Assembly (NCBI GenBank): GCA_945862165.1
Contig: CAMAXI010000002.1
Span: forward strand, 62,001 to 126,000
Length of the DNA stretch: 64,000 nt
Origin: Chryseobacterium gleum
Lineage (GTDB): Bacteria > Bacteroidota > Bacteroidia > Flavobacteriales_D > Crocinitomicaceae
Reading direction: 5' to 3'
In this document: one piece after another, positions 1 through 64,000 of the stretch
Position numbering within the stretch: position 1 is the stretch's first letter
Layout of the letters: each line of letters begins with the position of its first letter
Program-made: the position numbers and the translations under genes
The notes under the pieces: model-generated
Seen by the model: only the letters and a program-made list of their open reading frames with translations
What the model was told of the DNA's origin: nothing
Databases searched by the model: none

Positions 1-1
1 A

Positions 2-1123
2 ATGATGAGTCAAACACTTTTTGAATTAGGTCCATATAATGTATGTTTATGGAATATTTTTGCACTTGCTATCATCTATTTAATTGCATTCATACTTCGT
101 CGTGTTGCTCACCAATCCCTAAAAGAATATTTAATCGGTGTTAACATTCGTGTAGAAGGAAGAAGAACAACTTGGTTGCGCCTGGTTAGTCAAAGCATCT
201 ACCTTATTGCTGCGTACATCGCAATATTGAGTTTTAAAATCAATAACAATAATGTTTCGTTTAAAGAATTTCTAAATTTTAAACTCGTTGAATCTAAAAC
301 GATTAATATCTCTTTTTTCCAAATTATAATTGTAATCGTTTTGTTTTTCGCAGCTCGAATGTCTGTGAATTTTGTAAAACTATACTTTAACAGAAAATTT
401 AGACAACAAAAAAATTACAATCCAAGCACCGAATATATCTATGTGCAACTGAGTAAATACTCGATTTATATATTTGCTATCTTATTTAGTTTAAACTTAT
501 TCAATATTAATCTTGGTCTATTACTAACTGGTTCGGCAGCCTTATTAGCAGTTATAGGTTTTATCTTTCAAGAGGTCTTTAAAGACATGTTTTCTGGGCT
601 TGTTTTACTATTTGAAGGTACGCTTAAAATTGGTGACATTATTGAAATACGCGATTCCAAATTTAAAGAACCAGTATTTGCAAGAATTCTTAAAATTAAC
701 GTACGAACCACCCAAATAGAAACACGCGATGGCAACGTATTTATTATACCGAATGCCAAATTGACGCAAGAGTATGTGGAAAATTGGAGTCAAGGAAACG
801 AAGCTACAAGAACCACCATTTTTATTAACGTTCAATACGGTACGGATACAGATTTAGTTAGCAATTTATTGAAACAAGCTGCCTTAAGTCATCCAAAAGT
901 TAAAAAATCACATCCTATACAAGTAAGACTTCGGAATTTTGGTGAGAATGGATTGGAAATGGAACTTTTATTTTGGGTAGAAAACACGTGGGATATTAGT
1001 AATTACAAGTCAGAGGTGCGCATGGAAATAAATCGTTTATTCAGAGAATATAAAATTGTTATACCTTATCCACATAGAACTATTCACCTTCATTCCGATA
1101 ATAATGCAGAAAATAATTTATAG
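2..1123 (+). CDS. MscS-family mechanosensitive ion channel
   Basis: Small-conductance mechanosensitive channel homologue of the inner membrane, expected to release solutes on hypo-osmotic shock. About four hydrophobic helices lie in the first 190 residues. The last one is the Ala/Gly-rich pore helix (around residues 175-205, with LLTGSAALLAVIGF followed by FQEVFKDMFSG), which leads into the beta domain (GDIIEI, then IPNAKL) typical of MscS. The C-terminal alpha/beta domain is present and the end is intact. The start lies at the window edge: ATG codons are at 2 and 5, and a longer N-terminus upstream cannot be excluded. Its 3' end overlaps the start of the following PAP2 gene by 20 bp, so the two are probably co-transcribed. 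Confidence 0.9.
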   Translation: MMSQTLFELGPYNVCLWNIFALAIIYLIAFILRRVAHQSLKEYLIGVNIRVEGRRTTWLRLVSQSIYLIAAYIAILSFKINNNNVSFKEFLNFKLVESKTINISFFQIIIVIVLFFAARMSVNFVKLYFNRKFRQQKNYNPSTEYIYVQLSKYSIYIFAILFSLNLFNINLGLLLTGSAALLAVIGFIFQEVFKDMFSGLVLLFEGTLKIGDIIEIRDSKFKEPVFARILKINVRTTQIETRDGNVFIIPNAKLTQEYVENWSQGNEATRTTIFINVQYGTDTDLVSNLLKQAALSHPKVKKSHPIQVRLRNFGENGLEMELLFWVENTWDISNYKSEVRMEINRLFREYKIVIPYPHRTIHLHSDNNAENNL

Positions 1124-1691
1124 TTGTCTTTTATTGCTTCTATTTTTCGTGCAAGCTAAAGCACAAAACATAGATTATACCTTATTAAAACAAATAAATA
1201 GTTCATACACAGAAAGGGGAGGTAAAGTACAATCTGTTATTACAAACAGCGTAACTCCAATTATGATAGCTGTTCCAGCTGGAATTTTAGCCTATTCGTT
1301 ATTTAAAAAAGATTCCATTACACGTCAAAAATTTTATACGATTGCCTCTTCGGAATTATTTACTGGAATAATTACAACATCGCTGAAATTTGCTTTTAAT
1401 CGAGAACGCCCATTCAAAACCTATCCAAACGATATTTTCAAACATGCAACAGCTGGATCATTGTCTTTTCCTTCCGGACATACAAGCGCAGCGTTTTCAG
1501 TTGCTACATCGCTAAGTTTAGAATTTCCAAAATGGTATGTAATCGCACCTTCTATGCTTTGGGCTGGCTCCGTTGGATATACTAGAATGTATTTAGGCGT
1601 CCACTATCCTTCGGATGTTCTTGTTGGAGCGATAATAGGCGCAGGAACAAGTTATTTGTGCTATAAAGCAAATAAATGGTTACATCATTAA
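1104..1691 (+). CDS. Secreted PAP2-superfamily phosphatase
   Basis: Membrane-associated or periplasmic phosphatase of the PAP2 (type 2 phosphatidic acid phosphatase) superfamily. All three signature motifs are visible: KFAFNRERPF, the PSGH block (FPSGHTSAAF), and TRMYLGVHYPSD with the catalytic histidine. The start at 1104 was chosen over an upstream ATG at 1056 because it begins a clean signal peptide (MQKIIYSCLLLLLFFVQAKA) with predicted cleavage before Gln. It overlaps the MscS gene end by 20 bp. The natural substrate is unknown: undecaprenyl pyrophosphate or phosphatidylglycerol phosphate are family possibilities, not shown here. Confidence 0.88.
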   Translation: MQKIIYSCLLLLLFFVQAKAQNIDYTLLKQINSSYTERGGKVQSVITNSVTPIMIAVPAGILAYSLFKKDSITRQKFYTIASSELFTGIITTSLKFAFNRERPFKTYPNDIFKHATAGSLSFPSGHTSAAFSVATSLSLEFPKWYVIAPSMLWAGSVGYTRMYLGVHYPSDVLVGAIIGAGTSYLCYKANKWLHH

Positions 1692-1693
1692 AC

Positions 1694-1724
1694 AATTAGA
1701 GCCACAATGATTGCAGCTCTAATT
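1694..1724 (+). terminator. Hairpin after the PAP2 gene
   Basis: A perfect 9-bp stem (AATTAGAGC at 1694-1702 and GCTCTAATT at 1716-1724) with a 13-nt loop lies just after the PAP2 stop and before the convergent solute-binding gene. The following T-run is weak (ATTTCT), so termination is probable rather than certain. Confidence 0.5.
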
Positions 1725-1778
1725 ATTTCTAATGTATCCTTACATTTTAACCTTTAAAATCTCGCTAAAACGATTAAA

Positions 1779-3494
1779 TTAATCTTTTGGTTCACGAATA
1801 AACATGCGTGAAAAGTCGATGATTTCTGTAGGATTAGTTACAAAGTTTTTAATCCTAAAATTCACCATGGTCATAAAATCCTGATGAAACAGAGGCATAA
1901 CAACCGCATCATCGATGATTTGTTGATCACATTTTACAAACAAATTTCGTCTTGTATTTGGGTTGCGCTCACGCATAGCTTTGGTGAAATTTGCATCAAA
2001 GACTTTACTGGAATATTTAAATGGATTCGAAATAACAGAAGTATTCGAAATGTTTTCACTAAAGAAAAGATTTAAAAAATTCTCTGGATCCGGGTAATCA
2101 GCTATCCAACCACCTCGCCACATTTTTGCTTCACCTGACTGAATTGCTTTATCCCGATCTTCAATCGAACATAAATTCAAGGTAACATTAACATTTAAAT
2201 TCTTTTTTAATTGCTTGCAAACTCCAACAGCTGCCTTATAAGGTGCAGTCCCAACTTTCGCATTTACAAATAATTTTACTGTTGGAAAACCTGCACCATT
2301 TGGAAAACCTGCCTTCGCTAACAACTGCTTTGCGGCTTCAACATTGAATGAAAAACCTTTAACCAACGAATCATTGTAATCCAATATTTGTGGAACGAAC
2401 CCATAAATCGATGGATTACCTTCTCCTTGTAATGTGTTTTCAATTAAATAAATACGATCAATTGCTAAATTGAATGCTTTTCTTACATCCATATTATTAA
2501 AAGGTTCTGATGTATTGGCAAAACCATAATAAGCAGAACCCAAAGCCTCTCTTATATCAATTTTATGTTTTACCGTTTTACCATCCATAGCAGTATTTAA
2601 ATCGCCTAACATATTTTCTATCTGATCAACTGGTATATCCATCACTAAATCAATCGATTTATTTCGGAATGCAATTAACTCAGCCTTTTTATCTTTCGAA
2701 TAACTTATTTCAATATTTGCTAAAAAAGGTAATTGATTTCCTAAATCATCTTTCTCCCAATAGTTTGGATTTCTTCCTAGTGTAATTTTGTCTGTTGTCC
2801 ATTCTTCTAAAAGAAAAGCACCTGTACCTACTGGATGTTTACCTAGATCAGCCCCATATTTTTCAAAAGCCTCTTTCGGGAAAATACCTAAACTATAATG
2901 CACTAACAGTTTATCAAAACCAACAAAAGAATACGCTAAATCGATACTTAAAGTATTATTATCGATTACTTTGATTGAATTTAAATTTTTTGGAGCAACA
3001 CCCTTTTGAGAATTTGCATAATACGATTTTGCCCCTTTAATTTTAGAGATTAGTAACCAATAAACTTCATTATCAACCGCCTTACTACAAGCAAACTCCA
3101 ATGTGTTTTTAACATCATGTGCTGTCAATTCTCTTCCTTTACCCCCATCAAAACAAGCATTATCATGAAAGAAAATACCTTTGCGAATTTTGAACGTGAA
3201 CTTGGTTGCATCTTGATTAAGCGTAAAACTTTCAGCTACACTTGGTACAATTTCATTCGATATAGGGTCCACTTTTAATAAGGTTTCAAAGATTTGACTT
3301 CCTACCCGTTGGTTGTAAATACTGGAAGAAGACATTGGTAATAATGTTGTGATTTTTTCAGCGGACATAAACCTGAAAACACCACCGTATCTAGCATTTC
3401 CTTTCGCTTTTAAACTTGAAATATCGTTGCTATCCGAACAAGCTGTATTAAACAGTATTGATAACAATGTTGCAAAAAATAGTATTCTACGCAT
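1779..3494 (-). CDS. ABC transporter solute-binding lipoprotein, family 5 (peptide/oligopeptide type)
   Basis: Extracytoplasmic binding protein of the SBP_bac_5 (DppA/OppA-like) family, 571 residues. The start at 3494 gives a lipoprotein signal (MRRILFFATLLSILFNTAC) with the lipobox cysteine at about residue 19. An open frame continues upstream but would bury this signal peptide. Family features include GGVFRFMSAEKITTLLP near the N-terminus and, later, GRNPNYWEKDD, RKAFNLAIDR and WIADYPDPENF. No permease or ATPase gene is adjacent, so it is an orphan binding protein here. Such solitary family 5 lipoproteins occur in Bacteroidota; the ligand (peptide, nickel, other) cannot be told from sequence alone. 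Confidence 0.88.
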   Translation of the reverse strand: MRRILFFATLLSILFNTACSDSNDISSLKAKGNARYGGVFRFMSAEKITTLLPMSSSSIYNQRVGSQIFETLLKVDPISNEIVPSVAESFTLNQDATKFTFKIRKGIFFHDNACFDGGKGRELTAHDVKNTLEFACSKAVDNEVYWLLISKIKGAKSYYANSQKGVAPKNLNSIKVIDNNTLSIDLAYSFVGFDKLLVHYSLGIFPKEAFEKYGADLGKHPVGTGAFLLEEWTTDKITLGRNPNYWEKDDLGNQLPFLANIEISYSKDKKAELIAFRNKSIDLVMDIPVDQIENMLGDLNTAMDGKTVKHKIDIREALGSAYYGFANTSEPFNNMDVRKAFNLAIDRIYLIENTLQGEGNPSIYGFVPQILDYNDSLVKGFSFNVEAAKQLLAKAGFPNGAGFPTVKLFVNAKVGTAPYKAAVGVCKQLKKNLNVNVTLNLCSIEDRDKAIQSGEAKMWRGGWIADYPDPENFLNLFFSENISNTSVISNPFKYSSKVFDANFTKAMRERNPNTRRNLFVKCDQQIIDDAVVMPLFHQDFMTMVNFRIKNFVTNPTEIIDFSRMFIREPKD

Positions 3495-3514
3495 AAACTT
3501 ATTAGTTAGTGTAA

Positions 3515-3549
3515 CAAATATATTAATAATAGAAAGATAATTATACCAA
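3515..3549 (-). promoter_or_regulatory. Candidate promoter of the solute-binding lipoprotein
   Basis: On the minus strand a TATATTTG box (3522-3515) fits the Bacteroidota -7 consensus TAnnTTTG. A TTG at 3549-3547 lies 24 nt upstream of it, slightly longer than the usual 17-23 nt. It sits in the 106-bp divergent gap shared with the exonuclease gene. Confidence 0.4.
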
Positions 3550-3600
3550 TTCTTTCTTGTTAGTTCATTTTTTACTAATTTAGATAGACAAAAATACACT

Positions 3601-4314
3601 ATGTTACAAAAAATTGCCCTCAATAAAATTCTGTTTTTAGACATCGAAACAGTTCCACAATTTCCAACTTTTACAGATTTGGATGAAAAAACAAAACAAC
3701 TTTATAGTCAAAAAACAAAGTTTTTACAAAAAGACAATACCCATACAGCGGAAGATTTGTATGATAGAGCCGGTATTTACGCTGAATTCGGTAAAATTAT
3801 ATGTATATCAGTAGGTTATATACATGAAGGAAGTTTGGGAGAACAAATACGTTTAAAGTCCTTTTACAATACGGATGAAGAAACGCTATTACGCGAATTT
3901 GTAAACCTGCTGGAAGAGAATTACAAATTCGCTATTTTGTGTGGACACAATGCAAAAGAGTTTGATTTTCCATACATCTGTCGTCGACTTTTGATACATG
4001 GTATTACACTTCCTGCTATATTAGATATCGCAGGGAAAAAACCTTGGGAAATTAATCACCTAGACACAATGGAATTATGGAAATTTGGAGATTATAAAGC
4101 CTACACTTCACTAGCGCTTTTATGTCATATTTTTCAAATACCAACACCAAAAGACGATATTTCAGGGGAAGATGTTGCGCGCGTTTTTTACGAAGAAAAA
4201 AACCTGGAAAGAATCAAAGTATATTGTGAAAAAGACGTAGTTGCCTTAATTCAATTATTACGAAAAATGATGGGGAAAAATTTAATAAAAGAGGATAAAA
4301 TAATATCTATTTAA
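3601..4314 (+). CDS. Predicted 3'-5' exonuclease of the PolB exonuclease type
   Basis: Stand-alone DEDDy-type 3'-5' exonuclease related to the proofreading domain of family B DNA polymerases (DNA_pol_B_exo2 group), 237 residues. ExoI is FLDIETVP near residue 12, ExoII is GHNAKEFDFPYICRR in the middle, and ExoIII is YCEKDVVALIQLLRK near the C-terminus, so the acidic metal ligands are all present. It is divergently transcribed from the solute-binding lipoprotein. The role is presumably DNA end processing or repair in the cytoplasm; no partner gene is next to it. The family is common in Bacteroidota but biochemically little described. Confidence 0.85.
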   Translation: MLQKIALNKILFLDIETVPQFPTFTDLDEKTKQLYSQKTKFLQKDNTHTAEDLYDRAGIYAEFGKIICISVGYIHEGSLGEQIRLKSFYNTDEETLLREFVNLLEENYKFAILCGHNAKEFDFPYICRRLLIHGITLPAILDIAGKKPWEINHLDTMELWKFGDYKAYTSLALLCHIFQIPTPKDDISGEDVARVFYEEKNLERIKVYCEKDVVALIQLLRKMMGKNLIKEDKIISI

Positions 4315-4319
4315 GTATA

Positions 4320-4721
4320 CTATGGTGTCGTTTCGATTATTTTTTTGCGAATAATAATAGTTGCTGGTTTAGTAACACCTGTCTCTAATTGAACATACGA
4401 GAAGCCCTCGTATTCAACTCCTCCAATAACAATCTCTCCTTTGATATCTAGGACAGCTACACCAGCTTGTCCATCTTTATATATACTAGAAAAATCAAAA
4501 GCAACTTGTCCACTACCATTGGTCACTCCACTATCTGCAAGACTTCCATTTGCTGGTGTACCTTGCGTAGATTGTGCGCGAATAGTAATTTTCACGTTAG
4601 ACAATGGAACTTTTGATTCATTTAATGCTGTTACCACAGTTTTAGTTGGTTCAATTTTATGACAATTTGTAAATATTAAAGTTGCTAAAACTAAAATTAA
4701 AGAGAAAACTATCTTTTTCAT
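4320..4721 (-). CDS. Small lipoprotein with an Ig-like (carboxypeptidase-regulatory-like) fold
   Basis: 133 residues. A lipoprotein signal peptide ends in the lipobox LIFTNC, followed by one compact domain starting around residue 30 (TVVTALNESKVPLSNVKITI). The pattern of variable text, G-x-V-x-F-D, then VLDIKG suggests a beta-sandwich of the bacterial Ig or carboxypeptidase-regulatory type. It is the second gene of a pair: the upstream neighbour at 4733-5116 has the same length, lipobox type and domain plan, so the two look like diverged tandem duplicates. No enzymatic residues are recognisable. The function is unknown; a surface-exposed or periplasmic structural role is only a guess. Confidence 0.75.
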   Translation of the reverse strand: MKKIVFSLILVLATLIFTNCHKIEPTKTVVTALNESKVPLSNVKITIRAQSTQGTPANGSLADSGVTNGSGQVAFDFSSIYKDGQAGVAVLDIKGEIVIGGVEYEGFSYVQLETGVTKPATIIIRKKIIETTP

Positions 4722-4732
4722 TCGTTATATAT

Positions 4733-5116
4733 TTAGTTAGTTATTGAAAACTTAACAGTCTGTACTTGCGTTGTTTGATATGTTGCACGCACAGTCCCTA
4801 ATCCAGAGAATTGATCTTTATCAACAACGATATCAAAATACCCATCTCTAGAAGTTGCAATTTGAGAAGCAAAAAAAGTATCTAAATTAAAGGTGCAAAA
4901 ACCAGAAGTATTTGTTCTTAGTTTATCACTATGTTTTGCTGTTGCAGGATCCGAATTGGTGCTTGAAATTATCTTCACTTCTACATCTCCTACCAAATTC
5001 CCACTAGCATCGCGAACAAAAACCTTAACTAAAGATTGAGGTTTTTCACAACTAGTTAAATTTAAAACAAATAACGCTAAAAGCGTTAATAAAAAAGGTC
5101 TTAATAAACGATTCAT
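4733..5116 (-). CDS. Small lipoprotein, paralogue of the next gene
   Basis: 127 residues. The signal peptide ends at the lipobox LNLTSC, followed by a single beta-rich domain (SLVKVFVRDASGNLVGDVEV, then SGFCTFNLDTFF) of carboxypeptidase-regulatory or Ig-like type. It lies 11 bp upstream of a similar lipoprotein gene in the same direction, so the two form a transcription unit. A TAACTTTG box on the minus strand at 5151-5144 is a plausible -7 element for the pair. Function unknown. Confidence 0.75.
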   Translation of the reverse strand: MNRLLRPFLLTLLALFVLNLTSCEKPQSLVKVFVRDASGNLVGDVEVKIISSTNSDPATAKHSDKLRTNTSGFCTFNLDTFFASQIATSRDGYFDIVVDKDQFSGLGTVRATYQTTQVQTVKFSITN

Positions 5117-5143
5117 CTAAAACTAAAATTAGAACTAAGTATC

Positions 5144-5233
5144 CAAAGTTACATATAAATTTTACGTTGCGTAAAAAATCAATCGTAAAATATTAAAATT
5201 GTTCGTATACAAATAGAGATTTATGTAACTTTG
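5144..5233. promoter_or_regulatory. Divergent promoter region with a palindrome between the lipoprotein pair and pheS
   Basis: The 160-bp divergent gap has a TAACTTTG -7 type box facing each way: minus strand 5151-5144 for the lipoproteins, plus strand 5226-5233 for pheS. The plus-strand box has a TTG at 5199-5201, 24 nt upstream. Between them lies a 7-bp inverted repeat, TTTTACG and CGTAAAA around a TTG (5160-5176), which could be an operator. No regulator gene is adjacent. Confidence 0.45.
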
Positions 5234-5276
5234 AAATACAAAAAAAGAAAATATTACTTTTTCAATTCAAAAACGT

Positions 5277-6299
5277 ATGAAAAATAAAATAGCGAATATT
5301 TCACTACAAATCAACACTTTTGAAATCAATGACAGCATTCAACTTGAAACATTCCGTATTCAATTTTTAGGGTCTAAAAGTGAGATAAAAAGTTTATTTG
5401 GAGAGCTAAAATCAGTGCCAAATGAAGAAAAAAAATCGATTGGAAAAGAATTAAATGATTTACGTATTCAAGCAGAAGAAAAATATGCTACGTTTAAAGA
5501 AAATTTAGATAACAACACAACTAGCAAAGAATCAATCGATTTTTCAAGACCCGGAGAAAATTTCACAGTAGGTTCGCACCACCCTATTTCGTTAGTTAGA
5601 AGAGAAATTATAGAGATATTTAATAGAATTGGATTTGTTGTTTCTGAAGGACCTGAAATTGAAGATGATTGGCATAATTTTTCAGCATTAAATTTCCCAC
5701 CGGAACACCCTGCTAGAGATATGCAAGATACTTTTTTCATCGAAAAAGGAGAAAACGAAATAGCCTTACGTACACATACTTCCTCCGTACAAGTGAGAGT
5801 TATGGAAAATCAAAAACCACCAATTCGAACAATTTCGCCTGGAAGAGTATATAGAAACGAGGCAATATCCGCAAGAGCGCATTGTTTTTTCCACCAGGTA
5901 GAAGGATTATATATTGACAAAAATGTCTCTTTTGCAGATTTAAAACAAACGCTTTTATACTTTGCAAAAGAAATGTTTGGTGAAAAAGCGCAAATCCGTT
6001 TACGTCCATCCTATTTCCCATTTACAGAGCCAAGTGCAGAAGTAGATATCTCTTGCACCATTTGCAATGCGAAAGGATGTAATGTTTGTAAATACACTGG
6101 ATGGTTAGAAATTTTAGGTTGTGGAATGGTAGACCCTAATGTCTTAGAAGCAGCAGGGATTGATTCAAATACCTATACAGGATATGCTTTTGGAATGGGA
6201 ATAGAACGAATTACGCAGTTAAAATATAAAGTGAATGATCTTCGTTTATATTCTGAAAATGATGTTCGTTTTTTAAAACAATTTACACCTTCAATTTAA
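5277..6299 (+). CDS. pheS: Phenylalanine-tRNA ligase alpha subunit
   Basis: Catalytic alpha subunit of the alpha2beta2 phenylalanyl-tRNA synthetase, which charges tRNA-Phe in the cytoplasm. The length of 340 residues is normal. The N-terminal coiled coil covers about residues 1-90. The class II core follows, with GPEIEDDWHNFSALNFP, motif 2 (GRVYRNEAISARAHCFFHQ), the cysteine-rich element CTICNAKGCNVCKYTGWLEI and motif 3 (YAFGMGIERI). The beta subunit gene pheT is not in this window. ytxJ begins 1 bp after its stop codon, so the plus-strand run pheS-ytxJ-glutaminyl cyclase is probably one transcript. Confidence 0.97.
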   Translation: MKNKIANISLQINTFEINDSIQLETFRIQFLGSKSEIKSLFGELKSVPNEEKKSIGKELNDLRIQAEEKYATFKENLDNNTTSKESIDFSRPGENFTVGSHHPISLVRREIIEIFNRIGFVVSEGPEIEDDWHNFSALNFPPEHPARDMQDTFFIEKGENEIALRTHTSSVQVRVMENQKPPIRTISPGRVYRNEAISARAHCFFHQVEGLYIDKNVSFADLKQTLLYFAKEMFGEKAQIRLRPSYFPFTEPSAEVDISCTICNAKGCNVCKYTGWLEILGCGMVDPNVLEAAGIDSNTYTGYAFGMGIERITQLKYKVNDLRLYSENDVRFLKQFTPSI

Positions 6300-6300
6300 T

Positions 6301-6636
6301 ATGGGACTTAACTGGAAAGAAATAAATTCTATCGATGATCTTCATGATATTTGGGAGAATTCCTTAGAAAAACCTGCTGTTTTTTTTAAACATAGTACAC
6401 GATGTAGTATTTCATCGATGGCGCTTCGTGCTTTTGAACGTAACTGGGTTTCGGATGATACCCAACTATTTTTTATAGACTTAATTGCAAATCGTGATGT
6501 TTCCAATCTTTTAGCCGAACTTAGCAAGGTAGAACATCAATCGCCACAAATAATTGTTACAAATAACAAAACCGTCGTATTTACAGATTCTCATGGAACT
6601 ATTGACGCAGAAAAAGTACAAAATCTAATTAGATAA
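6301..6636 (+). CDS. ytxJ: YtxJ-type monothiol bacilliredoxin
   Basis: 111-residue thioredoxin-fold protein of the YtxJ/BrxC family (DUF2847), linked to bacillithiol redox chemistry. The diagnostic stretch FKHSTRCSISSMALRAFE carries the active-site cysteine near residue 35; the second resolving position is Ser, as in monothiol members. Its presence implies that the organism makes bacillithiol, which is known in Flavobacteriia, though the biosynthesis genes (bshA-C) are not in this window. It starts directly after pheS and is followed 4 bp later by the glutaminyl cyclase gene. Confidence 0.85.
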   Translation: MGLNWKEINSIDDLHDIWENSLEKPAVFFKHSTRCSISSMALRAFERNWVSDDTQLFFIDLIANRDVSNLLAELSKVEHQSPQIIVTNNKTVVFTDSHGTIDAEKVQNLIR

Positions 6637-6640
6637 AAAC

Positions 6641-7729
6641 ATGTCAAAAGCAAGACGTATTTCAATTATAGTTATCCTAATACTACTTTTAGGTGCCTAT
6701 TTTATAATACCATTAATAGATAATTTTGAGCCAAAAGTACCTACTCAAGAAACTGAAATAATATTAGCAAATTTCAATTTCGCAGACAATGTTACGTTAA
6801 AACATGGAACTACTAAAAAATTAAGTTTTTCTATCAAAAACAATACAGTTTCCAAAATCGAATTGGTGATTGCTGACAATCTAATACAAACATGGAACTC
6901 ACCTTCTGGTAAAGTAGAATTTGAATTAAAATCGATCGAATTACCTTTAGGAGCTCATGAAATTAAATTAAATATTTTTTCAAAAAATAAACTTGTTGCA
7001 GAAGAGAGTAGATTAATTCGGGTTTTATCAGATATTAAACCACAAATTTTTAATGCAAAAGTTATTTCACTTACACCTCACAACACGGTTAATTTTACCC
7101 AAGGATTAGAATTTTACCAAAACGAATTATTCGAAGGAACTGGTCAATATGGTGAAAGTAAAGTCATGAAAACGGAACTTTCTTCAGGAAATGCAAAGAA
7201 ATCTGTAACTATCGAAGCAACATGTTTCGGAGAAGGTATCACCATATTTCAAGATAAAGTATATGAAATTACATGGAAAGAACAAAAGTGTTTTATCTAT
7301 GATGCGAATACACTAGCACTTGAAAAAACAATTAATTATGTTGGTGAAGGCTGGGGACTTTGCAATGATGGAAAGAATATTATTATGTCAGATGGTTCCG
7401 AAAGAATTTATTTTAGAAATCCAAATACGTTTGAGATTACTAAAACCATCGAAATCTATGATAATATCGGGCCAAAAATAAATCTAAATGAGTTAGAATT
7501 TCTAGACGGTAAAATTTATGCAAATGTATGGCAGGAAAATTACATCTTAGTGATAGACCCAATCCTTGGTAAAGTAGAAAAAGTTATCGATTGTTCAAAT
7601 GTTGTTAGCCAAGCAAGAGGCCAAGGAGAAGTTCTCAATGGAATTGCTTATAATAAAAACACAAATAAATTGTATTTAACAGGGAAAAATTGGAGCAAGA
7701 TTGCGGAAGTAACACTTACTAAAAAGTAA
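6641..7729 (+). CDS. Glutaminyl-peptide cyclotransferase, plant-type beta-propeller
   Basis: Converts N-terminal glutamine of exported proteins to pyroglutamate. 362 residues: an N-terminal membrane anchor (residues about 6-24), an Ig-like domain of about 115 residues, then the five-bladed propeller of the glutamine cyclotransferase family, recognisable from FTQGLEFYQNELFEGTGQYG and, later, YEITWKEQ, YVGEGWGLC and GQGEVLNGIAY. The anchored propeller should face the periplasm. It follows ytxJ by 4 bp and ends 4 bp before the convergent trpS stop. At least five exported proteins in this window have a predicted mature N-terminal Gln, which are natural substrate candidates. Confidence 0.87.
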   Translation: MSKARRISIIVILILLLGAYFIIPLIDNFEPKVPTQETEIILANFNFADNVTLKHGTTKKLSFSIKNNTVSKIELVIADNLIQTWNSPSGKVEFELKSIELPLGAHEIKLNIFSKNKLVAEESRLIRVLSDIKPQIFNAKVISLTPHNTVNFTQGLEFYQNELFEGTGQYGESKVMKTELSSGNAKKSVTIEATCFGEGITIFQDKVYEITWKEQKCFIYDANTLALEKTINYVGEGWGLCNDGKNIIMSDGSERIYFRNPNTFEITKTIEIYDNIGPKINLNELEFLDGKIYANVWQENYILVIDPILGKVEKVIDCSNVVSQARGQGEVLNGIAYNKNTNKLYLTGKNWSKIAEVTLTKK

Positions 7730-7733
7730 AGGA

Positions 7734-8711
7734 TTAATTCGGATAAAATCCGATTGCTTTTCGCGCTCTATTTAATGTTAATTTTGCTATTGTGCGTGCT
7801 TTTTTTGCTCCTTCGGCCAAAATTTCATCTATTTTAGATGGATTTTCTTGGTAATAATTAAATAATTCTCGCTCTTTAGCAAAATGTGTAAGCACTAATT
7901 GTAACAATTCAGATTTTGCATGTCCATAACCATAACCCTTTGTTTTATAATTTAGTTCCATTTGGGCACGTTGGTCTGCAGATGCAATTAATTTATACAA
8001 TTGAAAAACATTACAAGTACTTGGGTCTTTTTCATCATCCAATCCTTTTGTATCCGTAACTATCTTCATTATTTGCTTTTTCAACTCTTTTTCTGGAAGA
8101 AATATGTCGATATAATTGTTGCGGGATTTACTCATTTTTTGACCGTCAATTCCAGGAATAAGTTGCGTATCTTGTTGTAAATCTTCTTTTGGGATTACAA
8201 ATACTTCCCCCATTTTATGATTAAAACGCGCAGCAACATCACGCGTAAATTCTAAATGTTGCAATTGATCTTTTCCAACTGGTACAATCTCTGCATCATA
8301 CAATAAAATATCTGCAGCCATTAACATTGGATAATTAAATAAACCTGCATTTACATCTTCTAAACGATCTGCTTTATCTTTAAAACTATGCGCCAAGTTT
8401 AGACGTTGAAAAGGGAAATGACACATCAAATACCACGTCAATTCAGCTGTTTCTGGAACATCGCTTTGACGATAAAAAAATGTTTTATTCGGATCTAGAC
8501 CAAAAGCTAACCATGCAGCAGCAGTCTCTTGTGTATTGGCATGTAATTCTACAGGATCTTTTATTTGTGTCAATGAATGCATATCTGCTATAAACAAAAA
8601 AGCTTCATTTGCAGGATTATTAGCCATTTCAATTGCTGGTCTAATGGCTCCTAACAAATTTCCTAAATGTGGTCGTCCTGTACTTTGAACCCCTGTTAAT
8701 ACTCTTGCCAT
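7734..8711 (-). CDS. trpS: Tryptophan-tRNA ligase
   Basis: Class I aminoacyl-tRNA synthetase charging tRNA-Trp, 325 residues, normal for bacterial TrpS. The HIGH-type signature is TGRPHLGNLLGAI near the N-terminus and the KMSKS loop is QKMSKSRNNYI near residue 193. PVGKDQLQHLEFTRDVAARFN and the C-terminal ending in LTLNRARKAIGF are characteristic. It lies 15 bp downstream of trxA on the same strand, so the run DUF983-trxA-trpS is likely co-transcribed. Confidence 0.97.
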   Translation of the reverse strand: MARVLTGVQSTGRPHLGNLLGAIRPAIEMANNPANEAFLFIADMHSLTQIKDPVELHANTQETAAAWLAFGLDPNKTFFYRQSDVPETAELTWYLMCHFPFQRLNLAHSFKDKADRLEDVNAGLFNYPMLMAADILLYDAEIVPVGKDQLQHLEFTRDVAARFNHKMGEVFVIPKEDLQQDTQLIPGIDGQKMSKSRNNYIDIFLPEKELKKQIMKIVTDTKGLDDEKDPSTCNVFQLYKLIASADQRAQMELNYKTKGYGYGHAKSELLQLVLTHFAKERELFNYYQENPSKIDEILAEGAKKARTIAKLTLNRARKAIGFYPN

Positions 8712-8726
8712 GCTATTTAATTTTTT

Positions 8727-9023
8727 TTATAGTGCGTTTTTAATTTTTTGTTCTAATGCCTTAACATCCATCCCTCCAGCTTGTCGCCAAAGAATTTCTC
8801 CTTTTTTAAATAAAAGTAAGGTTGGTACACTTCGAATTTTAAATGTAGCAGCTACCTCTTGGTTTTTATCTACATCAATTTTAACGACACGAACAGCACT
8901 ACCCATTTTATCTTTTAATTTATCTAGAATTGGATGCATTTGTTGACAAGGACCACACCATGTTGCATAAAAATCAACTAAAGTTGGTATTTCAGATTGA
9001 ATTATTTCTCGAAATTTTGACAT
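8727..9023 (-). CDS. trxA: Thioredoxin
   Basis: Cytoplasmic dithiol oxidoreductase of 98 residues. The WCGPC active site is at residues 22-26, and the cis-proline motif SVPTLLLF and the buried aspartate region follow in the normal order. There is no signal peptide. Its start overlaps the end of the upstream DUF983 gene by 22 bp, so translation is probably coupled. Confidence 0.95.
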   Translation of the reverse strand: MSKFREIIQSEIPTLVDFYATWCGPCQQMHPILDKLKDKMGSAVRVVKIDVDKNQEVAATFKIRSVPTLLLFKKGEILWRQAGGMDVKALEQKIKNAL

Positions 9024-9406
9024 TTTAATGCGTTTTTTTGAGGGTTAAACGAAGAAAACATATTCATCCATATCATTCTGCTCCATCGATAATTTAGTGG
9101 TGCAAAAAACAAAGATACTATAGAAATAAATAAAATATAATACCAGGCACCCGTTTCGGGATAAATAATGTAAGTCAATAAAAATGTTGTTATCGAAATT
9201 GCAACGGTTAAACCATAACTAACATACATGGCACCTTGCCAAAAGCCACCCTCGATTTCAAATTTATGCTTACAATGGGGACATCTTTCTGGCATTTTAT
9301 GAAAATTTTTTAAATCATATTTTGCAGGAGTAAGAAAAGCATTTCCTTCGTGACAAATTGGACATTTTTCATTCCATATACTAAACATCTTCGTGCCTTT
9401 CTTCAT
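9002..9406 (-). CDS. DUF983 membrane protein with two CxxC pairs
   Basis: 134 residues. The N-terminal zinc-ribbon-like section has CPICHEGNAF and CPHCKHKF, spaced about 28 residues apart. Two hydrophobic segments follow (YVSYGLTVAISITTFLLTYI and WYYILFISIVSLFFAPLNY). This is the architecture of DUF983 proteins, whose role is unknown. ATG codons at 9406 and 9388 are both possible; the longer start is given. It precedes and overlaps trxA, which hints at a link to thiol or metal handling, but that is inference. Confidence 0.82.
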   Translation of the reverse strand: MKKGTKMFSIWNEKCPICHEGNAFLTPAKYDLKNFHKMPERCPHCKHKFEIEGGFWQGAMYVSYGLTVAISITTFLLTYIIYPETGAWYYILFISIVSLFFAPLNYRWSRMIWMNMFSSFNPQKNALKCQNFEK

Positions 9407-9420
9407 AATATTAAGTTGGA

Positions 9421-9454
9421 TACAACAAAAAAGGCACCGTAATTATACGGTGCC
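9421..9454 (-). terminator. Intrinsic terminator of the succinate dehydrogenase operon
   Basis: A perfect 8-bp GC-rich stem (GGCACCGT at 9433-9440 and ACGGTGCC at 9447-9454) with a 6-nt loop, followed on the minus strand by a T-rich run (TTTTTTGTTG). It lies 23 bp beyond the sdhB stop and before the DUF983 gene. Confidence 0.82.
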
Positions 9455-9477
9455 GTTAATCCTACGATAACCGTAAA

Positions 9478-10245
9478 TTATTTATTTGATACTAAAGAAG
9501 CCTTTAAAAACTCTCTATTTAATCTAGCAATATTGTCTAATGAAATTCCTTTTGGACATTCAATTTCACATGCTCCGGTATTTGTACAGTTACCAAATCC
9601 TTCTTCATCCATTTGACGCACCATGTTTAAAGCACGTTGTGTTGCTTCCACTCTACCTTGAGGCAATAAAGCATATTGGGATACTTTAGCGCCAACGAAT
9701 AGCATTGCAGAACCATTTTTACACGTTGCAACACATGCACCACATCCAATACAAGCTGCGGCTTCAAACGCTTTGTCTGCATCCTCTTTCGGAATTGGAA
9801 TAGCATTTGCATCCATCGTTCTTCCAGAAGTGTTTACAGATACGAATCCACCAGCTTGTTGAATACGATCAAATGCACTTCTATCCACTATTAAATCTTT
9901 TACTACAGGGAATGCGGCAGATCTCCAAGGTTCAACATAAATTGTATCACCATCGTTGAACTTACGCATATGCAATTGACATGTGGTTGTACCTGTATCT
10001 GGTCCATGTGCACGTCCATTGATGTATAAAGAACACATTCCACATATTCCTTCACGACAATCGTGATCAAAAGCTACTGGTTCTTTTTTCTCATTAATTA
10101 ATTGCTCGTTTAATTGGTCAAGCATTTCTAAAAAAGAACTTGCAGTAGAAACATCGTTTAACGTATATGTTTCCATTTGACCTTTAGCATTACAATTTTT
10201 CTGTCTCCAGATTTTTAAAGTAATATTTATTGATTTTGCAGCCAT
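9478..10245 (-). CDS. sdhB: Succinate dehydrogenase iron-sulfur subunit
   Basis: Electron-transfer subunit of complex II, 255 residues. The [2Fe-2S] ligands are in CREGICGMC plus a later Cys in TTTCQL. Two further clusters follow: [11 protein letters not shown], and [12 protein letters not shown] with its following helix. Order and spacing match SdhB of the Bacteroidota b558 type. It is the last gene of the sdhC-sdhA-sdhB operon but is separated from sdhA by a 485-bp gap holding a four-helix-bundle gene. A clear terminator follows. Confidence 0.97.
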
Positions 10246-10273
10246 ATTTTATTTAGTTATTAGCTTTTAGGAA

Positions 10274-10713
10274 TTAGGAAATAGTCCTTTTAACTAAAAG
10301 AATATTAATTAATTAATTCTATAGATTTTACACTTAATTTTTTAATAAAAGAGGAAATCATTTTTGATTCTTCTGTTATTAAATACATAATCGTAGTATA
10401 ATCCTCTTCGTTTTTAATAAAATTTAATTTATTAGCTAATAGTAGTTGAGTTTCTAATTCAAATAAGGATCCTCGTGCTATTTTAGTAAAATGCAGATAG
10501 CTTTTGGTGGAATTTCTACCATAGCCTTCCGCAATGTTACTTGGAATAGAAATAGAACTTCTTTTAATTTGACTTGTTAATCCATTTTGCTCTTCCATTG
10601 GAAAACTTTTGGTCAATTGGTATACTTTTTCAGTTATATCCATTCCATTTTGCCAAATTAATAATTCTCTATATGAACTAATTGCAATCATGTATTTTAA
10701 ATCTATTTCCTAA
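10274..10713. repeat. 11-bp inverted repeat flanking the four-helix-bundle gene
   Basis: TTAGGAAATAG at 10274-10284 and its exact complement CTATTTCCTAA at 10703-10713 bracket the gene at 10305-10691. The right arm is followed by more CTATT-type text (7-bp CTATTTA repeated in tandem at 10724-10737), running up to and over the sdhA stop. The left arm carries AGGAATTAGGAA. The 440-bp unit looks like an inserted cassette. Confidence 0.6.
10305..10691 (-). CDS. Four-helix-bundle protein (S23 / 23S rRNA intervening-sequence protein family)
   Basis: 128-residue all-helical protein of the S23/IVP family. The family text is clear: ELLIWQNGMDITEKVYQLTKSFP, then LTSQIKRSSISIPSNIAEGYGR and KSYLHFTKIARGSLFELETQLLLA. 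Members form four-helix-bundle oligomers related to the Avd accessory protein of diversity-generating retroelements and often sit as solitary genes in Bacteroidota; the function is unknown. Here it lies between sdhA and sdhB in the same direction, within an 11-bp inverted repeat, so it appears to be an insertion into a core operon. No reverse transcriptase or rRNA gene is nearby. Confidence 0.88.
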   Translation of the reverse strand: MIAISSYRELLIWQNGMDITEKVYQLTKSFPMEEQNGLTSQIKRSSISIPSNIAEGYGRNSTKSYLHFTKIARGSLFELETQLLLANKLNFIKNEEDYTTIMYLITEESKMISSFIKKLSVKSIELIN

Positions 10714-10730
10714 CTACTATTGGCTATTTA

Positions 10731-12743
10731 CTATTTATAGTTTCTTGCAGCAATTTTTATAAACTCATATTTAAGTTCATCTTTGTGTAATTGCTCCTGT
10801 TTGATATCGTCACCTTTATATTCCCATGCTCCAACAAAAGAGAAGTTTACATCGTCACGTAATGTTTCTCCTTCTGCATCTTGGAACTCTTCACGGAAAT
10901 GTCCACCACAAGATTCTTTACGTTGCAATGCATCGATCGCCATTAATTGTCCTAAATCTATTAAGTCTGCAACTCTAAGTGCTTTTTCTAATTGCGGATT
11001 TAACTCATCAGAACTTCCTGGAACATATACATCACTATAAAAATCTTTTTTCAATTGCTCAATCTCATTGATAGCTTCTTGTAGACCTGCAGCATTTCGA
11101 CCCATACCAACTTTATTCCACATAATTAAACCTAATTTTTTGTGGAAAAAGTCAACCGATTTTGTACCGTTATTAGACAAAAATTTATCAATTTGAGATT
11201 TCACATTATTTTCAGCTACCTCGAATTCAGTAGAATCTGTTTTAATTCTTCCTGTTTTAATTTCATCCGCTAAGTAATCAGAAATCGTGTATGGTAATAC
11301 GAAATATCCATCTGCCAATCCTTGCATCAATGCAGAAGCACCTAAACGATTCGCTCCGTGGTCAGAGAAGTTAGCCTCTCCTGTCACAAAACATCCAGGA
11401 ATAGTAGATTGTAAGTTGTAATCTACCCAAACACCACCCATTGTATAGTGAACTGCTGGATAAATTTTCATTGGAGTTTCATACGGATTCTCATCTGTGA
11501 TCTTTTGATACATCGTAAACAAGTTTCCATATTTCTCTTTCAACCATTTTTTACCTAATTCCGTAATTTGTTCAGGGGTAGGATTATGATTACCTTGCGC
11601 AAAAGCTGCTTGCTTTCCTTTGTTTTGAACTTCAGAAGAAAAATCTAAATAAACACCTTCATTCGTATCATTCGCTTCAATTCCTCTACCTTCATCGCAA
11701 ACTTCTTTGGCTGCTCTTGAAGAAATATCTCTAGGAGCTAAATTTCCAAAAGATGGATATTTTCTTTCCAAATAATAATCTCTATCCTCTTCAGCAATTT
11801 GTGTTGGTTTTAATTTTCCGGCACGAATCGCTTCTGCATCTTCTTTTTTCTTAGGTACCCAAATACGTCCTGAATTACGTAATGATTCAGACATCAATGT
11901 TAATTTTGCCTGATTGGTTCCATGAACAGGAATACATGTTGGGTGAATTTGAACATAACAAGGGTTAGCAAAAAAGGCACCTTGCTTATGTGCTTTCCAA
12001 GCTGCTGTTACGTTACTTCCCATTGCGTTTGTTGAAAGGAAATATACGTTACCATAACCTCCTGTCGCTAAAACTACTGCATGTGCAGAATGTCTTTCTA
12101 ATTCTCCAGTTACTAAGTTACGTGCAATAATTCCACGTGCTTTTCCATCCACCTTAACGATTTCTAACATTTCGTGTCGGTTGTACATTTTCACACGTCC
12201 TAAACCAATTTGTCTCGATAAAGCAGAATATGCCCCCAAAAGTAGTTGTTGACCTGTTTGTCCAGCAGCATAAAAAGTACGTTGTACTTGCGTACCACCA
12301 AAAGATCTGTTATCTAATAAACCTCCGTATTCACGTGCAAAAGGAACACCTTGAGCAACACATTGGTCAATAATACTCGTTGAAACTTCTGCTAAACGAT
12401 GTACGTTTGCTTCACGTGAGCGATAATCCCCACCCTTGATTGTATCGTAGAATAAACGATAAACCGAGTCACCATCATTTTGATAGTTTTTAGCAGCATT
12501 TATACCCCCTTGTGCAGCAATCGAGTGAGCACGACGTGGTGAATCTTGAAAACAAAAAGCTTTCACATTGTAACCCATTTCACCTAAAGATGCTGCGGCA
12601 GATGATCCTGCTAAACCAGTACCAACAACAATGATATCGATTTTAGGTCTATTATTTGGAGCAACTAACTTCAAATGATTTTTGTAGTCAGTCCATTTAT
12701 CTGAAATATTACCTGCTGGTATTTTTGAATCTAATATTGACAT
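10731..12743 (-). CDS. sdhA: Succinate dehydrogenase flavoprotein subunit
   Basis: FAD-containing catalytic subunit of complex II, oxidising succinate to fumarate, 670 residues. The start at 12743 (MSILDSK) was chosen because the frame extends upstream only to a TTG inside sdhC. The Rossmann motif [10 protein letters not shown] is at residues 41-50, and the FAD-linking histidine lies in [15 protein letters not shown]. Further active-site text includes HPTCIP and [22 protein letters not shown]. sdhC ends 20 bp upstream. The C-terminal stop falls in CTATT-type repeat sequence that borders the inserted four-helix-bundle gene. Confidence 0.97.
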
Positions 12744-12763
12744 AGTAGTATATTTTAATTCGA

Positions 12764-13621
12764 TTAATTGTTCAATTTCCAAATAATTACTGGAATAATA
12801 GCAAAAAGTAGGGGGATTAAAATTGCAAATCCATTTCCTATATTTTTAATTGTTTCCGTATATTTTGGATGTCTTAAACCCAATGATTGGAAAGCGGATG
12901 AAAAACCATGCATTAAGTGAAATGCGAAAACAACCATTGAAATAACATAGAAAACGACAGCTAATAATGCGTTGTCGTTACCAGGAACACCATTTGTTTC
13001 TTTTCCAGAGAAAAATGCCATTACTACGGAATGTAAATCTTTGTAACCCTCCCCTAATTTTATATCTACACTTGGTTCGTAAAATTCAGTGTGGTTTTTG
13101 ATTTTTACTCCTTGAACTGGCAAATAGCTTCCAGAAGTTGTAACATACAATTCAGACTTTTCAGGACCGTTTGGAGATTGTACAACTACTTTGTGTAACA
13201 ACATATCATGCTTCACTTTCGCTTTATACCAAAAATGAGCTCCATGCATCACAATGAAAACTAGAATCAAACTTCCTAATAAAGCCATGTTTCTAGAAGA
13301 CCATGTAGAACTTTTTGTTCCTGCAGCATGTGCATATCCAATCGGACGTGCTTTCTTATTTTCAATAGTCAATAATACACCATCAATAATATGGAAAAGT
13401 ATTGAAATGTATGTCATCCAAGACATTACCTTAATGAAAGGATTATGTGCCATAAAATAGGCATACTCATTAAAAGCTCTTCTTCCTGACTCGCCAGTAT
13501 GCGTAATCAATTGAAGGTTACCTAGTAAGTGTCCCACCAAGAAAAGGCAAAGGAACAACCCCGTTGCAGCCATCCAATATTTTTTGGCTAGAGAGGATTT
13601 TAATAGTACAGATTTACTCAT
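12764..13621 (-). CDS. sdhC: Succinate dehydrogenase cytochrome b558 subunit
   Basis: Single five-helix membrane anchor of the Bacteroidota-type complex II, 285 residues. Hydrophobic segments start around residues 15, 60, 110, 215 and 260, with histidines for two b-type hemes in [24 protein letters not shown] and [17 protein letters not shown]. Because it replaces separate SdhC and SdhD subunits, no sdhD is expected. It is the first gene of the operon. A TAAATTTG box lies 32 bp upstream of its start. Confidence 0.94.
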
Positions 13622-13652
13622 AATTAGTTAGAAAATGGTTGAATATTCACGA

Positions 13653-13678
13653 CAAATTTAATGCTTACTTAAAGACAA
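13653..13678 (-). promoter_or_regulatory. Candidate promoter of the sdh operon
   Basis: On the minus strand TAAATTTG (13660-13653) matches TAnnTTTG. A TTTTG ending at 13676 is 15 nt upstream, a little closer than the consensus spacing. It is placed about 30 bp before sdhC. Confidence 0.4.
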
Positions 13679-13717
13679 AATCCGAATAAATGTTATTTAG
13701 ATTGATTTTAAATAAAC

Positions 13718-15424
13718 TTATTCTAAATCGATATTTTGTTTTTTTAATATTCTACTTACAACAATTGCAAAAACAGCAAGATACACAAAACATAAACCTC
13801 CAATTACAAAGGATTTTTGGATTCCGATAAGATCGCTTAATTTACCTTGTAAGGGAGGGATTATTGCTCCACCAAGTATCATCATAATTAAAAATGCAGA
13901 ACCTTGTGCTTGGTATTTTCCTAAACCTCCAAGGGACAATGAAAAAATACATGGCCACATAATTGAACAAAATAAACCAACACTTAAAAAAGCATAAATC
14001 GCTACCAAACCAGTAGTTGTGAGTCCAATTGACACTGCAATCACTCCTAGTAAACTGAATATCAACAATGTTTTTGCAGGTTTATTTTTACCAATATAAA
14101 ACCCAATAATCTGAATAAAAACACAAACCACATAGAAATAGAGTTGGGAAACAGAATGACCAGCTAAATGGGTAAGAAATAAAACAAGCATGAAAGCAAC
14201 TATTGGTATGGCAATCGTTAAACTATTTTTAATGGATTCTTTCAAGTCAAAAGCATGAATGGCACTTGCCCATCTTCCTATCATTAAACTCCCCCAATAA
14301 AGCGCAATAAAAGGAGCAATGTTAGAAGAACTGTAGGAGCCAAATTCTTTTTGTTTTAATAATTCTGCCAAATTACTACCAACCGCAACTTCTACACCAA
14401 CATAAATAAATATAGCCAACATGCCTAAAATTAATTGCGGGTATTGCATTGCACCCCAACCAGCACTATTTTTTTTCGCACTTCTAAAAGCAAGTAGTAG
14501 TCCCCCAACAATTACAAGTAAACCCATTGAAAGCCAAAACATGCGTTCTTGTTCTAAAGGTATCTTTAAATCTAACATTTCTTGTTCAAGTACTTTTATG
14601 ACTTTTGAATTCGAAACTAAACTTTCCTCTGCCTTAATAATTTCACTTTTTCGAAGTATTTCTTTTGCTTGAGAACTTCTATAACTATTAAAAACCGGTG
14701 CAAAACAAAAAATCAATAAACCCGTAATTATCAATAAAGCCCTTAATGCTTTGTTCGAGTTTTCTGTTTTTTCTTCATTAATTCCTGCTGGTAATTTTTT
14801 TGAAAATGAGAACAACGTTGCAATTCCAACAAAAAGTAATCCAACACATATATATAAAATAATTACTTTATCTAAACTCAAATGTTGAATTTGGTTGTCA
14901 CTCACCGCAACACTTCCAAACAATGCAAGCGCTACGACTAAAGGCCCAATGGTTGTACCTAAACTATTTATTCCTCCACCTAAACTAATCCGATTTGCGC
15001 CAGTACTTTCATCTCCTAGCGAAATCATAAACGGATTCGCGGAAGTCTGCTGTAATGAAAATCCTAATGCCACAACAAACAAACCGAAAAGCATTCCAAT
15101 AAATACGTTGAAATAAACGGAAATTATCATTGCTCCTGCTCCGAGCGAAGAAAAAAGTAAGCCATAAATGATACTTTTCTTATACCCCCACTTTCCAACT
15201 GGATTAATCCCTTTGTTTGAGCCAATCGCAAATAAAATTAATGCTCCAATATAATAGGCGAAATAGAAAGCAAAATCAATTAACTGACTTTGAAACTGGT
15301 CTAACTTAAAAAAATGTTTACAAAAAGGAATGAAAATACTATTTCCCGCTGCGATGAAACCCCAAAAAAAGAAAACTGTTATTAAGGTAAATAATGCGCT
15401 ATAATTTGTTTTTACTTTTGACAT
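13718..15424 (-). CDS. FucP-like sugar MFS transporter with an enlarged central region
   Basis: Major facilitator of the FucP/glucose-galactose symporter type in the inner membrane. The N-terminal half has FFFWGFIAAGNSIFIPF, YYIGALILF and LGFSLQQTSANPFMISLG, all typical of this family. At 568 residues it is longer than the usual 410-440. The extra length is central (about residues 228-312): a hydrophobic helix (ALLIITGLLIFCFAPVF), a charged helical stretch of about 50 residues, and another hydrophobic helix (WLSMGLLVIVGGLLLAF). It may therefore have 14 rather than 12 spans. The substrate is unknown. It lies upstream of the sdh operon on the same strand, with a 96-bp gap. Confidence 0.85.
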   Translation of the reverse strand: MSKVKTNYSALFTLITVFFFWGFIAAGNSIFIPFCKHFFKLDQFQSQLIDFAFYFAYYIGALILFAIGSNKGINPVGKWGYKKSIIYGLLFSSLGAGAMIISVYFNVFIGMLFGLFVVALGFSLQQTSANPFMISLGDESTGANRISLGGGINSLGTTIGPLVVALALFGSVAVSDNQIQHLSLDKVIILYICVGLLFVGIATLFSFSKKLPAGINEEKTENSNKALRALLIITGLLIFCFAPVFNSYRSSQAKEILRKSEIIKAEESLVSNSKVIKVLEQEMLDLKIPLEQERMFWLSMGLLVIVGGLLLAFRSAKKNSAGWGAMQYPQLILGMLAIFIYVGVEVAVGSNLAELLKQKEFGSYSSSNIAPFIALYWGSLMIGRWASAIHAFDLKESIKNSLTIAIPIVAFMLVLFLTHLAGHSVSQLYFYVVCVFIQIIGFYIGKNKPAKTLLIFSLLGVIAVSIGLTTTGLVAIYAFLSVGLFCSIMWPCIFSLSLGGLGKYQAQGSAFLIMMILGGAIIPPLQGKLSDLIGIQKSFVIGGLCFVYLAVFAIVVSRILKKQNIDLE

Positions 15425-15526
15425 ACTAATTATTTTTTGTCAAAAATAGAAGATTTAAGAAGGATAAACTGCTGAATGAAATTAATTTATGATATATCAA
15501 ATGTTAATAGACAAATAGAAAATTTA

Positions 15527-16189
15527 CTACAACAATTTTTGAATATCTCTGGCTAATTTTTCTACTTCTTTTGCAGAAGTACCATCGTAATAACCACGAA
15601 TACGTTTATTTTTATCGATTAACACAAAATTATTGGTATGTATGAAATCACTGTTTGCATCCCCTAAATTTTGTGCTTCAACAGGCTTCAACAGAAAAAA
15701 AGATTTTCTAGCAAGTGTATATATTTCTTTCTTATTTCCAGTCAAAAAATGCCATTGTCCATTTTCTGCACCATATTCTTCCGCATATTTTTTTAAAATT
15801 GGCACAGAATCTATTTCAGGTTGCACCGTAAAACTCAATATTTTAAAATTTTCAACCCCTTTAAATTTCTTTTGTAAAACTTTCATTTGGGTATTCATTT
15901 TAGGACAAATAGTACTGCAAGTCGTAAAAAAATACTCCACAACATACACGGAATTAGCAAGATCTTTATCTGAAATCTTATTTCCATATTGATTCAAAAA
16001 TTCAAAGGATTGAATTTTATGTCCATACCCCTTTCGTTGTATGGTAGAATCCACTAATTCATTGGTAACATCAATAGGATTTATTATAGGTAGGGATTGT
16101 TTTTTACTGTGCTTATCAGACATGGAAGTATAGGCAACTACAAAACAAATAGCTGCTATAAAAAGTAAAATGTAGATGCGTAATTTCAT
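15527..16189 (-). CDS. SCO1/SenC family copper/thiol protein
   Basis: Membrane-anchored periplasmic thioredoxin-fold protein of the SCO family, which delivers copper to cytochrome oxidase or reduces its cysteines. 220 residues with an N-terminal anchor (residues 4-20). The metal-binding motif is FFTTCSTICPKMN with Cys91 and Cys95, and the conserved histidine is in DFIHTNNFVLID near residue 184. FVLIDKNKRIRGYYDGT near the C-terminus is also typical. No cytochrome oxidase genes are in the window. Confidence 0.92.
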   Translation of the reverse strand: MKLRIYILLFIAAICFVVAYTSMSDKHSKKQSLPIINPIDVTNELVDSTIQRKGYGHKIQSFEFLNQYGNKISDKDLANSVYVVEYFFTTCSTICPKMNTQMKVLQKKFKGVENFKILSFTVQPEIDSVPILKKYAEEYGAENGQWHFLTGNKKEIYTLARKSFFLLKPVEAQNLGDANSDFIHTNNFVLIDKNKRIRGYYDGTSAKEVEKLARDIQKLL

Positions 16190-16241
16190 AAAAATAGTTT
16201 ATCTAAAACAATTCAAATTTATGAACTATTTATAGATTAAA

Positions 16242-16796
16242 TTATTTTATTTCAATTTTTAAATGATTCAATAAGCCTAGACAATTTTCTTTCGAGAATT
16301 TAGCCTTTGTTAATTGATTTCTACTTGGGTCTATTGAAAAATTAAAGGAAGTTATAAAATTGACGTTTTTTAATATCGTTCCATCAAAAATAGAAGCACT
16401 AAAATCACAATTATCAAAGGTGCTGTCCGATAAATCAGTTCCACTAAAATCAACTTCTTGCAAAGAACAATTTTCAAATAAGGTTGATTTAAGTGTTAAT
16501 TTGTAAAAAGATGCAAAATTTAAAGTGCAATTATGAAACGAAACGTTCAATAAAAAGGGATTAACCTCTTCGAATTTTAATCCTAGTAATTTACATTGTA
16601 TAAATTGAACATCCTTGAAACTAGTATTTGCAATCTTTACATTACTCAAATCGCATACTTCAAAAATACATTCTGAAAAAATGAAATTATTTAAGTTTAA
16701 CTCGTTAAATGAACATTGAAAAAAATGACAATTTTCATACTCTGCCTTTTCTAAATTAGCAACCGCTTTAAACGTTTGATCTTCTATTCTAATCAT
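16242..16796 (-). CDS. Pentapeptide-repeat protein
   Basis: 184 residues built almost entirely of A(D/N)LxF-like pentapeptides, seen as recurrent phenylalanines every five residues (for example LNNFIFSECIFEVCDLSNV and TDLSDSTFDNCDFSASIF). This predicts a right-handed quadrilateral beta-helix. There is no signal peptide. Some members mimic DNA and protect gyrase, but nothing here shows that function. The start overlaps the stop of the upstream MmcQ/YjbR gene by 4 bp (ATGA), so the pair is translationally coupled. Confidence 0.88.
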   Translation of the reverse strand: MIRIEDQTFKAVANLEKAEYENCHFFQCSFNELNLNNFIFSECIFEVCDLSNVKIANTSFKDVQFIQCKLLGLKFEEVNPFLLNVSFHNCTLNFASFYKLTLKSTLFENCSLQEVDFSGTDLSDSTFDNCDFSASIFDGTILKNVNFITSFNFSIDPSRNQLTKAKFSKENCLGLLNHLKIEIK

Positions 16797-17158
16797 CCAA
16801 GTGTATTATAAGAATCGAATGAAAATTGTAGTTTCTTTGGTAAAGAATTAATGACACATTGATAGGAATGTAGGATTAGTTCTTTCAAGAAATTATCATC
16901 TATCGATCCGTCCATCACTATTGTATTCCAATGTTTTTTATGCATGTGCCAACCTGGAATTATAGCGGGGTATGTTTCCCTTAGCTCCATTGCTCTTTCA
17001 GGGTTACATTTCAAGTTTACACTTTCAAAACGGTCCATATTTGTCAATGCAAACATTTTGTCTTTCACTGTAAATACAAGCGTAAGGTTATCAAAAGGGG
17101 TTTTCTCACCCGTAAAAGGAAGTGAAAGACAAAAATCCCGAAACGATTCGATGTTCAT
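16793..17158 (-). CDS. MmcQ/YjbR family protein
   Basis: 121-residue cytoplasmic protein of the MmcQ/YjbR fold. It begins with MNIESFRDFCLSLPFTGEK and continues with DKMFALTNMD, VNLKCNPERAMELRE and PGWHMHKKHWNTI, all family hallmarks. The fold is often called DNA-binding, but a function has not been firmly established. It overlaps the downstream pentapeptide-repeat gene by 4 bp. Confidence 0.9.
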   Translation of the reverse strand: MNIESFRDFCLSLPFTGEKTPFDNLTLVFTVKDKMFALTNMDRFESVNLKCNPERAMELRETYPAIIPGWHMHKKHWNTIVMDGSIDDNFLKELILHSYQCVINSLPKKLQFSFDSYNTLG

Positions 17159-17199
17159 CTCTTTAATTTGAAAATTTGAAAATGAACATACTTACGTTG

Positions 17200-18807
17200 C
17201 TACTTCACTTTAGCGAAGAAAGCTTTTGCTTGAGCGTCAGCAGGATCTATTTCTTGCACAATCGCAAAGAAGGATTTTGCTTTTTCTAGGTCTTTAGAAG
17301 TTGAATTAAAATAATAATCTCCTAAATATCTACAAGACTCTAACACCATGGATTTATTCGCTGAAGTTGATCTTTCTTCTGCTTTAATCATCTCAAAAGT
17401 TTTTTCATAATATGGTTTAGCAGCAAAAGTCTTATCGTTCAAATTTCCAAAATAAATAGAACGTGCTTTCCAATAATAACCAGATGTAAAAGTTGGTGAT
17501 TTAGCTATTACATTCGTAAATGCACTATCTGCTAACACATATTTTTTTGGTCCAAAAAAGTAGGCTTTTCCTAAATCAAAATATTCTGCGGCAGATAAAC
17601 CAGCTGTTTTTAATTTTTCTTCTAAAACATCAATCCCTTTTTGATATTTTTTTGTTTTTAAATATGCTTTCGCAATAACTGGTAATAAATCGCCTTTTTT
17701 AGTTTCATCTTTTGCAATTGCCTTTTCGTATTCTAACACTGCTAAAGAATCTTTGTTTGCTGCCTGTAACAATTGTCCTCTGTATTTAAAATCCAAGAAA
17801 TTGATTTTGTCTTGTGGAACTTTTTTGAAGAATACATCTGAAGCAGCTATACCTTTGTCAATATTTGCTTTGTCTGCCGTTGTCTCTGCATATGCAAAAG
17901 TCAACATACGATCTAAATAGAAATTCGAAAAACCAGTAGCTAACAAATTATTTGCTTCGCTAATTACTTCAGTATACTGTTTCCCTTTGTAAAGTGCAGT
18001 AATGTATCTATATCTGGCCTCTTGACTATTATTTAATTCTAAATATTTTTTCCAGTTTTCGATCGCTTTGTTCGCTTTATTTGCATACTTCAAATATAAC
18101 TCTGCATTTTCACGATATGCAGGAGCATAGGTAGGATCAATACTAATTGCTTTTGCGAAATTTACATTTGCCGATGAATCGGAATTTACGCGCGTATACA
18201 ATTTACCAATACGTACCAATCCGCGTGGTGATTTTGGATTAATATCGAGTACATCATTATAATTCTTAATCGCTTCATTTGGATTGATCGGTTCGCTTGT
18301 AAGATAAGCATCCCCAAGTAATAAGAAGTTAAATTCATTTTTCGGATCCACTTTCACCGCTTGATTTAGTAACGCGATTGTTTCCGTAGTATTCGGGAAA
18401 TCAGAATTTAAATATGCTTTAGCAATCATACGGATAACTTCCGCATTTTTGTTCTTTGTTTTAGTTAATACTTGCGTAAATAAAGCTTTAGCTCCACTTA
18501 TATCCCCTTTTATCAATTTAACTTTACCAGACGCAACTGTAGATAATGGATTTAAAGGATCCTTTTCTGAAGCTTTATTCCAATACACTATTGCTGAATC
18601 AATTTCTTTTTGTGCAAAGAAATTTTCCCCTAGATAGAAATAATTACTTGCATTTAGAGGTTCGTTTGTAATTAATTGTCTGAATTCTTTATCCGCCTCA
18701 GTAAAAAATTCATTATCTGTATTTTTTGTAGCGTTTTGTAAATTTTGTCCAAATGCAGTACTCGTAGCAACAAGAAGAATACCACTAAAGATTTTATTAA
18801 ATTTCAT
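17200..18807 (-). CDS. Secreted tetratricopeptide-repeat protein
   Basis: 535 residues with a signal peptide (MKFNKIFSGILLVATSTAFG) cut before Gln. At least ten TPR-like helix pairs follow (for example NYFYLGENFFAQKEIDSAIVYW, AYRENAELYLKYANKANKAI and GLSAAEYFDLGKAYF). It is the last gene of the run exbB-exbD-exbD-tonB-small membrane protein-PstS-like lipoprotein-TPR. This arrangement recurs in Flavobacteriia to my knowledge, so a periplasmic scaffold role tied to the TonB machinery is likely, but not demonstrated. A TAAATTTG box at 18866-18859 suggests it may also have its own promoter. Confidence 0.85.
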   Translation of the reverse strand: MKFNKIFSGILLVATSTAFGQNLQNATKNTDNEFFTEADKEFRQLITNEPLNASNYFYLGENFFAQKEIDSAIVYWNKASEKDPLNPLSTVASGKVKLIKGDISGAKALFTQVLTKTKNKNAEVIRMIAKAYLNSDFPNTTETIALLNQAVKVDPKNEFNFLLLGDAYLTSEPINPNEAIKNYNDVLDINPKSPRGLVRIGKLYTRVNSDSSANVNFAKAISIDPTYAPAYRENAELYLKYANKANKAIENWKKYLELNNSQEARYRYITALYKGKQYTEVISEANNLLATGFSNFYLDRMLTFAYAETTADKANIDKGIAASDVFFKKVPQDKINFLDFKYRGQLLQAANKDSLAVLEYEKAIAKDETKKGDLLPVIAKAYLKTKKYQKGIDVLEEKLKTAGLSAAEYFDLGKAYFFGPKKYVLADSAFTNVIAKSPTFTSGYYWKARSIYFGNLNDKTFAAKPYYEKTFEMIKAEERSTSANKSMVLESCRYLGDYYFNSTSKDLEKAKSFFAIVQEIDPADAQAKAFFAKVK

Positions 18808-18880
18808 ATCGGTTGTTTTTAAAGCTTAGGGCAAATTTCTTGCCGAAAAAATATAGCTCAAATTTAATGGATTTTTCGTT

Positions 18881-19804
18881 TTATTGACCAGTAAATTGAA
18901 TTAATCTTACAGGAGAATTTGCAGGTACCAATCCAGCCTGTTGTATAATGGTTTGACCAATTTCATTTTTCATAAATAAAACAAATCCGGAATGTAAACC
19001 TGATCTTCTACCTTTATTAATCATCCAAATGTCACGCGTCAATGGATATTCTTGTGTGTACATGAACCCATTATATGGCTGAAAATAAGTAGTATTCTTT
19101 TTTTTAGCTACTCCCATTACCTTAATACCCTTTAAGAAATCTTGTGTGTCAAAATCATCATCGTCACTAATCCAGTTCAGGCCAATAATTCCCATCGCAT
19201 TTGGATTTTTCTTTACAAAATTGATTACTTCTTCGTTTGATTTTGCTGCAAAAATCGCTTTGTTGTTTGCTTGATTACCACATAATTTCGTTAAATAATT
19301 AAAATTTGCTGAATTTGGCTTATCGTACACAACCTTAATTTCGTTTCCAGTTGCACTCCAACGGGTATTTTTACCTGTTAAAAGTGCTTTCAATTCATCT
19401 ACGGTAATTAACGTGTCTTTGTTAGAAGGATGCACAATTAATGCAATGGCATCTACCGCTATTTTTTCACTACGTAATTCAATTTTGATGGAACGTAAAT
19501 AGTTCTTTTCCTTTTCGTCTAAATCTCTAGAAATAACAATAGTTTTTGCTTTACGATCGTACATTGCTTGTACAATTTCATTTTCCGTTAGATACTTCGG
19601 TATTATTTTCGCTTTAGGGTATTGTCCTTCAAACGTTGAAATACCTGTTGTAAACAAAGGTTTAAAAGCCTCTTCGATATATACAACTGCCTTACCTCTG
19701 CTGTGTGTTTCGGATTGATATGCTAAAGGATTTTGCGGATGATTACATGCAGATAACACAAAAATGCTCAACACTACGTTTGCAAAAAACATCATTTTAT
19801 TCAT
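18881..19804 (-). CDS. PstS-like substrate-binding lipoprotein
   Basis: 307 residues. Lipobox LSAC at about residue 20 (VLSIFVLSACNHP). The body resembles the phosphate-binding PstS family: VVYIEEAFKPLF, then KIAVDAIALIVHPSN, LITVDELKALLTGK and YPLTRDIWMINKG. No pstC, pstA or pstB is nearby. Its neighbours are TonB-system genes, so it is probably not part of a phosphate ABC importer. Phosphate or a peptide-like ligand at the envelope are both possible. It starts 4 bp after the small membrane protein gene. Confidence 0.82.
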   Translation of the reverse strand: MNKMMFFANVVLSIFVLSACNHPQNPLAYQSETHSRGKAVVYIEEAFKPLFTTGISTFEGQYPKAKIIPKYLTENEIVQAMYDRKAKTIVISRDLDEKEKNYLRSIKIELRSEKIAVDAIALIVHPSNKDTLITVDELKALLTGKNTRWSATGNEIKVVYDKPNSANFNYLTKLCGNQANNKAIFAAKSNEEVINFVKKNPNAMGIIGLNWISDDDDFDTQDFLKGIKVMGVAKKKNTTYFQPYNGFMYTQEYPLTRDIWMINKGRRSGLHSGFVLFMKNEIGQTIIQQAGLVPANSPVRLIQFTGQ

Positions 19805-19808
19805 ACAC

Positions 19809-19997
19809 TTACTTTTTTATTAGTCGATATACTTTATAAATTCTAAAACCGGCATAGATTGTTAAAAGCACTATAAGTACTATTCTTTTTGTACCAACTA
19901 AACGATCAGAAAATAATTCGGTTGCACTTAAAAAATAGACAAGCACCAAACAAATCAAAATCGTGGTTGAAGATAATAAGGCGTTAATGTACTTCAT
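19809..19997 (-). CDS. Small two-helix membrane protein
   Basis: 62 residues from the ATG at 19997. Two hydrophobic segments (TTILICLVLVYFLSA and RIVLIVLLTIYAGFRIY) are followed by a basic tail (KVYRLIKK). An upstream TTG at 20024 would run through the tonB terminator hairpin and is rejected. It lies between tonB and the PstS-like gene. A tiny membrane gene at this place in the cluster may be a partner of the TonB or PstS-like protein, but no family is recognised. Confidence 0.6.
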   Translation of the reverse strand: MKYINALLSSTTILICLVLVYFLSATELFSDRLVGTKRIVLIVLLTIYAGFRIYKVYRLIKK

Positions 19998-20003
19998 AAC
20001 TTT

Positions 20004-20040
20004 GAAAAAAAAATCCCCAAACAATTGCTTGTTTGGGGAT
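20004..20040 (-). terminator. Strong intrinsic terminator after tonB
   Basis: A perfect 10-bp stem (ATCCCCAAAC at 20013-20022 and GTTTGGGGAT at 20031-20040) with an 8-nt loop is followed on the minus strand by nine T residues. It lies 20 bp after the tonB stop, so the downstream small membrane protein and PstS-like genes must be expressed by read-through or from another promoter. Confidence 0.85.
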
Positions 20041-20059
20041 GAAATTAATGTATTACAAA

Positions 20060-20890
20060 TTATTCTCCAATTAAGATTGGAAGACTAAATCTTGAACGAA
20101 CTGCTTTACCATTATTCTTACCTGGTTTCCAACGAGGCATTGAACGAATAACACGTATTGCTTCTCTATTTGCTTCTGGCGATAATCCTCTAGCGACATC
20201 AACATTAGAAATAGAACCATCTAATTCCACTACGAAACGTACAATGATTTTACCTTCTACATCTGCTGCTGCATCTGGATTAAAGTGTGAACTTACGAAA
20301 TCACTTGGTTTACCACCAGGAAATTCAGCATCTTCTTCCACCGCTTCATAGATTTGTTCCACTTTAGGAGCTTCAACTACAGTTTCCGCTGGACCAACCG
20401 ATGCATTAAAAGAATCATCTGAACCTTCTTGATTGATGGTAGAGATTTTTTTATCTTCTAAATTTTCTTGAATTGGAGGAACTTCATCCACTTCTTCGTT
20501 AACAATCACAGGAGGAAGAAATTGTGTTAATTTCTCCAACACTGGAACTGGTGGTTCAGGTGGTGGTGGTGGTAATTCTTCTTCTGGTTTTGCTGGTGGA
20601 ATTGTACTAACATCTACTGGTTTTATTTCAATCACCTCTTCCGGAATACTTTTAACATATGCAAAAATTCCAAAAGAAAGTGCTAGCGTAGCAATAAAAC
20701 TCACTAAAATTATTACCATACGTTTGTCGTAATCTCTACGCAAAGTATAGGCACCGTATTCTTTATTTCTATCTGCAAAAACGATTTCGTTTCGGTCTGC
20801 AGAAGTTACTTGTTGCCAATCTCTCGCCGAGAAATAGTCGTATAAGGAAATTCCTGCTACGAGTAAAGCAACGATTAATACTACTGTCAT
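20060..20890 (-). CDS. tonB: TonB-family energy transducer
   Basis: 276 residues. One transmembrane helix (about residues 55-75, VIILVSFIATLALSFGIFAY), then a proline/glutamate-rich periplasmic spacer (ELPPPPPEPPVPVLEKL), then the C-terminal TonB domain (AEFPGGKPSDFVSSHF through GKIIVRFVVELDGSI to PRWKPGKNNGKAVRSRFSLPI). It couples the ExbB-ExbD proton motor to outer-membrane receptors. The unusual N-terminus, a further hydrophobic segment before the main helix (MTVVLIVALLVAGISLYDYF), is common in Bacteroidota TonB proteins. It is 6 bp downstream of the second exbD gene. No TonB-dependent receptor is in the window. Confidence 0.92.
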   Translation of the reverse strand: MTVVLIVALLVAGISLYDYFSARDWQQVTSADRNEIVFADRNKEYGAYTLRRDYDKRMVIILVSFIATLALSFGIFAYVKSIPEEVIEIKPVDVSTIPPAKPEEELPPPPPEPPVPVLEKLTQFLPPVIVNEEVDEVPPIQENLEDKKISTINQEGSDDSFNASVGPAETVVEAPKVEQIYEAVEEDAEFPGGKPSDFVSSHFNPDAAADVEGKIIVRFVVELDGSISNVDVARGLSPEANREAIRVIRSMPRWKPGKNNGKAVRSRFSLPILIGE

Positions 20891-20896
20891 ACGCTT

Positions 20897-21535
20897 TTAT
20901 AGTTTAGCTTTTAATAAATCTGCTTCACTTTTCATTAATTCTAACGGAGCAACCACACCAATTTGTGCTATTTTAACTTCATCCACTAAGTCGATAAAAT
21001 TTTCACACGTTGCTTTTTCATCTGTTTTAATTAACACTTTTAATGCTTCCTTTTTGGTTTTTAAACCTGTAGGACCATTTAATAATCTTTCGTAGGTAGT
21101 GTCCGCAATTTGTTTACGTTTCAATTGATCATCTAACAATGCTTTTTGTTTAATAACAAAGGCATTTTTATCTGCTAACAATTTACGGATACCTTTAGCG
21201 TCTGTTGGGCTAAAATTTGTTTCTTCTAATGTTGTAACAGGACCACCTTTCGGATTAAACTCACCTACATAATAGAAAATTTTATCTTTCGAAAGAAGAA
21301 ACGTAATACCATTATTTAATGGAGGTTGCTTCACATCCTCTGTTTTGTCAATTTTAGCTGGATAAGAAAGACTCATCACTTTTGGTTTACTAAAGGTTGT
21401 TGTCATTACGAAGAACGTAAGTAACAAGAAACCTAAATCCACCATTGGTGTCATATCAATTCGCGTGGAACCTTTCTTGGGTCTTTTCTTGCCGCCTTTG
21501 TCGTGGCCACCGCCACCTTCTGCTATTTCTGCCAT
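20897..21535 (-). CDS. exbD: ExbD/TolR biopolymer transport protein (second copy)
   Basis: 212 residues. A glycine- and lysine-rich cytoplasmic N-terminus precedes the single transmembrane helix with the essential aspartate (IDMTPMVDLGFLLLTFFVM, residues about 26-45). A periplasmic domain follows, longer than in classic 140-residue ExbD. It forms the proton channel with ExbB. It lies 12 bp after the first exbD gene. The two copies differ in the periplasmic domain, so they probably form hetero-dimers or serve different partners. Confidence 0.92.
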   Translation of the reverse strand: MAEIAEGGGGHDKGGKKRPKKGSTRIDMTPMVDLGFLLLTFFVMTTTFSKPKVMSLSYPAKIDKTEDVKQPPLNNGITFLLSKDKIFYYVGEFNPKGGPVTTLEETNFSPTDAKGIRKLLADKNAFVIKQKALLDDQLKRKQIADTTYERLLNGPTGLKTKKEALKVLIKTDEKATCENFIDLVDEVKIAQIGVVAPLELMKSEADLLKAKL

Positions 21536-21547
21536 TTTAGTAAATTT

Positions 21548-22210
21548 TTATTTAGGTGCTTTTTCACCAGCAGTAATAAAGTTCAAGTTATTTAAATTCA
21601 AATCTCTAAAAATATCGATAACTTTTTGCGCATATAAATATGCTGCTTTGCCATCTACTTTTAAAATGAATTTAGGTTTAAAATCATTTGCATTTGGTTT
21701 GTCACCTTTCATTTCAGCTTCTAAAAACTTAGTTTGACCAGTATTCAAGGCTGCAATATTTCCGTAGTAAATCCAATCTTTTAGTTCATTCTTTAATGAA
21801 TCTGTTGGTATACCAATGGTAGGGAATGCTTTACGTTCCTCCCCTTTCATATCAATGTATTTCGGTAATTCTTTCATAGAACATCCAAAACTTGTCATAA
21901 TAGTGAACTTCTCTGTTTGTTCCGCAGTAAGACCAACTTTGTATTTACCAGCCATATTTTGCAGCATTTCAGCACGGGCATCTGAATGACTTAAATTCAA
22001 AAATACTCGTCCACCTTTATCAATCGTCACCGTCAAATTATTTTCAGGAATGATTTTTTCACTGATACTTGAAGGAGTTGTTACATCAACTGGATCTGTT
22101 TCTCTTGGAATAGCAGCAAGCATAAAGAAAGTCACAAGCAAGAATGCCAAGTCAACCATCGGCGTCATGTCGATCGATGGTGAATGTTTTGGTACTTTTA
22201 TTTTAGGCAT
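21548..22210 (-). CDS. exbD: ExbD/TolR biopolymer transport protein (first copy)
   Basis: 220 residues. A short basic N-terminus (MPKIKVPKHSPS) is followed by IDMTPMVDLAFLLVTFFML with the proton-path aspartate, then a large periplasmic domain containing two cytosolic-unlike inserts with few cysteines. It is the second gene of the exbB-exbD-exbD-tonB run, 31 bp after exbB. The presence of two tandem ExbD paralogues is usual in Bacteroidota. Confidence 0.92.
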   Translation of the reverse strand: MPKIKVPKHSPSIDMTPMVDLAFLLVTFFMLAAIPRETDPVDVTTPSSISEKIIPENNLTVTIDKGGRVFLNLSHSDARAEMLQNMAGKYKVGLTAEQTEKFTIMTSFGCSMKELPKYIDMKGEERKAFPTIGIPTDSLKNELKDWIYYGNIAALNTGQTKFLEAEMKGDKPNANDFKPKFILKVDGKAAYLYAQKVIDIFRDLNLNNLNFITAGEKAPK

Positions 22211-22241
22211 TGTTTGTTGTTTTAGTAATTGCTAACTATTC

Positions 22242-23054
22242 TTATTTCTTTTTCGTTTTTGCGCTAAAATTTTGAGCAATTGAATGACTAGCTTCGTCCA
22301 TACTGTACGTTAATGCATCAATTTTAGTAGAGAAGAAGTTATACGCAATAATTGCTAAAGTAGAAGCTAAGATACCTAAGAATGTATTTACAAGTGCCTC
22401 AGAAATACCTGTTGCTAACTCTGCTGGATCTGGAGCACCACCTGCCATTGCAGCGAAGGCTTTGATCATCCCTAATACTGTACCGATCAAACCAATTAAG
22501 GTAGCTACAGAAGCAGAAGTAGAAAGAATAGTTAAGTTTTTAGAAAGCATTGGTAACTCTAAAGCTGTAGCTTCTTCTAATTCAGACTTGATAGCCTCCA
22601 CTTTTTGTTCGTTATCTAAAGTATCATCTGCAGAAACAGAATCAAATTTTGTTAAACCAGAACGAACAACATTTGCTAAAGAACCTCTTTGTGCATCACA
22701 CGCTTCGATTGCTTCATTGATTTCGTTGTTATCTAATTTTTCACGAATACCTTCTACGAATTTATCCGTTCTTCCTTTTCCTTTTCCTTTTGCTAGAGTA
22801 ATGAAACGCTCAATAGAGAAAATCAAAACGATTAAGTTCATTGCAATCAAGAAAGGTACGATGAATCCACCTTTGTGTGCAATTCCTAAGAAATTACCTT
22901 CTAATGGTTCAGCTGACGGGTCATTGTCCACGAAATTTGCTGGATTACCAAGTACGTATACGTACAAAATAATACCAATTAAAATACATAAGGCAACTGT
23001 AATTGTTGCAACTAATGAAGTAAATCCTCCTGATGTCTTTTGTTTTGTGCTCAT
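22242..23054 (-). CDS. exbB: ExbB/TolQ/MotA proton channel subunit
   Basis: 270 residues from the ATG at 23054 (a GTG sits one codon upstream). Transmembrane segments are at about residues 15-33, 67-85, 170-195 and 215-240. The conserved MotA/TolQ/ExbB block is near the C-terminal end (LIGLIGTVLGMIKAFAAMAG, then GISEALVNTFLGILAS). It forms the pentameric stator that drives TonB with ExbD. Unlike short ExbB proteins it has an extra N-terminal span. First gene of the operon, behind a well-formed promoter. Confidence 0.93.
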   Translation of the reverse strand: MSTKQKTSGGFTSLVATITVALCILIGIILYVYVLGNPANFVDNDPSAEPLEGNFLGIAHKGGFIVPFLIAMNLIVLIFSIERFITLAKGKGKGRTDKFVEGIREKLDNNEINEAIEACDAQRGSLANVVRSGLTKFDSVSADDTLDNEQKVEAIKSELEEATALELPMLSKNLTILSTSASVATLIGLIGTVLGMIKAFAAMAGGAPDPAELATGISEALVNTFLGILASTLAIIAYNFFSTKIDALTYSMDEASHSIAQNFSAKTKKK

Positions 23055-23102
23055 CACTTTTAAATTTTAATTTAAATTTTTAATTTTTTTCAATTATGGT
23101 TA

Positions 23103-23134
23103 CAAACATACATAAAACTTTTTTATTGTTCAAA
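23103..23134 (-). promoter_or_regulatory. Bacteroidota-type promoter of the exbB-exbD-exbD-tonB operon
   Basis: On the minus strand TTTG (23134-23131), a 20-nt spacer, then TATGTTTG (23110-23103) match the Flavobacterium/Bacteroides consensus TTG-N17-23-TAnnTTTG. Transcription would start near 23097, about 40 nt before the ATG. Confidence 0.62.
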
Positions 23135-23368
23135 TACCAAAAGAAATTTCCTACTTTTTTAATAGACTATTTTACTTTTACTTCATTATATCTATAATTA
23201 ACAGTGTTTTAACCTATTTAGACGCGCTGAATAAAACCAAAAAAAAATTGTAAAATGGTTCTAACAATCAACTTTTGACTAATAAACTCAAAAAGTTTAA
23301 TGATTTCTTAATATAACGAGATATGGCTACAAATAGTATTGAGAAGCAATCTGTAATTTTATTAAAAA
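23135..23368. other. Non-coding gap upstream of exbB
   Basis: The 314-bp gap between the exbB start and the riboflavin synthase stop is very AT-rich. Apart from the exbB promoter I see no gene, strong hairpin, repeat or RNA motif in it. Confidence 0.6.
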
Positions 23369-23947
23369 TTACTTAAGCATTAATTTCGCAACATATTTAC
23401 CAATAATGTCAAATTCTAGATTTACGTGGTCACCCACTTTTAATTGGTGAAAATTAGTATGTTCGAATGTATATGGAATAATACAAACAGAAAACGTATC
23501 TGTTTTTGAATCAACTACGGTTAAACTTACTCCATTTATCGTGATAGAACCTTTATCTACCGTGACATGTGAAGCTTGATATTCAAATGTATATTTCCAA
23601 CTTCCATCCTGATCTTCGACAGATGTGCAGACGCCTTTTGTATCTACATGCCCCTGCACAATGTGACCATCTAATCGACCGTTAAGTTGCATACAACGTT
23701 CAACATTCACTTTTGAAGTTATATCCCAAAAGCTGATGTTTGTTTTTTGGATTGTTTCTTGAATTGCAGTAACTGTATAGGAGTTATTATCAATAGCCAC
23801 TACTGTTAAACAAATCCCATTATGCGCAACACTTTGATCTATTCTAAGTTCATTAACAAAATCTGCCTCTAAAGTGATATGTAGATTTTCATTTTCTTTA
23901 ACCACTTTTTGGATGGTTGCTAATTGTTCAATTATTCCTGTAAACAT
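23369..23947 (-). CDS. ribE: Riboflavin synthase alpha chain
   Basis: Catalyses dismutation of two 6,7-dimethyl-8-ribityllumazine molecules to riboflavin. 192 residues with two lumazine-binding beta-barrel repeats. The first starts MFTGIIEQ and includes SVAHNGICLTVV; the second includes LDGHIVQGHVDTKG and GSITINGVSLTVV. No other rib gene is adjacent and there is no FMN riboswitch upstream. It lies between the envelope operon's envC-like gene and the exbB operon, with short TGACGAG-type repeats just upstream. Confidence 0.95.
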   Translation of the reverse strand: MFTGIIEQLATIQKVVKENENLHITLEADFVNELRIDQSVAHNGICLTVVAIDNNSYTVTAIQETIQKTNISFWDITSKVNVERCMQLNGRLDGHIVQGHVDTKGVCTSVEDQDGSWKYTFEYQASHVTVDKGSITINGVSLTVVDSKTDTFSVCIIPYTFEHTNFHQLKVGDHVNLEFDIIGKYVAKLMLK

Positions 23948-23950
23948 ATT

Positions 23951-23979
23951 GAGTAACGAGTTAAGAATGACGAGTTAAG
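23951..23979. repeat. ACGAGTTAAG direct repeat (dispersed TGACGAG-type text)
   Basis: ACGAGTTAAG occurs at 23956-23965 and 23970-23979, just upstream of the riboflavin synthase gene. The same vocabulary (TGACGAG, ACGAGTTAAGCG) recurs near 32.14, 56.2 and 59.17 kb. Confidence 0.55.
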
Positions 23980-24015
23980 TTCCGATAATTATCTGGAAAT
24001 AAGTTAAAAATTTAT

Positions 24016-25359
24016 TTAGCGTGTTATCCAACTGCTTGGATTCATTCGGTTAATTTGACCATTCGAGACTTGGTGAATTTCAAAATGAGACACCGATAGT
24101 GCTTCTCCATCAATTGATAAAAGTGATCCGACTGCTTGTTTTGTTTTAACTTTCGTTCCAACACTAACATAGACTTCTTGTAAATTAGAATAAACGGTTC
24201 TATAATTTCCGTGTTTAATAATCACAATTTTTCCTGCACCAGGAATCGAGAGTACACTAGTCACCTCGCCGTCAAAAACAGAACGAACATTTGCATTACG
24301 GTGGGTACTTATGTCGACACCATTATTATTCGTATATATTTCTTTTAGTTTTGGATGAAGTTGACGGCCATATCCTTCCGTAATAGTTCCTCTTTCTACT
24401 GGCCAAGGCAATCTTCCTCTGTTACTTTCAAAGCTTTGGTTTAACTCCACCTCTCTTGTTTCAGAAATCGTGATTGTTCTTTTTGGCGTTTCCGTCGTTG
24501 TTGAAGAAACAGTTGTATTGGTTTTATCACTGGAAGTCACTTTAGCATTCGATGTGTTGGAGGCCGTGTTATTTGCAACATTTTTTTGTGTGTTTTTTCG
24601 TTCATTTGCTTTTCTTCTTGCTTCTTCTGCTGCTAATTCCGTGCTAATCGCCTCTTTAATTCGTTGTTTTAGAATGATTTTTTTGTTTTCAATTAGCTTC
24701 ATTTCAGCAGCGAGTTTGTTTTCTGCTTTTTTTAGTTTATCGTAATTTTTTTCTTGTTCTTTTTTGTCTACCAGTAAATCTTCTTTTTCTAATTTCTTTT
24801 GTTCCGCAATAGTAATTTTACTTTGCTTTTCTTTTTCCAAGGTTGTTTTTTCGTTGGAAATAAGTCGTTGGTGTTGTAAAATGATTTGCTTTTGTTTGCG
24901 TTGTAATTCTGCGATTTTAATGAGGTATTTTTTTCTTTTTACCGCTTCATTATAATTTTTTGCAGCGAATACATACATCCATTGTCCTTCCTTGCTTCTG
25001 TGTTTATATGCATACAACAACAATTGTTTGTATTGAAAAACTAAAAGCTCCAGCTTTTCTTCGAGTTGAACAATTTGTTGTTTTTTTTCGTCAATTTTGA
25101 GTTCCGTTGAACGTATTTGGCTATCAAAATTCTTCAATAACTCTTCCCGGTAGTTTACTTGATTTTCCAGAACACGCAGTTCACTTAAAGTTGCCTCCGT
25201 ATTTGATTTAGCCTTCTTAAGTAAGCCTTTGGTTACGGTAATGCTTTTTTCTAAACGCTCTTGTTCTTTGCGTAGCTTTTCGCTATTTTTTTGACTAAAA
25301 CCAGTAATAGGTAATCCTATCAATAAGGTCAAAAGAAACAATTTAATTACAAGCTTCAT
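24016..25359 (-). CDS. EnvC-like murein hydrolase activator (degenerate LytM/M23 domain)
   Basis: 447 residues. The signal peptide (MKLVIKLFLLTLLIGLPITGFS) is cut before Gln. A long coiled coil follows over about residues 22-260, then a Lys/Thr/Ser-rich linker and a C-terminal LytM (M23) domain from about 325. The zinc site is degraded: the usual first His before GxD is Asn (NNNGVDIS), and the HxH motif reads VSH before FEI. The layout and loss of ligands match EnvC, which activates cell-wall amidases in division rather than cutting peptidoglycan. Its start overlaps the upstream DUF4292 gene end by 17 bp. It is the last gene of the purE-dut-nucleotidyltransferase-TPR-DUF4292 operon. Confidence 0.86.
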   Translation of the reverse strand: MKLVIKLFLLTLLIGLPITGFSQKNSEKLRKEQERLEKSITVTKGLLKKAKSNTEATLSELRVLENQVNYREELLKNFDSQIRSTELKIDEKKQQIVQLEEKLELLVFQYKQLLLYAYKHRSKEGQWMYVFAAKNYNEAVKRKKYLIKIAELQRKQKQIILQHQRLISNEKTTLEKEKQSKITIAEQKKLEKEDLLVDKKEQEKNYDKLKKAENKLAAEMKLIENKKIILKQRIKEAISTELAAEEARRKANERKNTQKNVANNTASNTSNAKVTSSDKTNTTVSSTTTETPKRTITISETREVELNQSFESNRGRLPWPVERGTITEGYGRQLHPKLKEIYTNNNGVDISTHRNANVRSVFDGEVTSVLSIPGAGKIVIIKHGNYRTVYSNLQEVYVSVGTKVKTKQAVGSLLSIDGEALSVSHFEIHQVSNGQINRMNPSSWITR

Positions 25360-26158
25360 AATTTTCCGGTATCTTAAAATAAATTTCTTGTGCTTGATTA
25401 ACTTCTATTTTTTCATAGTTAAGTGTAATAAAAATATTGTTTTTCTTGGTAGAGATATGAATTTCTACTTCTTGTGGCACCAAATAGTTTTCAACGTATT
25501 TTTTAGATTTATAATTTATTACGATAAACGTAGAGTCTTTATTGTTTTCTACTTCCACCTTTTTAATCCCTAAACTGTCATTGGTAAAATGATATTTTAA
25601 AATAAAATCATCAAAATTCTTACGTTCCATCTTTTTAATTTCTCTTTTTCTATGGGAAGAAACAATATAGGTATATGGGTCGTGTATTTGGTAATATTTT
25701 TGTTGCGGATGATACCCTAGTGGATTACCCAATAGTAATTCTTGTATATTTTTCAGGTCAAAATCAACTCCAAATTCTTGTTTTAACAACTTTAAGTTAG
25801 TTTTCACAAAACATCGCTCTTTTTTATTTGTGAATTGCAATGAATCTTTCGTGATAATTGAATTTACTAAAGGGATACCGGCGTAGGTAATCATTGCAGT
25901 AATAGCGCTATCGTTAATGATTCGTACAGAAGTTTTAAAAGAGACTTCTTGGTTGGTGTCCTTGTAGGAAGTAGAAATTTTGGAATAAAATGTATGGGGT
26001 GCCTTTTTTGAAAGACTATCTATTATACTTACTAAATCAGCAGTTCTTTTACGTTCCACTTTTATTAATGGAATTTCACCAACGATTTTTTTTGCGCATG
26101 AAGTGATTCCAACACATACACACACCAAGATGATTAATGTATTAAAAAACTGCTTCAT
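25343..26158 (-). CDS. DUF4292 lipoprotein
   Basis: 271 residues from the ATG at 26158. The frame extends further upstream, but this start gives a clean lipoprotein signal (MKQFFNTLIILVCVCVGITSC). The body is beta-rich, reminiscent of LolA/LolB-like lipoprotein-carrier folds (FKTSVRIINDSAITAMITYAGIP, KYYQIHDPYTYIVSSH). It overlaps both neighbours, by 17 bp on each side, so it is translationally coupled to the TPR lipoprotein and the EnvC-like protein. The exact function is unknown; the position suggests envelope assembly. Confidence 0.82.
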   Translation of the reverse strand: MKQFFNTLIILVCVCVGITSCAKKIVGEIPLIKVERKRTADLVSIIDSLSKKAPHTFYSKISTSYKDTNQEVSFKTSVRIINDSAITAMITYAGIPLVNSIITKDSLQFTNKKERCFVKTNLKLLKQEFGVDFDLKNIQELLLGNPLGYHPQQKYYQIHDPYTYIVSSHRKREIKKMERKNFDDFILKYHFTNDSLGIKKVEVENNKDSTFIVINYKSKKYVENYLVPQEVEIHISTKKNNIFITLNYEKIEVNQAQEIYFKIPENYEACN

Positions 26159-27845
26159 AATACTGTTTTTTTTCAATTTTTTTAGGTAAAATGGCATTTT
26201 TTGCTCCTTTTTCTAATGCTAATTTCCAATATATTACTGCTTCATTACTATTCCCTAATTTAAACTGACAGTCTCCAATATGTTCTAAAATAAGCGGTTC
26301 ATTTTGTGCGTTTTTTTGTGCTTCTTGAAACGTCGTTAATGCAAGTACAAATTTTCCTTGTTGAAAAAGTATCCAACCATAGGTATCTAAAAAATGGGAA
26401 TCATTTGGGGAAAGCGTTAAAACTTCTTTAATCATTCGTTCTGCTTTATCCAATTCTATTTTCTCATTTGCGAGATAATATGCGTAATTATTCAAATTTA
26501 ACTGATTCGTTGGGGCGAGTTCAATTGCTTTAGTATAACTTTCATTTGCCTCCACTTGTTGTTTATTCTTAAAATATGCTTGTCCTAATTGTGCGTAAAA
26601 TTCTGCTTTTAACTCTACATTTTTACCAGCATATTCTTTGCCAATTTCTAATAAATCGATTGCTTCTGTATATTTTTTTAATTGATTTGCACTAACACCA
26701 GCTAATAAATACAACTTATTTTTCGTCGGGAAAAGTTCAATTGCTTTTTTACAATCCAGAAACAACTGTTGGTATTGATGGAACTCATATTCCATGATAA
26801 CCACTTCCTCCCAAATAGAATAATGGCTTGGATCTAATTCAATTGCCTTGTGGTAAGCGGCTAACGCGGAAGTGTCATTTCCGTTTTTACTTTGAATATC
26901 TCCCAACAAAGTAAAAACCTTTGCTTCGGTTGGATGATCCAAAGTCAGTTGATTCGCTAATGTCAGTACTTGCGGGTCTATTGTAACTTGTTTATCAAGA
27001 AAATAAGTAATCGATTTAGTTTTTGTTTGTAGGGAAATTTCTGGACATTGAAAGGCTAATATTAATTCTGCATAGGTATTTATCTTATCCCCTCTTTCTA
27101 AATAATATTGTGCTAAAGTTAAATGCACATTTCCATTTTTTGGATCTGATTTGGATAATTTAAATAATAATTTAATTGCGGCATCATCATTTTTTGTCTC
27201 AAAATAAAAATCAATCATTTGGGCTAACAACTCATTTTCAGAAGGGAATTTCTCGATAGCTTTTAGCAGAATTTGTTCAGCTGCTTTATCCTCGTGTAAA
27301 TAGCGTTTAATTTTATATTTTTCAACAGCTATCTCTGGAGTTTCTCCCAAGGCCATTTCTAATTGTTCCATGGTTTCGAATGCTTCTTTTAATTTATTTG
27401 ATTTTAACAAACATTCGGAATAATTAATCAACCAATCTGGATTACGCGGATTAATTTTTAACAGTTTTTGATAGGTTTGACTTGCAAGTTTATAGTTACT
27501 TGTCGCTAAATATTTTATTGCTAGATCTTGTGTATAGTACTCATTTTTAGGGTCTAATTCTGCCGCTTTTTCAAGCGCTGTAATAGACTTTTCTTTTTGA
27601 TTGATATACCCATATAATTCCGATAAAGCAAAAAATGCTGCATCGTCATTTTTGTTCTGGGATATACATGCTTCAAAAATAGTTATTGCATTTTCATATT
27701 GTCTTCGTTCTTTGGTTCTCACTCCCTCGTGAAATAATTCGGTGTAACGCGGGGAAAAGGCGATTTTTTGTGGCACTGCTTTATTGGAAGTGCCACATGC
27801 ACTCATCAGCAATCCAACAACTAGGAAAAGTAGAAAATACTTCAT
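26142..27845 (-). CDS. Tetratricopeptide-repeat lipoprotein
   Basis: 567 residues. The lipoprotein signal ends MSAC (residues about 13-17), followed by about a dozen TPR units covering most of the chain (for example YENAITIFEACISQNKNDDA and AEFYAQLGQAYFKNKQQVEA), and a C-terminal part including EPLILEHIGDCQFKLGNSNEA. It shares one base with the stop of the nucleotidyltransferase gene upstream and overlaps the DUF4292 gene downstream. It is probably an inner-leaflet outer-membrane scaffold in the same envelope operon. Confidence 0.88.
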   Translation of the reverse strand: MKYFLLFLVVGLLMSACGTSNKAVPQKIAFSPRYTELFHEGVRTKERRQYENAITIFEACISQNKNDDAAFFALSELYGYINQKEKSITALEKAAELDPKNEYYTQDLAIKYLATSNYKLASQTYQKLLKINPRNPDWLINYSECLLKSNKLKEAFETMEQLEMALGETPEIAVEKYKIKRYLHEDKAAEQILLKAIEKFPSENELLAQMIDFYFETKNDDAAIKLLFKLSKSDPKNGNVHLTLAQYYLERGDKINTYAELILAFQCPEISLQTKTKSITYFLDKQVTIDPQVLTLANQLTLDHPTEAKVFTLLGDIQSKNGNDTSALAAYHKAIELDPSHYSIWEEVVIMEYEFHQYQQLFLDCKKAIELFPTKNKLYLLAGVSANQLKKYTEAIDLLEIGKEYAGKNVELKAEFYAQLGQAYFKNKQQVEANESYTKAIELAPTNQLNLNNYAYYLANEKIELDKAERMIKEVLTLSPNDSHFLDTYGWILFQQGKFVLALTTFQEAQKNAQNEPLILEHIGDCQFKLGNSNEAVIYWKLALEKGAKNAILPKKIEKKQYYEAVF

Positions 27846-28852
27846 TAAGCGATGGTTGAAAAATCTCCTAAACTAATATCCGCAATATTCCCTTGATATT
27901 TCGCTTGGTTTCCAATCATTGAATCTTGCAACAATGCATTTTTGACTGAAGATTTATTTTGAATAATTGTATTTTTAACGATGGAATTTTCGATGGTAGA
28001 ACCCTCTCCAATGGAAACATGAGGTCCAACAATTGAATTTACAATTTTGACATTTTCACCAATATAGCAAGGAGGAATAATTACAGAATTTTCAGAAATT
28101 ACATTTTCCGCTATCGTAGCTCTGCCTTTTTCCAAATCATATTCCAGGACACGTTGGTTGGTATGCACGGTTACTTCTTTATTTCCACAATCCAGCCATT
28201 CTTCTACTTTCCCTGGTTTGAATTTATTTCCAGCCTCTGTTAAACGGCGAAGTGCATCTGGCAATTGGTATTCTCCACTTTTGATAATAGAATTATCGAG
28301 TAAAAATTCGATTTCTTTTTTTAGGTCTTCTCCATTTTTAAAATAATAGATCCCAATCATTGCTAAATCAGAAACGAAAGTTTGAGGTTTCTCAACGAAA
28401 TCGATTATTTCGTTATTTTCATTTAATTGAATAACCCCAAATGCGGAAGGATCTTCAATTTGTTTAACCCATAAAATTCCATCTACTGTTGCGTCTAATT
28501 TAAAATCAGCTTTAAAAAGCGTATCTGCAAAGGCAACCACTACAGGTCCTTCTAGCAGTTCTTTTGCACAATAAACAGCATGTGCAGTTCCTAATGGTTG
28601 TTCTTGGTAATGAATAGAGCCTTTAGCACCTAATTTTTCAGCTACTTGAATCAATTCTTGTTCAACTTCAGATCCAAAATCACCAATAACAAATGCTATT
28701 TCATCAATTTTGTCTGAACAGATGGATGCAATATCCTCCACCAGTCTATGTACAATTGGCTTTCCACCAACTGGAATTAATGGTTTAGGTATTGTTAAAG
28801 TATGAGGGCGAAGACGACTTCCTCGTCCAGCCATAGGTACGATAATTTTCAT
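27845..28852 (-). CDS. Sugar-phosphate nucleotidyltransferase with left-handed beta-helix tail
   Basis: 335 residues from the ATG at 28852; an upstream ATG would overlap dut. The N-terminal nucleotidyltransferase domain carries the signature GRGSRLRPHTLTIPKPLIPV and GKPIVHRLVEDI. The C-terminal section has hexapeptide repeats (VIIPPCYIGENVKIVNSIVG, GSTIENSIVKNTII) forming a left-handed beta-helix. This combination occurs in glucose-1-phosphate thymidylyl- or uridylyltransferases and mannose-1-phosphate guanylyltransferases; I cannot fix the substrate. It is the third gene of the purE-dut operon and supplies activated sugar for envelope polysaccharide. Confidence 0.88.
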   Translation of the reverse strand: MKIIVPMAGRGSRLRPHTLTIPKPLIPVGGKPIVHRLVEDIASICSDKIDEIAFVIGDFGSEVEQELIQVAEKLGAKGSIHYQEQPLGTAHAVYCAKELLEGPVVVAFADTLFKADFKLDATVDGILWVKQIEDPSAFGVIQLNENNEIIDFVEKPQTFVSDLAMIGIYYFKNGEDLKKEIEFLLDNSIIKSGEYQLPDALRRLTEAGNKFKPGKVEEWLDCGNKEVTVHTNQRVLEYDLEKGRATIAENVISENSVIIPPCYIGENVKIVNSIVGPHVSIGEGSTIENSIVKNTIIQNKSSVKNALLQDSMIGNQAKYQGNIADISLGDFSTIA

Positions 28853-28859
28853 AATAATT

Positions 28860-29294
28860 TTATTTTTTTCCAGTACTTCCGAAACCTCCTTGTCCCCTTT
28901 CTGTTTCATTAAGGGATTCTGTTTCAAACCATACAGCTTGTTCTACTTTTGCAAATATTAATTGGGCGATACGATCTCCGGAATTAATTTCGAAATTTTC
29001 AGAGGAGTGATTAATAAGTATTACACCTATTTCACCACGATAATCTGCGTCGATAGTACCTGGAGAATTTAATACGGTGATTCCATTTTTAAGCGCTAAT
29101 CCAGAACGAGGTCTTACTTGTGCTTCATACCCTTCTGGAATTTCCAAGAATAGACCTGTTTTAATTAATTTACGTTCACCAGGACTTAAAGTAAGTTTTT
29201 CTTCTATAAAAGCGCGTATATCCAAACCTGCTGAAGCAGATGTTTCGTAGGATGGTAGCGCATTATTTGACTTATTTATGATTGCAACTTTCAT
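28860..29294 (-). CDS. dut: dUTP diphosphatase
   Basis: 144-residue trimeric dUTPase, which hydrolyses dUTP to dUMP and keeps uracil out of DNA. All five motifs are present in order: SAGLDIRA, then [33 protein letters not shown] and [10 protein letters not shown] at the very C-terminus. The purE gene ends 26 bp upstream, and the nucleotidyltransferase starts 7 bp after its stop. Confidence 0.97.
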
Positions 29295-29320
29295 GAATTG
29301 AAATACGTTGATGATAGAAA

Positions 29321-29806
29321 TTAAACATGTAGATTCTTTCCACTTTCTAATACAGCATCTTTCAAGGATTGCATATAATTTTCAAGTGTATTAAGTAAAT
29401 TTTCATCGCTTGTAGCAATTATTTTTGCAGCAAGAATTCCAGCATTTTTTGCTGCGTTTAGGGCAACTGTTGCTACCGGAATACCATTTGGCATTTGAAG
29501 TATTGATAGAATACTATCCCAACCATCGATTGAATTACTAGATTTTATAGGCACTCCAATCACAGGAAGTGGAGTTAGAGAAGCTGTCATACCAGGTAAA
29601 TGCGCTGCTCCACCTGCACCTGCTATAATCACTTTTATACCACGTTTGTGTGCGTTTTTCGCATATTCCACCATTAATTCAGGCGTACGATGGGCTGAAA
29701 CAACATTGATTTCGTAATCTACACCAAATTCTTTCAAAATATGCGCTGCATCTTGCATAATCGGTAAATCCGATTTGCTCCCCATAATTATTCCAACTTT
29801 AGCCAT
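29321..29806 (-). CDS. purE: N5-carboxyaminoimidazole ribonucleotide mutase
   Basis: Class I PurE of purine biosynthesis, converting N5-CAIR to CAIR in the cytoplasm. 161 residues, with [23 protein letters not shown] and [25 protein letters not shown] as the active-site signatures. purK is not adjacent. It is the first gene of the operon purE-dut-nucleotidyltransferase-TPR-DUF4292-envC-like. A minus-strand TACATTTG box at 29830-29823 could be the -7 element, but no convincing upstream TTG goes with it. Confidence 0.97.
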
Positions 29807-29984
29807 TCTACTGTTTTTTTAACAAATGTAAGTACTTTCAAACGTGTTTACTCCATATTAAGCGGAAGTTCTGAAAAGAAAAATGTTAGTATACTCGAAA
29901 TTAATCTAAATTAACAACCTTTTATTAAAATTACGTCTACTATTAAATTAGTGATTATATTCATTAAAAAAAATTAGATTCTAT

Positions 29985-32084
29985 ATGAAAAAGACTCTCT
30001 TATTCCTTTTGTTTTCCTTGATTATAAACGTTTATTATGGACAATTATTACCATGTGGTCAACATACGTATTTAAATGAACAATTAAAAGATCCAACATT
30101 TAAAGCACAATATGAATTAGAACAAAAGATTCAGAAACAAGTGCTTTTGGAAATGTTAAAAAATCCAGCACAAAAACGAGGGACTATTTATAAGATTCCA
30201 GTTGTTTTTCATGTACTACATTCAGATGGTAGTGAGAATATATCTAGAGCCCAAATACTAGATCAAATTACGATATTAAACAAAGATTTCCGTTTGCAAA
30301 ATTCAGATGCTGCGAATGTTCATCCAGAATTTAAAAATATGCCATCAGATGTTGAAATCGAATTTGTATTAGCTACGAAAGCTCCTAATGGCACTTGTTT
30401 TTCTGGAATTACTCGCACATATACAGCAACAGCGACAACAGATGGTCATGAGCAAGTAGATTTAATTAAGGCTGGTAACGATGTGTTCAAAGGAGAATGG
30501 ACAGGATACAAATATTTAAACATATTTGTTAGTGCGGGATTAAATGGTCCTGCAGGTTATGCATATAAACCATATGGATATGGAAATTCTATGGAAAGTG
30601 GTATTTATATATTAGATAGGTATATAGGTAGTATTGGAACAGGTAGTGCTTTTACTAGCCGTGCCTTGACACATGAGGTTGGGCATTGGTTAAATCTAGA
30701 TCATACGTGGGGACCAAACAATAACCCTGGAGAAGCTTCTAGTTGTGACACGGATGATGATGTTTTAGATACTCCTAATTGTATTGGAGACAAAAGCATA
30801 TGTAATTTAGATGATAAATATTGTGGTCCACGTGCAAATGTGGAAAATTTTATGGAATACTCGTATTGTAGTAAGATGTTTACCCAAGGGCAAGTAGATC
30901 GTATGCGTGCTGCTTTACTCTCTACGATTGGTGGTAGAGATAAGATGATTTCACCCTCTAATTTAACCGCAGTTGGCGCTAATTCCATGTCGATTTGTAA
31001 AGTCGATTTCACTAGTAATAATTCCCAAATATGTGAAGGAGGTCAAGTTTTTTTTACGGATGCTTCATATAACTCCCCTGTATCTTGGAATTGGTCATTT
31101 CCAGGAGGTACCCCTAGTAGTTCAAAGATTCAAAATCCAACTGTAACCTATAATACTAAAGGAGATTATAATGTCACATTAACGGTTTCTGATGGAACAA
31201 ATTCTAAATCTATTACTAAAACTAATTTTGTTAAAGTGATCAGTGATCGTAGAATATTGCCATTTATAGAAACATTTTCATCCTATTCTACCCTTTCAAA
31301 TGCAAGTTTTTGGAGTAGTTCAAACGTTGGGAATAACCAAAGTTTTCAAATTTATACCGGTGCAGGTTATTCGGATAATTCTTGTTTAAAATTAGCGAAT
31401 TTCTTAGAGAATACTGTAAGTACCGATGAACTTACTTCCAATGCTATCGATTTATCTAAAATAACCAATCAAGGTTTAATTACACTTACTTTTCGTTATG
31501 CATATCGTAAAAAAAACAGTACTAACTCCGAAGTATTACGTGTAGCCATGTCGGGAGATTGTGGTTCAAACTGGAATATTCGAAAAACATTATCAGGCGC
31601 AAATTTATCCAGTTTAGTAAGTACTTCCGATTGGACTCCATCTTCGATTTCTGATTGGACAACCGTTCATGTCACCAACATAAATAGTACCTATTGGAAC
31701 GCAAATACAAGAATTCGTTTTTCATTTGATGGAAGCGGTGGTAATAACTTCTTTTTGGATGATATTAACGTATATCCTTCAGGTCCTTCAACAACATTAT
31801 TTTTAGGCATCGACGAATTGAAAAATTCAAGCGAAATTTCTGTATTTCCAAATCCTACTGATGAGGAATTATCACTAGAATTTCATTTAAATTCCCAACA
31901 AATTGTACAGTATGAAATCGTTGATATTTTAGGGAAACCCATTTTTAATAATTCTATTCAAGCTGCTGGCGGTAATAATTTAATTGTTATTCCGACTAAT
32001 AATTTAGGAGTTGGGAGCTATTTTATAAAATTAAATTTTGGTGGGGAAGCGGTGATGAAATATTTTCAGGTAGGAAGGGAGTAG
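29985..32084 (+). CDS. Secreted M43 zinc metalloprotease with PKD and T9SS sorting domains
   Basis: 699 residues. The signal peptide is MKKTLLFLLFSLIINVYYG, cut before Gln. The pappalysin-type (M43) catalytic domain has the zinc motif HEVGHWLNLDH near residues 230-240 and a Met-turn area in VENFMEYSYCSKMF; several cysteines follow. A PKD domain lies at about residues 345-420 (CKVDFTSNNSQICEGG, WSFPGGTPSSS). A jelly-roll-like section then leads to a type A T9SS sorting domain (VFPNPTDEELSLEF) at the C-terminus. It is exported through the type IX system and anchored or released outside. It stands alone, convergent with gpsA. Confidence 0.92.
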   Translation: MKKTLLFLLFSLIINVYYGQLLPCGQHTYLNEQLKDPTFKAQYELEQKIQKQVLLEMLKNPAQKRGTIYKIPVVFHVLHSDGSENISRAQILDQITILNKDFRLQNSDAANVHPEFKNMPSDVEIEFVLATKAPNGTCFSGITRTYTATATTDGHEQVDLIKAGNDVFKGEWTGYKYLNIFVSAGLNGPAGYAYKPYGYGNSMESGIYILDRYIGSIGTGSAFTSRALTHEVGHWLNLDHTWGPNNNPGEASSCDTDDDVLDTPNCIGDKSICNLDDKYCGPRANVENFMEYSYCSKMFTQGQVDRMRAALLSTIGGRDKMISPSNLTAVGANSMSICKVDFTSNNSQICEGGQVFFTDASYNSPVSWNWSFPGGTPSSSKIQNPTVTYNTKGDYNVTLTVSDGTNSKSITKTNFVKVISDRRILPFIETFSSYSTLSNASFWSSSNVGNNQSFQIYTGAGYSDNSCLKLANFLENTVSTDELTSNAIDLSKITNQGLITLTFRYAYRKKNSTNSEVLRVAMSGDCGSNWNIRKTLSGANLSSLVSTSDWTPSSISDWTTVHVTNINSTYWNANTRIRFSFDGSGGNNFFLDDINVYPSGPSTTLFLGIDELKNSSEISVFPNPTDEELSLEFHLNSQQIVQYEIVDILGKPIFNNSIQAAGGNNLIVIPTNNLGVGSYFIKLNFGGEAVMKYFQVGRE

Positions 32085-32090
32085 ATGTCC

Positions 32091-32110
32091 TTCGACAAGC
32101 TCAGGAACCG
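32091..32110. repeat. Dispersed TTCGACA-GCTCA repeat, copy 1
   Basis: TTCGACAAGCTCAGGAACCG lies directly after the metalloprotease stop. A variant copy is found at 59133-59169, with the two halves separated by an insertion. Both copies are followed by TGACGAG-type text. Confidence 0.55.
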
Positions 32111-32130
32111 AAGAGGCGAACAAATAATGA

Positions 32131-32190
32131 TGAATGAGGAGATTGGAGTGACGAGATTGGAGTGATGAGTGACGAATGAAGCGTGATGAG
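32131..32190. repeat. TGACGAG/GAGATTG-type repeats after the metalloprotease
   Basis: Low-complexity text of the same vocabulary as at 23.95, 56.2 and 59.17 kb (GGAGTGACGAGATTGGAGTG, GAGTGACGAATGAAGCGTGA). No coding sense is seen. Confidence 0.5.
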
Positions 32191-32211
32191 ATTGAAGGAA
32201 TTATAAGTAGG

Positions 32212-32280
32212 AGACGCAAAGCATTGCTAAAAAGAGAAGCAAAGCATTGCTACCAGGAGACGCAAAGCATTGCGTCTTTA
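32212..32280. repeat. Triple 23-bp tandem repeat with a hairpin at the gpsA stop
   Basis: Three contiguous 23-bp units at 32212-32234, 32235-32257 and 32258-32280 share the core GCAAAGCATTGC (starting at 32216, 32239 and 32262). The last unit contains the perfect palindromic hairpin AGACGCAA-AGCA-TTGCGTCT at 32258-32277, and its last three bases are the gpsA stop codon. It may act as a terminator for gpsA and for the convergent metalloprotease gene. Confidence 0.75.
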
Positions 32281-33276
32281 CGATAGCTTATCGGAGAGGA
32301 TGCGCATTTCGATAGTTGGGGAAATTTTTTCGTAAACGATATTATAGACCGCTTCGATAATTGGCATTTCTACTTGGAACTTTTTATTGATTTCCATTAG
32401 ACATTTAACAGCGTAATATCCTTCTGCAATCATTTCCATTTCTAATTGCGCACTTTTCACGGAATATCCTTTTCCAATCATAAATCCAAACGAACGATTT
32501 CGTGAAAATTTGGAATATGCTGTAACCAATAAATCGCCTAAATAAGCGCTTGATTTAACATCTCTGTGAATTGGACTAACGACATCGATGAAATTTTCGA
32601 TCTCTTGAATCGCATTCGAGATTAATACGGATTGAAAATTATCTCCATATCCTAAACCGGAACAAATACCAGAAGCAACCGCATATACATTTTTGAGTAC
32701 CGCTGAAAATTCTGTTCCAAAAAGATCATCCGAAACAGTAGTTTTAATATAACGACATGCTAATGCATGCGCCATTGTACTTGCTATCAACTCATCCTGA
32801 CAAGCAATTGTTAGATACGATAAACGTTCCAATGCAACTTCTTCTGCATGACACGGACCACAAATAATCCCGATTTTATGGTAAGGAACATCGAACGTTT
32901 TATGAATAAAACGTGCAGGAATTGCATTAAATTCAGGAATAATACCTTTAACGGCTGAAAAGACTACTTTTCCCTCGAATAAAGATTTATCGACGTTTTC
33001 AAACAATTTTGTTAAAAATGCGGAAGGAGTAGCAATAATGATGTATTGTGCTTCTTTTAGAATTTGTTCCAAATTACTAGAAACTACGAGTTTTTCCGTA
33101 TCAAATTCAACAGATTGAAGGTATTTTGGATTGTGTTTGAATTGTAAGATATGATTCACTTGTTCTTCTGATCGAACAAACCAGTATACTTTATTCAGGT
33201 TATTACATAGGATTTTAACTTGCGCAGTTGCCCAACTTCCACCACCAATAACTGCTATTTTTTTGTCTTTTACCAT
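32278..33276 (-). CDS. gpsA: Glycerol-3-phosphate dehydrogenase [NAD(P)+]
   Basis: Makes sn-glycerol 3-phosphate from dihydroxyacetone phosphate for phospholipid synthesis. 332 residues. The N-terminal Rossmann motif is VIGGGSWATA, where the usual third glycine of GxGxxG is Ala as in GpsA. IATPSAFL, GPCHAEEVAL and FSAVLKNVYAVASGICSGLGYG with the catalytic lysine are present. It runs divergently from the acetyl-CoA synthetase gene. The stop codon lies within a 23-bp tandem repeat. Confidence 0.95.
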   Translation of the reverse strand: MVKDKKIAVIGGGSWATAQVKILCNNLNKVYWFVRSEEQVNHILQFKHNPKYLQSVEFDTEKLVVSSNLEQILKEAQYIIIATPSAFLTKLFENVDKSLFEGKVVFSAVKGIIPEFNAIPARFIHKTFDVPYHKIGIICGPCHAEEVALERLSYLTIACQDELIASTMAHALACRYIKTTVSDDLFGTEFSAVLKNVYAVASGICSGLGYGDNFQSVLISNAIQEIENFIDVVSPIHRDVKSSAYLGDLLVTAYSKFSRNRSFGFMIGKGYSVKSAQLEMEMIAEGYYAVKCLMEINKKFQVEMPIIEAVYNIVYEKISPTIEMRILSDKLS

Positions 33277-33404
33277 AGTAAGTCTGCTACAAATTTAAAC
33301 TTTTTATTTAAATGGGAAGTGTAAATTAAATATGGAGTCCGAATACAAAATTGTATATTAGCATTAGTAAACTACTTTTTCACTTTGAAAAATAAGATTC
33401 TTCT

Positions 33405-35306
33405 ATGAAAAATTTAAAAATTTCCTCTTTTTCAGAATATCAAAAACAGTATGAATTTAGTATCACAAACCCAGACTTATTTTGGGATGGTGTAGCATCT
33501 ACATTCTTATGGAAGAAAAAATGGGATAAAACCTTGTCTTGGGATTTTAAAATACCGAGTATACATTGGTTTGAGGGTGCAACATTGAATATTACTGAAA
33601 ACATATTTGAGCGAAATTTAACTACCAAAAAAAACGCTTTAGCATTAATTTGGGAAGCAAATGACCCTAGCGCCAACAATCGAACTTATACCTACGAAGA
33701 ACTTTACCATTCTGTTAATCAATGTGCGAATGGATTAAAAGCGTTAGGCGTAAGTAAAGGAGATCGTGTTTGCATCTATTTGCCTATGGTTCCAGAATTA
33801 ACTATTGCTTTACTTGCTTGTGCTCGAATTGGCGCTGTACATTCTGTTGTTTTTGCTGGCTTTTCTGCAACTTCTTTAGCGGACAGAATTATCGATGCAG
33901 AAGCTAAACTTGTCATTACTGCAGATGGATTAAACAGAGGTCCAAAACAAATGTCACTGAAAGATGTTGTAGATGAAGCTATACTTCATACAACTAGCGT
34001 AGAAAAAGTTTTAGTGTTACATGTTACAAATACATCCTGTTATATGGATGTAAAGCGTGATTATTGGTGGCATGAATTAATTCCAATACAAGACATTCTT
34101 TGTCCAGCTACAGAAATGGATAGTGAAGACAATTTATTTATATTATATACTTCTGGTTCCACAGGGAAACCAAAAGGAGTTGTACATACCTGTGGAGGAT
34201 ACATGGTTTATACCGCATATACCTTCATGAATGTGTATCAATATGAAGATGGAGATATTCATTGGTGTACCGCAGATATTGGATGGATTACAGGTCATTC
34301 CTATATTGTTTATGGTCCATTATTATGTGGTGCAACAACGGTCATGTTTGAAGGAATACCTACGTATCCCGATGCAGGTAGGTTTTGGGAAATTGTAGAC
34401 AAATATAAAGTCACTCAATTTTTAACTGCACCAACAGCAATACGTTCCTTGATGGCATTTGGAGAAGCGCCTATTCAGAAATACGATTTAAGTTCTTTAA
34501 AAATCATCGGAACGGTTGGAGAACCGATCAATGAAGAAGCTTGGCACTGGTATCAAGATAACGTAGGAAAAGGGAAATGTCCAGTAGTAGACAACTGGTG
34601 GCAAACAGAAACAGGTGGTATTATGATTTCAGGAATTGGCGGAATTTCACCACAAAAACCAACATTTGCAGGTTACCCATTGCCGGGGATTCAACCAGTT
34701 TTGTTAAATCAGGACGGGGAAGAGATAACTGAAAATGAGCAAGAAGGATATTTATGTATGAAAGCACCCTGGCCTTCTATTATTCGAACCACTTATGGGA
34801 ATCATGCCCGTTGTAAAGAAGCTTATTTTTCGAATTTTGAAGGGTACTATTTCACTGGAGATGGTGCAAAACGCGATAAAGATGGTATGTACCGAATTAT
34901 AGGACGTATCGATGATGTAATCAATGTATCTGGACATCGTTTTGGTACAGCAGAAATTGAGAATGCTATCAATGAAAATGAGCTCATTATAGAATCAGCA
35001 GTGGTTGGTTACCCACATCCAATTAAAGGTCAATCGATATACGCATTCGTAGTTTGCGAACATGCAATCGATGACCTAGAAGCAGCACGAAAAGGTATAC
35101 TAGTAACGGTTACTAATGAAATTGGTAAAATCGCACTTCCAGAAAAGATTCAATTTGTCAGTGGATTACCTAAAACGCGTTCAGGTAAAATTATGCGTCG
35201 GATATTACGTAAGGTTGCAGAAGGCGATTTAGAGAATTTAGGAGATGTTTCTACTTTGCTAGACCCGAGCATTGTAACTGAAATTGTAAACAATAGGTTA
35301 TCGTAA
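33405..35306 (+). CDS. acs: Acetyl-coenzyme A synthetase
   Basis: AMP-forming acetate-CoA ligase, 633 residues. ATP-binding signature YTSGSTGKPKGVVHT is near residue 248. The acetate-pocket text WCTADIGWITGHSY and WWQTETGG are typical of Acs. The C-terminal KTRSGKIMRRILRK holds the lysine that is acetylated to switch off the enzyme in other bacteria. No deacetylase or Pat-like acetylase gene is adjacent. It converges with gldH; a 13-bp inverted repeat spans the ends of both genes. Confidence 0.95.
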   Translation: MKNLKISSFSEYQKQYEFSITNPDLFWDGVASTFLWKKKWDKTLSWDFKIPSIHWFEGATLNITENIFERNLTTKKNALALIWEANDPSANNRTYTYEELYHSVNQCANGLKALGVSKGDRVCIYLPMVPELTIALLACARIGAVHSVVFAGFSATSLADRIIDAEAKLVITADGLNRGPKQMSLKDVVDEAILHTTSVEKVLVLHVTNTSCYMDVKRDYWWHELIPIQDILCPATEMDSEDNLFILYTSGSTGKPKGVVHTCGGYMVYTAYTFMNVYQYEDGDIHWCTADIGWITGHSYIVYGPLLCGATTVMFEGIPTYPDAGRFWEIVDKYKVTQFLTAPTAIRSLMAFGEAPIQKYDLSSLKIIGTVGEPINEEAWHWYQDNVGKGKCPVVDNWWQTETGGIMISGIGGISPQKPTFAGYPLPGIQPVLLNQDGEEITENEQEGYLCMKAPWPSIIRTTYGNHARCKEAYFSNFEGYYFTGDGAKRDKDGMYRIIGRIDDVINVSGHRFGTAEIENAINENELIIESAVVGYPHPIKGQSIYAFVVCEHAIDDLEAARKGILVTVTNEIGKIALPEKIQFVSGLPKTRSGKIMRRILRKVAEGDLENLGDVSTLLDPSIVTEIVNNRLS

Positions 35307-35328
35307 TTTTACTACAACCTATTGTTTA
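35287..35328. terminator. 13-bp inverted repeat at the acs/gldH convergence
   Basis: TAAACAATAGGTT at 35287-35299 and AACCTATTGTTTA at 35316-35328 form a perfect 13-bp stem with a 16-nt loop. The arms lie inside the last codons of acs on one side and gldH on the other. It may be a bidirectional terminator; there is no long T-run on either side. Confidence 0.5.
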
Positions 35329-35783
35329 ACTTCTTCAATTTCTAGTCCTAAATCAAGTACATTATACAACACCTTTTTGGTGATTCCTTGTTCGAAAACA
35401 AAGGTATATATTCCAGGTTTTGCAAGTTTTCGGTTACGAAATACTAATCGATTTTCTACAATAGATCCTGTTTTTTTTCCTAACCATCGCCCTTTTTCGT
35501 CTGTAATTTTGATTTCAAAAGGTTCTCTCGCATATGCTTTATCTGGCGATTTAGAATTTAAATACACCCAAACATTATTGTAGGCATAATTTGTTGAATT
35601 TCTTAAGGTTAAGATAAAATTATACGCTTTTGAAGTATCTTTAATTTCCACTTTAAACGATGGACTGTTTTTTCTAGCCCACGTATTATTTTTAAAAGAA
35701 AAAGACTGCTGAAAATAGGGTTGCTCTTGACATGCTGACAAAAGTAACACACTTACTAAAGCAATAATTATTCGATTACGCAT
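35319..35783 (-). CDS. gldH: Gliding motility lipoprotein GldH
   Basis: 154 residues from the ATG at 35783; upstream in-frame codons would lie inside ricT and are rejected. Lipobox LLSAC at about residues 14-18, then the family text YFQQSFSFKNNTW, FKVEIKDTSKAYNFILTLRN, YAYNNVWVYLN and the C-terminal FVFEQGI. GldH is a cell-envelope lipoprotein required for gliding in Flavobacterium johnsoniae. The ricT stop overlaps its start by 8 bp. The RicT-GldH pairing is the usual one in Flavobacteriia. Confidence 0.9.
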   Translation of the reverse strand: MRNRIIIALVSVLLLSACQEQPYFQQSFSFKNNTWARKNSPSFKVEIKDTSKAYNFILTLRNSTNYAYNNVWVYLNSKSPDKAYAREPFEIKITDEKGRWLGKKTGSIVENRLVFRNRKLAKPGIYTFVFEQGITKKVLYNVLDLGLEIEEVKQ

Positions 35784-37098
35784 TTGATTCCGTTTTAGGA
35801 CCTTGAGATACGTTTTCACCGTCTCTTCTAGGTGGTTTTCTACGTTTTTTCTTTTTAAAAGCAGGCTTATCACCTTGTGGCGTTGTAGCTTGCTTATCTT
35901 GAACTAGTGGTGTAGTAGTTTCCGTTTTATCTTCTGCCGGTTTTACTGCTTTTACTGGTGTTTGTTGTGCATTTGGAGTTGGACGATTTGGTTTTTTATT
36001 TTTCTTTTTATTGAAATTATTATCAAAACGATTCAAACTATCTTGACCTACCACATTATCGTATGCAGGTTCTACGACAACGATTTCCACCTTCGCAAAA
36101 TCTTTTAAGGATACCGGTTTTTCCTTACGCGCATTCATCTCCATAATTTCCTTTACACGTTCTGGTGTTAGCGCAACAAATTCGCCACCTTCTTGCGTAA
36201 AAAACATTAAACGTTTGAACACATCTGTTTTCACGTGAAAAGAAGTCCCTTTTTCCGTATATAATTTTGTTTCCGCAGCAGGAAAAGCTTTTAATGCATC
36301 TAAATAACTATCTAATTCATAGTTTAGACAGCATTTCAACTTACCGCATTGACCAGCTAATTTCTGTGGATTTAAAGATAATTGTTGGTAACGTGCAGCA
36401 GAAGTGGATACTGATCTAAAATCGGTTAACCACGTAGAGCAGCACAATTCACGTCCACAAGAACCGATACCACCTAAACGCGATGCTTCTTGGCGTGAAC
36501 CAATCTGACGCATTTCAACTCGAATCTTAAATTTTTCAGCCATGTCTTTAATTAACTGGCGAAAATCTACGCGATCGTCGGAGGTATAGTAAAAAGTTGC
36601 TTTCGTTAAATCTCCTTGGTATTCCACATCGGAAATTTTCATGTCTAGATTTAGATTTACAGCTAAGGTTCTAGATTGGTACATTACCTCTTTCTCTAGC
36701 TCTCTAGACTGCATCCATTTCTGAACATCTTCTTGTGTAGCGATTCTATAAATCGCAGGAGTTTCTAAATTTTTCGGATTCGAAACTTTCTTTTTGACTT
36801 GTATTCTGGCTAATTCACCAACAATAGATACTACCCCAACATCGTGTCCAGGGCTTGCTTCTACCACAACCACATCTCCTACTTGTAAGGAGAAGTTTTT
36901 ACCGTTACGATAAAATGCTTTTCTACTATTTTTGAATCTTACTTCAACTATATCGTAGGCTTTTTGACCAACTGGTAATTGCATATTTGCCAACCAATCA
37001 AAAACCCCTAATTTATTGCATCCTCCAGAACTACAGGTCCCATTATTTTGACAGCCTCCAGGTGTTCCACCACCCGTGCTACAATTGGAACATCCCAT
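35776..37098 (-). CDS. ricT: RicT/PSP1-domain protein (YaaT-like)
   Basis: 440 residues. The Bacteroidota-type N-terminus has clustered Cys and Gly residues (GCSNCSTGGGTPGGC, then GCNKLGVFDWL). The PSP1 domain is central (DVEYQGDLTKATFYYTSDDRVDFRQL), and the iron-sulfur-type cysteines lie in IGSCGRELCCSTWL and CGKLKCCLNYE. The C-terminal tail of about 90 residues is basic, low complexity and probably disordered. In Bacillus, RicT is part of a Fe-S complex aiding RNA maturation. Here it is translationally coupled to gldH. Confidence 0.9.
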   Translation of the reverse strand: MGCSNCSTGGGTPGGCQNNGTCSSGGCNKLGVFDWLANMQLPVGQKAYDIVEVRFKNSRKAFYRNGKNFSLQVGDVVVVEASPGHDVGVVSIVGELARIQVKKKVSNPKNLETPAIYRIATQEDVQKWMQSRELEKEVMYQSRTLAVNLNLDMKISDVEYQGDLTKATFYYTSDDRVDFRQLIKDMAEKFKIRVEMRQIGSRQEASRLGGIGSCGRELCCSTWLTDFRSVSTSAARYQQLSLNPQKLAGQCGKLKCCLNYELDSYLDALKAFPAAETKLYTEKGTSFHVKTDVFKRLMFFTQEGGEFVALTPERVKEIMEMNARKEKPVSLKDFAKVEIVVVEPAYDNVVGQDSLNRFDNNFNKKKNKKPNRPTPNAQQTPVKAVKPAEDKTETTTPLVQDKQATTPQGDKPAFKKKKRRKPPRRDGENVSQGPKTESNA

Positions 37099-37187
37099 AT
37101 TTTCTTTTTTTGAGTTACAAATATACGATTTTATTCATGTATCTAATTTGGAAAAAAATGGATTTAACGCTAATTAAGTATAATTAT

Positions 37188-38240
37188 TTAGTTGAAGCCC
37201 TTAAAATCATCCGGACATTTAAACATTTCTTGTCTTTTACGTTTAGCTTGAAAACCTTTCAATAAATATTTATCATCCATCATGAAAACTAAAGAAATTT
37301 CATGCGAACCGAAAGAAGACGTTCTTAATTGGGTCAAGGTAAAATCAACGCTATAAGTAAATCGTAATTTATGGACAGATTTTACCGGTAATAAATACCC
37401 GATTGAGGTAATATACGATTCAAACCGTTGATTATTCATTGTATTACCACTTCTAGACCAAATCCCAATATTTAAGGATGATTTATGTTGGAGATTAAAT
37501 CCGATAGTTCTTGTCGAAAATTTATTTTGCGTTTCATAAATACCAGCAAAGGAATACACTAGAATTCCAAATAGAATTTGTGTTTTTGCATGAATAACAG
37601 TTTTAATAGGTATGTATTTATTTTCAGCAAAGAAAGCATCTTTGGGACGGTTCAAATGCTGCATTGCACCACCAACATTTACTAATATTTTTTTAAACTG
37701 TTTGGTTGTTTTACTATCGTAATAGAACTGGTAGGCTGCACCCGTGCCTAAATCCATGTATGTAATTGTGTTAAATGAAGGAGCAATAAAATTAGTTGGA
37801 TAAATCTTACCGAGCACCTCATCGTATTGATCTGAAAAACTTAACTTACTCCAATCTACGTAACGATTCATAATTCCTCCAGACATCCCAAATTGAAACT
37901 TATGATTACTTGTTTCGATTGGACAGTAGGAATAAGACATTGTACCGCCTGTTGTACGAAGCATACCTTCTCCTGCTACATCACTTAATACATTAATCCC
38001 AACTCCTAGTTTATTTAATATTTCCCCTTCAAATGTAGCAGAAGTAGTGTTAAATTTTCCAGGAATAGGCGCCCATTGATTACGCGTATTAAGTCTAAAC
38101 GTAAACCCTCTATTTATAGCTGTCATTGCAGGATTATAGTAAGCAGGGTTATTGTAAAATAAGGTAAAATTTGGATCTTGCGCGTTAACAACTGCGACAA
38201 CAAACAAATTATAAATAGTAATTATTAATATCCTTCTCAT
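37188..38240 (-). CDS. PorP/SprF-family type IX secretion outer-membrane protein
   Basis: 350 residues. The signal peptide is MRRILIITIYNLFVVAVVNA, cut before Gln. The body is a PorP/SprF-type beta-barrel: PNFTLFYNNPAYYNPAMTA at the start, TRNQWAPIPGKFNTTS, then GVGINVLSDVAGEGMLRTT. Such proteins are partners for particular T9SS client proteins, for example SprF for the adhesin SprB. The 4972-residue client with a type B sorting domain ends 1 bp upstream, so this is very likely its dedicated partner, an inference from position and families. Confidence 0.92.
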   Translation of the reverse strand: MRRILIITIYNLFVVAVVNAQDPNFTLFYNNPAYYNPAMTAINRGFTFRLNTRNQWAPIPGKFNTTSATFEGEILNKLGVGINVLSDVAGEGMLRTTGGTMSYSYCPIETSNHKFQFGMSGGIMNRYVDWSKLSFSDQYDEVLGKIYPTNFIAPSFNTITYMDLGTGAAYQFYYDSKTTKQFKKILVNVGGAMQHLNRPKDAFFAENKYIPIKTVIHAKTQILFGILVYSFAGIYETQNKFSTRTIGFNLQHKSSLNIGIWSRSGNTMNNQRFESYITSIGYLLPVKSVHKLRFTYSVDFTLTQLRTSSFGSHEISLVFMMDDKYLLKGFQAKRKRQEMFKCPDDFKGFN

Positions 38241-38241
38241 T

Positions 38242-41200
38242 TTATTTAATTACAGTAACAGTCCCTGCTCGTTTATAAATAGTTGGTTGATATTCTTTCC
38301 CTTCCCAAACAGAGTTATCTCTAAAAATCGCATTTACTTTCCAAACATACGAATCTTGTTGTACATATTCACCTTTATAGGTACCGTCCCATGCTTCCGT
38401 TGGTCGTCCATATTCATCGATAGCAGTGGAACGCCAAATTAAATTACCCCAATCATCATAAATCGTTATTTCATATTCAAATAGACCGACTCCTTTTGGC
38501 AAAAAGTGTGATACTTGAAAATCTTGATGTCCTAAATAAATAGCATTTGCGACATAAAGTCCTTTAAAGAAATCAACATGGATTGTTTTCGTGATTGTAT
38601 CCACACAGTTATAACTATTAGTCGCAATTAAAGTCGTACTAAAATCTCCGCTATGGTGGAATTTATGGGTAGGAGAATTTACATTGGAGGTATCCCCATC
38701 ACCAAAAAACCATGTATAATAATCTGCTTGTTTAGATGCATTTTTAAATACCATCGTTCCATTCAATAGATCGTCAATTTTGATTCCTTCAGCATTAAAA
38801 TCTGCTACAGGATCTGGATGCACAATAATTTGTTGCGTCAACACAACTGTATCGGCACATCCACCTTCACCCTCTCCTATTACTGTAATCGTATAATTTC
38901 CTTGTTTCTTGTAGGTATAATTGATGGTTCCACCTTCTTTTTTGGCACCATTACCCATGTCCCACGTAATCTTATTGACAAATAATGAATTAATGGAATA
39001 GAACAATTGATCCCATTCACAAAAACCGGAAGGTAATTCCTTTGGTGTAAGTTTCGGCGTATTATAATTTCTAATAAATTGTTTCGCTGTACTTAAACAA
39101 CCATATTCATTTTTAGCATTTAAAACAATTAGATGGTTGTTTACCTTCGTATAATTGACAATTGGGTGTGTTTCAAAAGAAGTTATTGCATCCCCAAAAT
39201 CCCAATCATAATTTGTTGCGCCAGTTGACTGATTATACGTTTTTACTTCCATTGGTTGGAAGCATGGATCCGAGTTAGTGATCGAGAATTTAGCGACTGG
39301 TAAAGGATGTACTAAAATTGTTTTAGCAATTGTATCCTTACAACCGATGCTATTTTCTGTAACTAAATTAATTTGGTATTTACCATCTTTTAAAAATACA
39401 TGATTCGGGTTTTCAGCGGTAGAATAATTGGTATCTCCAAAATTCCAATTTAAGAATTTATACCCGATACTCTTATTGGTGAAATCTACCTTTAGTGGCA
39501 TACATCCTTCCACTTTATCGGAATAAAAATCGGATTTAGGACGATTATTCACTGTAACAAATTTAGAGACCGAAGTTGTACAAGCGTATTCATTGATTGC
39601 ATCCAATTTCACCTTATAGACATTTGAAGCATCATATTTCACGGAAGGGTTATCTAAGTTAGAGGTTTGATTATTCCCAAAATTCCATGCGTACCCAACC
39701 GCACCTGTTGACTGATTATTAAATTGTGTAATCATCGGGATGTAGCAAGGGTCTGTTGTAGTGAAATTAAATGCAGGTACAGGAATTGGGAAAGTCGTTA
39801 ATTTATGTCTAACGGTATCCTTACAACCTAAGGTGTTTTCTACAATCAATTCGATGTTTAATTCACCCACTTTCGTAAATAGATTATTTGTAGAAGTATT
39901 TGCGGAATTATTTCCATCGTCAAAATTCCATTTGCTATAATTTGCATATAAAGATTCGTTTAAAAAGCTCACTGACAAAGGAATACAACCCTTGTCTTTA
40001 TCCATACTAAATTGTGCTTTAGGTTTTTGATTCATTTGCACCGTTTTTCGGATGGTATCTTTACACTCAAATTTATTTGTCGCGATTAAATCCACATTAT
40101 ATACCCCAGCTTTCAAATAGTTAGCAGCAGGATTTGTTTCTGTGGATAATTGCCCGTTCCCAAAAAGCCAATCATATTTCTTAGCATATAAAGAATTATT
40201 CTGGAAATATGCATTCATCGGATTATAACAAGGATCTGTTGTCATATACGTAAAATTCGGAACAGGCAAAGGCATTGTTGTTATGGCATGTTCAATCGTA
40301 TCCTTACATCCATTGCTACCCTCTACGATTAATTTCACTTGGAATTTTTTAATCGAATCTTGTCCGGAAGTTTTAAAGATGTGTTTGGTGTCTTGTTGAT
40401 TAGATACGTTTCCATCGTCAAATTCCCAACTATAGTATTTTCCAAATGTGGATGTATTTTTAAAATCAATTACCAACGGAATACAACCTATGTTTATATT
40501 GGTGGTAAATTCAGCCGCCGGTTTTTGTAATAATGTAACCGTTTTTTGGATGGATATACTACAGTTATATTCATTGGTAGCAGTTAATTTAACGTTATAA
40601 TCCTTTGGAATCGTATAGGTGGTCTTAGGATTTGTAATAGTTGCAACTAAACCATTATCAAAATCCCAATCATAATATAAAGCACCTGTAGAAGTATTTG
40701 TAAAATTAGTCACCATCGGTGTTGCGCAAGTATCGGATCGTTGAAAAACAAAATTAGGTGTTGGTACAGGGAAGGCTTCGATTGGAAGTATTAAGGTATC
40801 CTTACATTTATCACTATTTTCTACAATAAGCCTAACATTATATTTACCAGCAATCGGATAGATTGTAGTTGCATCCGTCGTATTTTTTGCATTCCCGTCA
40901 CCGAAATCCCAACTATACTTACTTGCTCCTTGACTCTTATTTGTTAACGAGATTGACAAAGGAACGCAGCCATCTTTTTTATCTGAAGTAAAATCTGCTT
41001 TTGGTTTTGGGTATTTTATTACTTCGTGAGAAATACTCGACATACATCTAAATTCATTTTCACCCTCCAATTTAACAATGTACTTGCCTGGTAATTGATA
41101 AACCATTGTTGGATTTAATTCTACCGAAGTCATATTATCATGGAAATACCATTTATACGATTGCGCTCCAATAGATGTATTTGTAAAATCCGCATACATT

Positions 41201-44200
41201 GGCGTATAACATTGATCCGAAGGTGTGTAGGTGAAGTTCATTGTTGGCAAAGGGAAAACATGCACTTTAGATGTAAAAGTATCTTTACAGGAAGATGCAT
41301 TTTCAACAATTAATTTCACTTCAAATAATGTATCTTTTAATACCGTTTTAAATAAATGATCCGATTCAATGATATTTGTAATTGTTCCATCGCCATAATT
41401 CCAGGAATGGAAATTCGCTCCAATACTCTTATTTTTAAATTTCACTAATATAGGCGAACAACCTTGGGTAGTATCCATACTGAAAGCCGCAACAGGTCTT
41501 GGTTTAACATACACTGGATGTTCTACGGAAGCACTACAATAATTATCCACATTGGAAACTTGTAGATTAATGGTGTACTTTCCAGCATTTAGGTATGTGT
41601 GTGTCGGATTTTCAACAAAAGAAGTATCCCCATCTCCAAATATCCATCTATAGGTAAATTGGTCTGTTAGATTTCTAATTGTTTTGAATGCAAATGCCCC
41701 CTTCAAACATAGACTATCCTTCGAACTCACAAAATCAATTTTAGGCGTTTGGTACACATTTATTGTCGCGCGCATGGTATCCTTACTACAACCATTACTC
41801 ACTGCCAAATAAACGTTATAATTACCTGGTTTTGAATATACATGGGTCGGGTGTATGTCTTTAGAGGAAGTACCATCTCCAAAGTTCCAAATATGAAACG
41901 TATTACCCATGGAGTATTGTGTAAATTTGATGCTCAAATCCGTACAACCCTCTATTCTATCTGGATTAAAATGTGCTTTTACCGTATTAGGATGCACCAA
42001 AATAGTTGTTTTAGCAGTATCCGAACCACATTCATTTACAGCAATAACTTTAATATTATAGGTTGTAGAATTTAAAAGACCTGTAGTATAATTTTTATAA
42101 ATCAACGAGTCTTTTGACTCTACAAAATTTCCATCTCCAAAAAAGTCCCACTTAATTTCATCTGGTAATCCAACTGTTTTATTTGCATATACAATAGGCA
42201 ATACCGAACAACCTTCATTTACGTTTGGTGCAAAAATAATTTTAGGTACAGGCTTCACTACTACTGGAATTTTCATGGAATCAGCGCCACATAAATTCTC
42301 AATACGTAATTGAATTTGATAGGTTGTATCTTGAATTATACCAGGATTATATATTAAATCTGCCGGATCTTTTACAGTCGTTTGTTTACCATTCCCAAAG
42401 TCCCACAGGTAATTCACTCCAATTCCTTTCGATAAGTTTGTGAAAGATACAAGTCCGCAAGTACTATCTGGGGTACGCGTAAATCTTGCGGATGGACCTT
42501 CACGAACCTCAATGTTTTTCGTTAAAGAATCGATACAACCAAAAGGGGATGTTGCGATTAAACGAATATCAAAAAAGCCTACGCTATCAAATTTATGCGT
42601 TGGATTTTTATCTGTATAACTCGTTTTTGGAGAAATCGACCACTTGGAGCTTCCTAAATAATTTGTTTGATTCAATATAGTATGGGTTGTGTTTAAACAT
42701 ACGATGGAATCAATCGAAAATTTCACTTCTGGTAAAGGATGTACTTCTGCAATCAGTGTATCCCGTTTAACACAACCAGTAATCGGATGCGTATAACTAA
42801 ACACGATTGGATGTTTTCCTACACCAGCTATACTTGCTTTAAAACTTCCTTTGATTGGATCCGTAATTCCATTTCCTTTCCATTCCCCTTTGTCCATGGG
42901 TGAAGTTGGAGTGTAAAATTGATTTACAAAATCAAAAACTGGATCCGAGAAACAAAATTCTTTATCGGCACCTGCATTAATTATAAAATCTGGATGAACC
43001 TTAAACAGCATCGTATCCCGATTTAAACAAGTACCTTTTCCAATAGTAAATACCAATGGTACTAAAGTATCTTTAATTGGTTTGAATACACCTGTGGTTG
43101 AGACGTTAAATCCAGTCCATGTTCCAGGTTGAGGAATACCATTTAACTGCACATCCAGGTCATTAAAACAAGCAATCAAATCTGGACCAGCATCTGCTTT
43201 TGTTACATCTTTAACCGTAACTATTGTAGTATCAAAATTTTCACAACCTGTAGGTAAAATAAAATTATACACCACTGAATATACACCATTTGTTTTTGGC
43301 GTATAAATACCTTCTTTGGTTAGGTCTGGGGAACCTGTCCAAATTCCTGGTTTAACAACCCCTTCCACAGTACCAATCAACTGTTGTGCTATCGGTTGAT
43401 TACACAATGTAGTGTCTGGACCTGCATATACTTTTGGTAGTGGATTAACAAAAACGGTGGATTCTGTGGTATCCTTACACGTATATCTATTTGTCCCAAT
43501 AACCGTATATTTTGTAGTTATCGTTGGAGTTGCAACCGGTTTTGGACAAACATTACAAGACAAACCAGTAGCAGGTGACCATGCATATTGCGCACTGAAA
43601 GCAGCACCTCTTCCTTCTAAGGTTGCTTTTTTGCCTAAACAAATAGTAGCATCTGTTACTTCAATGATTGGTTTCGGCAATATAGAAAGATAGAAAGTGT
43701 CTAAAATTCCAGCACAAGTTAAATTTTGGAAGGTGTATTTTGGAAGTACCGTAAAAAGCACTTTTTTAATACTACCTGAATCTGGATGTATTGCAATAAA
43801 TGGTGGAATATTACCTTCTCCATTAAGGACTTTTAATCCGACTCCTGCGACCGCTGTATTCCAATGAAACGATGTTCCAACACCTTTAAATTCAAACACA
43901 TTCGTCGAACTTCCATGACAAATTAATTGTTCTTCAATTGGTTTTGCTTTTGCTACTGGATTTACGGTTATTGTATACAACGAATCTTTACCATAACACG
44001 ATTCTGTTGCTGCTTTCGTATAAGCTTTAGCAGCGATGATAACATTTAATGGTTTTGTTGCGCTATTGGTTAGTACCAAAGGATCTATCACTTGAGAACC
44101 AGAAGTTTTTGTAAACCCTTGAATACTATCTGGGATATCATTTATTTTCCATTCAAAAAACACATTTGGCGTAGATGAACTTATCGTAACCACTTGGAAA

Positions 44201-47200
44201 TTAGTAGCATTACAAATTGTTTGATTCAATAATGAAAACGCTACCGAAGGGGCAGGATTTATCGTAAGATTAAAGGCGATAGATTGACCTGAACACCCAG
44301 CACCATCTGTCGTAACATCATACACTAACGTATAAGGTAAAATACCTGTATTATCAATAATCTTAGCCGGCATCGCAGCTGAACCACTTTTAAGATAACC
44401 TTTAATAGTAGTTGGAACCAAAAGGGAATCTCTTAATTTCCAATTAAATACTGTATTGCTTACATCCGAATAAAAAACAGGAGATACATATGCTTTGCTA
44501 CCACAAATACTTTGCGCTGGTATCAAATTGACTTTTGGTCGGGGCAACACTTGAAATGTATATACAAACGTATCCCCAGAACAACCTTTCGAATTAGGAA
44601 CCACATTAAAAGATACATTCGCTACCGACGAACTATCATTAAGCATAGTAAAAGGAAGTATATTTCCTTGTCCAGCTGATTTTGTGAGTGCAATTTTGTA
44701 TGGATTTGCTTTCAAACTCCAAGTATATGAGGTAATTCCATTTTGTATATTGGACTTCCAAATTACCTCTTTCGTATTCACTCCAGAACAAACTTCTTGA
44801 CTGCCAGGAGTATCTATTATTTTAGCACGTGGATTAATTACAATTTTATATTCTCCGACTTTACTCGGACATTGATTTGCAGTTGCAACTATGTTTACAA
44901 TCGAAACTTCTGTTTGGTTTGTATTATTTAATCCTTTGAATGACAGTATTTTATTTGTTCCAGAAAGCGGTAACCCACTATTAATTAATGGTGTACTATT
45001 ATTCCATTGGTAAGACGCTGTAGAAATGGTAGAATTAAATACAACTTCTTTTGTATTTTGATTATAACATAGTGTATCATTCAATGGGATAATGAGTTGT
45101 GGTGTAGGATGAATGGTATATGTAAATTTCAAAGTATCCCCAAAACAACTTTTACTTTCTTCCGTGAAAATAGGTACTACTTTTACGTTGGCAATTTTAC
45201 TTGTTGAGGTGGTATTGAGTGATTTAAAGGAGTGTATCTCTCCAGTACCAGACTGCGCCAGTCCAATAGCGCTTAAATCATTAAACCAATTATACGAAGT
45301 TGCGGAACCCGTAAAACTTACTTTTTTCGTAAGTGAATCATTACACAAAACCAAATTTCCTGGTTGTGTCATGGTTGGAATTGGATTAACCTTTATATAG
45401 AAATTAGCAGTATCCCCTTTACACTCTTTACTTAAATTACTAAAAAATGGTACTACTTTAATATTTCCAACAAGGGATGTTGTTGTACTTACATTTAGCC
45501 CTTTAAATGGAGTAATATTTCCAGTACCTGAACTTGCTAATCCAATAGCATTAGTTGTATTATACCATTTAAAATAAACACCATTGGATGAACTATTAAA
45601 TGGATTTAATTTTACGGAATCTTGGTGACAGACAATTTTATTTACCAAAGGATCCATGAGTGGTTTTGGATTTACTGTTATGTTAAATAATTTTGGCGTA
45701 CCAACACATTTGATTACATCCATAAATTCAGGTATAACAGAGATCGACGAAGAAACCGGAATTGTTCCGTTATTAATTCCTTTAAATGGCTCTATACTTT
45801 TACCATGGTTGGATGCTAAACCAATTGCAGGATTTGCAACTGTCCAAGTATAATCTGTCCCATTTCCATTAAAAACAATATTTGTTGTGTTTTCATCTTT
45901 ACAAATTACTTGATCAGCAATAGAAGCTAATTCTGGGATTGGATTAACATGTATATAGATTGTATCTTTTTTTCCATCACACACTGCTAAACCTGCTGTT
46001 TTTGAAAAAGCGAGTAGCTTTATGGTTTGCTTATCTAATTTGGTATGTTTTAGTGTAAATACTGGTATCGAACTAATTGTTCCTGAAAGGGTATTTACTC
46101 CACTTACATTCGAAGAACCACTTACAACATTCCAAATAAAGGAAACATTTGGAGTAGAAGATGCCAATGTAATTGCAGCCGTATTTTGACCAGAACAAAT
46201 TGTTTGAGGTGATATTGGATTTAAAGTTGGTGCAGGGTTTACCGTAATTTTCAATAGTTGTGAAGCTCCTCCACATCCTGTAGATCCATTCGTAGAAATT
46301 TCGTACAATAAATCGAAAGGATTTGACCCCGAGTTATTAATTATTGTGTCTTTTAAATCGCCTGTTCCACTACCTGTTGCGTTATCAACATAGCCCGAAA
46401 TCGTAGCTGGTACAACAGCTTTATTGGTCAATTTCCACTTAAAAACAGTTCCTGCAACATCCGAAATAAAAACAGATGCTGCAGTGGATGTACCGCCACA
46501 AATTGTTTGATCGGAGACTCCTTTTAAACCTGGAGAAGGATTAATAAATAAAGTATATAAAAAAGAGGTGTCACCAATACATCCAGCATAGGTAGGTGTA
46601 ATTCGATATACTAAACTTCGGATTGTTTTGGCGGTATTAAATATTTTGACTGATTTGAAATCGCTTGTACCTGTTAGTGCATGCCCCGAAACTGAATCTG
46701 GTGTATTGATTAATTTCCAGGTATAACTAGTTCCTGTTGCTGTAATATTTGTATTCCAAACAATCGACTTGGATAATTCACCAGAACAAATTGTATCTTC
46801 CAAATCCGTATTGGTAATTTTAGCAGTTGGTTTAACTGTGTAAATTACAGATTTTGGTGTACCATCACAAGCCACTAAATTATTGGTAAAGGTTGGAGTC
46901 ACGGAGATAGTTGCTGTAACACTTGCTGCAGTATTATTTACAGCAGTAAAGGTTGGAATCGATGTGATTCCTGTTGCACCTAAACCAATCGAAATATCCG
47001 AATTATCCCACTTATAGGTAGTATTAGGTATATTACTCGAAAATGTTTTAACTGGAAAAACTTCCTTGTTACAATAAGTAAGTGGTGTTAAATTTTCTAG
47101 TATCGGTCGAGGGTTAACTTCAATATCAAATTGATCCGCAAGTCCCAGACATTCTTTGGTATTTAAGGTGTATTTTGGCGTAACAGCTATGGTTGTTTTG

Positions 47201-50200
47201 ATAGGAGATGTCCCCCCATTTATTGCAGTAAATAACGGAATATTTCCTGTACCAGTAGCTGCAGATAAACCTAATAATGTATTCGAATTTATCCAATCAA
47301 AAGAGGTTGCTGTTCCAGTAAAACTAATCGCTAAAATCTGTTCATTGGCACATTTGGTAATATCTGAAGTTGGAGTAATTTGCGGGGTAGGGACTACATG
47401 TATCAAGTGTGTTTTAACACTACCCGGACAAACTGCAGAACCAGTGGTACTCGCCTTCGCTTCGATACTTACTGCAGCAGGAAGACTCGTTGAATTTGAA
47501 AGTATGTATGCAGGTATTTCTCCTGTTCCTGTAAGCGTTGTAAACCCAGTAATCGAAGTTGGAAGCGTTGCAGTCCAAGAGATCGTTGCGTCAGAAGGCT
47601 GCGGTGTGACGGTTACTTTTTGGGTGCTTACATTATTACAAATTGTTTGATCTGGCACCGAAAATGTTACTTGAGGTGTCGGATTTACTAATACCGAAAA
47701 CTCTTTTGTATCACCACTACAACTATAAGCACTAGGCGTAATGGTATATACTAAACTTTGTGGTAGATTATCCGAATTTGTGACAACCACTCCATTGATT
47801 GGACCAGTTCCAGTGGCTACGTACCCACTTAATTTTGTTGAAATCGCGGGGGAAGATTTAATTGCCCATGCATAGGTTGTAGTTGTCCCAATAGAGGAAG
47901 TAAATGTGGGAGTGGTAAAAGAAGCGCCACTACATATAACTTGCGAAGCAATAGACGATAATACCGGTCTTGGATTAATCGTTAAAGTATAATCCGTTGG
48001 ATCACTTTCACAAGCATCAACTTTGGCAGTAACGGTGAATTTGACAGCAATTGGACTTGTCCCTGTATTTAAAAACGAATAGCTTGCTGGTATATTACCA
48101 TTTCCAGTAGCAGGTGTAATTGTTAGTCCAGAAGACATCGGGGAACTAATCCAAGTATAAACAGGTGTAGGTGAAGTAACACTACTAGTCCAAACAACCT
48201 CTTTATTATTAACACCACTACACACCTCTTGTGCTAGAGGACTATTCGTAACTCTCGGTTTAGGCTTCACATTTATTTTAAATAGGACAGGCGTCCCCGG
48301 ACATACACTTGCAGTAGGTGTAACTTGTATTGTTGCTGTTTTTACTAAATCTGAAGTATTAACTGAAGTAAATGATGCAATATTCCCTGTACCAACTGTA
48401 CCGCTGATACCAATATTATCTCCTGTGCTTGTCCAACCAAAAGTAGTTCCACTAACATTACTTGTAAATGCTACGGTAGGTTGAACGAATTGTGGACAAA
48501 TGGAAATATCCGAAATAGGATCTAATTTTGGAATAGGATTGACTTTAATCGTAAATGTTTTATCATCGCCTACACATGTTTTTCCTGAATTGGTAAAACT
48601 TGGCTTCGCTGTGAAATTGGAAGTTACAGGGGAAGTAGTAGCGTTTGTAAGCTTCATGGAACTTATATTTCCAGTTCCTGGTGTAGTAATTCCTATTGCT
48701 AGATCATTTTGCCAATTTATAACGACATCCGTTGCGGGTGAAGTAACAAAATTTACAGGATCGTTATTCGTATTTGAACATTTTTCTTGATTGGATATCG
48801 GCGTAATGGAAGGCTTTGGTAATACTTTTATTGTAAAAGGAAGTACTGGCCCTGTACAAGCTTTGCCTTCAAAAGTAAAGGTTGGAGTTACGTTGTAAGT
48901 ACCTGTTTTGATTGTAGCACCTGAATTTTCAGCAACTACACTAGAAATAGCTCCTGTTCCACTTAACGCGGAAGTAGCATTTGGCTTGTCACCAGTTAAT
49001 GCCCAACTATACGTACTGCCAGCTGCAGGGTTCATCACCGGTGTAACCTCATCCGTATTATCCCCGGTACATTTTACCTGACTTGTAATCGGATTTACTT
49101 CAGGAGTTGGTAAAACTTTAATAACGGCATCACTAGGTACACCGTTACATGTTGACAACGTCGTCTTATAAATTGGTGTTACTGTTACTGTAGCAACTTT
49201 GACATCTTTTGTTGTATTCGTTGCGGTAAAAGAAGCGATTGAATTACCCAATCCACTTGCAGCTAAACCAATCGTAGCATTTGAATTTGTCCAAGTATAA
49301 ACTACATTGGATGGAGTTGTACTCGAAAAATTAATAGCCGTTGTATTTTGCGTATTACAGATTAACTGACTTGGTGTACTTGGTGTAACATTCGGTTTTG
49401 GATTTACTGTAATCGTATGGGTCCTTGTTTGTCCTGGACACGTGGATGCTCCAAGCGTTGCTGCTTTAACAACTACATCGACAGATAGAGGATTTACTGT
49501 GCTATTCGTGAACGGAAAAGAAGGGATCGAAAATGAAGTTGCACCGATTATAGAATCTGACAATTTTGAAGGAGCACTTAAACCAGTTGGGATGGTCGAG
49601 AACTTCCAAATATATTTTACGTTAGCTGTTAAAGAAGAAAATGGTATTGCTTCCGAATTTGTTTCTGAACAAATTTCTTGTGTGGTTTTACTAAGTGGTT
49701 GAATCGAAGGAGCTGGAAATATTGTAAATGAGAAAGTACTAGGATTACCTTCACATACATTGGCAATTGATTTAACAGTATAGGTAAATGAAACAGGATC
49801 TGTTCCACTATTATTGATGGTTAAATCGGTCATCTGCCCCGTACCAGTTTGATTTGTGGTAACAACAGTAATAGCACTAGGAACAGGATTAGGAGTTGTT
49901 AATGTCCATTGAAAAGTTGCACCAGCTACCGAAGATGTAAAAGTAGGAACGGTAATTTTTTCACCGCCACAATAAGTGGTTTTTGTAAGAGGGGAAATTG
50001 TTAGGTTTGGTTTAGGCTTAACAACGATCGTGTATTCAAATGCTGGACCATCACAACCATTGGATTTTGGAATTACGGTATATTTAAGAGTTTGGTCTAC
50101 AAATGTTGGGTTTGTTAAAGTCCTTACAGGAAGATTTCCTTCTCCTGATGCTGTAGCTCCTGTTATATTTCCAGTATTTGAACTAATAGACCAACTGTAT

Positions 50201-53160
50201 GTTGAAGCCATCGTACTTGTCCACGTAACTAGAGATGTTGCTGTTTCAGAACAAATTGTTTGGGAATTATTTGAGTTATTTACTGATGGTAATTCTTTAA
50301 CCGTTACAGTAACCGTGTTGGTATTACTGCAAGTACCATCTTCTCCTTTAACAGTATATGTAGTTGTTTCTAATGGGGAAACTTTAACTTTACTTCCCAA
50401 TGTTGGTATAATGTTTGTTGTAGGCGTCCAAGTAAATTTCCAATTTGTAGGTGTATTAGATGTTTCACCAAAAGCTTCTAAATCAGTTGATGAATTTTTA
50501 CAAATTTCAGTAGAAGAGGGAGTTATCGTTAAGGTTGGTTTGGTTTTTATAACCAGTGTTACCAATTCCTCTGGACCAGCACAGCCATTCATTGTACCTT
50601 TTACTTTATAAATACCATCTTGACTTACACTATTTATAGGTAAACTGAAATTTTGATTTGTATTCGTATACCCATTTGGACCAGTCCAACTATAGGTAGC
50701 TGGTGTTTGTGGCATTGTTCCAGAAGTAAAATTGGCATTATCTCCAATACAAACATTTACAGTTGGTGAAAGATTGTTTATTCTTGGATATAATACTGGA
50801 GGCAAAGGTTTTACATAAACAGTCTGATTTGCAACAGCGTCTCCACAAGCGGATTTAACTGTTAACTGAATGGTTTTTAAATCGGTTGAATTATAGGTAA
50901 TATTCCCGGGAATTAAACTTGTTGAAGTAGCTGGTGATCCAGTATTAAATATCCAAGCGTACCCAGAAATAGTATTATCACAAAGATTAACAGTTGCAGT
51001 AGGTGAAATGGATGAATTTAAACAAATGGAATCCAACAATGGAATGCTTACAATTGGTAAGCCCAGCACCTTAATTTGCTGATCATACCAAACGGTATCA
51101 CAGGTATTTGCTAATTTTAAACGTATGGTATAGTTCCCTCGTGTATTGAATTTAATTTTAGGTACTAGCGAACTCGCTGAGGTTCCATTTATAAACTCAT
51201 AATTTCCAGTACTTGCTGAACATGGGGTACTATTAAAGAAAATTTCCCATTTACGATAAGATCTACACGATTTTGAAATATCCGATAAATCTTTGATTAT
51301 AGGTGTGAATGGAGCGCAACCAGTTAATTTATCTAATTCAAATTTTGGAATAGGTTTATCTTCGACGCAAATAGTTTTTGTTTTGGAATCTTCTGGACAT
51401 AAACTATTTGATATAGCATTAATTTTCACATGATACAATCCTGCTTCTTGGAAATTCAATGATATTATTTGATCCCCGGACTCTGAATCTAAATATTTAA
51501 TTTCTTTTAATCCTAGATTTGAAGAAGTAGTCCATCCTGTATTTGGTGTTATTTCCCAAAAATGTTTATAATTCGTATTACAGGAATTAGAAAAAGCTGT
51601 TATTCCCCCAATCGTTTTATTATAAACTAAGGTATTTCGATTAATACAAATAGTATCTACAGGAATATCAAGGTCTGCTTTTAAAGGCTCAGATATATAA
51701 ATTGGCCAGCTTCCATCAAACACACCTGAGGTATCACAACTATTTAGTGATTTCATCACAGCCCAATGTGTATTTTTATAAATATCAAATTTAAATCCGC
51801 AAGATGATTGTTTAAATGCGTGCCATATTGTATCTGGTAATTTACCATATTCATATTCGTATTCATTTCCATCACTAAAAATGATTTTATAAAGCGTAGT
51901 TGGATCATCAGCATCATTACTCTTTAATTTAAACCAAAGATTTCTAGGAATACATCCATCTGGATCTTTTTGAGTTTCAATATCAGGAGGTCCAGGTTTC
52001 TTACCTACAAATACCTTATACTTATTTTCTATTATACAATTTGTAGTTGTCTTAATTCTATATGTCAAAATATAGAAACCTGCATTATAAATATGGATTG
52101 GTATTGACTGATTATCAACATTAGTTTTAAAAGTTTGTGAACCATCACCCCAATCAACTTCATAATCAGTTATTAAATCAAATAAAGCAGAAGAAATACC
52201 ATTTTTAATTTTAATATTTCCTGTTGGATCAACAGTACAATTTTTCAATAATATTTCTCCTTTTAAACCCTCTTGCAAATAATCACTCGTAATTATCGCA
52301 TCTATTAAATTTAAATTACTGACAGCAGAAACCTGACATTGTAAAACATTAGCTTTTATAGTATAGGAGCTACCTTGTTGTAAATTAAATAATGAAATAT
52401 TTTGATTATTTGAAGAAAAACCAACTGGACCTGTCCAGTTAAAAGAGACTGAATAACCTAAATTATTCACTATGTTTGCTGATAAATTCGAATTTCCTCC
52501 TTTACAAACTATTTGATCAGAACCTGCTGATACTGATAAATTTTTTAGATTAACAACTTTTACATTATCACTAAACACACAATTTCCTGCTGTAGCGGTT
52601 AATGTCAAAGTTGCTTCTGTTGGAACTTGTGTCTTAGTAATATTTATAGCGTTATCTGTTCCTGTAATTCCTGCTGGTAATGATGTCCAACTATATACAA
52701 TTGAAGTATTGCTATTTTGTATGGTTGGTGCAATATCTACATCGTTTGATCCAGGACATATAGATTTAGTAGTCCCTAAATCAAACGAAAATTGATTTAT
52801 AACCTTCACATCAAAAGTGACTTCTTTTGGACAGACATCACTTCCTTTAGTAACTTTCATTATACATTTATAGACACCTTCTTGCGAATTAGTAATTCCA
52901 GTTTTTTTAAACGAGCTCCCAATTTGATTCGCTATAGGAACGTTGTTATTAGGTTCATACCATTCATAGGTGACTATTCCGCCATCAATATCTCCAGTAT
53001 ATTCTGTTTGTAAATTAATCTCTTGTCCGACACAATATTTTAAAGAGGTATTGGATACTTTGAAAACGATTTTTGTACAATCTAATGCGTAACTGTTCAG
53101 GCTAACCAATAAAGGAAAGAAAAATAAAAGTACGTAACGAAAAATAGTATTTTTTATCAC
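38242..53160 (-). CDS. Giant secreted multidomain PKD protein with type B gliding C-terminal domain (SprB-like)
   Basis: 4972 residues in one uninterrupted frame. The signal peptide is MIKNTIFRYVLLFFFPLLVS with cleavage around residue 26. Residues to about 955 hold irregular Ig/PKD-like domains. About 955-3160 are 23 PKD-like repeats of about 96 residues in ordered subtypes. About 3160-3477 are further Ig-like domains (AGPDTTLCNQ, AGPDLIACFND). About 3477-4863 are 17 PKD domains with W-x-F-G/D-x-G cores. The end (about 4863-4972) is the gliding motility-associated type B sorting domain (ITIYDDWGNLIW, WDGTYKGE, GTVTVIK). Most domains keep two cysteines. Length, repeats, sorting domain and downstream PorP/SprF gene suggest an extended surface adhesin like SprB. 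A role in gliding is inferred. Confidence 0.95.
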   Translation of the reverse strand: MIKNTIFRYVLLFFFPLLVSLNSYALDCTKIVFKVSNTSLKYCVGQEINLQTEYTGDIDGGIVTYEWYEPNNNVPIANQIGSSFKKTGITNSQEGVYKCIMKVTKGSDVCPKEVTFDVKVINQFSFDLGTTKSICPGSNDVDIAPTIQNSNTSIVYSWTSLPAGITGTDNAINITKTQVPTEATLTLTATAGNCVFSDNVKVVNLKNLSVSAGSDQIVCKGGNSNLSANIVNNLGYSVSFNWTGPVGFSSNNQNISLFNLQQGSSYTIKANVLQCQVSAVSNLNLIDAIITSDYLQEGLKGEILLKNCTVDPTGNIKIKNGISSALFDLITDYEVDWGDGSQTFKTNVDNQSIPIHIYNAGFYILTYRIKTTTNCIIENKYKVFVGKKPGPPDIETQKDPDGCIPRNLWFKLKSNDADDPTTLYKIIFSDGNEYEYEYGKLPDTIWHAFKQSSCGFKFDIYKNTHWAVMKSLNSCDTSGVFDGSWPIYISEPLKADLDIPVDTICINRNTLVYNKTIGGITAFSNSCNTNYKHFWEITPNTGWTTSSNLGLKEIKYLDSESGDQIISLNFQEAGLYHVKINAISNSLCPEDSKTKTICVEDKPIPKFELDKLTGCAPFTPIIKDLSDISKSCRSYRKWEIFFNSTPCSASTGNYEFINGTSASSLVPKIKFNTRGNYTIRLKLANTCDTVWYDQQIKVLGLPIVSIPLLDSICLNSSISPTATVNLCDNTISGYAWIFNTGSPATSTSLIPGNITYNSTDLKTIQLTVKSACGDAVANQTVYVKPLPPVLYPRINNLSPTVNVCIGDNANFTSGTMPQTPATYSWTGPNGYTNTNQNFSLPINSVSQDGIYKVKGTMNGCAGPEELVTLVIKTKPTLTITPSSTEICKNSSTDLEAFGETSNTPTNWKFTWTPTTNIIPTLGSKVKVSPLETTTYTVKGEDGTCSNTNTVTVTVKELPSVNNSNNSQTICSETATSLVTWTSTMASTYSWSISSNTGNITGATASGEGNLPVRTLTNPTFVDQTLKYTVIPKSNGCDGPAFEYTIVVKPKPNLTISPLTKTTYCGGEKITVPTFTSSVAGATFQWTLTTPNPVPSAITVVTTNQTGTGQMTDLTINNSGTDPVSFTYTVKSIANVCEGNPSTFSFTIFPAPSIQPLSKTTQEICSETNSEAIPFSSLTANVKYIWKFSTIPTGLSAPSKLSDSIIGATSFSIPSFPFTNSTVNPLSVDVVVKAATLGASTCPGQTRTHTITVNPKPNVTPSTPSQLICNTQNTTAINFSSTTPSNVVYTWTNSNATIGLAASGLGNSIASFTATNTTKDVKVATVTVTPIYKTTLSTCNGVPSDAVIKVLPTPEVNPITSQVKCTGDNTDEVTPVMNPAAGSTYSWALTGDKPNATSALSGTGAISSVVAENSGATIKTGTYNVTPTFTFEGKACTGPVLPFTIKVLPKPSITPISNQEKCSNTNNDPVNFVTSPATDVVINWQNDLAIGITTPGTGNISSMKLTNATTSPVTSNFTAKPSFTNSGKTCVGDDKTFTIKVNPIPKLDPISDISICPQFVQPTVAFTSNVSGTTFGWTSTGDNIGISGTVGTGNIASFTSVNTSDLVKTATIQVTPTASVCPGTPVLFKINVKPKPRVTNSPLAQEVCSGVNNKEVVWTSSVTSPTPVYTWISSPMSSGLTITPATGNGNIPASYSFLNTGTSPIAVKFTVTAKVDACESDPTDYTLTINPRPVLSSIASQVICSGASFTTPTFTSSIGTTTTYAWAIKSSPAISTKLSGYVATGTGPINGVVVTNSDNLPQSLVYTITPSAYSCSGDTKEFSVLVNPTPQVTFSVPDQTICNNVSTQKVTVTPQPSDATISWTATLPTSITGFTTLTGTGEIPAYILSNSTSLPAAVSIEAKASTTGSAVCPGSVKTHLIHVVPTPQITPTSDITKCANEQILAISFTGTATSFDWINSNTLLGLSAATGTGNIPLFTAINGGTSPIKTTIAVTPKYTLNTKECLGLADQFDIEVNPRPILENLTPLTYCNKEVFPVKTFSSNIPNTTYKWDNSDISIGLGATGITSIPTFTAVNNTAASVTATISVTPTFTNNLVACDGTPKSVIYTVKPTAKITNTDLEDTICSGELSKSIVWNTNITATGTSYTWKLINTPDSVSGHALTGTSDFKSVKIFNTAKTIRSLVYRITPTYAGCIGDTSFLYTLFINPSPGLKGVSDQTICGGTSTAASVFISDVAGTVFKWKLTNKAVVPATISGYVDNATGSGTGDLKDTIINNSGSNPFDLLYEISTNGSTGCGGASQLLKITVNPAPTLNPISPQTICSGQNTAAITLASSTPNVSFIWNVVSGSSNVSGVNTLSGTISSIPVFTLKHTKLDKQTIKLLAFSKTAGLAVCDGKKDTIYIHVNPIPELASIADQVICKDENTTNIVFNGNGTDYTWTVANPAIGLASNHGKSIEPFKGINNGTIPVSSSISVIPEFMDVIKCVGTPKLFNITVNPKPLMDPLVNKIVCHQDSVKLNPFNSSSNGVYFKWYNTTNAIGLASSGTGNITPFKGLNVSTTTSLVGNIKVVPFFSNLSKECKGDTANFYIKVNPIPTMTQPGNLVLCNDSLTKKVSFTGSATSYNWFNDLSAIGLAQSGTGEIHSFKSLNTTSTSKIANVKVVPIFTEESKSCFGDTLKFTYTIHPTPQLIIPLNDTLCYNQNTKEVVFNSTISTASYQWNNSTPLINSGLPLSGTNKILSFKGLNNTNQTEVSIVNIVATANQCPSKVGEYKIVINPRAKIIDTPGSQEVCSGVNTKEVIWKSNIQNGITSYTWSLKANPYKIALTKSAGQGNILPFTMLNDSSSVANVSFNVVPNSKGCSGDTFVYTFQVLPRPKVNLIPAQSICGSKAYVSPVFYSDVSNTVFNWKLRDSLLVPTTIKGYLKSGSAAMPAKIIDNTGILPYTLVYDVTTDGAGCSGQSIAFNLTINPAPSVAFSLLNQTICNATNFQVVTISSSTPNVFFEWKINDIPDSIQGFTKTSGSQVIDPLVLTNSATKPLNVIIAAKAYTKAATESCYGKDSLYTITVNPVAKAKPIEEQLICHGSSTNVFEFKGVGTSFHWNTAVAGVGLKVLNGEGNIPPFIAIHPDSGSIKKVLFTVLPKYTFQNLTCAGILDTFYLSILPKPIIEVTDATICLGKKATLEGRGAAFSAQYAWSPATGLSCNVCPKPVATPTITTKYTVIGTNRYTCKDTTESTVFVNPLPKVYAGPDTTLCNQPIAQQLIGTVEGVVKPGIWTGSPDLTKEGIYTPKTNGVYSVVYNFILPTGCENFDTTIVTVKDVTKADAGPDLIACFNDLDVQLNGIPQPGTWTGFNVSTTGVFKPIKDTLVPLVFTIGKGTCLNRDTMLFKVHPDFIINAGADKEFCFSDPVFDFVNQFYTPTSPMDKGEWKGNGITDPIKGSFKASIAGVGKHPIVFSYTHPITGCVKRDTLIAEVHPLPEVKFSIDSIVCLNTTHTILNQTNYLGSSKWSISPKTSYTDKNPTHKFDSVGFFDIRLIATSPFGCIDSLTKNIEVREGPSARFTRTPDSTCGLVSFTNLSKGIGVNYLWDFGNGKQTTVKDPADLIYNPGIIQDTTYQIQLRIENLCGADSMKIPVVVKPVPKIIFAPNVNEGCSVLPIVYANKTVGLPDEIKWDFFGDGNFVESKDSLIYKNYTTGLLNSTTYNIKVIAVNECGSDTAKTTILVHPNTVKAHFNPDRIEGCTDLSIKFTQYSMGNTFHIWNFGDGTSSKDIHPTHVYSKPGNYNVYLAVSNGCSKDTMRATINVYQTPKIDFVSSKDSLCLKGAFAFKTIRNLTDQFTYRWIFGDGDTSFVENPTHTYLNAGKYTINLQVSNVDNYCSASVEHPVYVKPRPVAAFSMDTTQGCSPILVKFKNKSIGANFHSWNYGDGTITNIIESDHLFKTVLKDTLFEVKLIVENASSCKDTFTSKVHVFPLPTMNFTYTPSDQCYTPMYADFTNTSIGAQSYKWYFHDNMTSVELNPTMVYQLPGKYIVKLEGENEFRCMSSISHEVIKYPKPKADFTSDKKDGCVPLSISLTNKSQGASKYSWDFGDGNAKNTTDATTIYPIAGKYNVRLIVENSDKCKDTLILPIEAFPVPTPNFVFQRSDTCATPMVTNFTNTSTGALYYDWDFDNGLVATITNPKTTYTIPKDYNVKLTATNEYNCSISIQKTVTLLQKPAAEFTTNINIGCIPLVIDFKNTSTFGKYYSWEFDDGNVSNQQDTKHIFKTSGQDSIKKFQVKLIVEGSNGCKDTIEHAITTMPLPVPNFTYMTTDPCYNPMNAYFQNNSLYAKKYDWLFGNGQLSTETNPAANYLKAGVYNVDLIATNKFECKDTIRKTVQMNQKPKAQFSMDKDKGCIPLSVSFLNESLYANYSKWNFDDGNNSANTSTNNLFTKVGELNIELIVENTLGCKDTVRHKLTTFPIPVPAFNFTTTDPCYIPMITQFNNQSTGAVGYAWNFGNNQTSNLDNPSVKYDASNVYKVKLDAINEYACTTSVSKFVTVNNRPKSDFYSDKVEGCMPLKVDFTNKSIGYKFLNWNFGDTNYSTAENPNHVFLKDGKYQINLVTENSIGCKDTIAKTILVHPLPVAKFSITNSDPCFQPMEVKTYNQSTGATNYDWDFGDAITSFETHPIVNYTKVNNHLIVLNAKNEYGCLSTAKQFIRNYNTPKLTPKELPSGFCEWDQLFYSINSLFVNKITWDMGNGAKKEGGTINYTYKKQGNYTITVIGEGEGGCADTVVLTQQIIVHPDPVADFNAEGIKIDDLLNGTMVFKNASKQADYYTWFFGDGDTSNVNSPTHKFHHSGDFSTTLIATNSYNCVDTITKTIHVDFFKGLYVANAIYLGHQDFQVSHFLPKGVGLFEYEITIYDDWGNLIWRSTAIDEYGRPTEAWDGTYKGEYVQQDSYVWKVNAIFRDNSVWEGKEYQPTIYKRAGTVTVIK
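39070..41503 (-). repeat. Five A/B dimers of PKD domains in the giant protein
   Basis: Ten domains of about 81 residues (protein residues about 3886-4697). Type A starts with a GCxPLxVxFxNxS pattern and ends VENxxGCKDT (for example KDGCVPLSISLTNKS). Type B starts DPCYxPM and has NP and Y-x-VKLxAxNEYxC (for example TDPCYIPMITQFNNQST). They alternate A-B five times without exception. Confidence 0.8.
43680..50298 (-). repeat. 23 PKD-like repeats forming a four-fold super-repeat in the giant protein
   Basis: Protein residues about 955-3160. Each unit is about 96 residues, begins near a (K/R/T)P-containing linker and has an early Cys (TICSG or QEVCSG) and a late Cys before (V/I)NP. Subtypes recur as alpha-beta-gamma-delta-epsilon: block I near 50298-48263 (7 units), block II to 46830 (5), block III to 44832 (7), block IV to 43680 (4). 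Confidence 0.8.
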
Positions 53161-53421
53161 TAGGTACTTTTTAGGATGTTATCTTGACTTTGTGGTGTAT
53201 CATAAATATTCCTCTCTTTATTTTATCACTAGTAAAGATTACACAACAAATAAACTACATTCCAATGAAATATAAATTCAGTTTGAAATAATATTATCTT
53301 TTAAGTTAATTAACGCAACAAAACTTATTCAAAAAAATTATAAATACTATAAATTTATCGATTTCTTATACGCTTTAAAAAGGAATAAGTTACATAAATT
53401 CAAAAGAATAACACTAAAAAA

Positions 53422-54867
53422 TTAAGTGTTTTTACGCAATGGCTTTTCTAATTTCCAAGCCAGTCCCACAAAGGCTAAAATAAAGAGGTTATGGACAATG
53501 AATTTCAACCAAGCGGTTTGGATATCCATGGCATAACACAAAAAGAAAAAGAGCAAACTCAAAATCATGTAGAAGAAGAACTTACGCAGGTTATAATGGA
53601 TCGGATAATACTTTTGACCCAAATAATACGAGACAATCATCTGCGCTGCATAAACTATTAAAGTAGCCCAAGCACATGCCCAATAACCATAACGGGGTAT
53701 AAAAATAACATTCAATAAAACCGTTAAAGTAGCTCCGCCGATGGCAATATAGGCGCCAAATTTAGTTTGTCCGGAAAGTTTGTACCAAATACTTTGGTTG
53801 TAATAAATCCCTAGAAAAACATTGGCTAACAATAATATAGGAACAACTCCAAGTCCTTCCCAATAACTTTCATTTTGGATAAAATGCTTGAAGATATCAA
53901 TATTTAAGGTCACCACTAAAAAGACCAAACATACCGTTGCTACAAAGTAATTCATCACCCTACTGTAAATTTTATCTTTTTCTTGATTTTTCATTTGGGA
54001 AAAAAAGAAGGGCTCAGCTGCATAACGATAGGCTTGCAAAAGAATAGAAACCAACATCGCTAATTTATACACCGCACTATAAATTCCTACTTGTGCTTTT
54101 GCGTATTCAAGTGTTTGTCCTGATTCAAACAGCAATCGTTTTAGTAATGCTCTATCTAAAGTTTCGTTAATTATACCTGCAAATCCACCAAACACCAATG
54201 GCAAAGCATATACCACCATTTCTTTCGCAAGTTCAGGATTAAATTTCAAGCGTAGGTTTAGAAAATGTTTGTATAACAAAAGTGGTTTTACCAAGGAAGA
54301 AACGAGGTTCGCTAGTAGAATGTAAAGCACACCTTGTTCGGGACGAGACTTATCGAAAATGAGTAACATCAAGACTAAATTCAACCCAATATTTACAAAA
54401 ATGGACGCTAATTGGATTCCAACGAATTTTTTTGCTTGTTCTTCCGCCCTTAATTTTGCGAGTGGTAAACTTGCAATTGCATCGATACAAACTACTGCAA
54501 TTAAAAGAACCACATATTCATTATGATCCGGATACAACAGGAAATTCGCGATGTTTTGATTAAAAAACAGACTCACCAAAAAGAAAAGAATGTTGATTCC
54601 TATAACTGTCAAAAAGCTATTTTGGAACACCTCATTTTTATCTTCTTTTACTTGAATAAAACGGAAAAATGAAGTTTCCATCCCGAATGTTAACAATACC
54701 ACCAAAAATGCAACGTATGCATACAATTCAGAAACTACGCCATAATCGGAAGGATTGGCAAATGCACTGGTGTACAAGGGTACCAATAAATAATTTAGTA
54801 GTCGCCCAACAATGCTGGACAACCCATAAATGGCAGATTGGGAAAGTAATTTCTTAAGTGGATTCAA
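53422..54867 (-). CDS. Polysaccharide/lipid-linked oligosaccharide flippase (MATE-like, Wzx type)
   Basis: 481 residues with about 12-14 transmembrane segments, the oligosaccharide flippase (polysaccharide biosynthesis protein) fold. It starts MNPLKKLLSQSAIYGLSSIVGRLLNYLL with VPLYTSAF, typical of the family N-terminus. Other segments are VVLLTFGMETSFFRF and VVSYYLGQKYYP near the C-terminus. It probably moves lipid-linked glycan across the inner membrane. It begins 1 bp after the crotonase gene's stop. Alternative substrates within the MOP superfamily are possible. Confidence 0.85.
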   Translation of the reverse strand: MNPLKKLLSQSAIYGLSSIVGRLLNYLLVPLYTSAFANPSDYGVVSELYAYVAFLVVLLTFGMETSFFRFIQVKEDKNEVFQNSFLTVIGINILFFLVSLFFNQNIANFLLYPDHNEYVVLLIAVVCIDAIASLPLAKLRAEEQAKKFVGIQLASIFVNIGLNLVLMLLIFDKSRPEQGVLYILLANLVSSLVKPLLLYKHFLNLRLKFNPELAKEMVVYALPLVFGGFAGIINETLDRALLKRLLFESGQTLEYAKAQVGIYSAVYKLAMLVSILLQAYRYAAEPFFFSQMKNQEKDKIYSRVMNYFVATVCLVFLVVTLNIDIFKHFIQNESYWEGLGVVPILLLANVFLGIYYNQSIWYKLSGQTKFGAYIAIGGATLTVLLNVIFIPRYGYWACAWATLIVYAAQMIVSYYLGQKYYPIHYNLRKFFFYMILSLLFFFLCYAMDIQTAWLKFIVHNLFILAFVGLAWKLEKPLRKNT

Positions 54868-54868
54868 A

Positions 54869-55648
54869 CTAGTTGGTAAAGGTAGGTTTTCTTTTCTCTA
54901 AAAATGCAGTTGTTCCTTCTACGAAATCTTTAGTTCCAAAACAATTACCAAATTCTTCAATTTCCGTTACAAAACCATTAACATCTGTTTTAGTACTTGC
55001 ATTTACCGCACGTATGGCACTTGCAATCGCGATTGGCGAATTAGCAGCGATTTTAATCGCGATTTTTTCAACTACAGATACTAACTCCTCTTGTGTACAT
55101 ACAGTATTTACCAAGCCCCAAGACAATGCATCAGCTGCTGGAATCATACCCGCAGTAAATATCATTTCATTTGCTTTCCCTTTACCTACCAATTGTGCCA
55201 AACGTTGTGTACCTCCATACCCTGGGATAACCCCTAAACTCACTTCTGGCAAACCTAATTTAGCATTTTCCGAAGCAACACGTATATGCGATGCCATTGC
55301 TAATTCTAAACCACCACCTAAAGCGAAACCGTTAACCGCCGCGATAATTGGTTTACGACTATTTTCAATTAAATCAAACAATTTTTCTTGTCCTTCTTTT
55401 GCTAAATTCTTTCCCTCCTCAGGCGAAAAATCCGCAAACTCTTTAATGTCTGCACCCGCAACAAATGCTTTTTCTCCAGCACCAGTTAATGCAACTACAC
55501 GAATTGCTGTATCGTTATTTGCTGCAGTTATAGCATCGTGTAATTCTTGAATCGTTTGTTTATTCAAAGCGTTTAATTGCGCTGGACGATTTATTGTAAT
55601 CCACTGAATCGATTCTTTTTGTGTAACTAGTAAATTCGTGTATTCCAT
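54869..55648 (-). CDS. Enoyl-CoA hydratase/isomerase (crotonase)
   Basis: 259-residue crotonase, likely hydrating enoyl- or crotonyl-CoA in fatty acid or butyrate metabolism. The oxyanion-hole text AGADIKEF and GGGLELAMASHIRVA are present, and the two catalytic glutamates sit in GGGLELAM and LPEVSLGVIPGYGGTQRL. The C-terminal FGTKDFVEGTTAFLEKRKP is standard. It lies between hemJ and the flippase, with gaps of 4 and 1 bp, although these genes have no obvious common pathway. Confidence 0.92.
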   Translation of the reverse strand: MEYTNLLVTQKESIQWITINRPAQLNALNKQTIQELHDAITAANNDTAIRVVALTGAGEKAFVAGADIKEFADFSPEEGKNLAKEGQEKLFDLIENSRKPIIAAVNGFALGGGLELAMASHIRVASENAKLGLPEVSLGVIPGYGGTQRLAQLVGKGKANEMIFTAGMIPAADALSWGLVNTVCTQEELVSVVEKIAIKIAANSPIAIASAIRAVNASTKTDVNGFVTEIEEFGNCFGTKDFVEGTTAFLEKRKPTFTN

Positions 55649-55652
55649 AATT

Positions 55653-56195
55653 CTAAAATTTGTTTTTTTGACGAAAATGTTTATAAATTTTCACGGCAAT
55701 CATGAGTAAAATTCCAACTAAAAAGAACCCAACGGTGCCTTTCACCCAATCGAGCGTTGTTTGTAATTCAACTAAAAATACAATTGCAACTAAAAACAAC
55801 GTTGCTAATTCATTCCATAATCTGAGTTGTGTAGAGGTCCACCGAATTTCATCCCGTTTGAGTTGATTCATAATACGGTGACAAATTAAATGATAGACAA
55901 GTAACAAGACTACAAACGTTAGTTTGATATGCATCCAAGGCAAAGTGAGTAAATACGTATTTTTCAACAACATCCAAACACCAAACACGACCGTTAATAC
56001 CATTGCAGGAGTTGTAATTATAAACCACAATTTTTTCTGCATGATTTTATATTGATCCCCTAGAATCTTTGCTTCTAGTTCGGACTTTTCTTTGGTTTCC
56101 GTATGGTAAATAAATAAACGCACCATGTAGAACAAACCAGCGAACCAGCTTACAACAAAAATGATATGCAGTGCTTTGATAGCGTTATAATCCAT
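55653..56195 (-). CDS. hemJ: HemJ-family protoporphyrinogen IX oxidase
   Basis: 180-residue four-helix membrane protein of the HemJ (UPF0093) family, which oxidises protoporphyrinogen IX to protoporphyrin IX in heme synthesis. Hallmarks are IKALHIIFVVSWFAGLFYMVRLFIYH at the start with the conserved His and Arg, and PWMHIKLTFVVLLLVYH with the conserved His and Lys. RLWNELATL near the end is also conserved. It is first in the hemJ-crotonase-flippase run. TGACGAG-type repeats lie just upstream of its start. Confidence 0.88.
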   Translation of the reverse strand: MDYNAIKALHIIFVVSWFAGLFYMVRLFIYHTETKEKSELEAKILGDQYKIMQKKLWFIITTPAMVLTVVFGVWMLLKNTYLLTLPWMHIKLTFVVLLLVYHLICHRIMNQLKRDEIRWTSTQLRLWNELATLFLVAIVFLVELQTTLDWVKGTVGFFLVGILLMIAVKIYKHFRQKNKF

Positions 56196-56197
56196 AA

Positions 56198-56232
56198 ATG
56201 AGTGACGAGTTAAGCGTGACGAGTGACGAATG
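56198..56232. repeat. TGACGAG-type repeat between hemJ and the next lipoprotein gene
   Basis: GAGTGACGAGTTAAGCGTGA followed directly by another GTGACGAA unit, overlapping the 39-bp gap upstream of hemJ. Same vocabulary as near 23.95, 32.14 and 59.17 kb. Confidence 0.55.
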
Positions 56233-56234
56233 GG

Positions 56235-56768
56235 CTATACTTTCAAACCTTTTACAATACGATCTTTTCTTCTTGTTTTTTGTAATTTTTTGATTGAAAC
56301 AAGTAAACATGCATTGGCAGAAGTCGAAGTAGCATAATAAATTTCATTTCCATAGGATACTTCTGCACCTTTATCGTAATCCCATTTAGCAACAAAATAA
56401 AAACGATCATTGGATTGTCCTTCTCGAATACCGAATTTTATAATACGACCAGAGCCTAACTCAAAACGAACATTGATATCCCCATTTGCTTCAAAACTTT
56501 CAAAGATACATTTGGTTAACGTCGGAATAATGACACGATTTTCTTCTTTACTTTTGGAAGTAACTAATGTTCCATCATCTGTTTTTGCTTTTCCTCCATT
56601 TGTTACCACACGCTCCAAAACGATTGCGGAAGAAGTATAAAACTGCACTTTTTTCATCGCATCGGCAGTGTTCAAACTATATTCTTTTTTAATTTCTGGA
56701 GTTAAAGGTTGACGAATTGCGCAACTAATAGCTAGAAAAAAAACAGATAGATAAACTAAAAATTTCAT
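56235..56768 (-). CDS. Hypothetical lipoprotein
   Basis: 177 residues. The signal peptide ends at a short lipobox (LAISC, about residue 16). The remainder is beta-rich with charged turns (TADAMKKVQFYTSSAIVLERVV, CIFESFEANGDINVRFELGSG, EVSYGNEIYYATSTSANACLLV) and a basic C-terminus (RRKDRIVKGLKV). I do not recognise a family. It stands between hemJ and the MBL hydrolase, divergent from the latter. A TACATTTG box at 56797-56790 with a TTG at 56815-56813 is a candidate promoter. Confidence 0.7.
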   Translation of the reverse strand: MKFLVYLSVFFLAISCAIRQPLTPEIKKEYSLNTADAMKKVQFYTSSAIVLERVVTNGGKAKTDDGTLVTSKSKEENRVIIPTLTKCIFESFEANGDINVRFELGSGRIIKFGIREGQSNDRFYFVAKWDYDKGAEVSYGNEIYYATSTSANACLLVSIKKLQKTRRKDRIVKGLKV

Positions 56769-56789
56769 AGGAATTATTTTGAGTTACTA

Positions 56790-56815
56790 CAAATGTATAA
56801 AATCTATGTAATCAA
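56790..56815 (-). promoter_or_regulatory. Candidate promoter of the hypothetical lipoprotein
   Basis: Minus-strand TTG (56815-56813), 15-nt spacer, TACATTTG (56797-56790), about 22 bp before the start codon. The box fits TAnnTTTG but the spacer is short. Confidence 0.35.
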
Positions 56816-56872
56816 CGGGAAGTAATAAAAAAAAGAAAGCATGAATTATGTATTTTTGTCAAAAAAAACAAG

Positions 56873-57520
56873 ATGGCACTTCATATAGAAAAATTTACGT
56901 TCAACCCATTTCAAGAAAATTCCTATGTGGTTTCTGCACCGGATAAATCAGCGGTGATAATCGATCCAGGATGTGCAACTTCTTCTGAAAAACAAGCACT
57001 TTCCACTTATATTTCTATAAACAACTTGGAAGTAAAAGCTTTATTAAGTACGCATTGTCATATCGATCACGTACTCGGAAATGCATATGTATTAAGAACC
57101 TACCCGGTAGATTATTACATGCATAAATTAGATTTACCCGTGTTGGCTGCTGCAGAACGTTCTGCGGAAGTGTATGGAATTGAAGGATTTGAACCTTCCC
57201 CACAACCAACTCATTTTTTAGAAGACAAACAAATCTTGAAATTTGGAGCTATTGAATTAGAAGTAATCTTTGGTCCGGGTCATGCACCCGGTCATGTAGC
57301 ATTCTATTCCTCTGCAGACTCTGTGGTAATCTCTGGCGATATCTTATTCCAAGGTAGTTTTGGTCGCGTAGACCTTCCTGGTGGGGATATCGAAGTACTA
57401 AAGAAAACAATCAAAGAACGTTTTTTCACCTTACCAGAAGAAACCGTTATTTATTGTGGTCATGGTCCAAATACAAGCATTGGTAAAGAAAAAATATCCA
57501 ACTATATTTTACAGTTTTAA
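56873..57520 (+). CDS. Metallo-beta-lactamase-fold hydrolase (glyoxalase II-like)
   Basis: 215-residue MBL-fold hydrolase. Zinc site: THCHIDH at residues 60-66, then GPGHAPGHVAF, SGDILFQGSFGRVDLPGG and the final YCGHGPNT. This combination fits the hydroxyacylglutathione hydrolase-like subgroup common in Bacteroidota. Substrate unknown; a bacillithiol- or other thiol-ester is possible given ytxJ in the window, but this is speculation. A TPR lipoprotein gene follows after 9 bp. Confidence 0.92.
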   Translation: MALHIEKFTFNPFQENSYVVSAPDKSAVIIDPGCATSSEKQALSTYISINNLEVKALLSTHCHIDHVLGNAYVLRTYPVDYYMHKLDLPVLAAAERSAEVYGIEGFEPSPQPTHFLEDKQILKFGAIELEVIFGPGHAPGHVAFYSSADSVVISGDILFQGSFGRVDLPGGDIEVLKKTIKERFFTLPEETVIYCGHGPNTSIGKEKISNYILQF

Positions 57521-57529
57521 TAGCCTATT

Positions 57530-58537
57530 ATGTGTAAATTCATTTTAATCAGCACACTATTGTTAAGTCATTTACTACTAATTAGTTGCGGAGGTAAACC
57601 AGCGAACAAACATACGAAAATTTCCAAAAAAGAAAACTTAGATAGTTTACTTAAATTGGACCCTAATAATGTAGATTTATTAGTTAAACGCGGAAATAAA
57701 TACTTAGCTACCTATAAATTTTACGATGCCTTAACCGATGGCGCTAAAGCCTTTCGTTTGGACTCGAGCAACTTAGAAGCCCGTTTTTTGTATGCCAATG
57801 CATTGAATAATCGTGCAGAACGTACACAAGTGGATATTGAAAATGCAAAACAACATTTCTTATACCTCATCCAACGTCAACCGGGAAACAAAAAAATCTA
57901 TGTGAGTTTAGCTTCTTCGTATACCCAACAAGGGGATTTTGAAAAATCCTTTCAATACATCAACGAAGCTTTGCGCATCGATAAAAAATACCGAGATGCA
58001 TATATACTTAAAGGAACAAATTATTTAAGTATCGGAAACCGTAAATTAGCTAAATCCTCTTATGAGACTGCAATACAACAAGATACCAAGTTTTTTGAGG
58101 GATACTTATATTTAGGGTATTTGTATTCCGAAGATAACGATCCTTTAGCAGTAGAATATTTCCGTACCGCAGCAACCTTGCGACCAACCTCTACTGATGC
58201 ATTGTATGGAGTTGCTTATAACCTGCAAATTCATGGGAAACTAGAAGAGGCATTAAAGGCATACCGTGAATTATTGCAGGTAGATCAAAAATTCTATTTG
58301 GCATTATTTAATGAAGGATACATCAAACAATTCGAACAAAATCAAATAGATAGCGCAATTTATTATTATTCAAGTGCGATTGAACTACAACCGAAATTTG
58401 TCAAAGGATGGCATAATTTAGGTTTGTGTTATGTGTCGTTAGGGAGAAAACCGGAAGCTTTAAATGCTTTTGCAACTGCCTTAAAGCACAACCCGAAATT
58501 TGAAATTTCACGTATCGAAGCCAATAAATTAAAATGA
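57530..58537 (+). CDS. Tetratricopeptide-repeat lipoprotein
   Basis: 335 residues. Lipobox LISC at about residue 19 (LLLSHLLLISCGGK), then about seven to eight TPR units (for example KKIYVSLASSYTQQGDFEKSFQ, FFEGYLYLGYLYSEDNDPLA and FVKGWHNLGLCYVSLGRKPEAL). Its TGA stop overlaps the start of the following membrane protein (ATGA, 4 bp), so the two are translationally coupled. Function unknown; a periplasmic or outer-membrane scaffold is likely. Confidence 0.87.
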   Translation: MCKFILISTLLLSHLLLISCGGKPANKHTKISKKENLDSLLKLDPNNVDLLVKRGNKYLATYKFYDALTDGAKAFRLDSSNLEARFLYANALNNRAERTQVDIENAKQHFLYLIQRQPGNKKIYVSLASSYTQQGDFEKSFQYINEALRIDKKYRDAYILKGTNYLSIGNRKLAKSSYETAIQQDTKFFEGYLYLGYLYSEDNDPLAVEYFRTAATLRPTSTDALYGVAYNLQIHGKLEEALKAYRELLQVDQKFYLALFNEGYIKQFEQNQIDSAIYYYSSAIELQPKFVKGWHNLGLCYVSLGRKPEALNAFATALKHNPKFEISRIEANKLK

Positions 58538-59115
58538 ATCGACAATCTAAAATAACACAACTTATTGGAGATCTAGCAATCCCCTTAATTGGTTATTATT
58601 TCTGGGGATGGAACATGTTATTCATCTTGTTTTTCTACATTTTGGACGTGGGTGTTTCTACCACATTTACTTTTGTGAAAACGAAATCTATCAACAAATT
58701 TCAGCAAACCAACTATTATCCTTGGAAACACATTTTACTGATATTTCTTGGGTATTTTCTTACTTTTTATTTAGTATATTTTTTGATCCTAAACATTAGT
58801 CCTAAAGTAAATATTTCGGATGAAATTCTTCGCTTTCTTCTGATGAAAGACATGGGATTACCACAAATAGTTCTGTTACTTCCGTTACTTATTGTTGGCG
58901 GTTATATGCAATACAAAATTTCGTTTTTAGTCACCCGTGCTTTCGAAACCACCAAAATTGATTCCTTGTGGCACGAGCATGTAAAAGTGTTTTTATTGAT
59001 TGTTGGCGTTATCGCCTTGTTATTAGGATTGTCGATTTGGATCGTATTTCCAGCATGGGTGTATGTTTGGGGAATGGTGTTGGGAAGTTCGGGGTATCGG
59101 TACTATGTGAGATAA
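58534..59115 (+). CDS. Hypothetical polytopic membrane protein
   Basis: 193 residues with about five hydrophobic segments (LAIPLIGYYFWGWNMLFILFF, HILLIFLGYFLTFYLVYFLIL, LPQIVLLLPLLIVGGYM, VFLLIVGVIALLLGLSIWIVF and WVYVWGMVLGSSG). No catalytic motif is visible and I do not assign a family with confidence. It is coupled to the upstream TPR lipoprotein by a 4-bp overlap. After its stop begins a block of dispersed repeats. Confidence 0.7.
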   Translation: MNRQSKITQLIGDLAIPLIGYYFWGWNMLFILFFYILDVGVSTTFTFVKTKSINKFQQTNYYPWKHILLIFLGYFLTFYLVYFLILNISPKVNISDEILRFLLMKDMGLPQIVLLLPLLIVGGYMQYKISFLVTRAFETTKIDSLWHEHVKVFLLIVGVIALLLGLSIWIVFPAWVYVWGMVLGSSGYRYYVR

Positions 59116-59132
59116 GAGTGACGGTCCTTCCT

Positions 59133-59221
59133 TTCGACAGGCTCAAGGTGAACTAGCCTCAGGAACCGAGTGACGAGTGACGAGTAATAGAAGATTACAG
59201 ATTATAAGATTACAGATTATA
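59133..59221. repeat. Repeat block: TTCGACA copy 2, TGACGAG units, and a 15-bp tandem repeat
   Basis: TTCGACAGGCTCA (59133) followed by TCAGGAACCGAG (59159-59170), then three TGACGAG-like units to about 59185. A perfect 15-bp direct repeat AGATTACAGATTATA lies at 59192-59206 and 59207-59221. None of it is coding. Confidence 0.6.
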
Positions 59222-59245
59222 AGATTTTAACTTTTTGGTTATAGT

Positions 59246-59356
59246 TTAAACAATTGTTTTACAATATTAAACAATTATAAAAGAGTGTATTTATACGCGA
59301 TTTACACGAGTGCTTTAAATCGAATAAATAATTTCTTTAAATTTGATTAAACAATT
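59246..59356 (+). promoter_or_regulatory. Three TTAAACAATT repeats upstream of the antitoxin-like gene
   Basis: TTAAACAATT occurs at 59246-59255, 59267-59276 and 59347-59356, and a near-perfect inverted copy overlaps the first (59252-59261). A TAAATTTG -7 type box is at 59338-59345. These could be operator sites for autoregulation. Confidence 0.45.
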
Positions 59357-59362
59357 ACCATC

Positions 59363-59596
59363 ATGAAAGCAATCAATTTTAATAGCAATTTAATTAACGG
59401 TTATATCCACTTACTAGAAAGATTAAGTCCAAAAAATAAAATGGACTTAATAACACAATTGTCAAAATTCACTTCACCGAAAAAAAATAACACAAAAAAT
59501 GAATTTGCTAATTCATTTGGTGCATGGAAGTCGCATGAATCAGCAGAAGAAATAATTGAAAAAATAAAAGAAACTAATAATATTACCCCTTCTTAG
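59363..59596 (+). CDS. Orphan VapB-like antitoxin (putative, possibly truncated)
   Basis: 77 residues. The text INGYIHLLERLSPKNKMDLITQLSKF followed by FGAWKSHESAEEIIEKIKE resembles Bacteroidota type II antitoxins of PIN-domain toxins, which typically end with a FGAWK-DERSAEEII-like stretch and a further tail. Here the tail is short (TNNITPS) and there is no toxin gene: a convergent methyltransferase overlaps the end by 14 bp. Three 10-bp repeats upstream fit an operator. I regard it as an antitoxin remnant or orphan. Confidence 0.6.
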   Translation: MKAINFNSNLINGYIHLLERLSPKNKMDLITQLSKFTSPKKNNTKNEFANSFGAWKSHESAEEIIEKIKETNNITPS

Positions 59597-60440
59597 CCCT
59601 CACCAAATTCCCATAAAACAACTCTTTTCCAAGTTTTGTTTTTCCCCACAATTCATTTGCTTCAATGTTTCGTTTGTCGAAAAACTTAGTTGTTTCACGA
59701 ACCACATCTTGTAAGGTTATTTTAGGTGAATAGGTGTTTAAAATCAACGTTCCGTTGTCTGAAAGTAGTTGATATGCAGTTTCCAAAAGGGCTGGTAATT
59801 TTTGTTCCAAGATCCACTTTTCGCCTTTTGCGCCAAATCCAAAAGCTGGAGGATCCATTAAAATCACATCGTATTTTTTTCCGCGTTTAACTTCTTTTTG
59901 TGCAAAGGTTAAAGCATCTTCATGCATCCAACGAATATCGGAAAGGTGGTTGAGTTCCATGTTTTCCTTCGCCCAATGAATTAATTGCTTTACGGAATCT
60001 ACATGCGTCACAGCTGCACCAGTATTTCGTGCAACCACCGAGGCTATACCAGTATATGCAAAAAGGTTTAAAAAGGTCTTAGAAGGATCTAAATTGGCGG
60101 ATAAAAAATCCCAATTAACCACTTGTTCTGGGAATATACCGATGTGTTTAAAGGAAGTCAATTCTAATTTGAACTGCAAGTCTTTGTATGCAATGTTCCA
60201 ACTATCCTTTTCAAGCGTATTTCTTCGCTTCCATAAACCTTTGGTAGTAGATTTTTCAATGAATGCGCAATCGGCTTTTTTCTCCCATTCTACAAAAGTG
60301 GTATCCGATTTGAAATATGCTTGTAATTCAGGTCGAATGGTGGTTACAGAACCAAAACGCTCCAATTTCTTTCCACCACCAGCATCTAGTAGTTCATAGG
60401 AATCCCACGCTTGGGTGAAAAGTTTGGTGGATATAGACAC
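59583..60440 (-). CDS. Class I SAM-dependent methyltransferase (RlmI-like)
   Basis: 285 residues with the SAM-binding motif FLNLFAYTGIASVVARNTGA near residue 123, VTHVDSVKQLIHWAKEN as motif II and DVILMDPPAFGFGAKG as motif IV. It resembles RlmI-type 23S rRNA cytosine-C5 methyltransferases but lacks the N-terminal PUA domain of RlmI, and the usual two catalytic cysteines are not obvious, so the substrate is unsure. The start is GTG at 60440, because a stop lies two codons upstream in frame. It is last in the run from the PorZ-like gene. Confidence 0.85.
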   Translation of the reverse strand: MSISTKLFTQAWDSYELLDAGGGKKLERFGSVTTIRPELQAYFKSDTTFVEWEKKADCAFIEKSTTKGLWKRRNTLEKDSWNIAYKDLQFKLELTSFKHIGIFPEQVVNWDFLSANLDPSKTFLNLFAYTGIASVVARNTGAAVTHVDSVKQLIHWAKENMELNHLSDIRWMHEDALTFAQKEVKRGKKYDVILMDPPAFGFGAKGEKWILEQKLPALLETAYQLLSDNGTLILNTYSPKITLQDVVRETTKFFDKRNIEANELWGKTKLGKELFYGNLVRAKKG

Positions 60441-60443
60441 TGT

Positions 60444-61031
60444 TTATTTCTTAGCACGTGGCATTTTCTGACGACCTTTAGTCATCTGAGCCATACGCAT
60501 TTGATTTTTAGAAGGAACGGCAGAAGAAAGTTGCCCTTTCATCATCGTAATTTGCTCTTTCAAAATTCCATTCTCATCCATTTTCTTTGCTTCATTCAAC
60601 AAAGTTACCGCTTCTTGTTTTCTTCCTGTTTGCGCACAAATACCGGATAAATGTAAACGAGCAACCGCATTATCTTGTTTAGTTCTCAATCCCATCTGTA
60701 CCGCTTGACGCAACATTTGTTCTGTTTTCGCAAAACCTAACTCTTGCGTACCTAACATCGCTTTCAAATACAGCACATAAGCATGTTGTTTTTTAGGCAA
60801 TAAATCAGGACGAGAAATTTTGTTTAAGTATCCATGTGCTTTTTCATGGTTTCCAACACGCATTTGATTCAAGGCTAAAATCATGTATTGATTTCGGAAG
60901 AACGATAAAATAATTAATGCTGAAACAAAAACCATAACGATTCCCCATCCCCAGTGACCTGTAGCGAATGAATACACCAATAAAAACAGAGAAAAAGCTG
61001 ATAAAATACAGCGAATTACAAAACCTAACAT
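60444..61031 (-). CDS. Membrane protein with TPR-like cytoplasmic domain
   Basis: 195 residues. Two hydrophobic helices at the N-terminus (CILSAFSLFLLVYSFATGHW and WGIVMVFVSALIILSFF) precede a helical TPR-like stretch (NHEKAHGYLNKISRPDLLPKK, ARLHLSGICAQTGRKQEAV) and a strongly basic C-terminus (MTKGRQKMPRAKK). No family is named with confidence. It lies 12 bp after ridA and 3 bp before the methyltransferase gene, which suggests a common transcript. Confidence 0.72.
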   Translation of the reverse strand: MLGFVIRCILSAFSLFLLVYSFATGHWGWGIVMVFVSALIILSFFRNQYMILALNQMRVGNHEKAHGYLNKISRPDLLPKKQHAYVLYLKAMLGTQELGFAKTEQMLRQAVQMGLRTKQDNAVARLHLSGICAQTGRKQEAVTLLNEAKKMDENGILKEQITMMKGQLSSAVPSKNQMRMAQMTKGRQKMPRAKK

Positions 61032-61043
61032 AAAAATATAGAA

Positions 61044-61478
61044 TTAATCAATAGTGGCAATACATTTCAATTCAATCGCGATAGGCGTTGGTAATGAATT
61101 GATTTCGCAAGTAGTACGACAAGGTAAATTATCCTTGAAATACTCTGCGTATAAACGGTTATATGTGTGGAAATCGCGTTTCATGTTTACCAAGAAAACG
61201 GTAACATCTACTAAATTTTCCCAGCTAGAACCAGACTCTTCTAAGATAACACGTACGTTATCAAAAACGCTTCGGCATTGTGCTTCAAAATCAAACTCCA
61301 AAAAGTTTCCATTTTTATCCAATTTCAATCCTGGAACTTCAGAATCTGTTGCATCTGAACCTGCAGTTCGAGGTCCAACTCCAGATAAAAACAATAAATT
61401 ACCTACGCGTCGTGCGTGAGGATATAAACCAACTGGTTTTGGTGCTTTGCTAGTAGAAATACGTGAATTATCAGACAT
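61044..61478 (-). CDS. RidA-family enamine/imine deaminase
   Basis: 144 residues from the ATG at 61478; an upstream start would extend into the gap before recO. RidA text is clear: KPVGLYPHARRVGNLLFLSGVG near the N-terminus, FDNVRVILEESGSSWENLVDVTVFLVNM in the middle and the substrate-binding Arg in CRTTCEINSLPTP. It probably hydrolyses reactive enamines/imines. The subgroup may be the YjgH/2-aminomuconate-deaminase-like one. It lies between recO and a membrane protein. Confidence 0.88.
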   Translation of the reverse strand: MSDNSRISTSKAPKPVGLYPHARRVGNLLFLSGVGPRTAGSDATDSEVPGLKLDKNGNFLEFDFEAQCRSVFDNVRVILEESGSSWENLVDVTVFLVNMKRDFHTYNRLYAEYFKDNLPCRTTCEINSLPTPIAIELKCIATID

Positions 61479-61510
61479 GAGTGCTATTTTGATGTGCAAA
61501 TATAAGAAAT

Positions 61511-62218
61511 CTATTCCCAAATACTTTCAATCACTTCCAAGGAATTTGTTGGATTAAAATTGGGAATGTGGTGCTTAAAATACGTTAAAAGTAATTGTAG
61601 AACTTGTTTTCGAAGATCTTTTGGAATAGAAAAATGTAATAATACTTCTTTTGGTAATGCTAAAAGCGAACCTAATACATCGACATCTAGTCCTGATTTA
61701 TAGCTAAAATTAGAGGGGATAAAGGGAAGAAACTCTCCATTCTCTACATCGAAATAAGGTGTATTATCTTCTGTTTTTAACGGATAAAAACCCAGTTGTT
61801 GCGAAACTTCTAACAGCCAATAAATCGGATAATTTGCCAAGTTATCATTCGCATCTAACCACGCTAATTCTTCTTCTAAAAAAGTATAAAGGTGTTTATC
61901 TATCACTCCCTCGTGTAGTACGTTTGCTAAAATTTCTACTTGAAAAAAAACAACGGTAGATTTTACAGGGTCAAATGGTATCGTTCCAAACGACTGATAT
62001 AAAATTGCATCTGTCATTTTTGCGAGTTGACCTTCGTCTTTTTGATAATAGGAAAATTCAATGGGAGATAAAGGCAATAGTACTACCCCTTTCTTCTTCT
62101 TTGCTCCTTGAAACAGAAAAGATTTAAGTCCTTCATTTTCGGTAAAACAATGCACAATCAGACTGGTTTCGGAATAGGAAAAACGTTGGATGATTAGTCC
62201 TCGAGAAGTCTTTTTCAT
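61511..62218 (-). CDS. recO: DNA repair protein RecO
   Basis: 235 residues. The N-terminal OB fold starts MKKTSRGLIIQRFSYSETSLIVHCF and LKSFLFQGAKKKKG. The helical part (FFQVEILANVLHEG, YPIYWLLEVSQQLGFYP) matches RecO. It takes part with RecR in loading RecA at gaps. The zinc-finger cysteines found in some RecO proteins are not seen. It lies 4 bp downstream of the PorZ-like gene. Confidence 0.93.
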   Translation of the reverse strand: MKKTSRGLIIQRFSYSETSLIVHCFTENEGLKSFLFQGAKKKKGVVLLPLSPIEFSYYQKDEGQLAKMTDAILYQSFGTIPFDPVKSTVVFFQVEILANVLHEGVIDKHLYTFLEEELAWLDANDNLANYPIYWLLEVSQQLGFYPLKTEDNTPYFDVENGEFLPFIPSNFSYKSGLDVDVLGSLLALPKEVLLHFSIPKDLRKQVLQLLLTYFKHHIPNFNPTNSLEVIESIWE

Positions 62219-62222
62219 TATA

Positions 62223-64000
62223 CTAATTAATCACTACAAATTCCCCTACCTTTCTTCCTTCCCCTTCATTTGGGGCGGTCCAAATAAAATAAACACCCGC
62301 TTTCACGCGTTCGCCACTTAAGGTTTTGCCATCCCAATGCGCTGTTCCACCATTGGATGTCGTTTTGTAAACTAAATTACCTCCAGCATCTGTAAAACGC
62401 ACATCGGAGTCGTAAGCAATCCCTTGAATAGTAACTCCATAAGTATGTTCCGGTTTTAAAGGATTAGGAAATACCAAAGTGTTTTCGTAGGTATTATCTC
62501 CTTGGGATGCATCTGTTCTAAATGATACTAAACCTTCTTCCGTAATTATATACAATTCACCCGTTTGATGGTTTAACTTCAAATCTAAAATCGTATTGGA
62601 AATCAATGGGCTATTATCTTTGGAATAACTTGCAAGAATTTCAGAACCATCTGGAGAAAGTAAAAATAAACCTGCACTCGCTGTAGCGATCCATTTTCGG
62701 TTTCCTCCATCTACTTCAATATCTGAAATTGCTGTTTTACCCAACATATATTCCACATTTCCTTCAAAACGTAATTTAATACGTTGTGCTGCAAAAGATT
62801 TTTGCTCTTTAGAAAGTATGGAACCAGCGTTATATAAAATACAGAAACCATTGTCCGTCCCAATCCATAACTGATTATTAAAATCCATTGCTAAAGCTGT
62901 AACTTCTTTGGAAGGTAAAGCACCACTTGTCAATCCATCATTTACCACTCGAAACAAATCATCGGAAGCATCGTCTAAAGTACCTCCATCCGAAAATCCT
63001 ACCAAACCGGTTCCATATACGGTAAACCATTTATTATTCTGGTTATCAATAATTAATTTACGATTAAACACATTTTTAGAAGCTCCACCTGTTTCAAATG
63101 TATGCCATTTCCCAGATTTATCGAGCATTTTCAAAGGTGTATTTGTAAAAGCATTTAATACCCATAAGTTTTCATCGAGATCATATTTTACATCGGAAAC
63201 ACAAGTCCAACCATTATCTCCTAAAGCATATTTCTGTAAAGGAGAATTAGTAAAAGTATAGGTGGTGTCTATCTCTTTTCCGGTATTAATTACGGACAAA
63301 GGAACTTCCGAAAACGAGCCAAAAGCAATTTGATTCGGATTGATCGGATTGATCGCAACGGAAGAAATGTCCCAAATGTTTTTATTTAACCAGCGCTTTT
63401 GATTCCATTGGTTGAACATCGTCCAGGTTTCATTTTCGAAGGTATAAGCACCTGTTCTGTTAAAGGAAACTGCAGCTTTTTGTAATATTCCTCCTGAAAA
63501 AGCCATTTTACCTTTTTGGCAATCCGCTGAAAAAAAACTTCTTTTCCCAGGTCCTGTCATTGCAATACGCGAATTGTAGTAGTTATCTTGCCACTTAACT
63601 AGTCCATTTTCATTATCTGCAACCCAATACGAACCTCCTCCAAATACTATTTTTTGTGGTCTTGTTGTAGGATTAAATGTGTAATTATACAGTATTTCTG
63701 TGCGATGAAACGATGTGTCGTAAAAACAGACGTTATTATAAATACATACTGTAAATTGTGATTGTCGTGCCTGAATAGCCGCTATTTCCACATCGTTCGA
63801 AAATAATGTGCTATTCATCTCCATGAGTTTTTCCTTTTGCAAAGAAAAAATAGAATCCTTCCCATAAACCGGGTGAATGGAAGCTACATACAAGGTATTT
63901 AAAAAAGGTGTAATATATTTAAAAACAGAAACATCCCGTTTTTTTATACGTTGGTCTATTTTCCAATTTAATGGATTAGCAATCAATGGGTGTTTGGATG
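62223..64000 (-). CDS. porZ: PorZ-like T9SS beta-propeller protein (partial, continues beyond the window)
   Basis: At least 591 residues; the N-terminus is cut off by the window edge. The frame is open to base 64000, and an internal TTG at 63986 is not taken as start. The chain resembles two-component-regulator-type beta-propellers (for example NKWFTVYGTGLVGFSDGG, NQLWIGTDNGFCIL, GGNRKWIATASAGLFLLSPDG) and ends in a T9SS-type sorting/Ig-like domain (NTLVFPNPLKPEHTYGVTI, RVKAGVYFIW). In Bacteroidota a PorZ-type protein next to recO is usual to my recollection. PorZ is part of the T9SS attachment complex that acts with the sortase PorU. Confidence 0.75.
   Translation of the reverse strand, partial: SKHPLIANPLNWKIDQRIKKRDVSVFKYITPFLNTLYVASIHPVYGKDSIFSLQKEKLMEMNSTLFSNDVEIAAIQARQSQFTVCIYNNVCFYDTSFHRTEILYNYTFNPTTRPQKIVFGGGSYWVADNENGLVKWQDNYYNSRIAMTGPGKRSFFSADCQKGKMAFSGGILQKAAVSFNRTGAYTFENETWTMFNQWNQKRWLNKNIWDISSVAINPINPNQIAFGSFSEVPLSVINTGKEIDTTYTFTNSPLQKYALGDNGWTCVSDVKYDLDENLWVLNAFTNTPLKMLDKSGKWHTFETGGASKNVFNRKLIIDNQNNKWFTVYGTGLVGFSDGGTLDDASDDLFRVVNDGLTSGALPSKEVTALAMDFNNQLWIGTDNGFCILYNAGSILSKEQKSFAAQRIKLRFEGNVEYMLGKTAISDIEVDGGNRKWIATASAGLFLLSPDGSEILASYSKDNSPLISNTILDLKLNHQTGELYIITEEGLVSFRTDASQGDNTYENTLVFPNPLKPEHTYGVTIQGIAYDSDVRFTDAGGNLVYKTTSNGGTAHWDGKTLSGERVKAGVYFIWTAPNEGEGRKVGEFVVIN

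Follow-up and report, generated by a model that had tools for sequence, protein, structure and literature searches.

The window, by which we mean the whole 64,000-nucleotide stretch analyzed (contig CAMAXI010000002.1, positions 62,001 to 126,000), encodes a 4972-residue protein whose array of 23 domains is a true super-repeat, with domain types in a fixed order in blocks. The array is probably a super-repeat of PKD_5-type beta-sandwiches that grew by block copying, in a slot of a surface protein adjoined by a PorP/SprF family gene. The features concerned are as follows.

38242 to 53160, minus strand: giant surface protein gene, 4972 aa (open reading frame list and translation; GTG start; N-terminus hydrophobic and signal-like).
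50293 to 51300, minus strand: conserved module N3, residues 621 to 956, left of the array (27 to 42% identity in orthologues without the array).
48265 to 50292, minus strand: block I, units u01 to u07, alpha-beta-gamma plus four delta/epsilon (unit cut, matrix, held-out classification).
46831 to 48264, minus strand: block II, units u08 to u12, alpha-beta-gamma plus two delta/epsilon, 478 aa, residues 1633 to 2110 (unit cut, matrix, held-out classification).
44833 to 46830, minus strand: block III, units u13 to u19, alpha-beta-gamma plus four delta/epsilon (unit cut, matrix, held-out classification, tree).
43678 to 44832, minus strand: block IV, units u20 to u23, alpha-beta-gamma plus one delta/epsilon (unit cut, matrix, held-out classification).
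42601 to 43677, minus strand: conserved module M1, residues 3162 to 3520, right of the array (35 to 43% identity in orthologues).
39181 to 42060, minus strand: PKD_4 region, residues 3701 to 4660 (Pfam PKD_4 and autocorrelation).
38245 to 39450, minus strand: C-terminal 402 aa (conserved at 41 to 49% across some 35 family genomes; weak similarity to a T9SS type B sorting domain).
37188 to 38240, minus strand: PorP/SprF family outer-membrane carrier (PF11751, E 4e-37), whose start codon follows immediately after the giant gene.

Pfam matches in the 4972-aa protein were PKD_4 (E 1e-122), PKD (E 6e-76), and PKD_5 (PF19406; E 8.9e-72), the last reaching 237 bits over 15 stretches, above the curated cut-off of 25. 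Cutting the array at its (N)PxP linkers gave 23 units, each 91 to 105 aa long. A generic profile made from these units, with the cuts not supplied, found exactly 23 units at residues about 956 to 3161 (window positions 43678 to 50292, minus strand) and recovered divergent units beyond the PKD_5 stretches, in agreement with the initial annotation, which had placed 23 PKD-like units of about 96 residues at 43680 to 50298. All 23 units contain exactly two cysteines at equivalent positions, and the pair is invariant across 36 aligned blocks; from this we infer one disulfide per domain. The PKD_4 region is a second super-repeat, in which two PKD_4 types (GC.PL... and DPCY.PM...) alternate with a period of 163 aa in about five dyads (autocorrelation 0.81 at 163 aa versus 0.28 at 83 aa).

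Because pairwise identity among the 23 units was 15 to 43%, subtype is not assignable from identity alone. Same-label pairs outscored the others by 46 points (standard deviation 5.1 under label shuffling; 0 of 20,000 shuffles as high), and profiles built with one block left out classified 21 of 23 units correctly, including 12/12 of alpha, beta, and gamma, with u04 (delta, called epsilon) and u19 (a tie) missed; both tests are partly circular, as labels were assigned by eye. The maximum likelihood (ML) tree and the autocorrelation are free of that circularity. Alpha, beta (support 83.6/81), and gamma (support 91.5/89) were each monophyletic in the ML tree of all 23 units, so that same-subtype units from different blocks grouped together and grouping of neighbors regardless of subtype was not seen; delta and epsilon jointly formed a weak clade. 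Segmentation-free residue autocorrelation peaked at 1143, 1820, 479, and 665 aa, corresponding to 12, 19, 5, and 7 units, each peak exceeding that of one unit (94 aa). Equal block positions are thus more alike than neighbors, with a period at block length, and the previously proposed non-random subtypes in alpha-beta-gamma-delta-epsilon order are upheld by label shuffles, held-out classification, and the ML tree, with a weak split between delta and epsilon.

Delta and epsilon are better read as one class. As two subtypes they were rejected: neither is a clade in the ML tree, and u04, labeled delta, goes with epsilon. The initial annotation had counted 3, 1, 3, and 0 epsilon units after delta in blocks I to IV; its run pattern holds once the split is dropped, giving delta/epsilon runs of 4, 2, 4, and 1 in blocks of 7, 5, 7, and 4 units, which are better written ABG+4, ABG+2, ABG+4, and ABG+1. 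Block IV has one delta/epsilon unit only because it abuts the conserved sequence at which the array stops. In the ML tree, the three epsilons of block III cluster with one another as local sisters (95.7/79), so part of the block's seven-unit length is probably of local origin and not a copy of block I.

The same array occurs in relatives, some of them metagenome assemblies under the names Crocinitomicaceae or Flavobacteriales. A congeneric genome (G008, locus L042) carries all 23 units in unchanged order, 84 to 96% identical to the window from u04 to the array end, about 60 to 80% identical left of u04, and 36 to 56% identical over residues 1 to 600. The G008 gene is frameshifted at the u03/u04 boundary, where identity steps from about 60% to 95%, by recombination or chimeric assembly. 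The N-terminal 600 residues (51361 to 53160), at 36 to 56% identity in the sister species against 84 to 96% for the C-terminus and the greater part of the array, look like a fast-evolving tip region. Among 18 proteins, several of which are mutually related so that the counts are not independent events, alpha was followed by beta in 42 of 42 confidently classified cases (10 more successors were unclassified) and beta by gamma in 47 of 47; ordered steps numbered 89, versus 12.8 by shuffling (shuffle maximum, 26). Adjacent pairs of the same class numbered 0 for alpha, beta, and gamma and 76 for delta/epsilon. The same cyclic order was found in other Crocinitomicaceae genera, including proteins with different flanks. 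Arrays of 31 units (xEABG xEABG xEABG xEABG...) occur in one set of related proteins, and G145 has dEEEABG twice. Comparison of block numbers among orthologues, as the initial annotation had proposed, gave the same 23 units in G008 and, between related proteins of 36 and 31 units, a difference of one block. Of 299 genomes from the order, 31 had a triad-profile match at E 1e-40, all in the family Crocinitomicaceae and not all of them full triads; outside the family, 395 genomes spread over the phylum gave no strong triad and two weak matches only.

Other arrangements also occur. Five loci (L107, L083 of G110, L121, L085, and L086) carry another type of super-repeat, in which one gamma precedes about eight delta/epsilon units with a period of 9. 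Giant proteins of the genus (L043, L044, and L046, in G011, G012, and G007) have a two-domain super-repeat, in which IGL..GTGNI units alternate with a second domain about 80 aa long. A 2220-aa paralogue in the window genome (L050, contig C9) has six PKD_5 units, with no clear subtype match for any; their match strengths run strong-mid-weak-strong-mid, a pattern that suggests a triad.

Copying of multidomain blocks is seen at the DNA level in relatives and inferred in the window, so the block-wise duplication proposed initially stands firmly for the former and less directly for the latter. Identity between units of the relatives reached 60% at lag 5, 58% at lag 7, and 56% at lag 9, versus about 35 to 47% at other lags; the prominent lag was 5 for six proteins, 7 for G145, and 9 for G110. 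Units 2 to 6 and 9 to 13 of the seven-unit block of G145 are 100% identical in DNA, with edges of 90 to 92%, and G110 has a five-unit tract 100% identical in DNA (edges of such tracts in the two genomes, 90 to 97%); blocks of G208 and G204 are 84 to 97% identical in DNA. These recent identical blocks come from metagenome assemblies, where repeats can be misassembled. The 36-unit and 31-unit proteins differ by one five-unit block. Such recent copies are the expected product of unequal recombination or conversion between repeats within a gene. The claim that size changes only at the epsilon position stands in amended form: single-unit changes are confined to the delta/epsilon class (76 adjacent pairs versus 0), not to epsilon as a separate subtype. 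The mechanism that we propose would start from an ancestor in which the types had already diverged and stood as alpha-beta-gamma with at least one delta/epsilon unit. Recombination among the repeats of a single gene would have duplicated this whole run repeatedly and in several lineages, and only delta/epsilon units would also have been copied one at a time. That single units were instead shuffled and the same order selected repeatedly would account for identical order in proteins with different flanks, but it is very improbable, as the block-length tracts of DNA identity and the constant length of the five-unit block (459 to 478 aa, tiled head to tail in relatives, with block II of the window at 478 aa equal to the five-unit block of other genera) point to whole-block copying.

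In the window itself the blocks are old, since they are about 30% identical to each other yet conserved one to one, mostly at about 90%, in the sister species G008. A tandem-repeat finder returned nothing over the window array, its blocks being too old for DNA-level block copying to be seen. The triad tree joins II with IV (91.6/91), and separate alpha, beta, and gamma trees disagree; approximately unbiased (AU) tests rejected none of the block topologies tried, including monophyly of all four blocks. The window blocks may mix histories. A 12-unit copy of blocks I and II into III and IV, suggested by the strong 12-unit lag and the pairing of II with IV, was considered and not retained, as subtype trees disagree and AU tests reject nothing.

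The order could be a mere record of array growth, the types having diverged before the first block copy, with no selection at present; we hold this plausible, at somewhat short of an even chance. It is favored by the fact that block copying alone yields a fixed order, by the about 30% identity between window blocks, which means that most subtype-specific sequence has drifted, and by multidomain duplication being the usual mode of repeat growth (PMC1553488). Against it, the 0 tandem pairs of alpha, beta, and gamma versus 76 of delta/epsilon suggest, without proving, a constraint on the triad, and so do the gamma-specific residues kept across genera (PAP linker, 84%; T, A, and T at 95, 95, and 100%), which are likewise suggestive and not proof. 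The earlier proposal of retained functional differences thus stays a suggestion: subtype-specific residues are kept across genera, but block copying could hand down this order with no functional difference between subtypes. The alpha-beta-gamma order would most likely be constrained by position-specific linkers and contacts between domains.

Another reading is that identical neighbors misfold together, which would favor blocks of mixed type over single-unit copies. Neighbors in multidomain proteins are mostly less than 40% identical, a rule quoted in PMC4647330, and in six period-5 relatives and G145 neighbors were at most 49% identical and nonneighbors reached 68 to 100%. We consider this reading unlikely, since arrays of the same domain family with like neighbors exist (G046, 69% mean and 89% maximum; G200 and G183, 51% mean), and in the window itself neighbors (32%) are not less alike than nonneighbors (30%).

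The flanks of the array are conserved while its slot is not. Ten proteins from other genera are orthologues of the giant protein by their C-terminal 402 aa (41 to 49%), M1 to M2 (35 to 43%), and N3 (27 to 42%), and the alpha-beta-gamma array is absent from all 10. In 8 of the 10, the slot between N3 and M1 holds 153 to 1290 aa of other repeats, with the N3 end and M1 start at or near the limits of the window array; the slot limits are ambiguous in L162 and L164 owing to repeats, and the slot of L163 includes three delta/epsilon-like units. Between genera, the slot (42601 to 51300) varies in content and in length (153 to 2205 aa) with both flanks conserved, and the super-repeat is thus a cassette occupying this variable position. 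It may have come ready-made from a giant paralogue of the 31-unit family and not been built in place, a possibility to which we give a little less than an even chance. Orthologues in other genera lack the array, including g30, in which a 31-unit paralogue also occurs; the slot limits equal the array limits; and the domains flanking the slot on either side are alike (25 of 75 residues identical), which could allow recombination. Set against this, multiple losses from an ancestral array would give the same picture, and the window triads are long branches of uncertain placement in trees.

The 4972-aa protein is a probable type IX surface protein. A PorP/SprF-like gene adjoins 9 of the 10 array-less orthologues (the tenth, L162, lies at a contig end), and SprA and GldK are present in the window genome; the type B sorting-domain matches are weak and under both curated cut-offs (CHU_C, E 0.014, 15.9 bits, cut-off 27; TIGR04131, E 0.013, 15.7 bits, cut-off 35). 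Each type B T9SS substrate stays bound to its own carrier (PMC12635249). SprF anchors SprB and is disulfide linked to GldK by a Cys-X-Cys tail, and in Flavobacterium johnsoniae SprF needs two tail cysteines; Porphyromonas gingivalis PorG works with a single tail Cys (PMC12635249), so a like mechanism is possible for the window carrier. In 13 of 13 carrier sequences compared, the only invariant cysteine lies in the extreme C-terminal tail (KCPDDFKGF); this single Cys departs from the SprB-type Cys-X-Cys tail and is a possible variant of the SprF anchor to GldK, in which case the protein may have a track-linked anchor. The array is most likely an extended adhesin stalk; no adhesive domain or ligand was identified for the 4972-aa protein. 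Near the giant gene lies a Peptidase_M43 protein with a PKD_4 domain and a Por_Secre_tail (29985 to 32084), a probable type A T9SS substrate, and short tandem repeats with units of 14 and 23 bp lie between two genes at 32135 to 32273.

The locus resembles SprB/SprF of F. johnsoniae (PMC12635249) in having a very large surface protein gene with adjoining PorP/SprF gene, SprA and GldK in the genome, and a conserved C-tail cysteine in both carriers; it differs in having one tail Cys instead of Cys-X-Cys and a weak sorting domain, and gliding is not known for the organism. A model of block II (36 aligned blocks; pLDDT 91.4, pTM 0.61) was confident per domain and nearly all beta, with tandem beta-sandwiches. 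Its best matches among solved folds were GhpA fragments (Z 11.2 to 13.4, root mean square deviation 8 to 10 Å over several domains), followed by titin I65-I70 (Z 9.8), the best non-GhpA match. GhpA was also the best PDB profile match (E 1.4e-57), with many weak composition-biased stretches of 9 to 36 bits. GhpA (Aureispira sp. CCB-QB1; PDB 9flp and others), like the window protein, is a giant Bacteroidota surface protein with tandem Ig-like domains; the similarity is remote, and GhpA forms heptamers (PMC13319060), in a filament tipped by hooks, which are not known for the window protein. The grappling hook GhpA was rejected as a family for the array, as subtype profiles were without a match: no single subtype profile finds GhpA, and so there is no demonstrable alpha-beta-gamma order in it.

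The closest kinds of arrangement are the super-repeats of titin and nebulin. In the A-band of titin (Ig/FnIII, C-zone, and D-zone super-repeats), domains at equal positions are most alike and linkers are position specific (PMC10665226), and, like the window array, titin has tandem beta-sandwich types in fixed order and grew by duplication of super-repeats (PMC10665226). The window array, unlike titin, is bacterial, probably extracellular, and built from one domain family whose cysteine pair is conserved, and its secretion is probably type IX; no counterpart is known for titin's thick-filament partner with its matching period. Nebulin, with seven-domain blocks (PMC1553488), shares multidomain block duplication and position-specific types, though it is a eukaryotic muscle protein of a different repeat. 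Domain repeats, which are much rarer in prokaryotes, usually grow by the duplication of several domains together (survey, PMC1553488). Acinetobacter BAP is likewise a giant bacterial protein with lettered Ig-like module types, arranged differently between strains, in different bacteria and with different modules; the available part of its description (PMC4647330) has no fixed type order across genera. No paper on a bacterial alpha-beta-gamma super-repeat was found in the open-licence literature.

Super-repeats of domain types in fixed order are known mainly from muscle giants. Here they follow a strict rule across bacterial genera: alpha, beta, and gamma occur once each, in order, with delta/epsilon variable, and blocks are gained, lost, and homogenized. 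The alpha-beta-gamma-x-epsilon block might be a structural register, each copy forming one period of a rigid stalk and having a defined twist or site for binding, block number setting length and spacing as in titin super-repeats, the triad invariant and the delta/epsilon run an adjustable spacer, possibly as a homo-oligomeric filament of the GhpA type; we regard this as speculative and give it low probability. This makes it possible to test whether domain order in giant stalks is selected or only inherited, with a small recombinant five-domain block and many natural array lengths.
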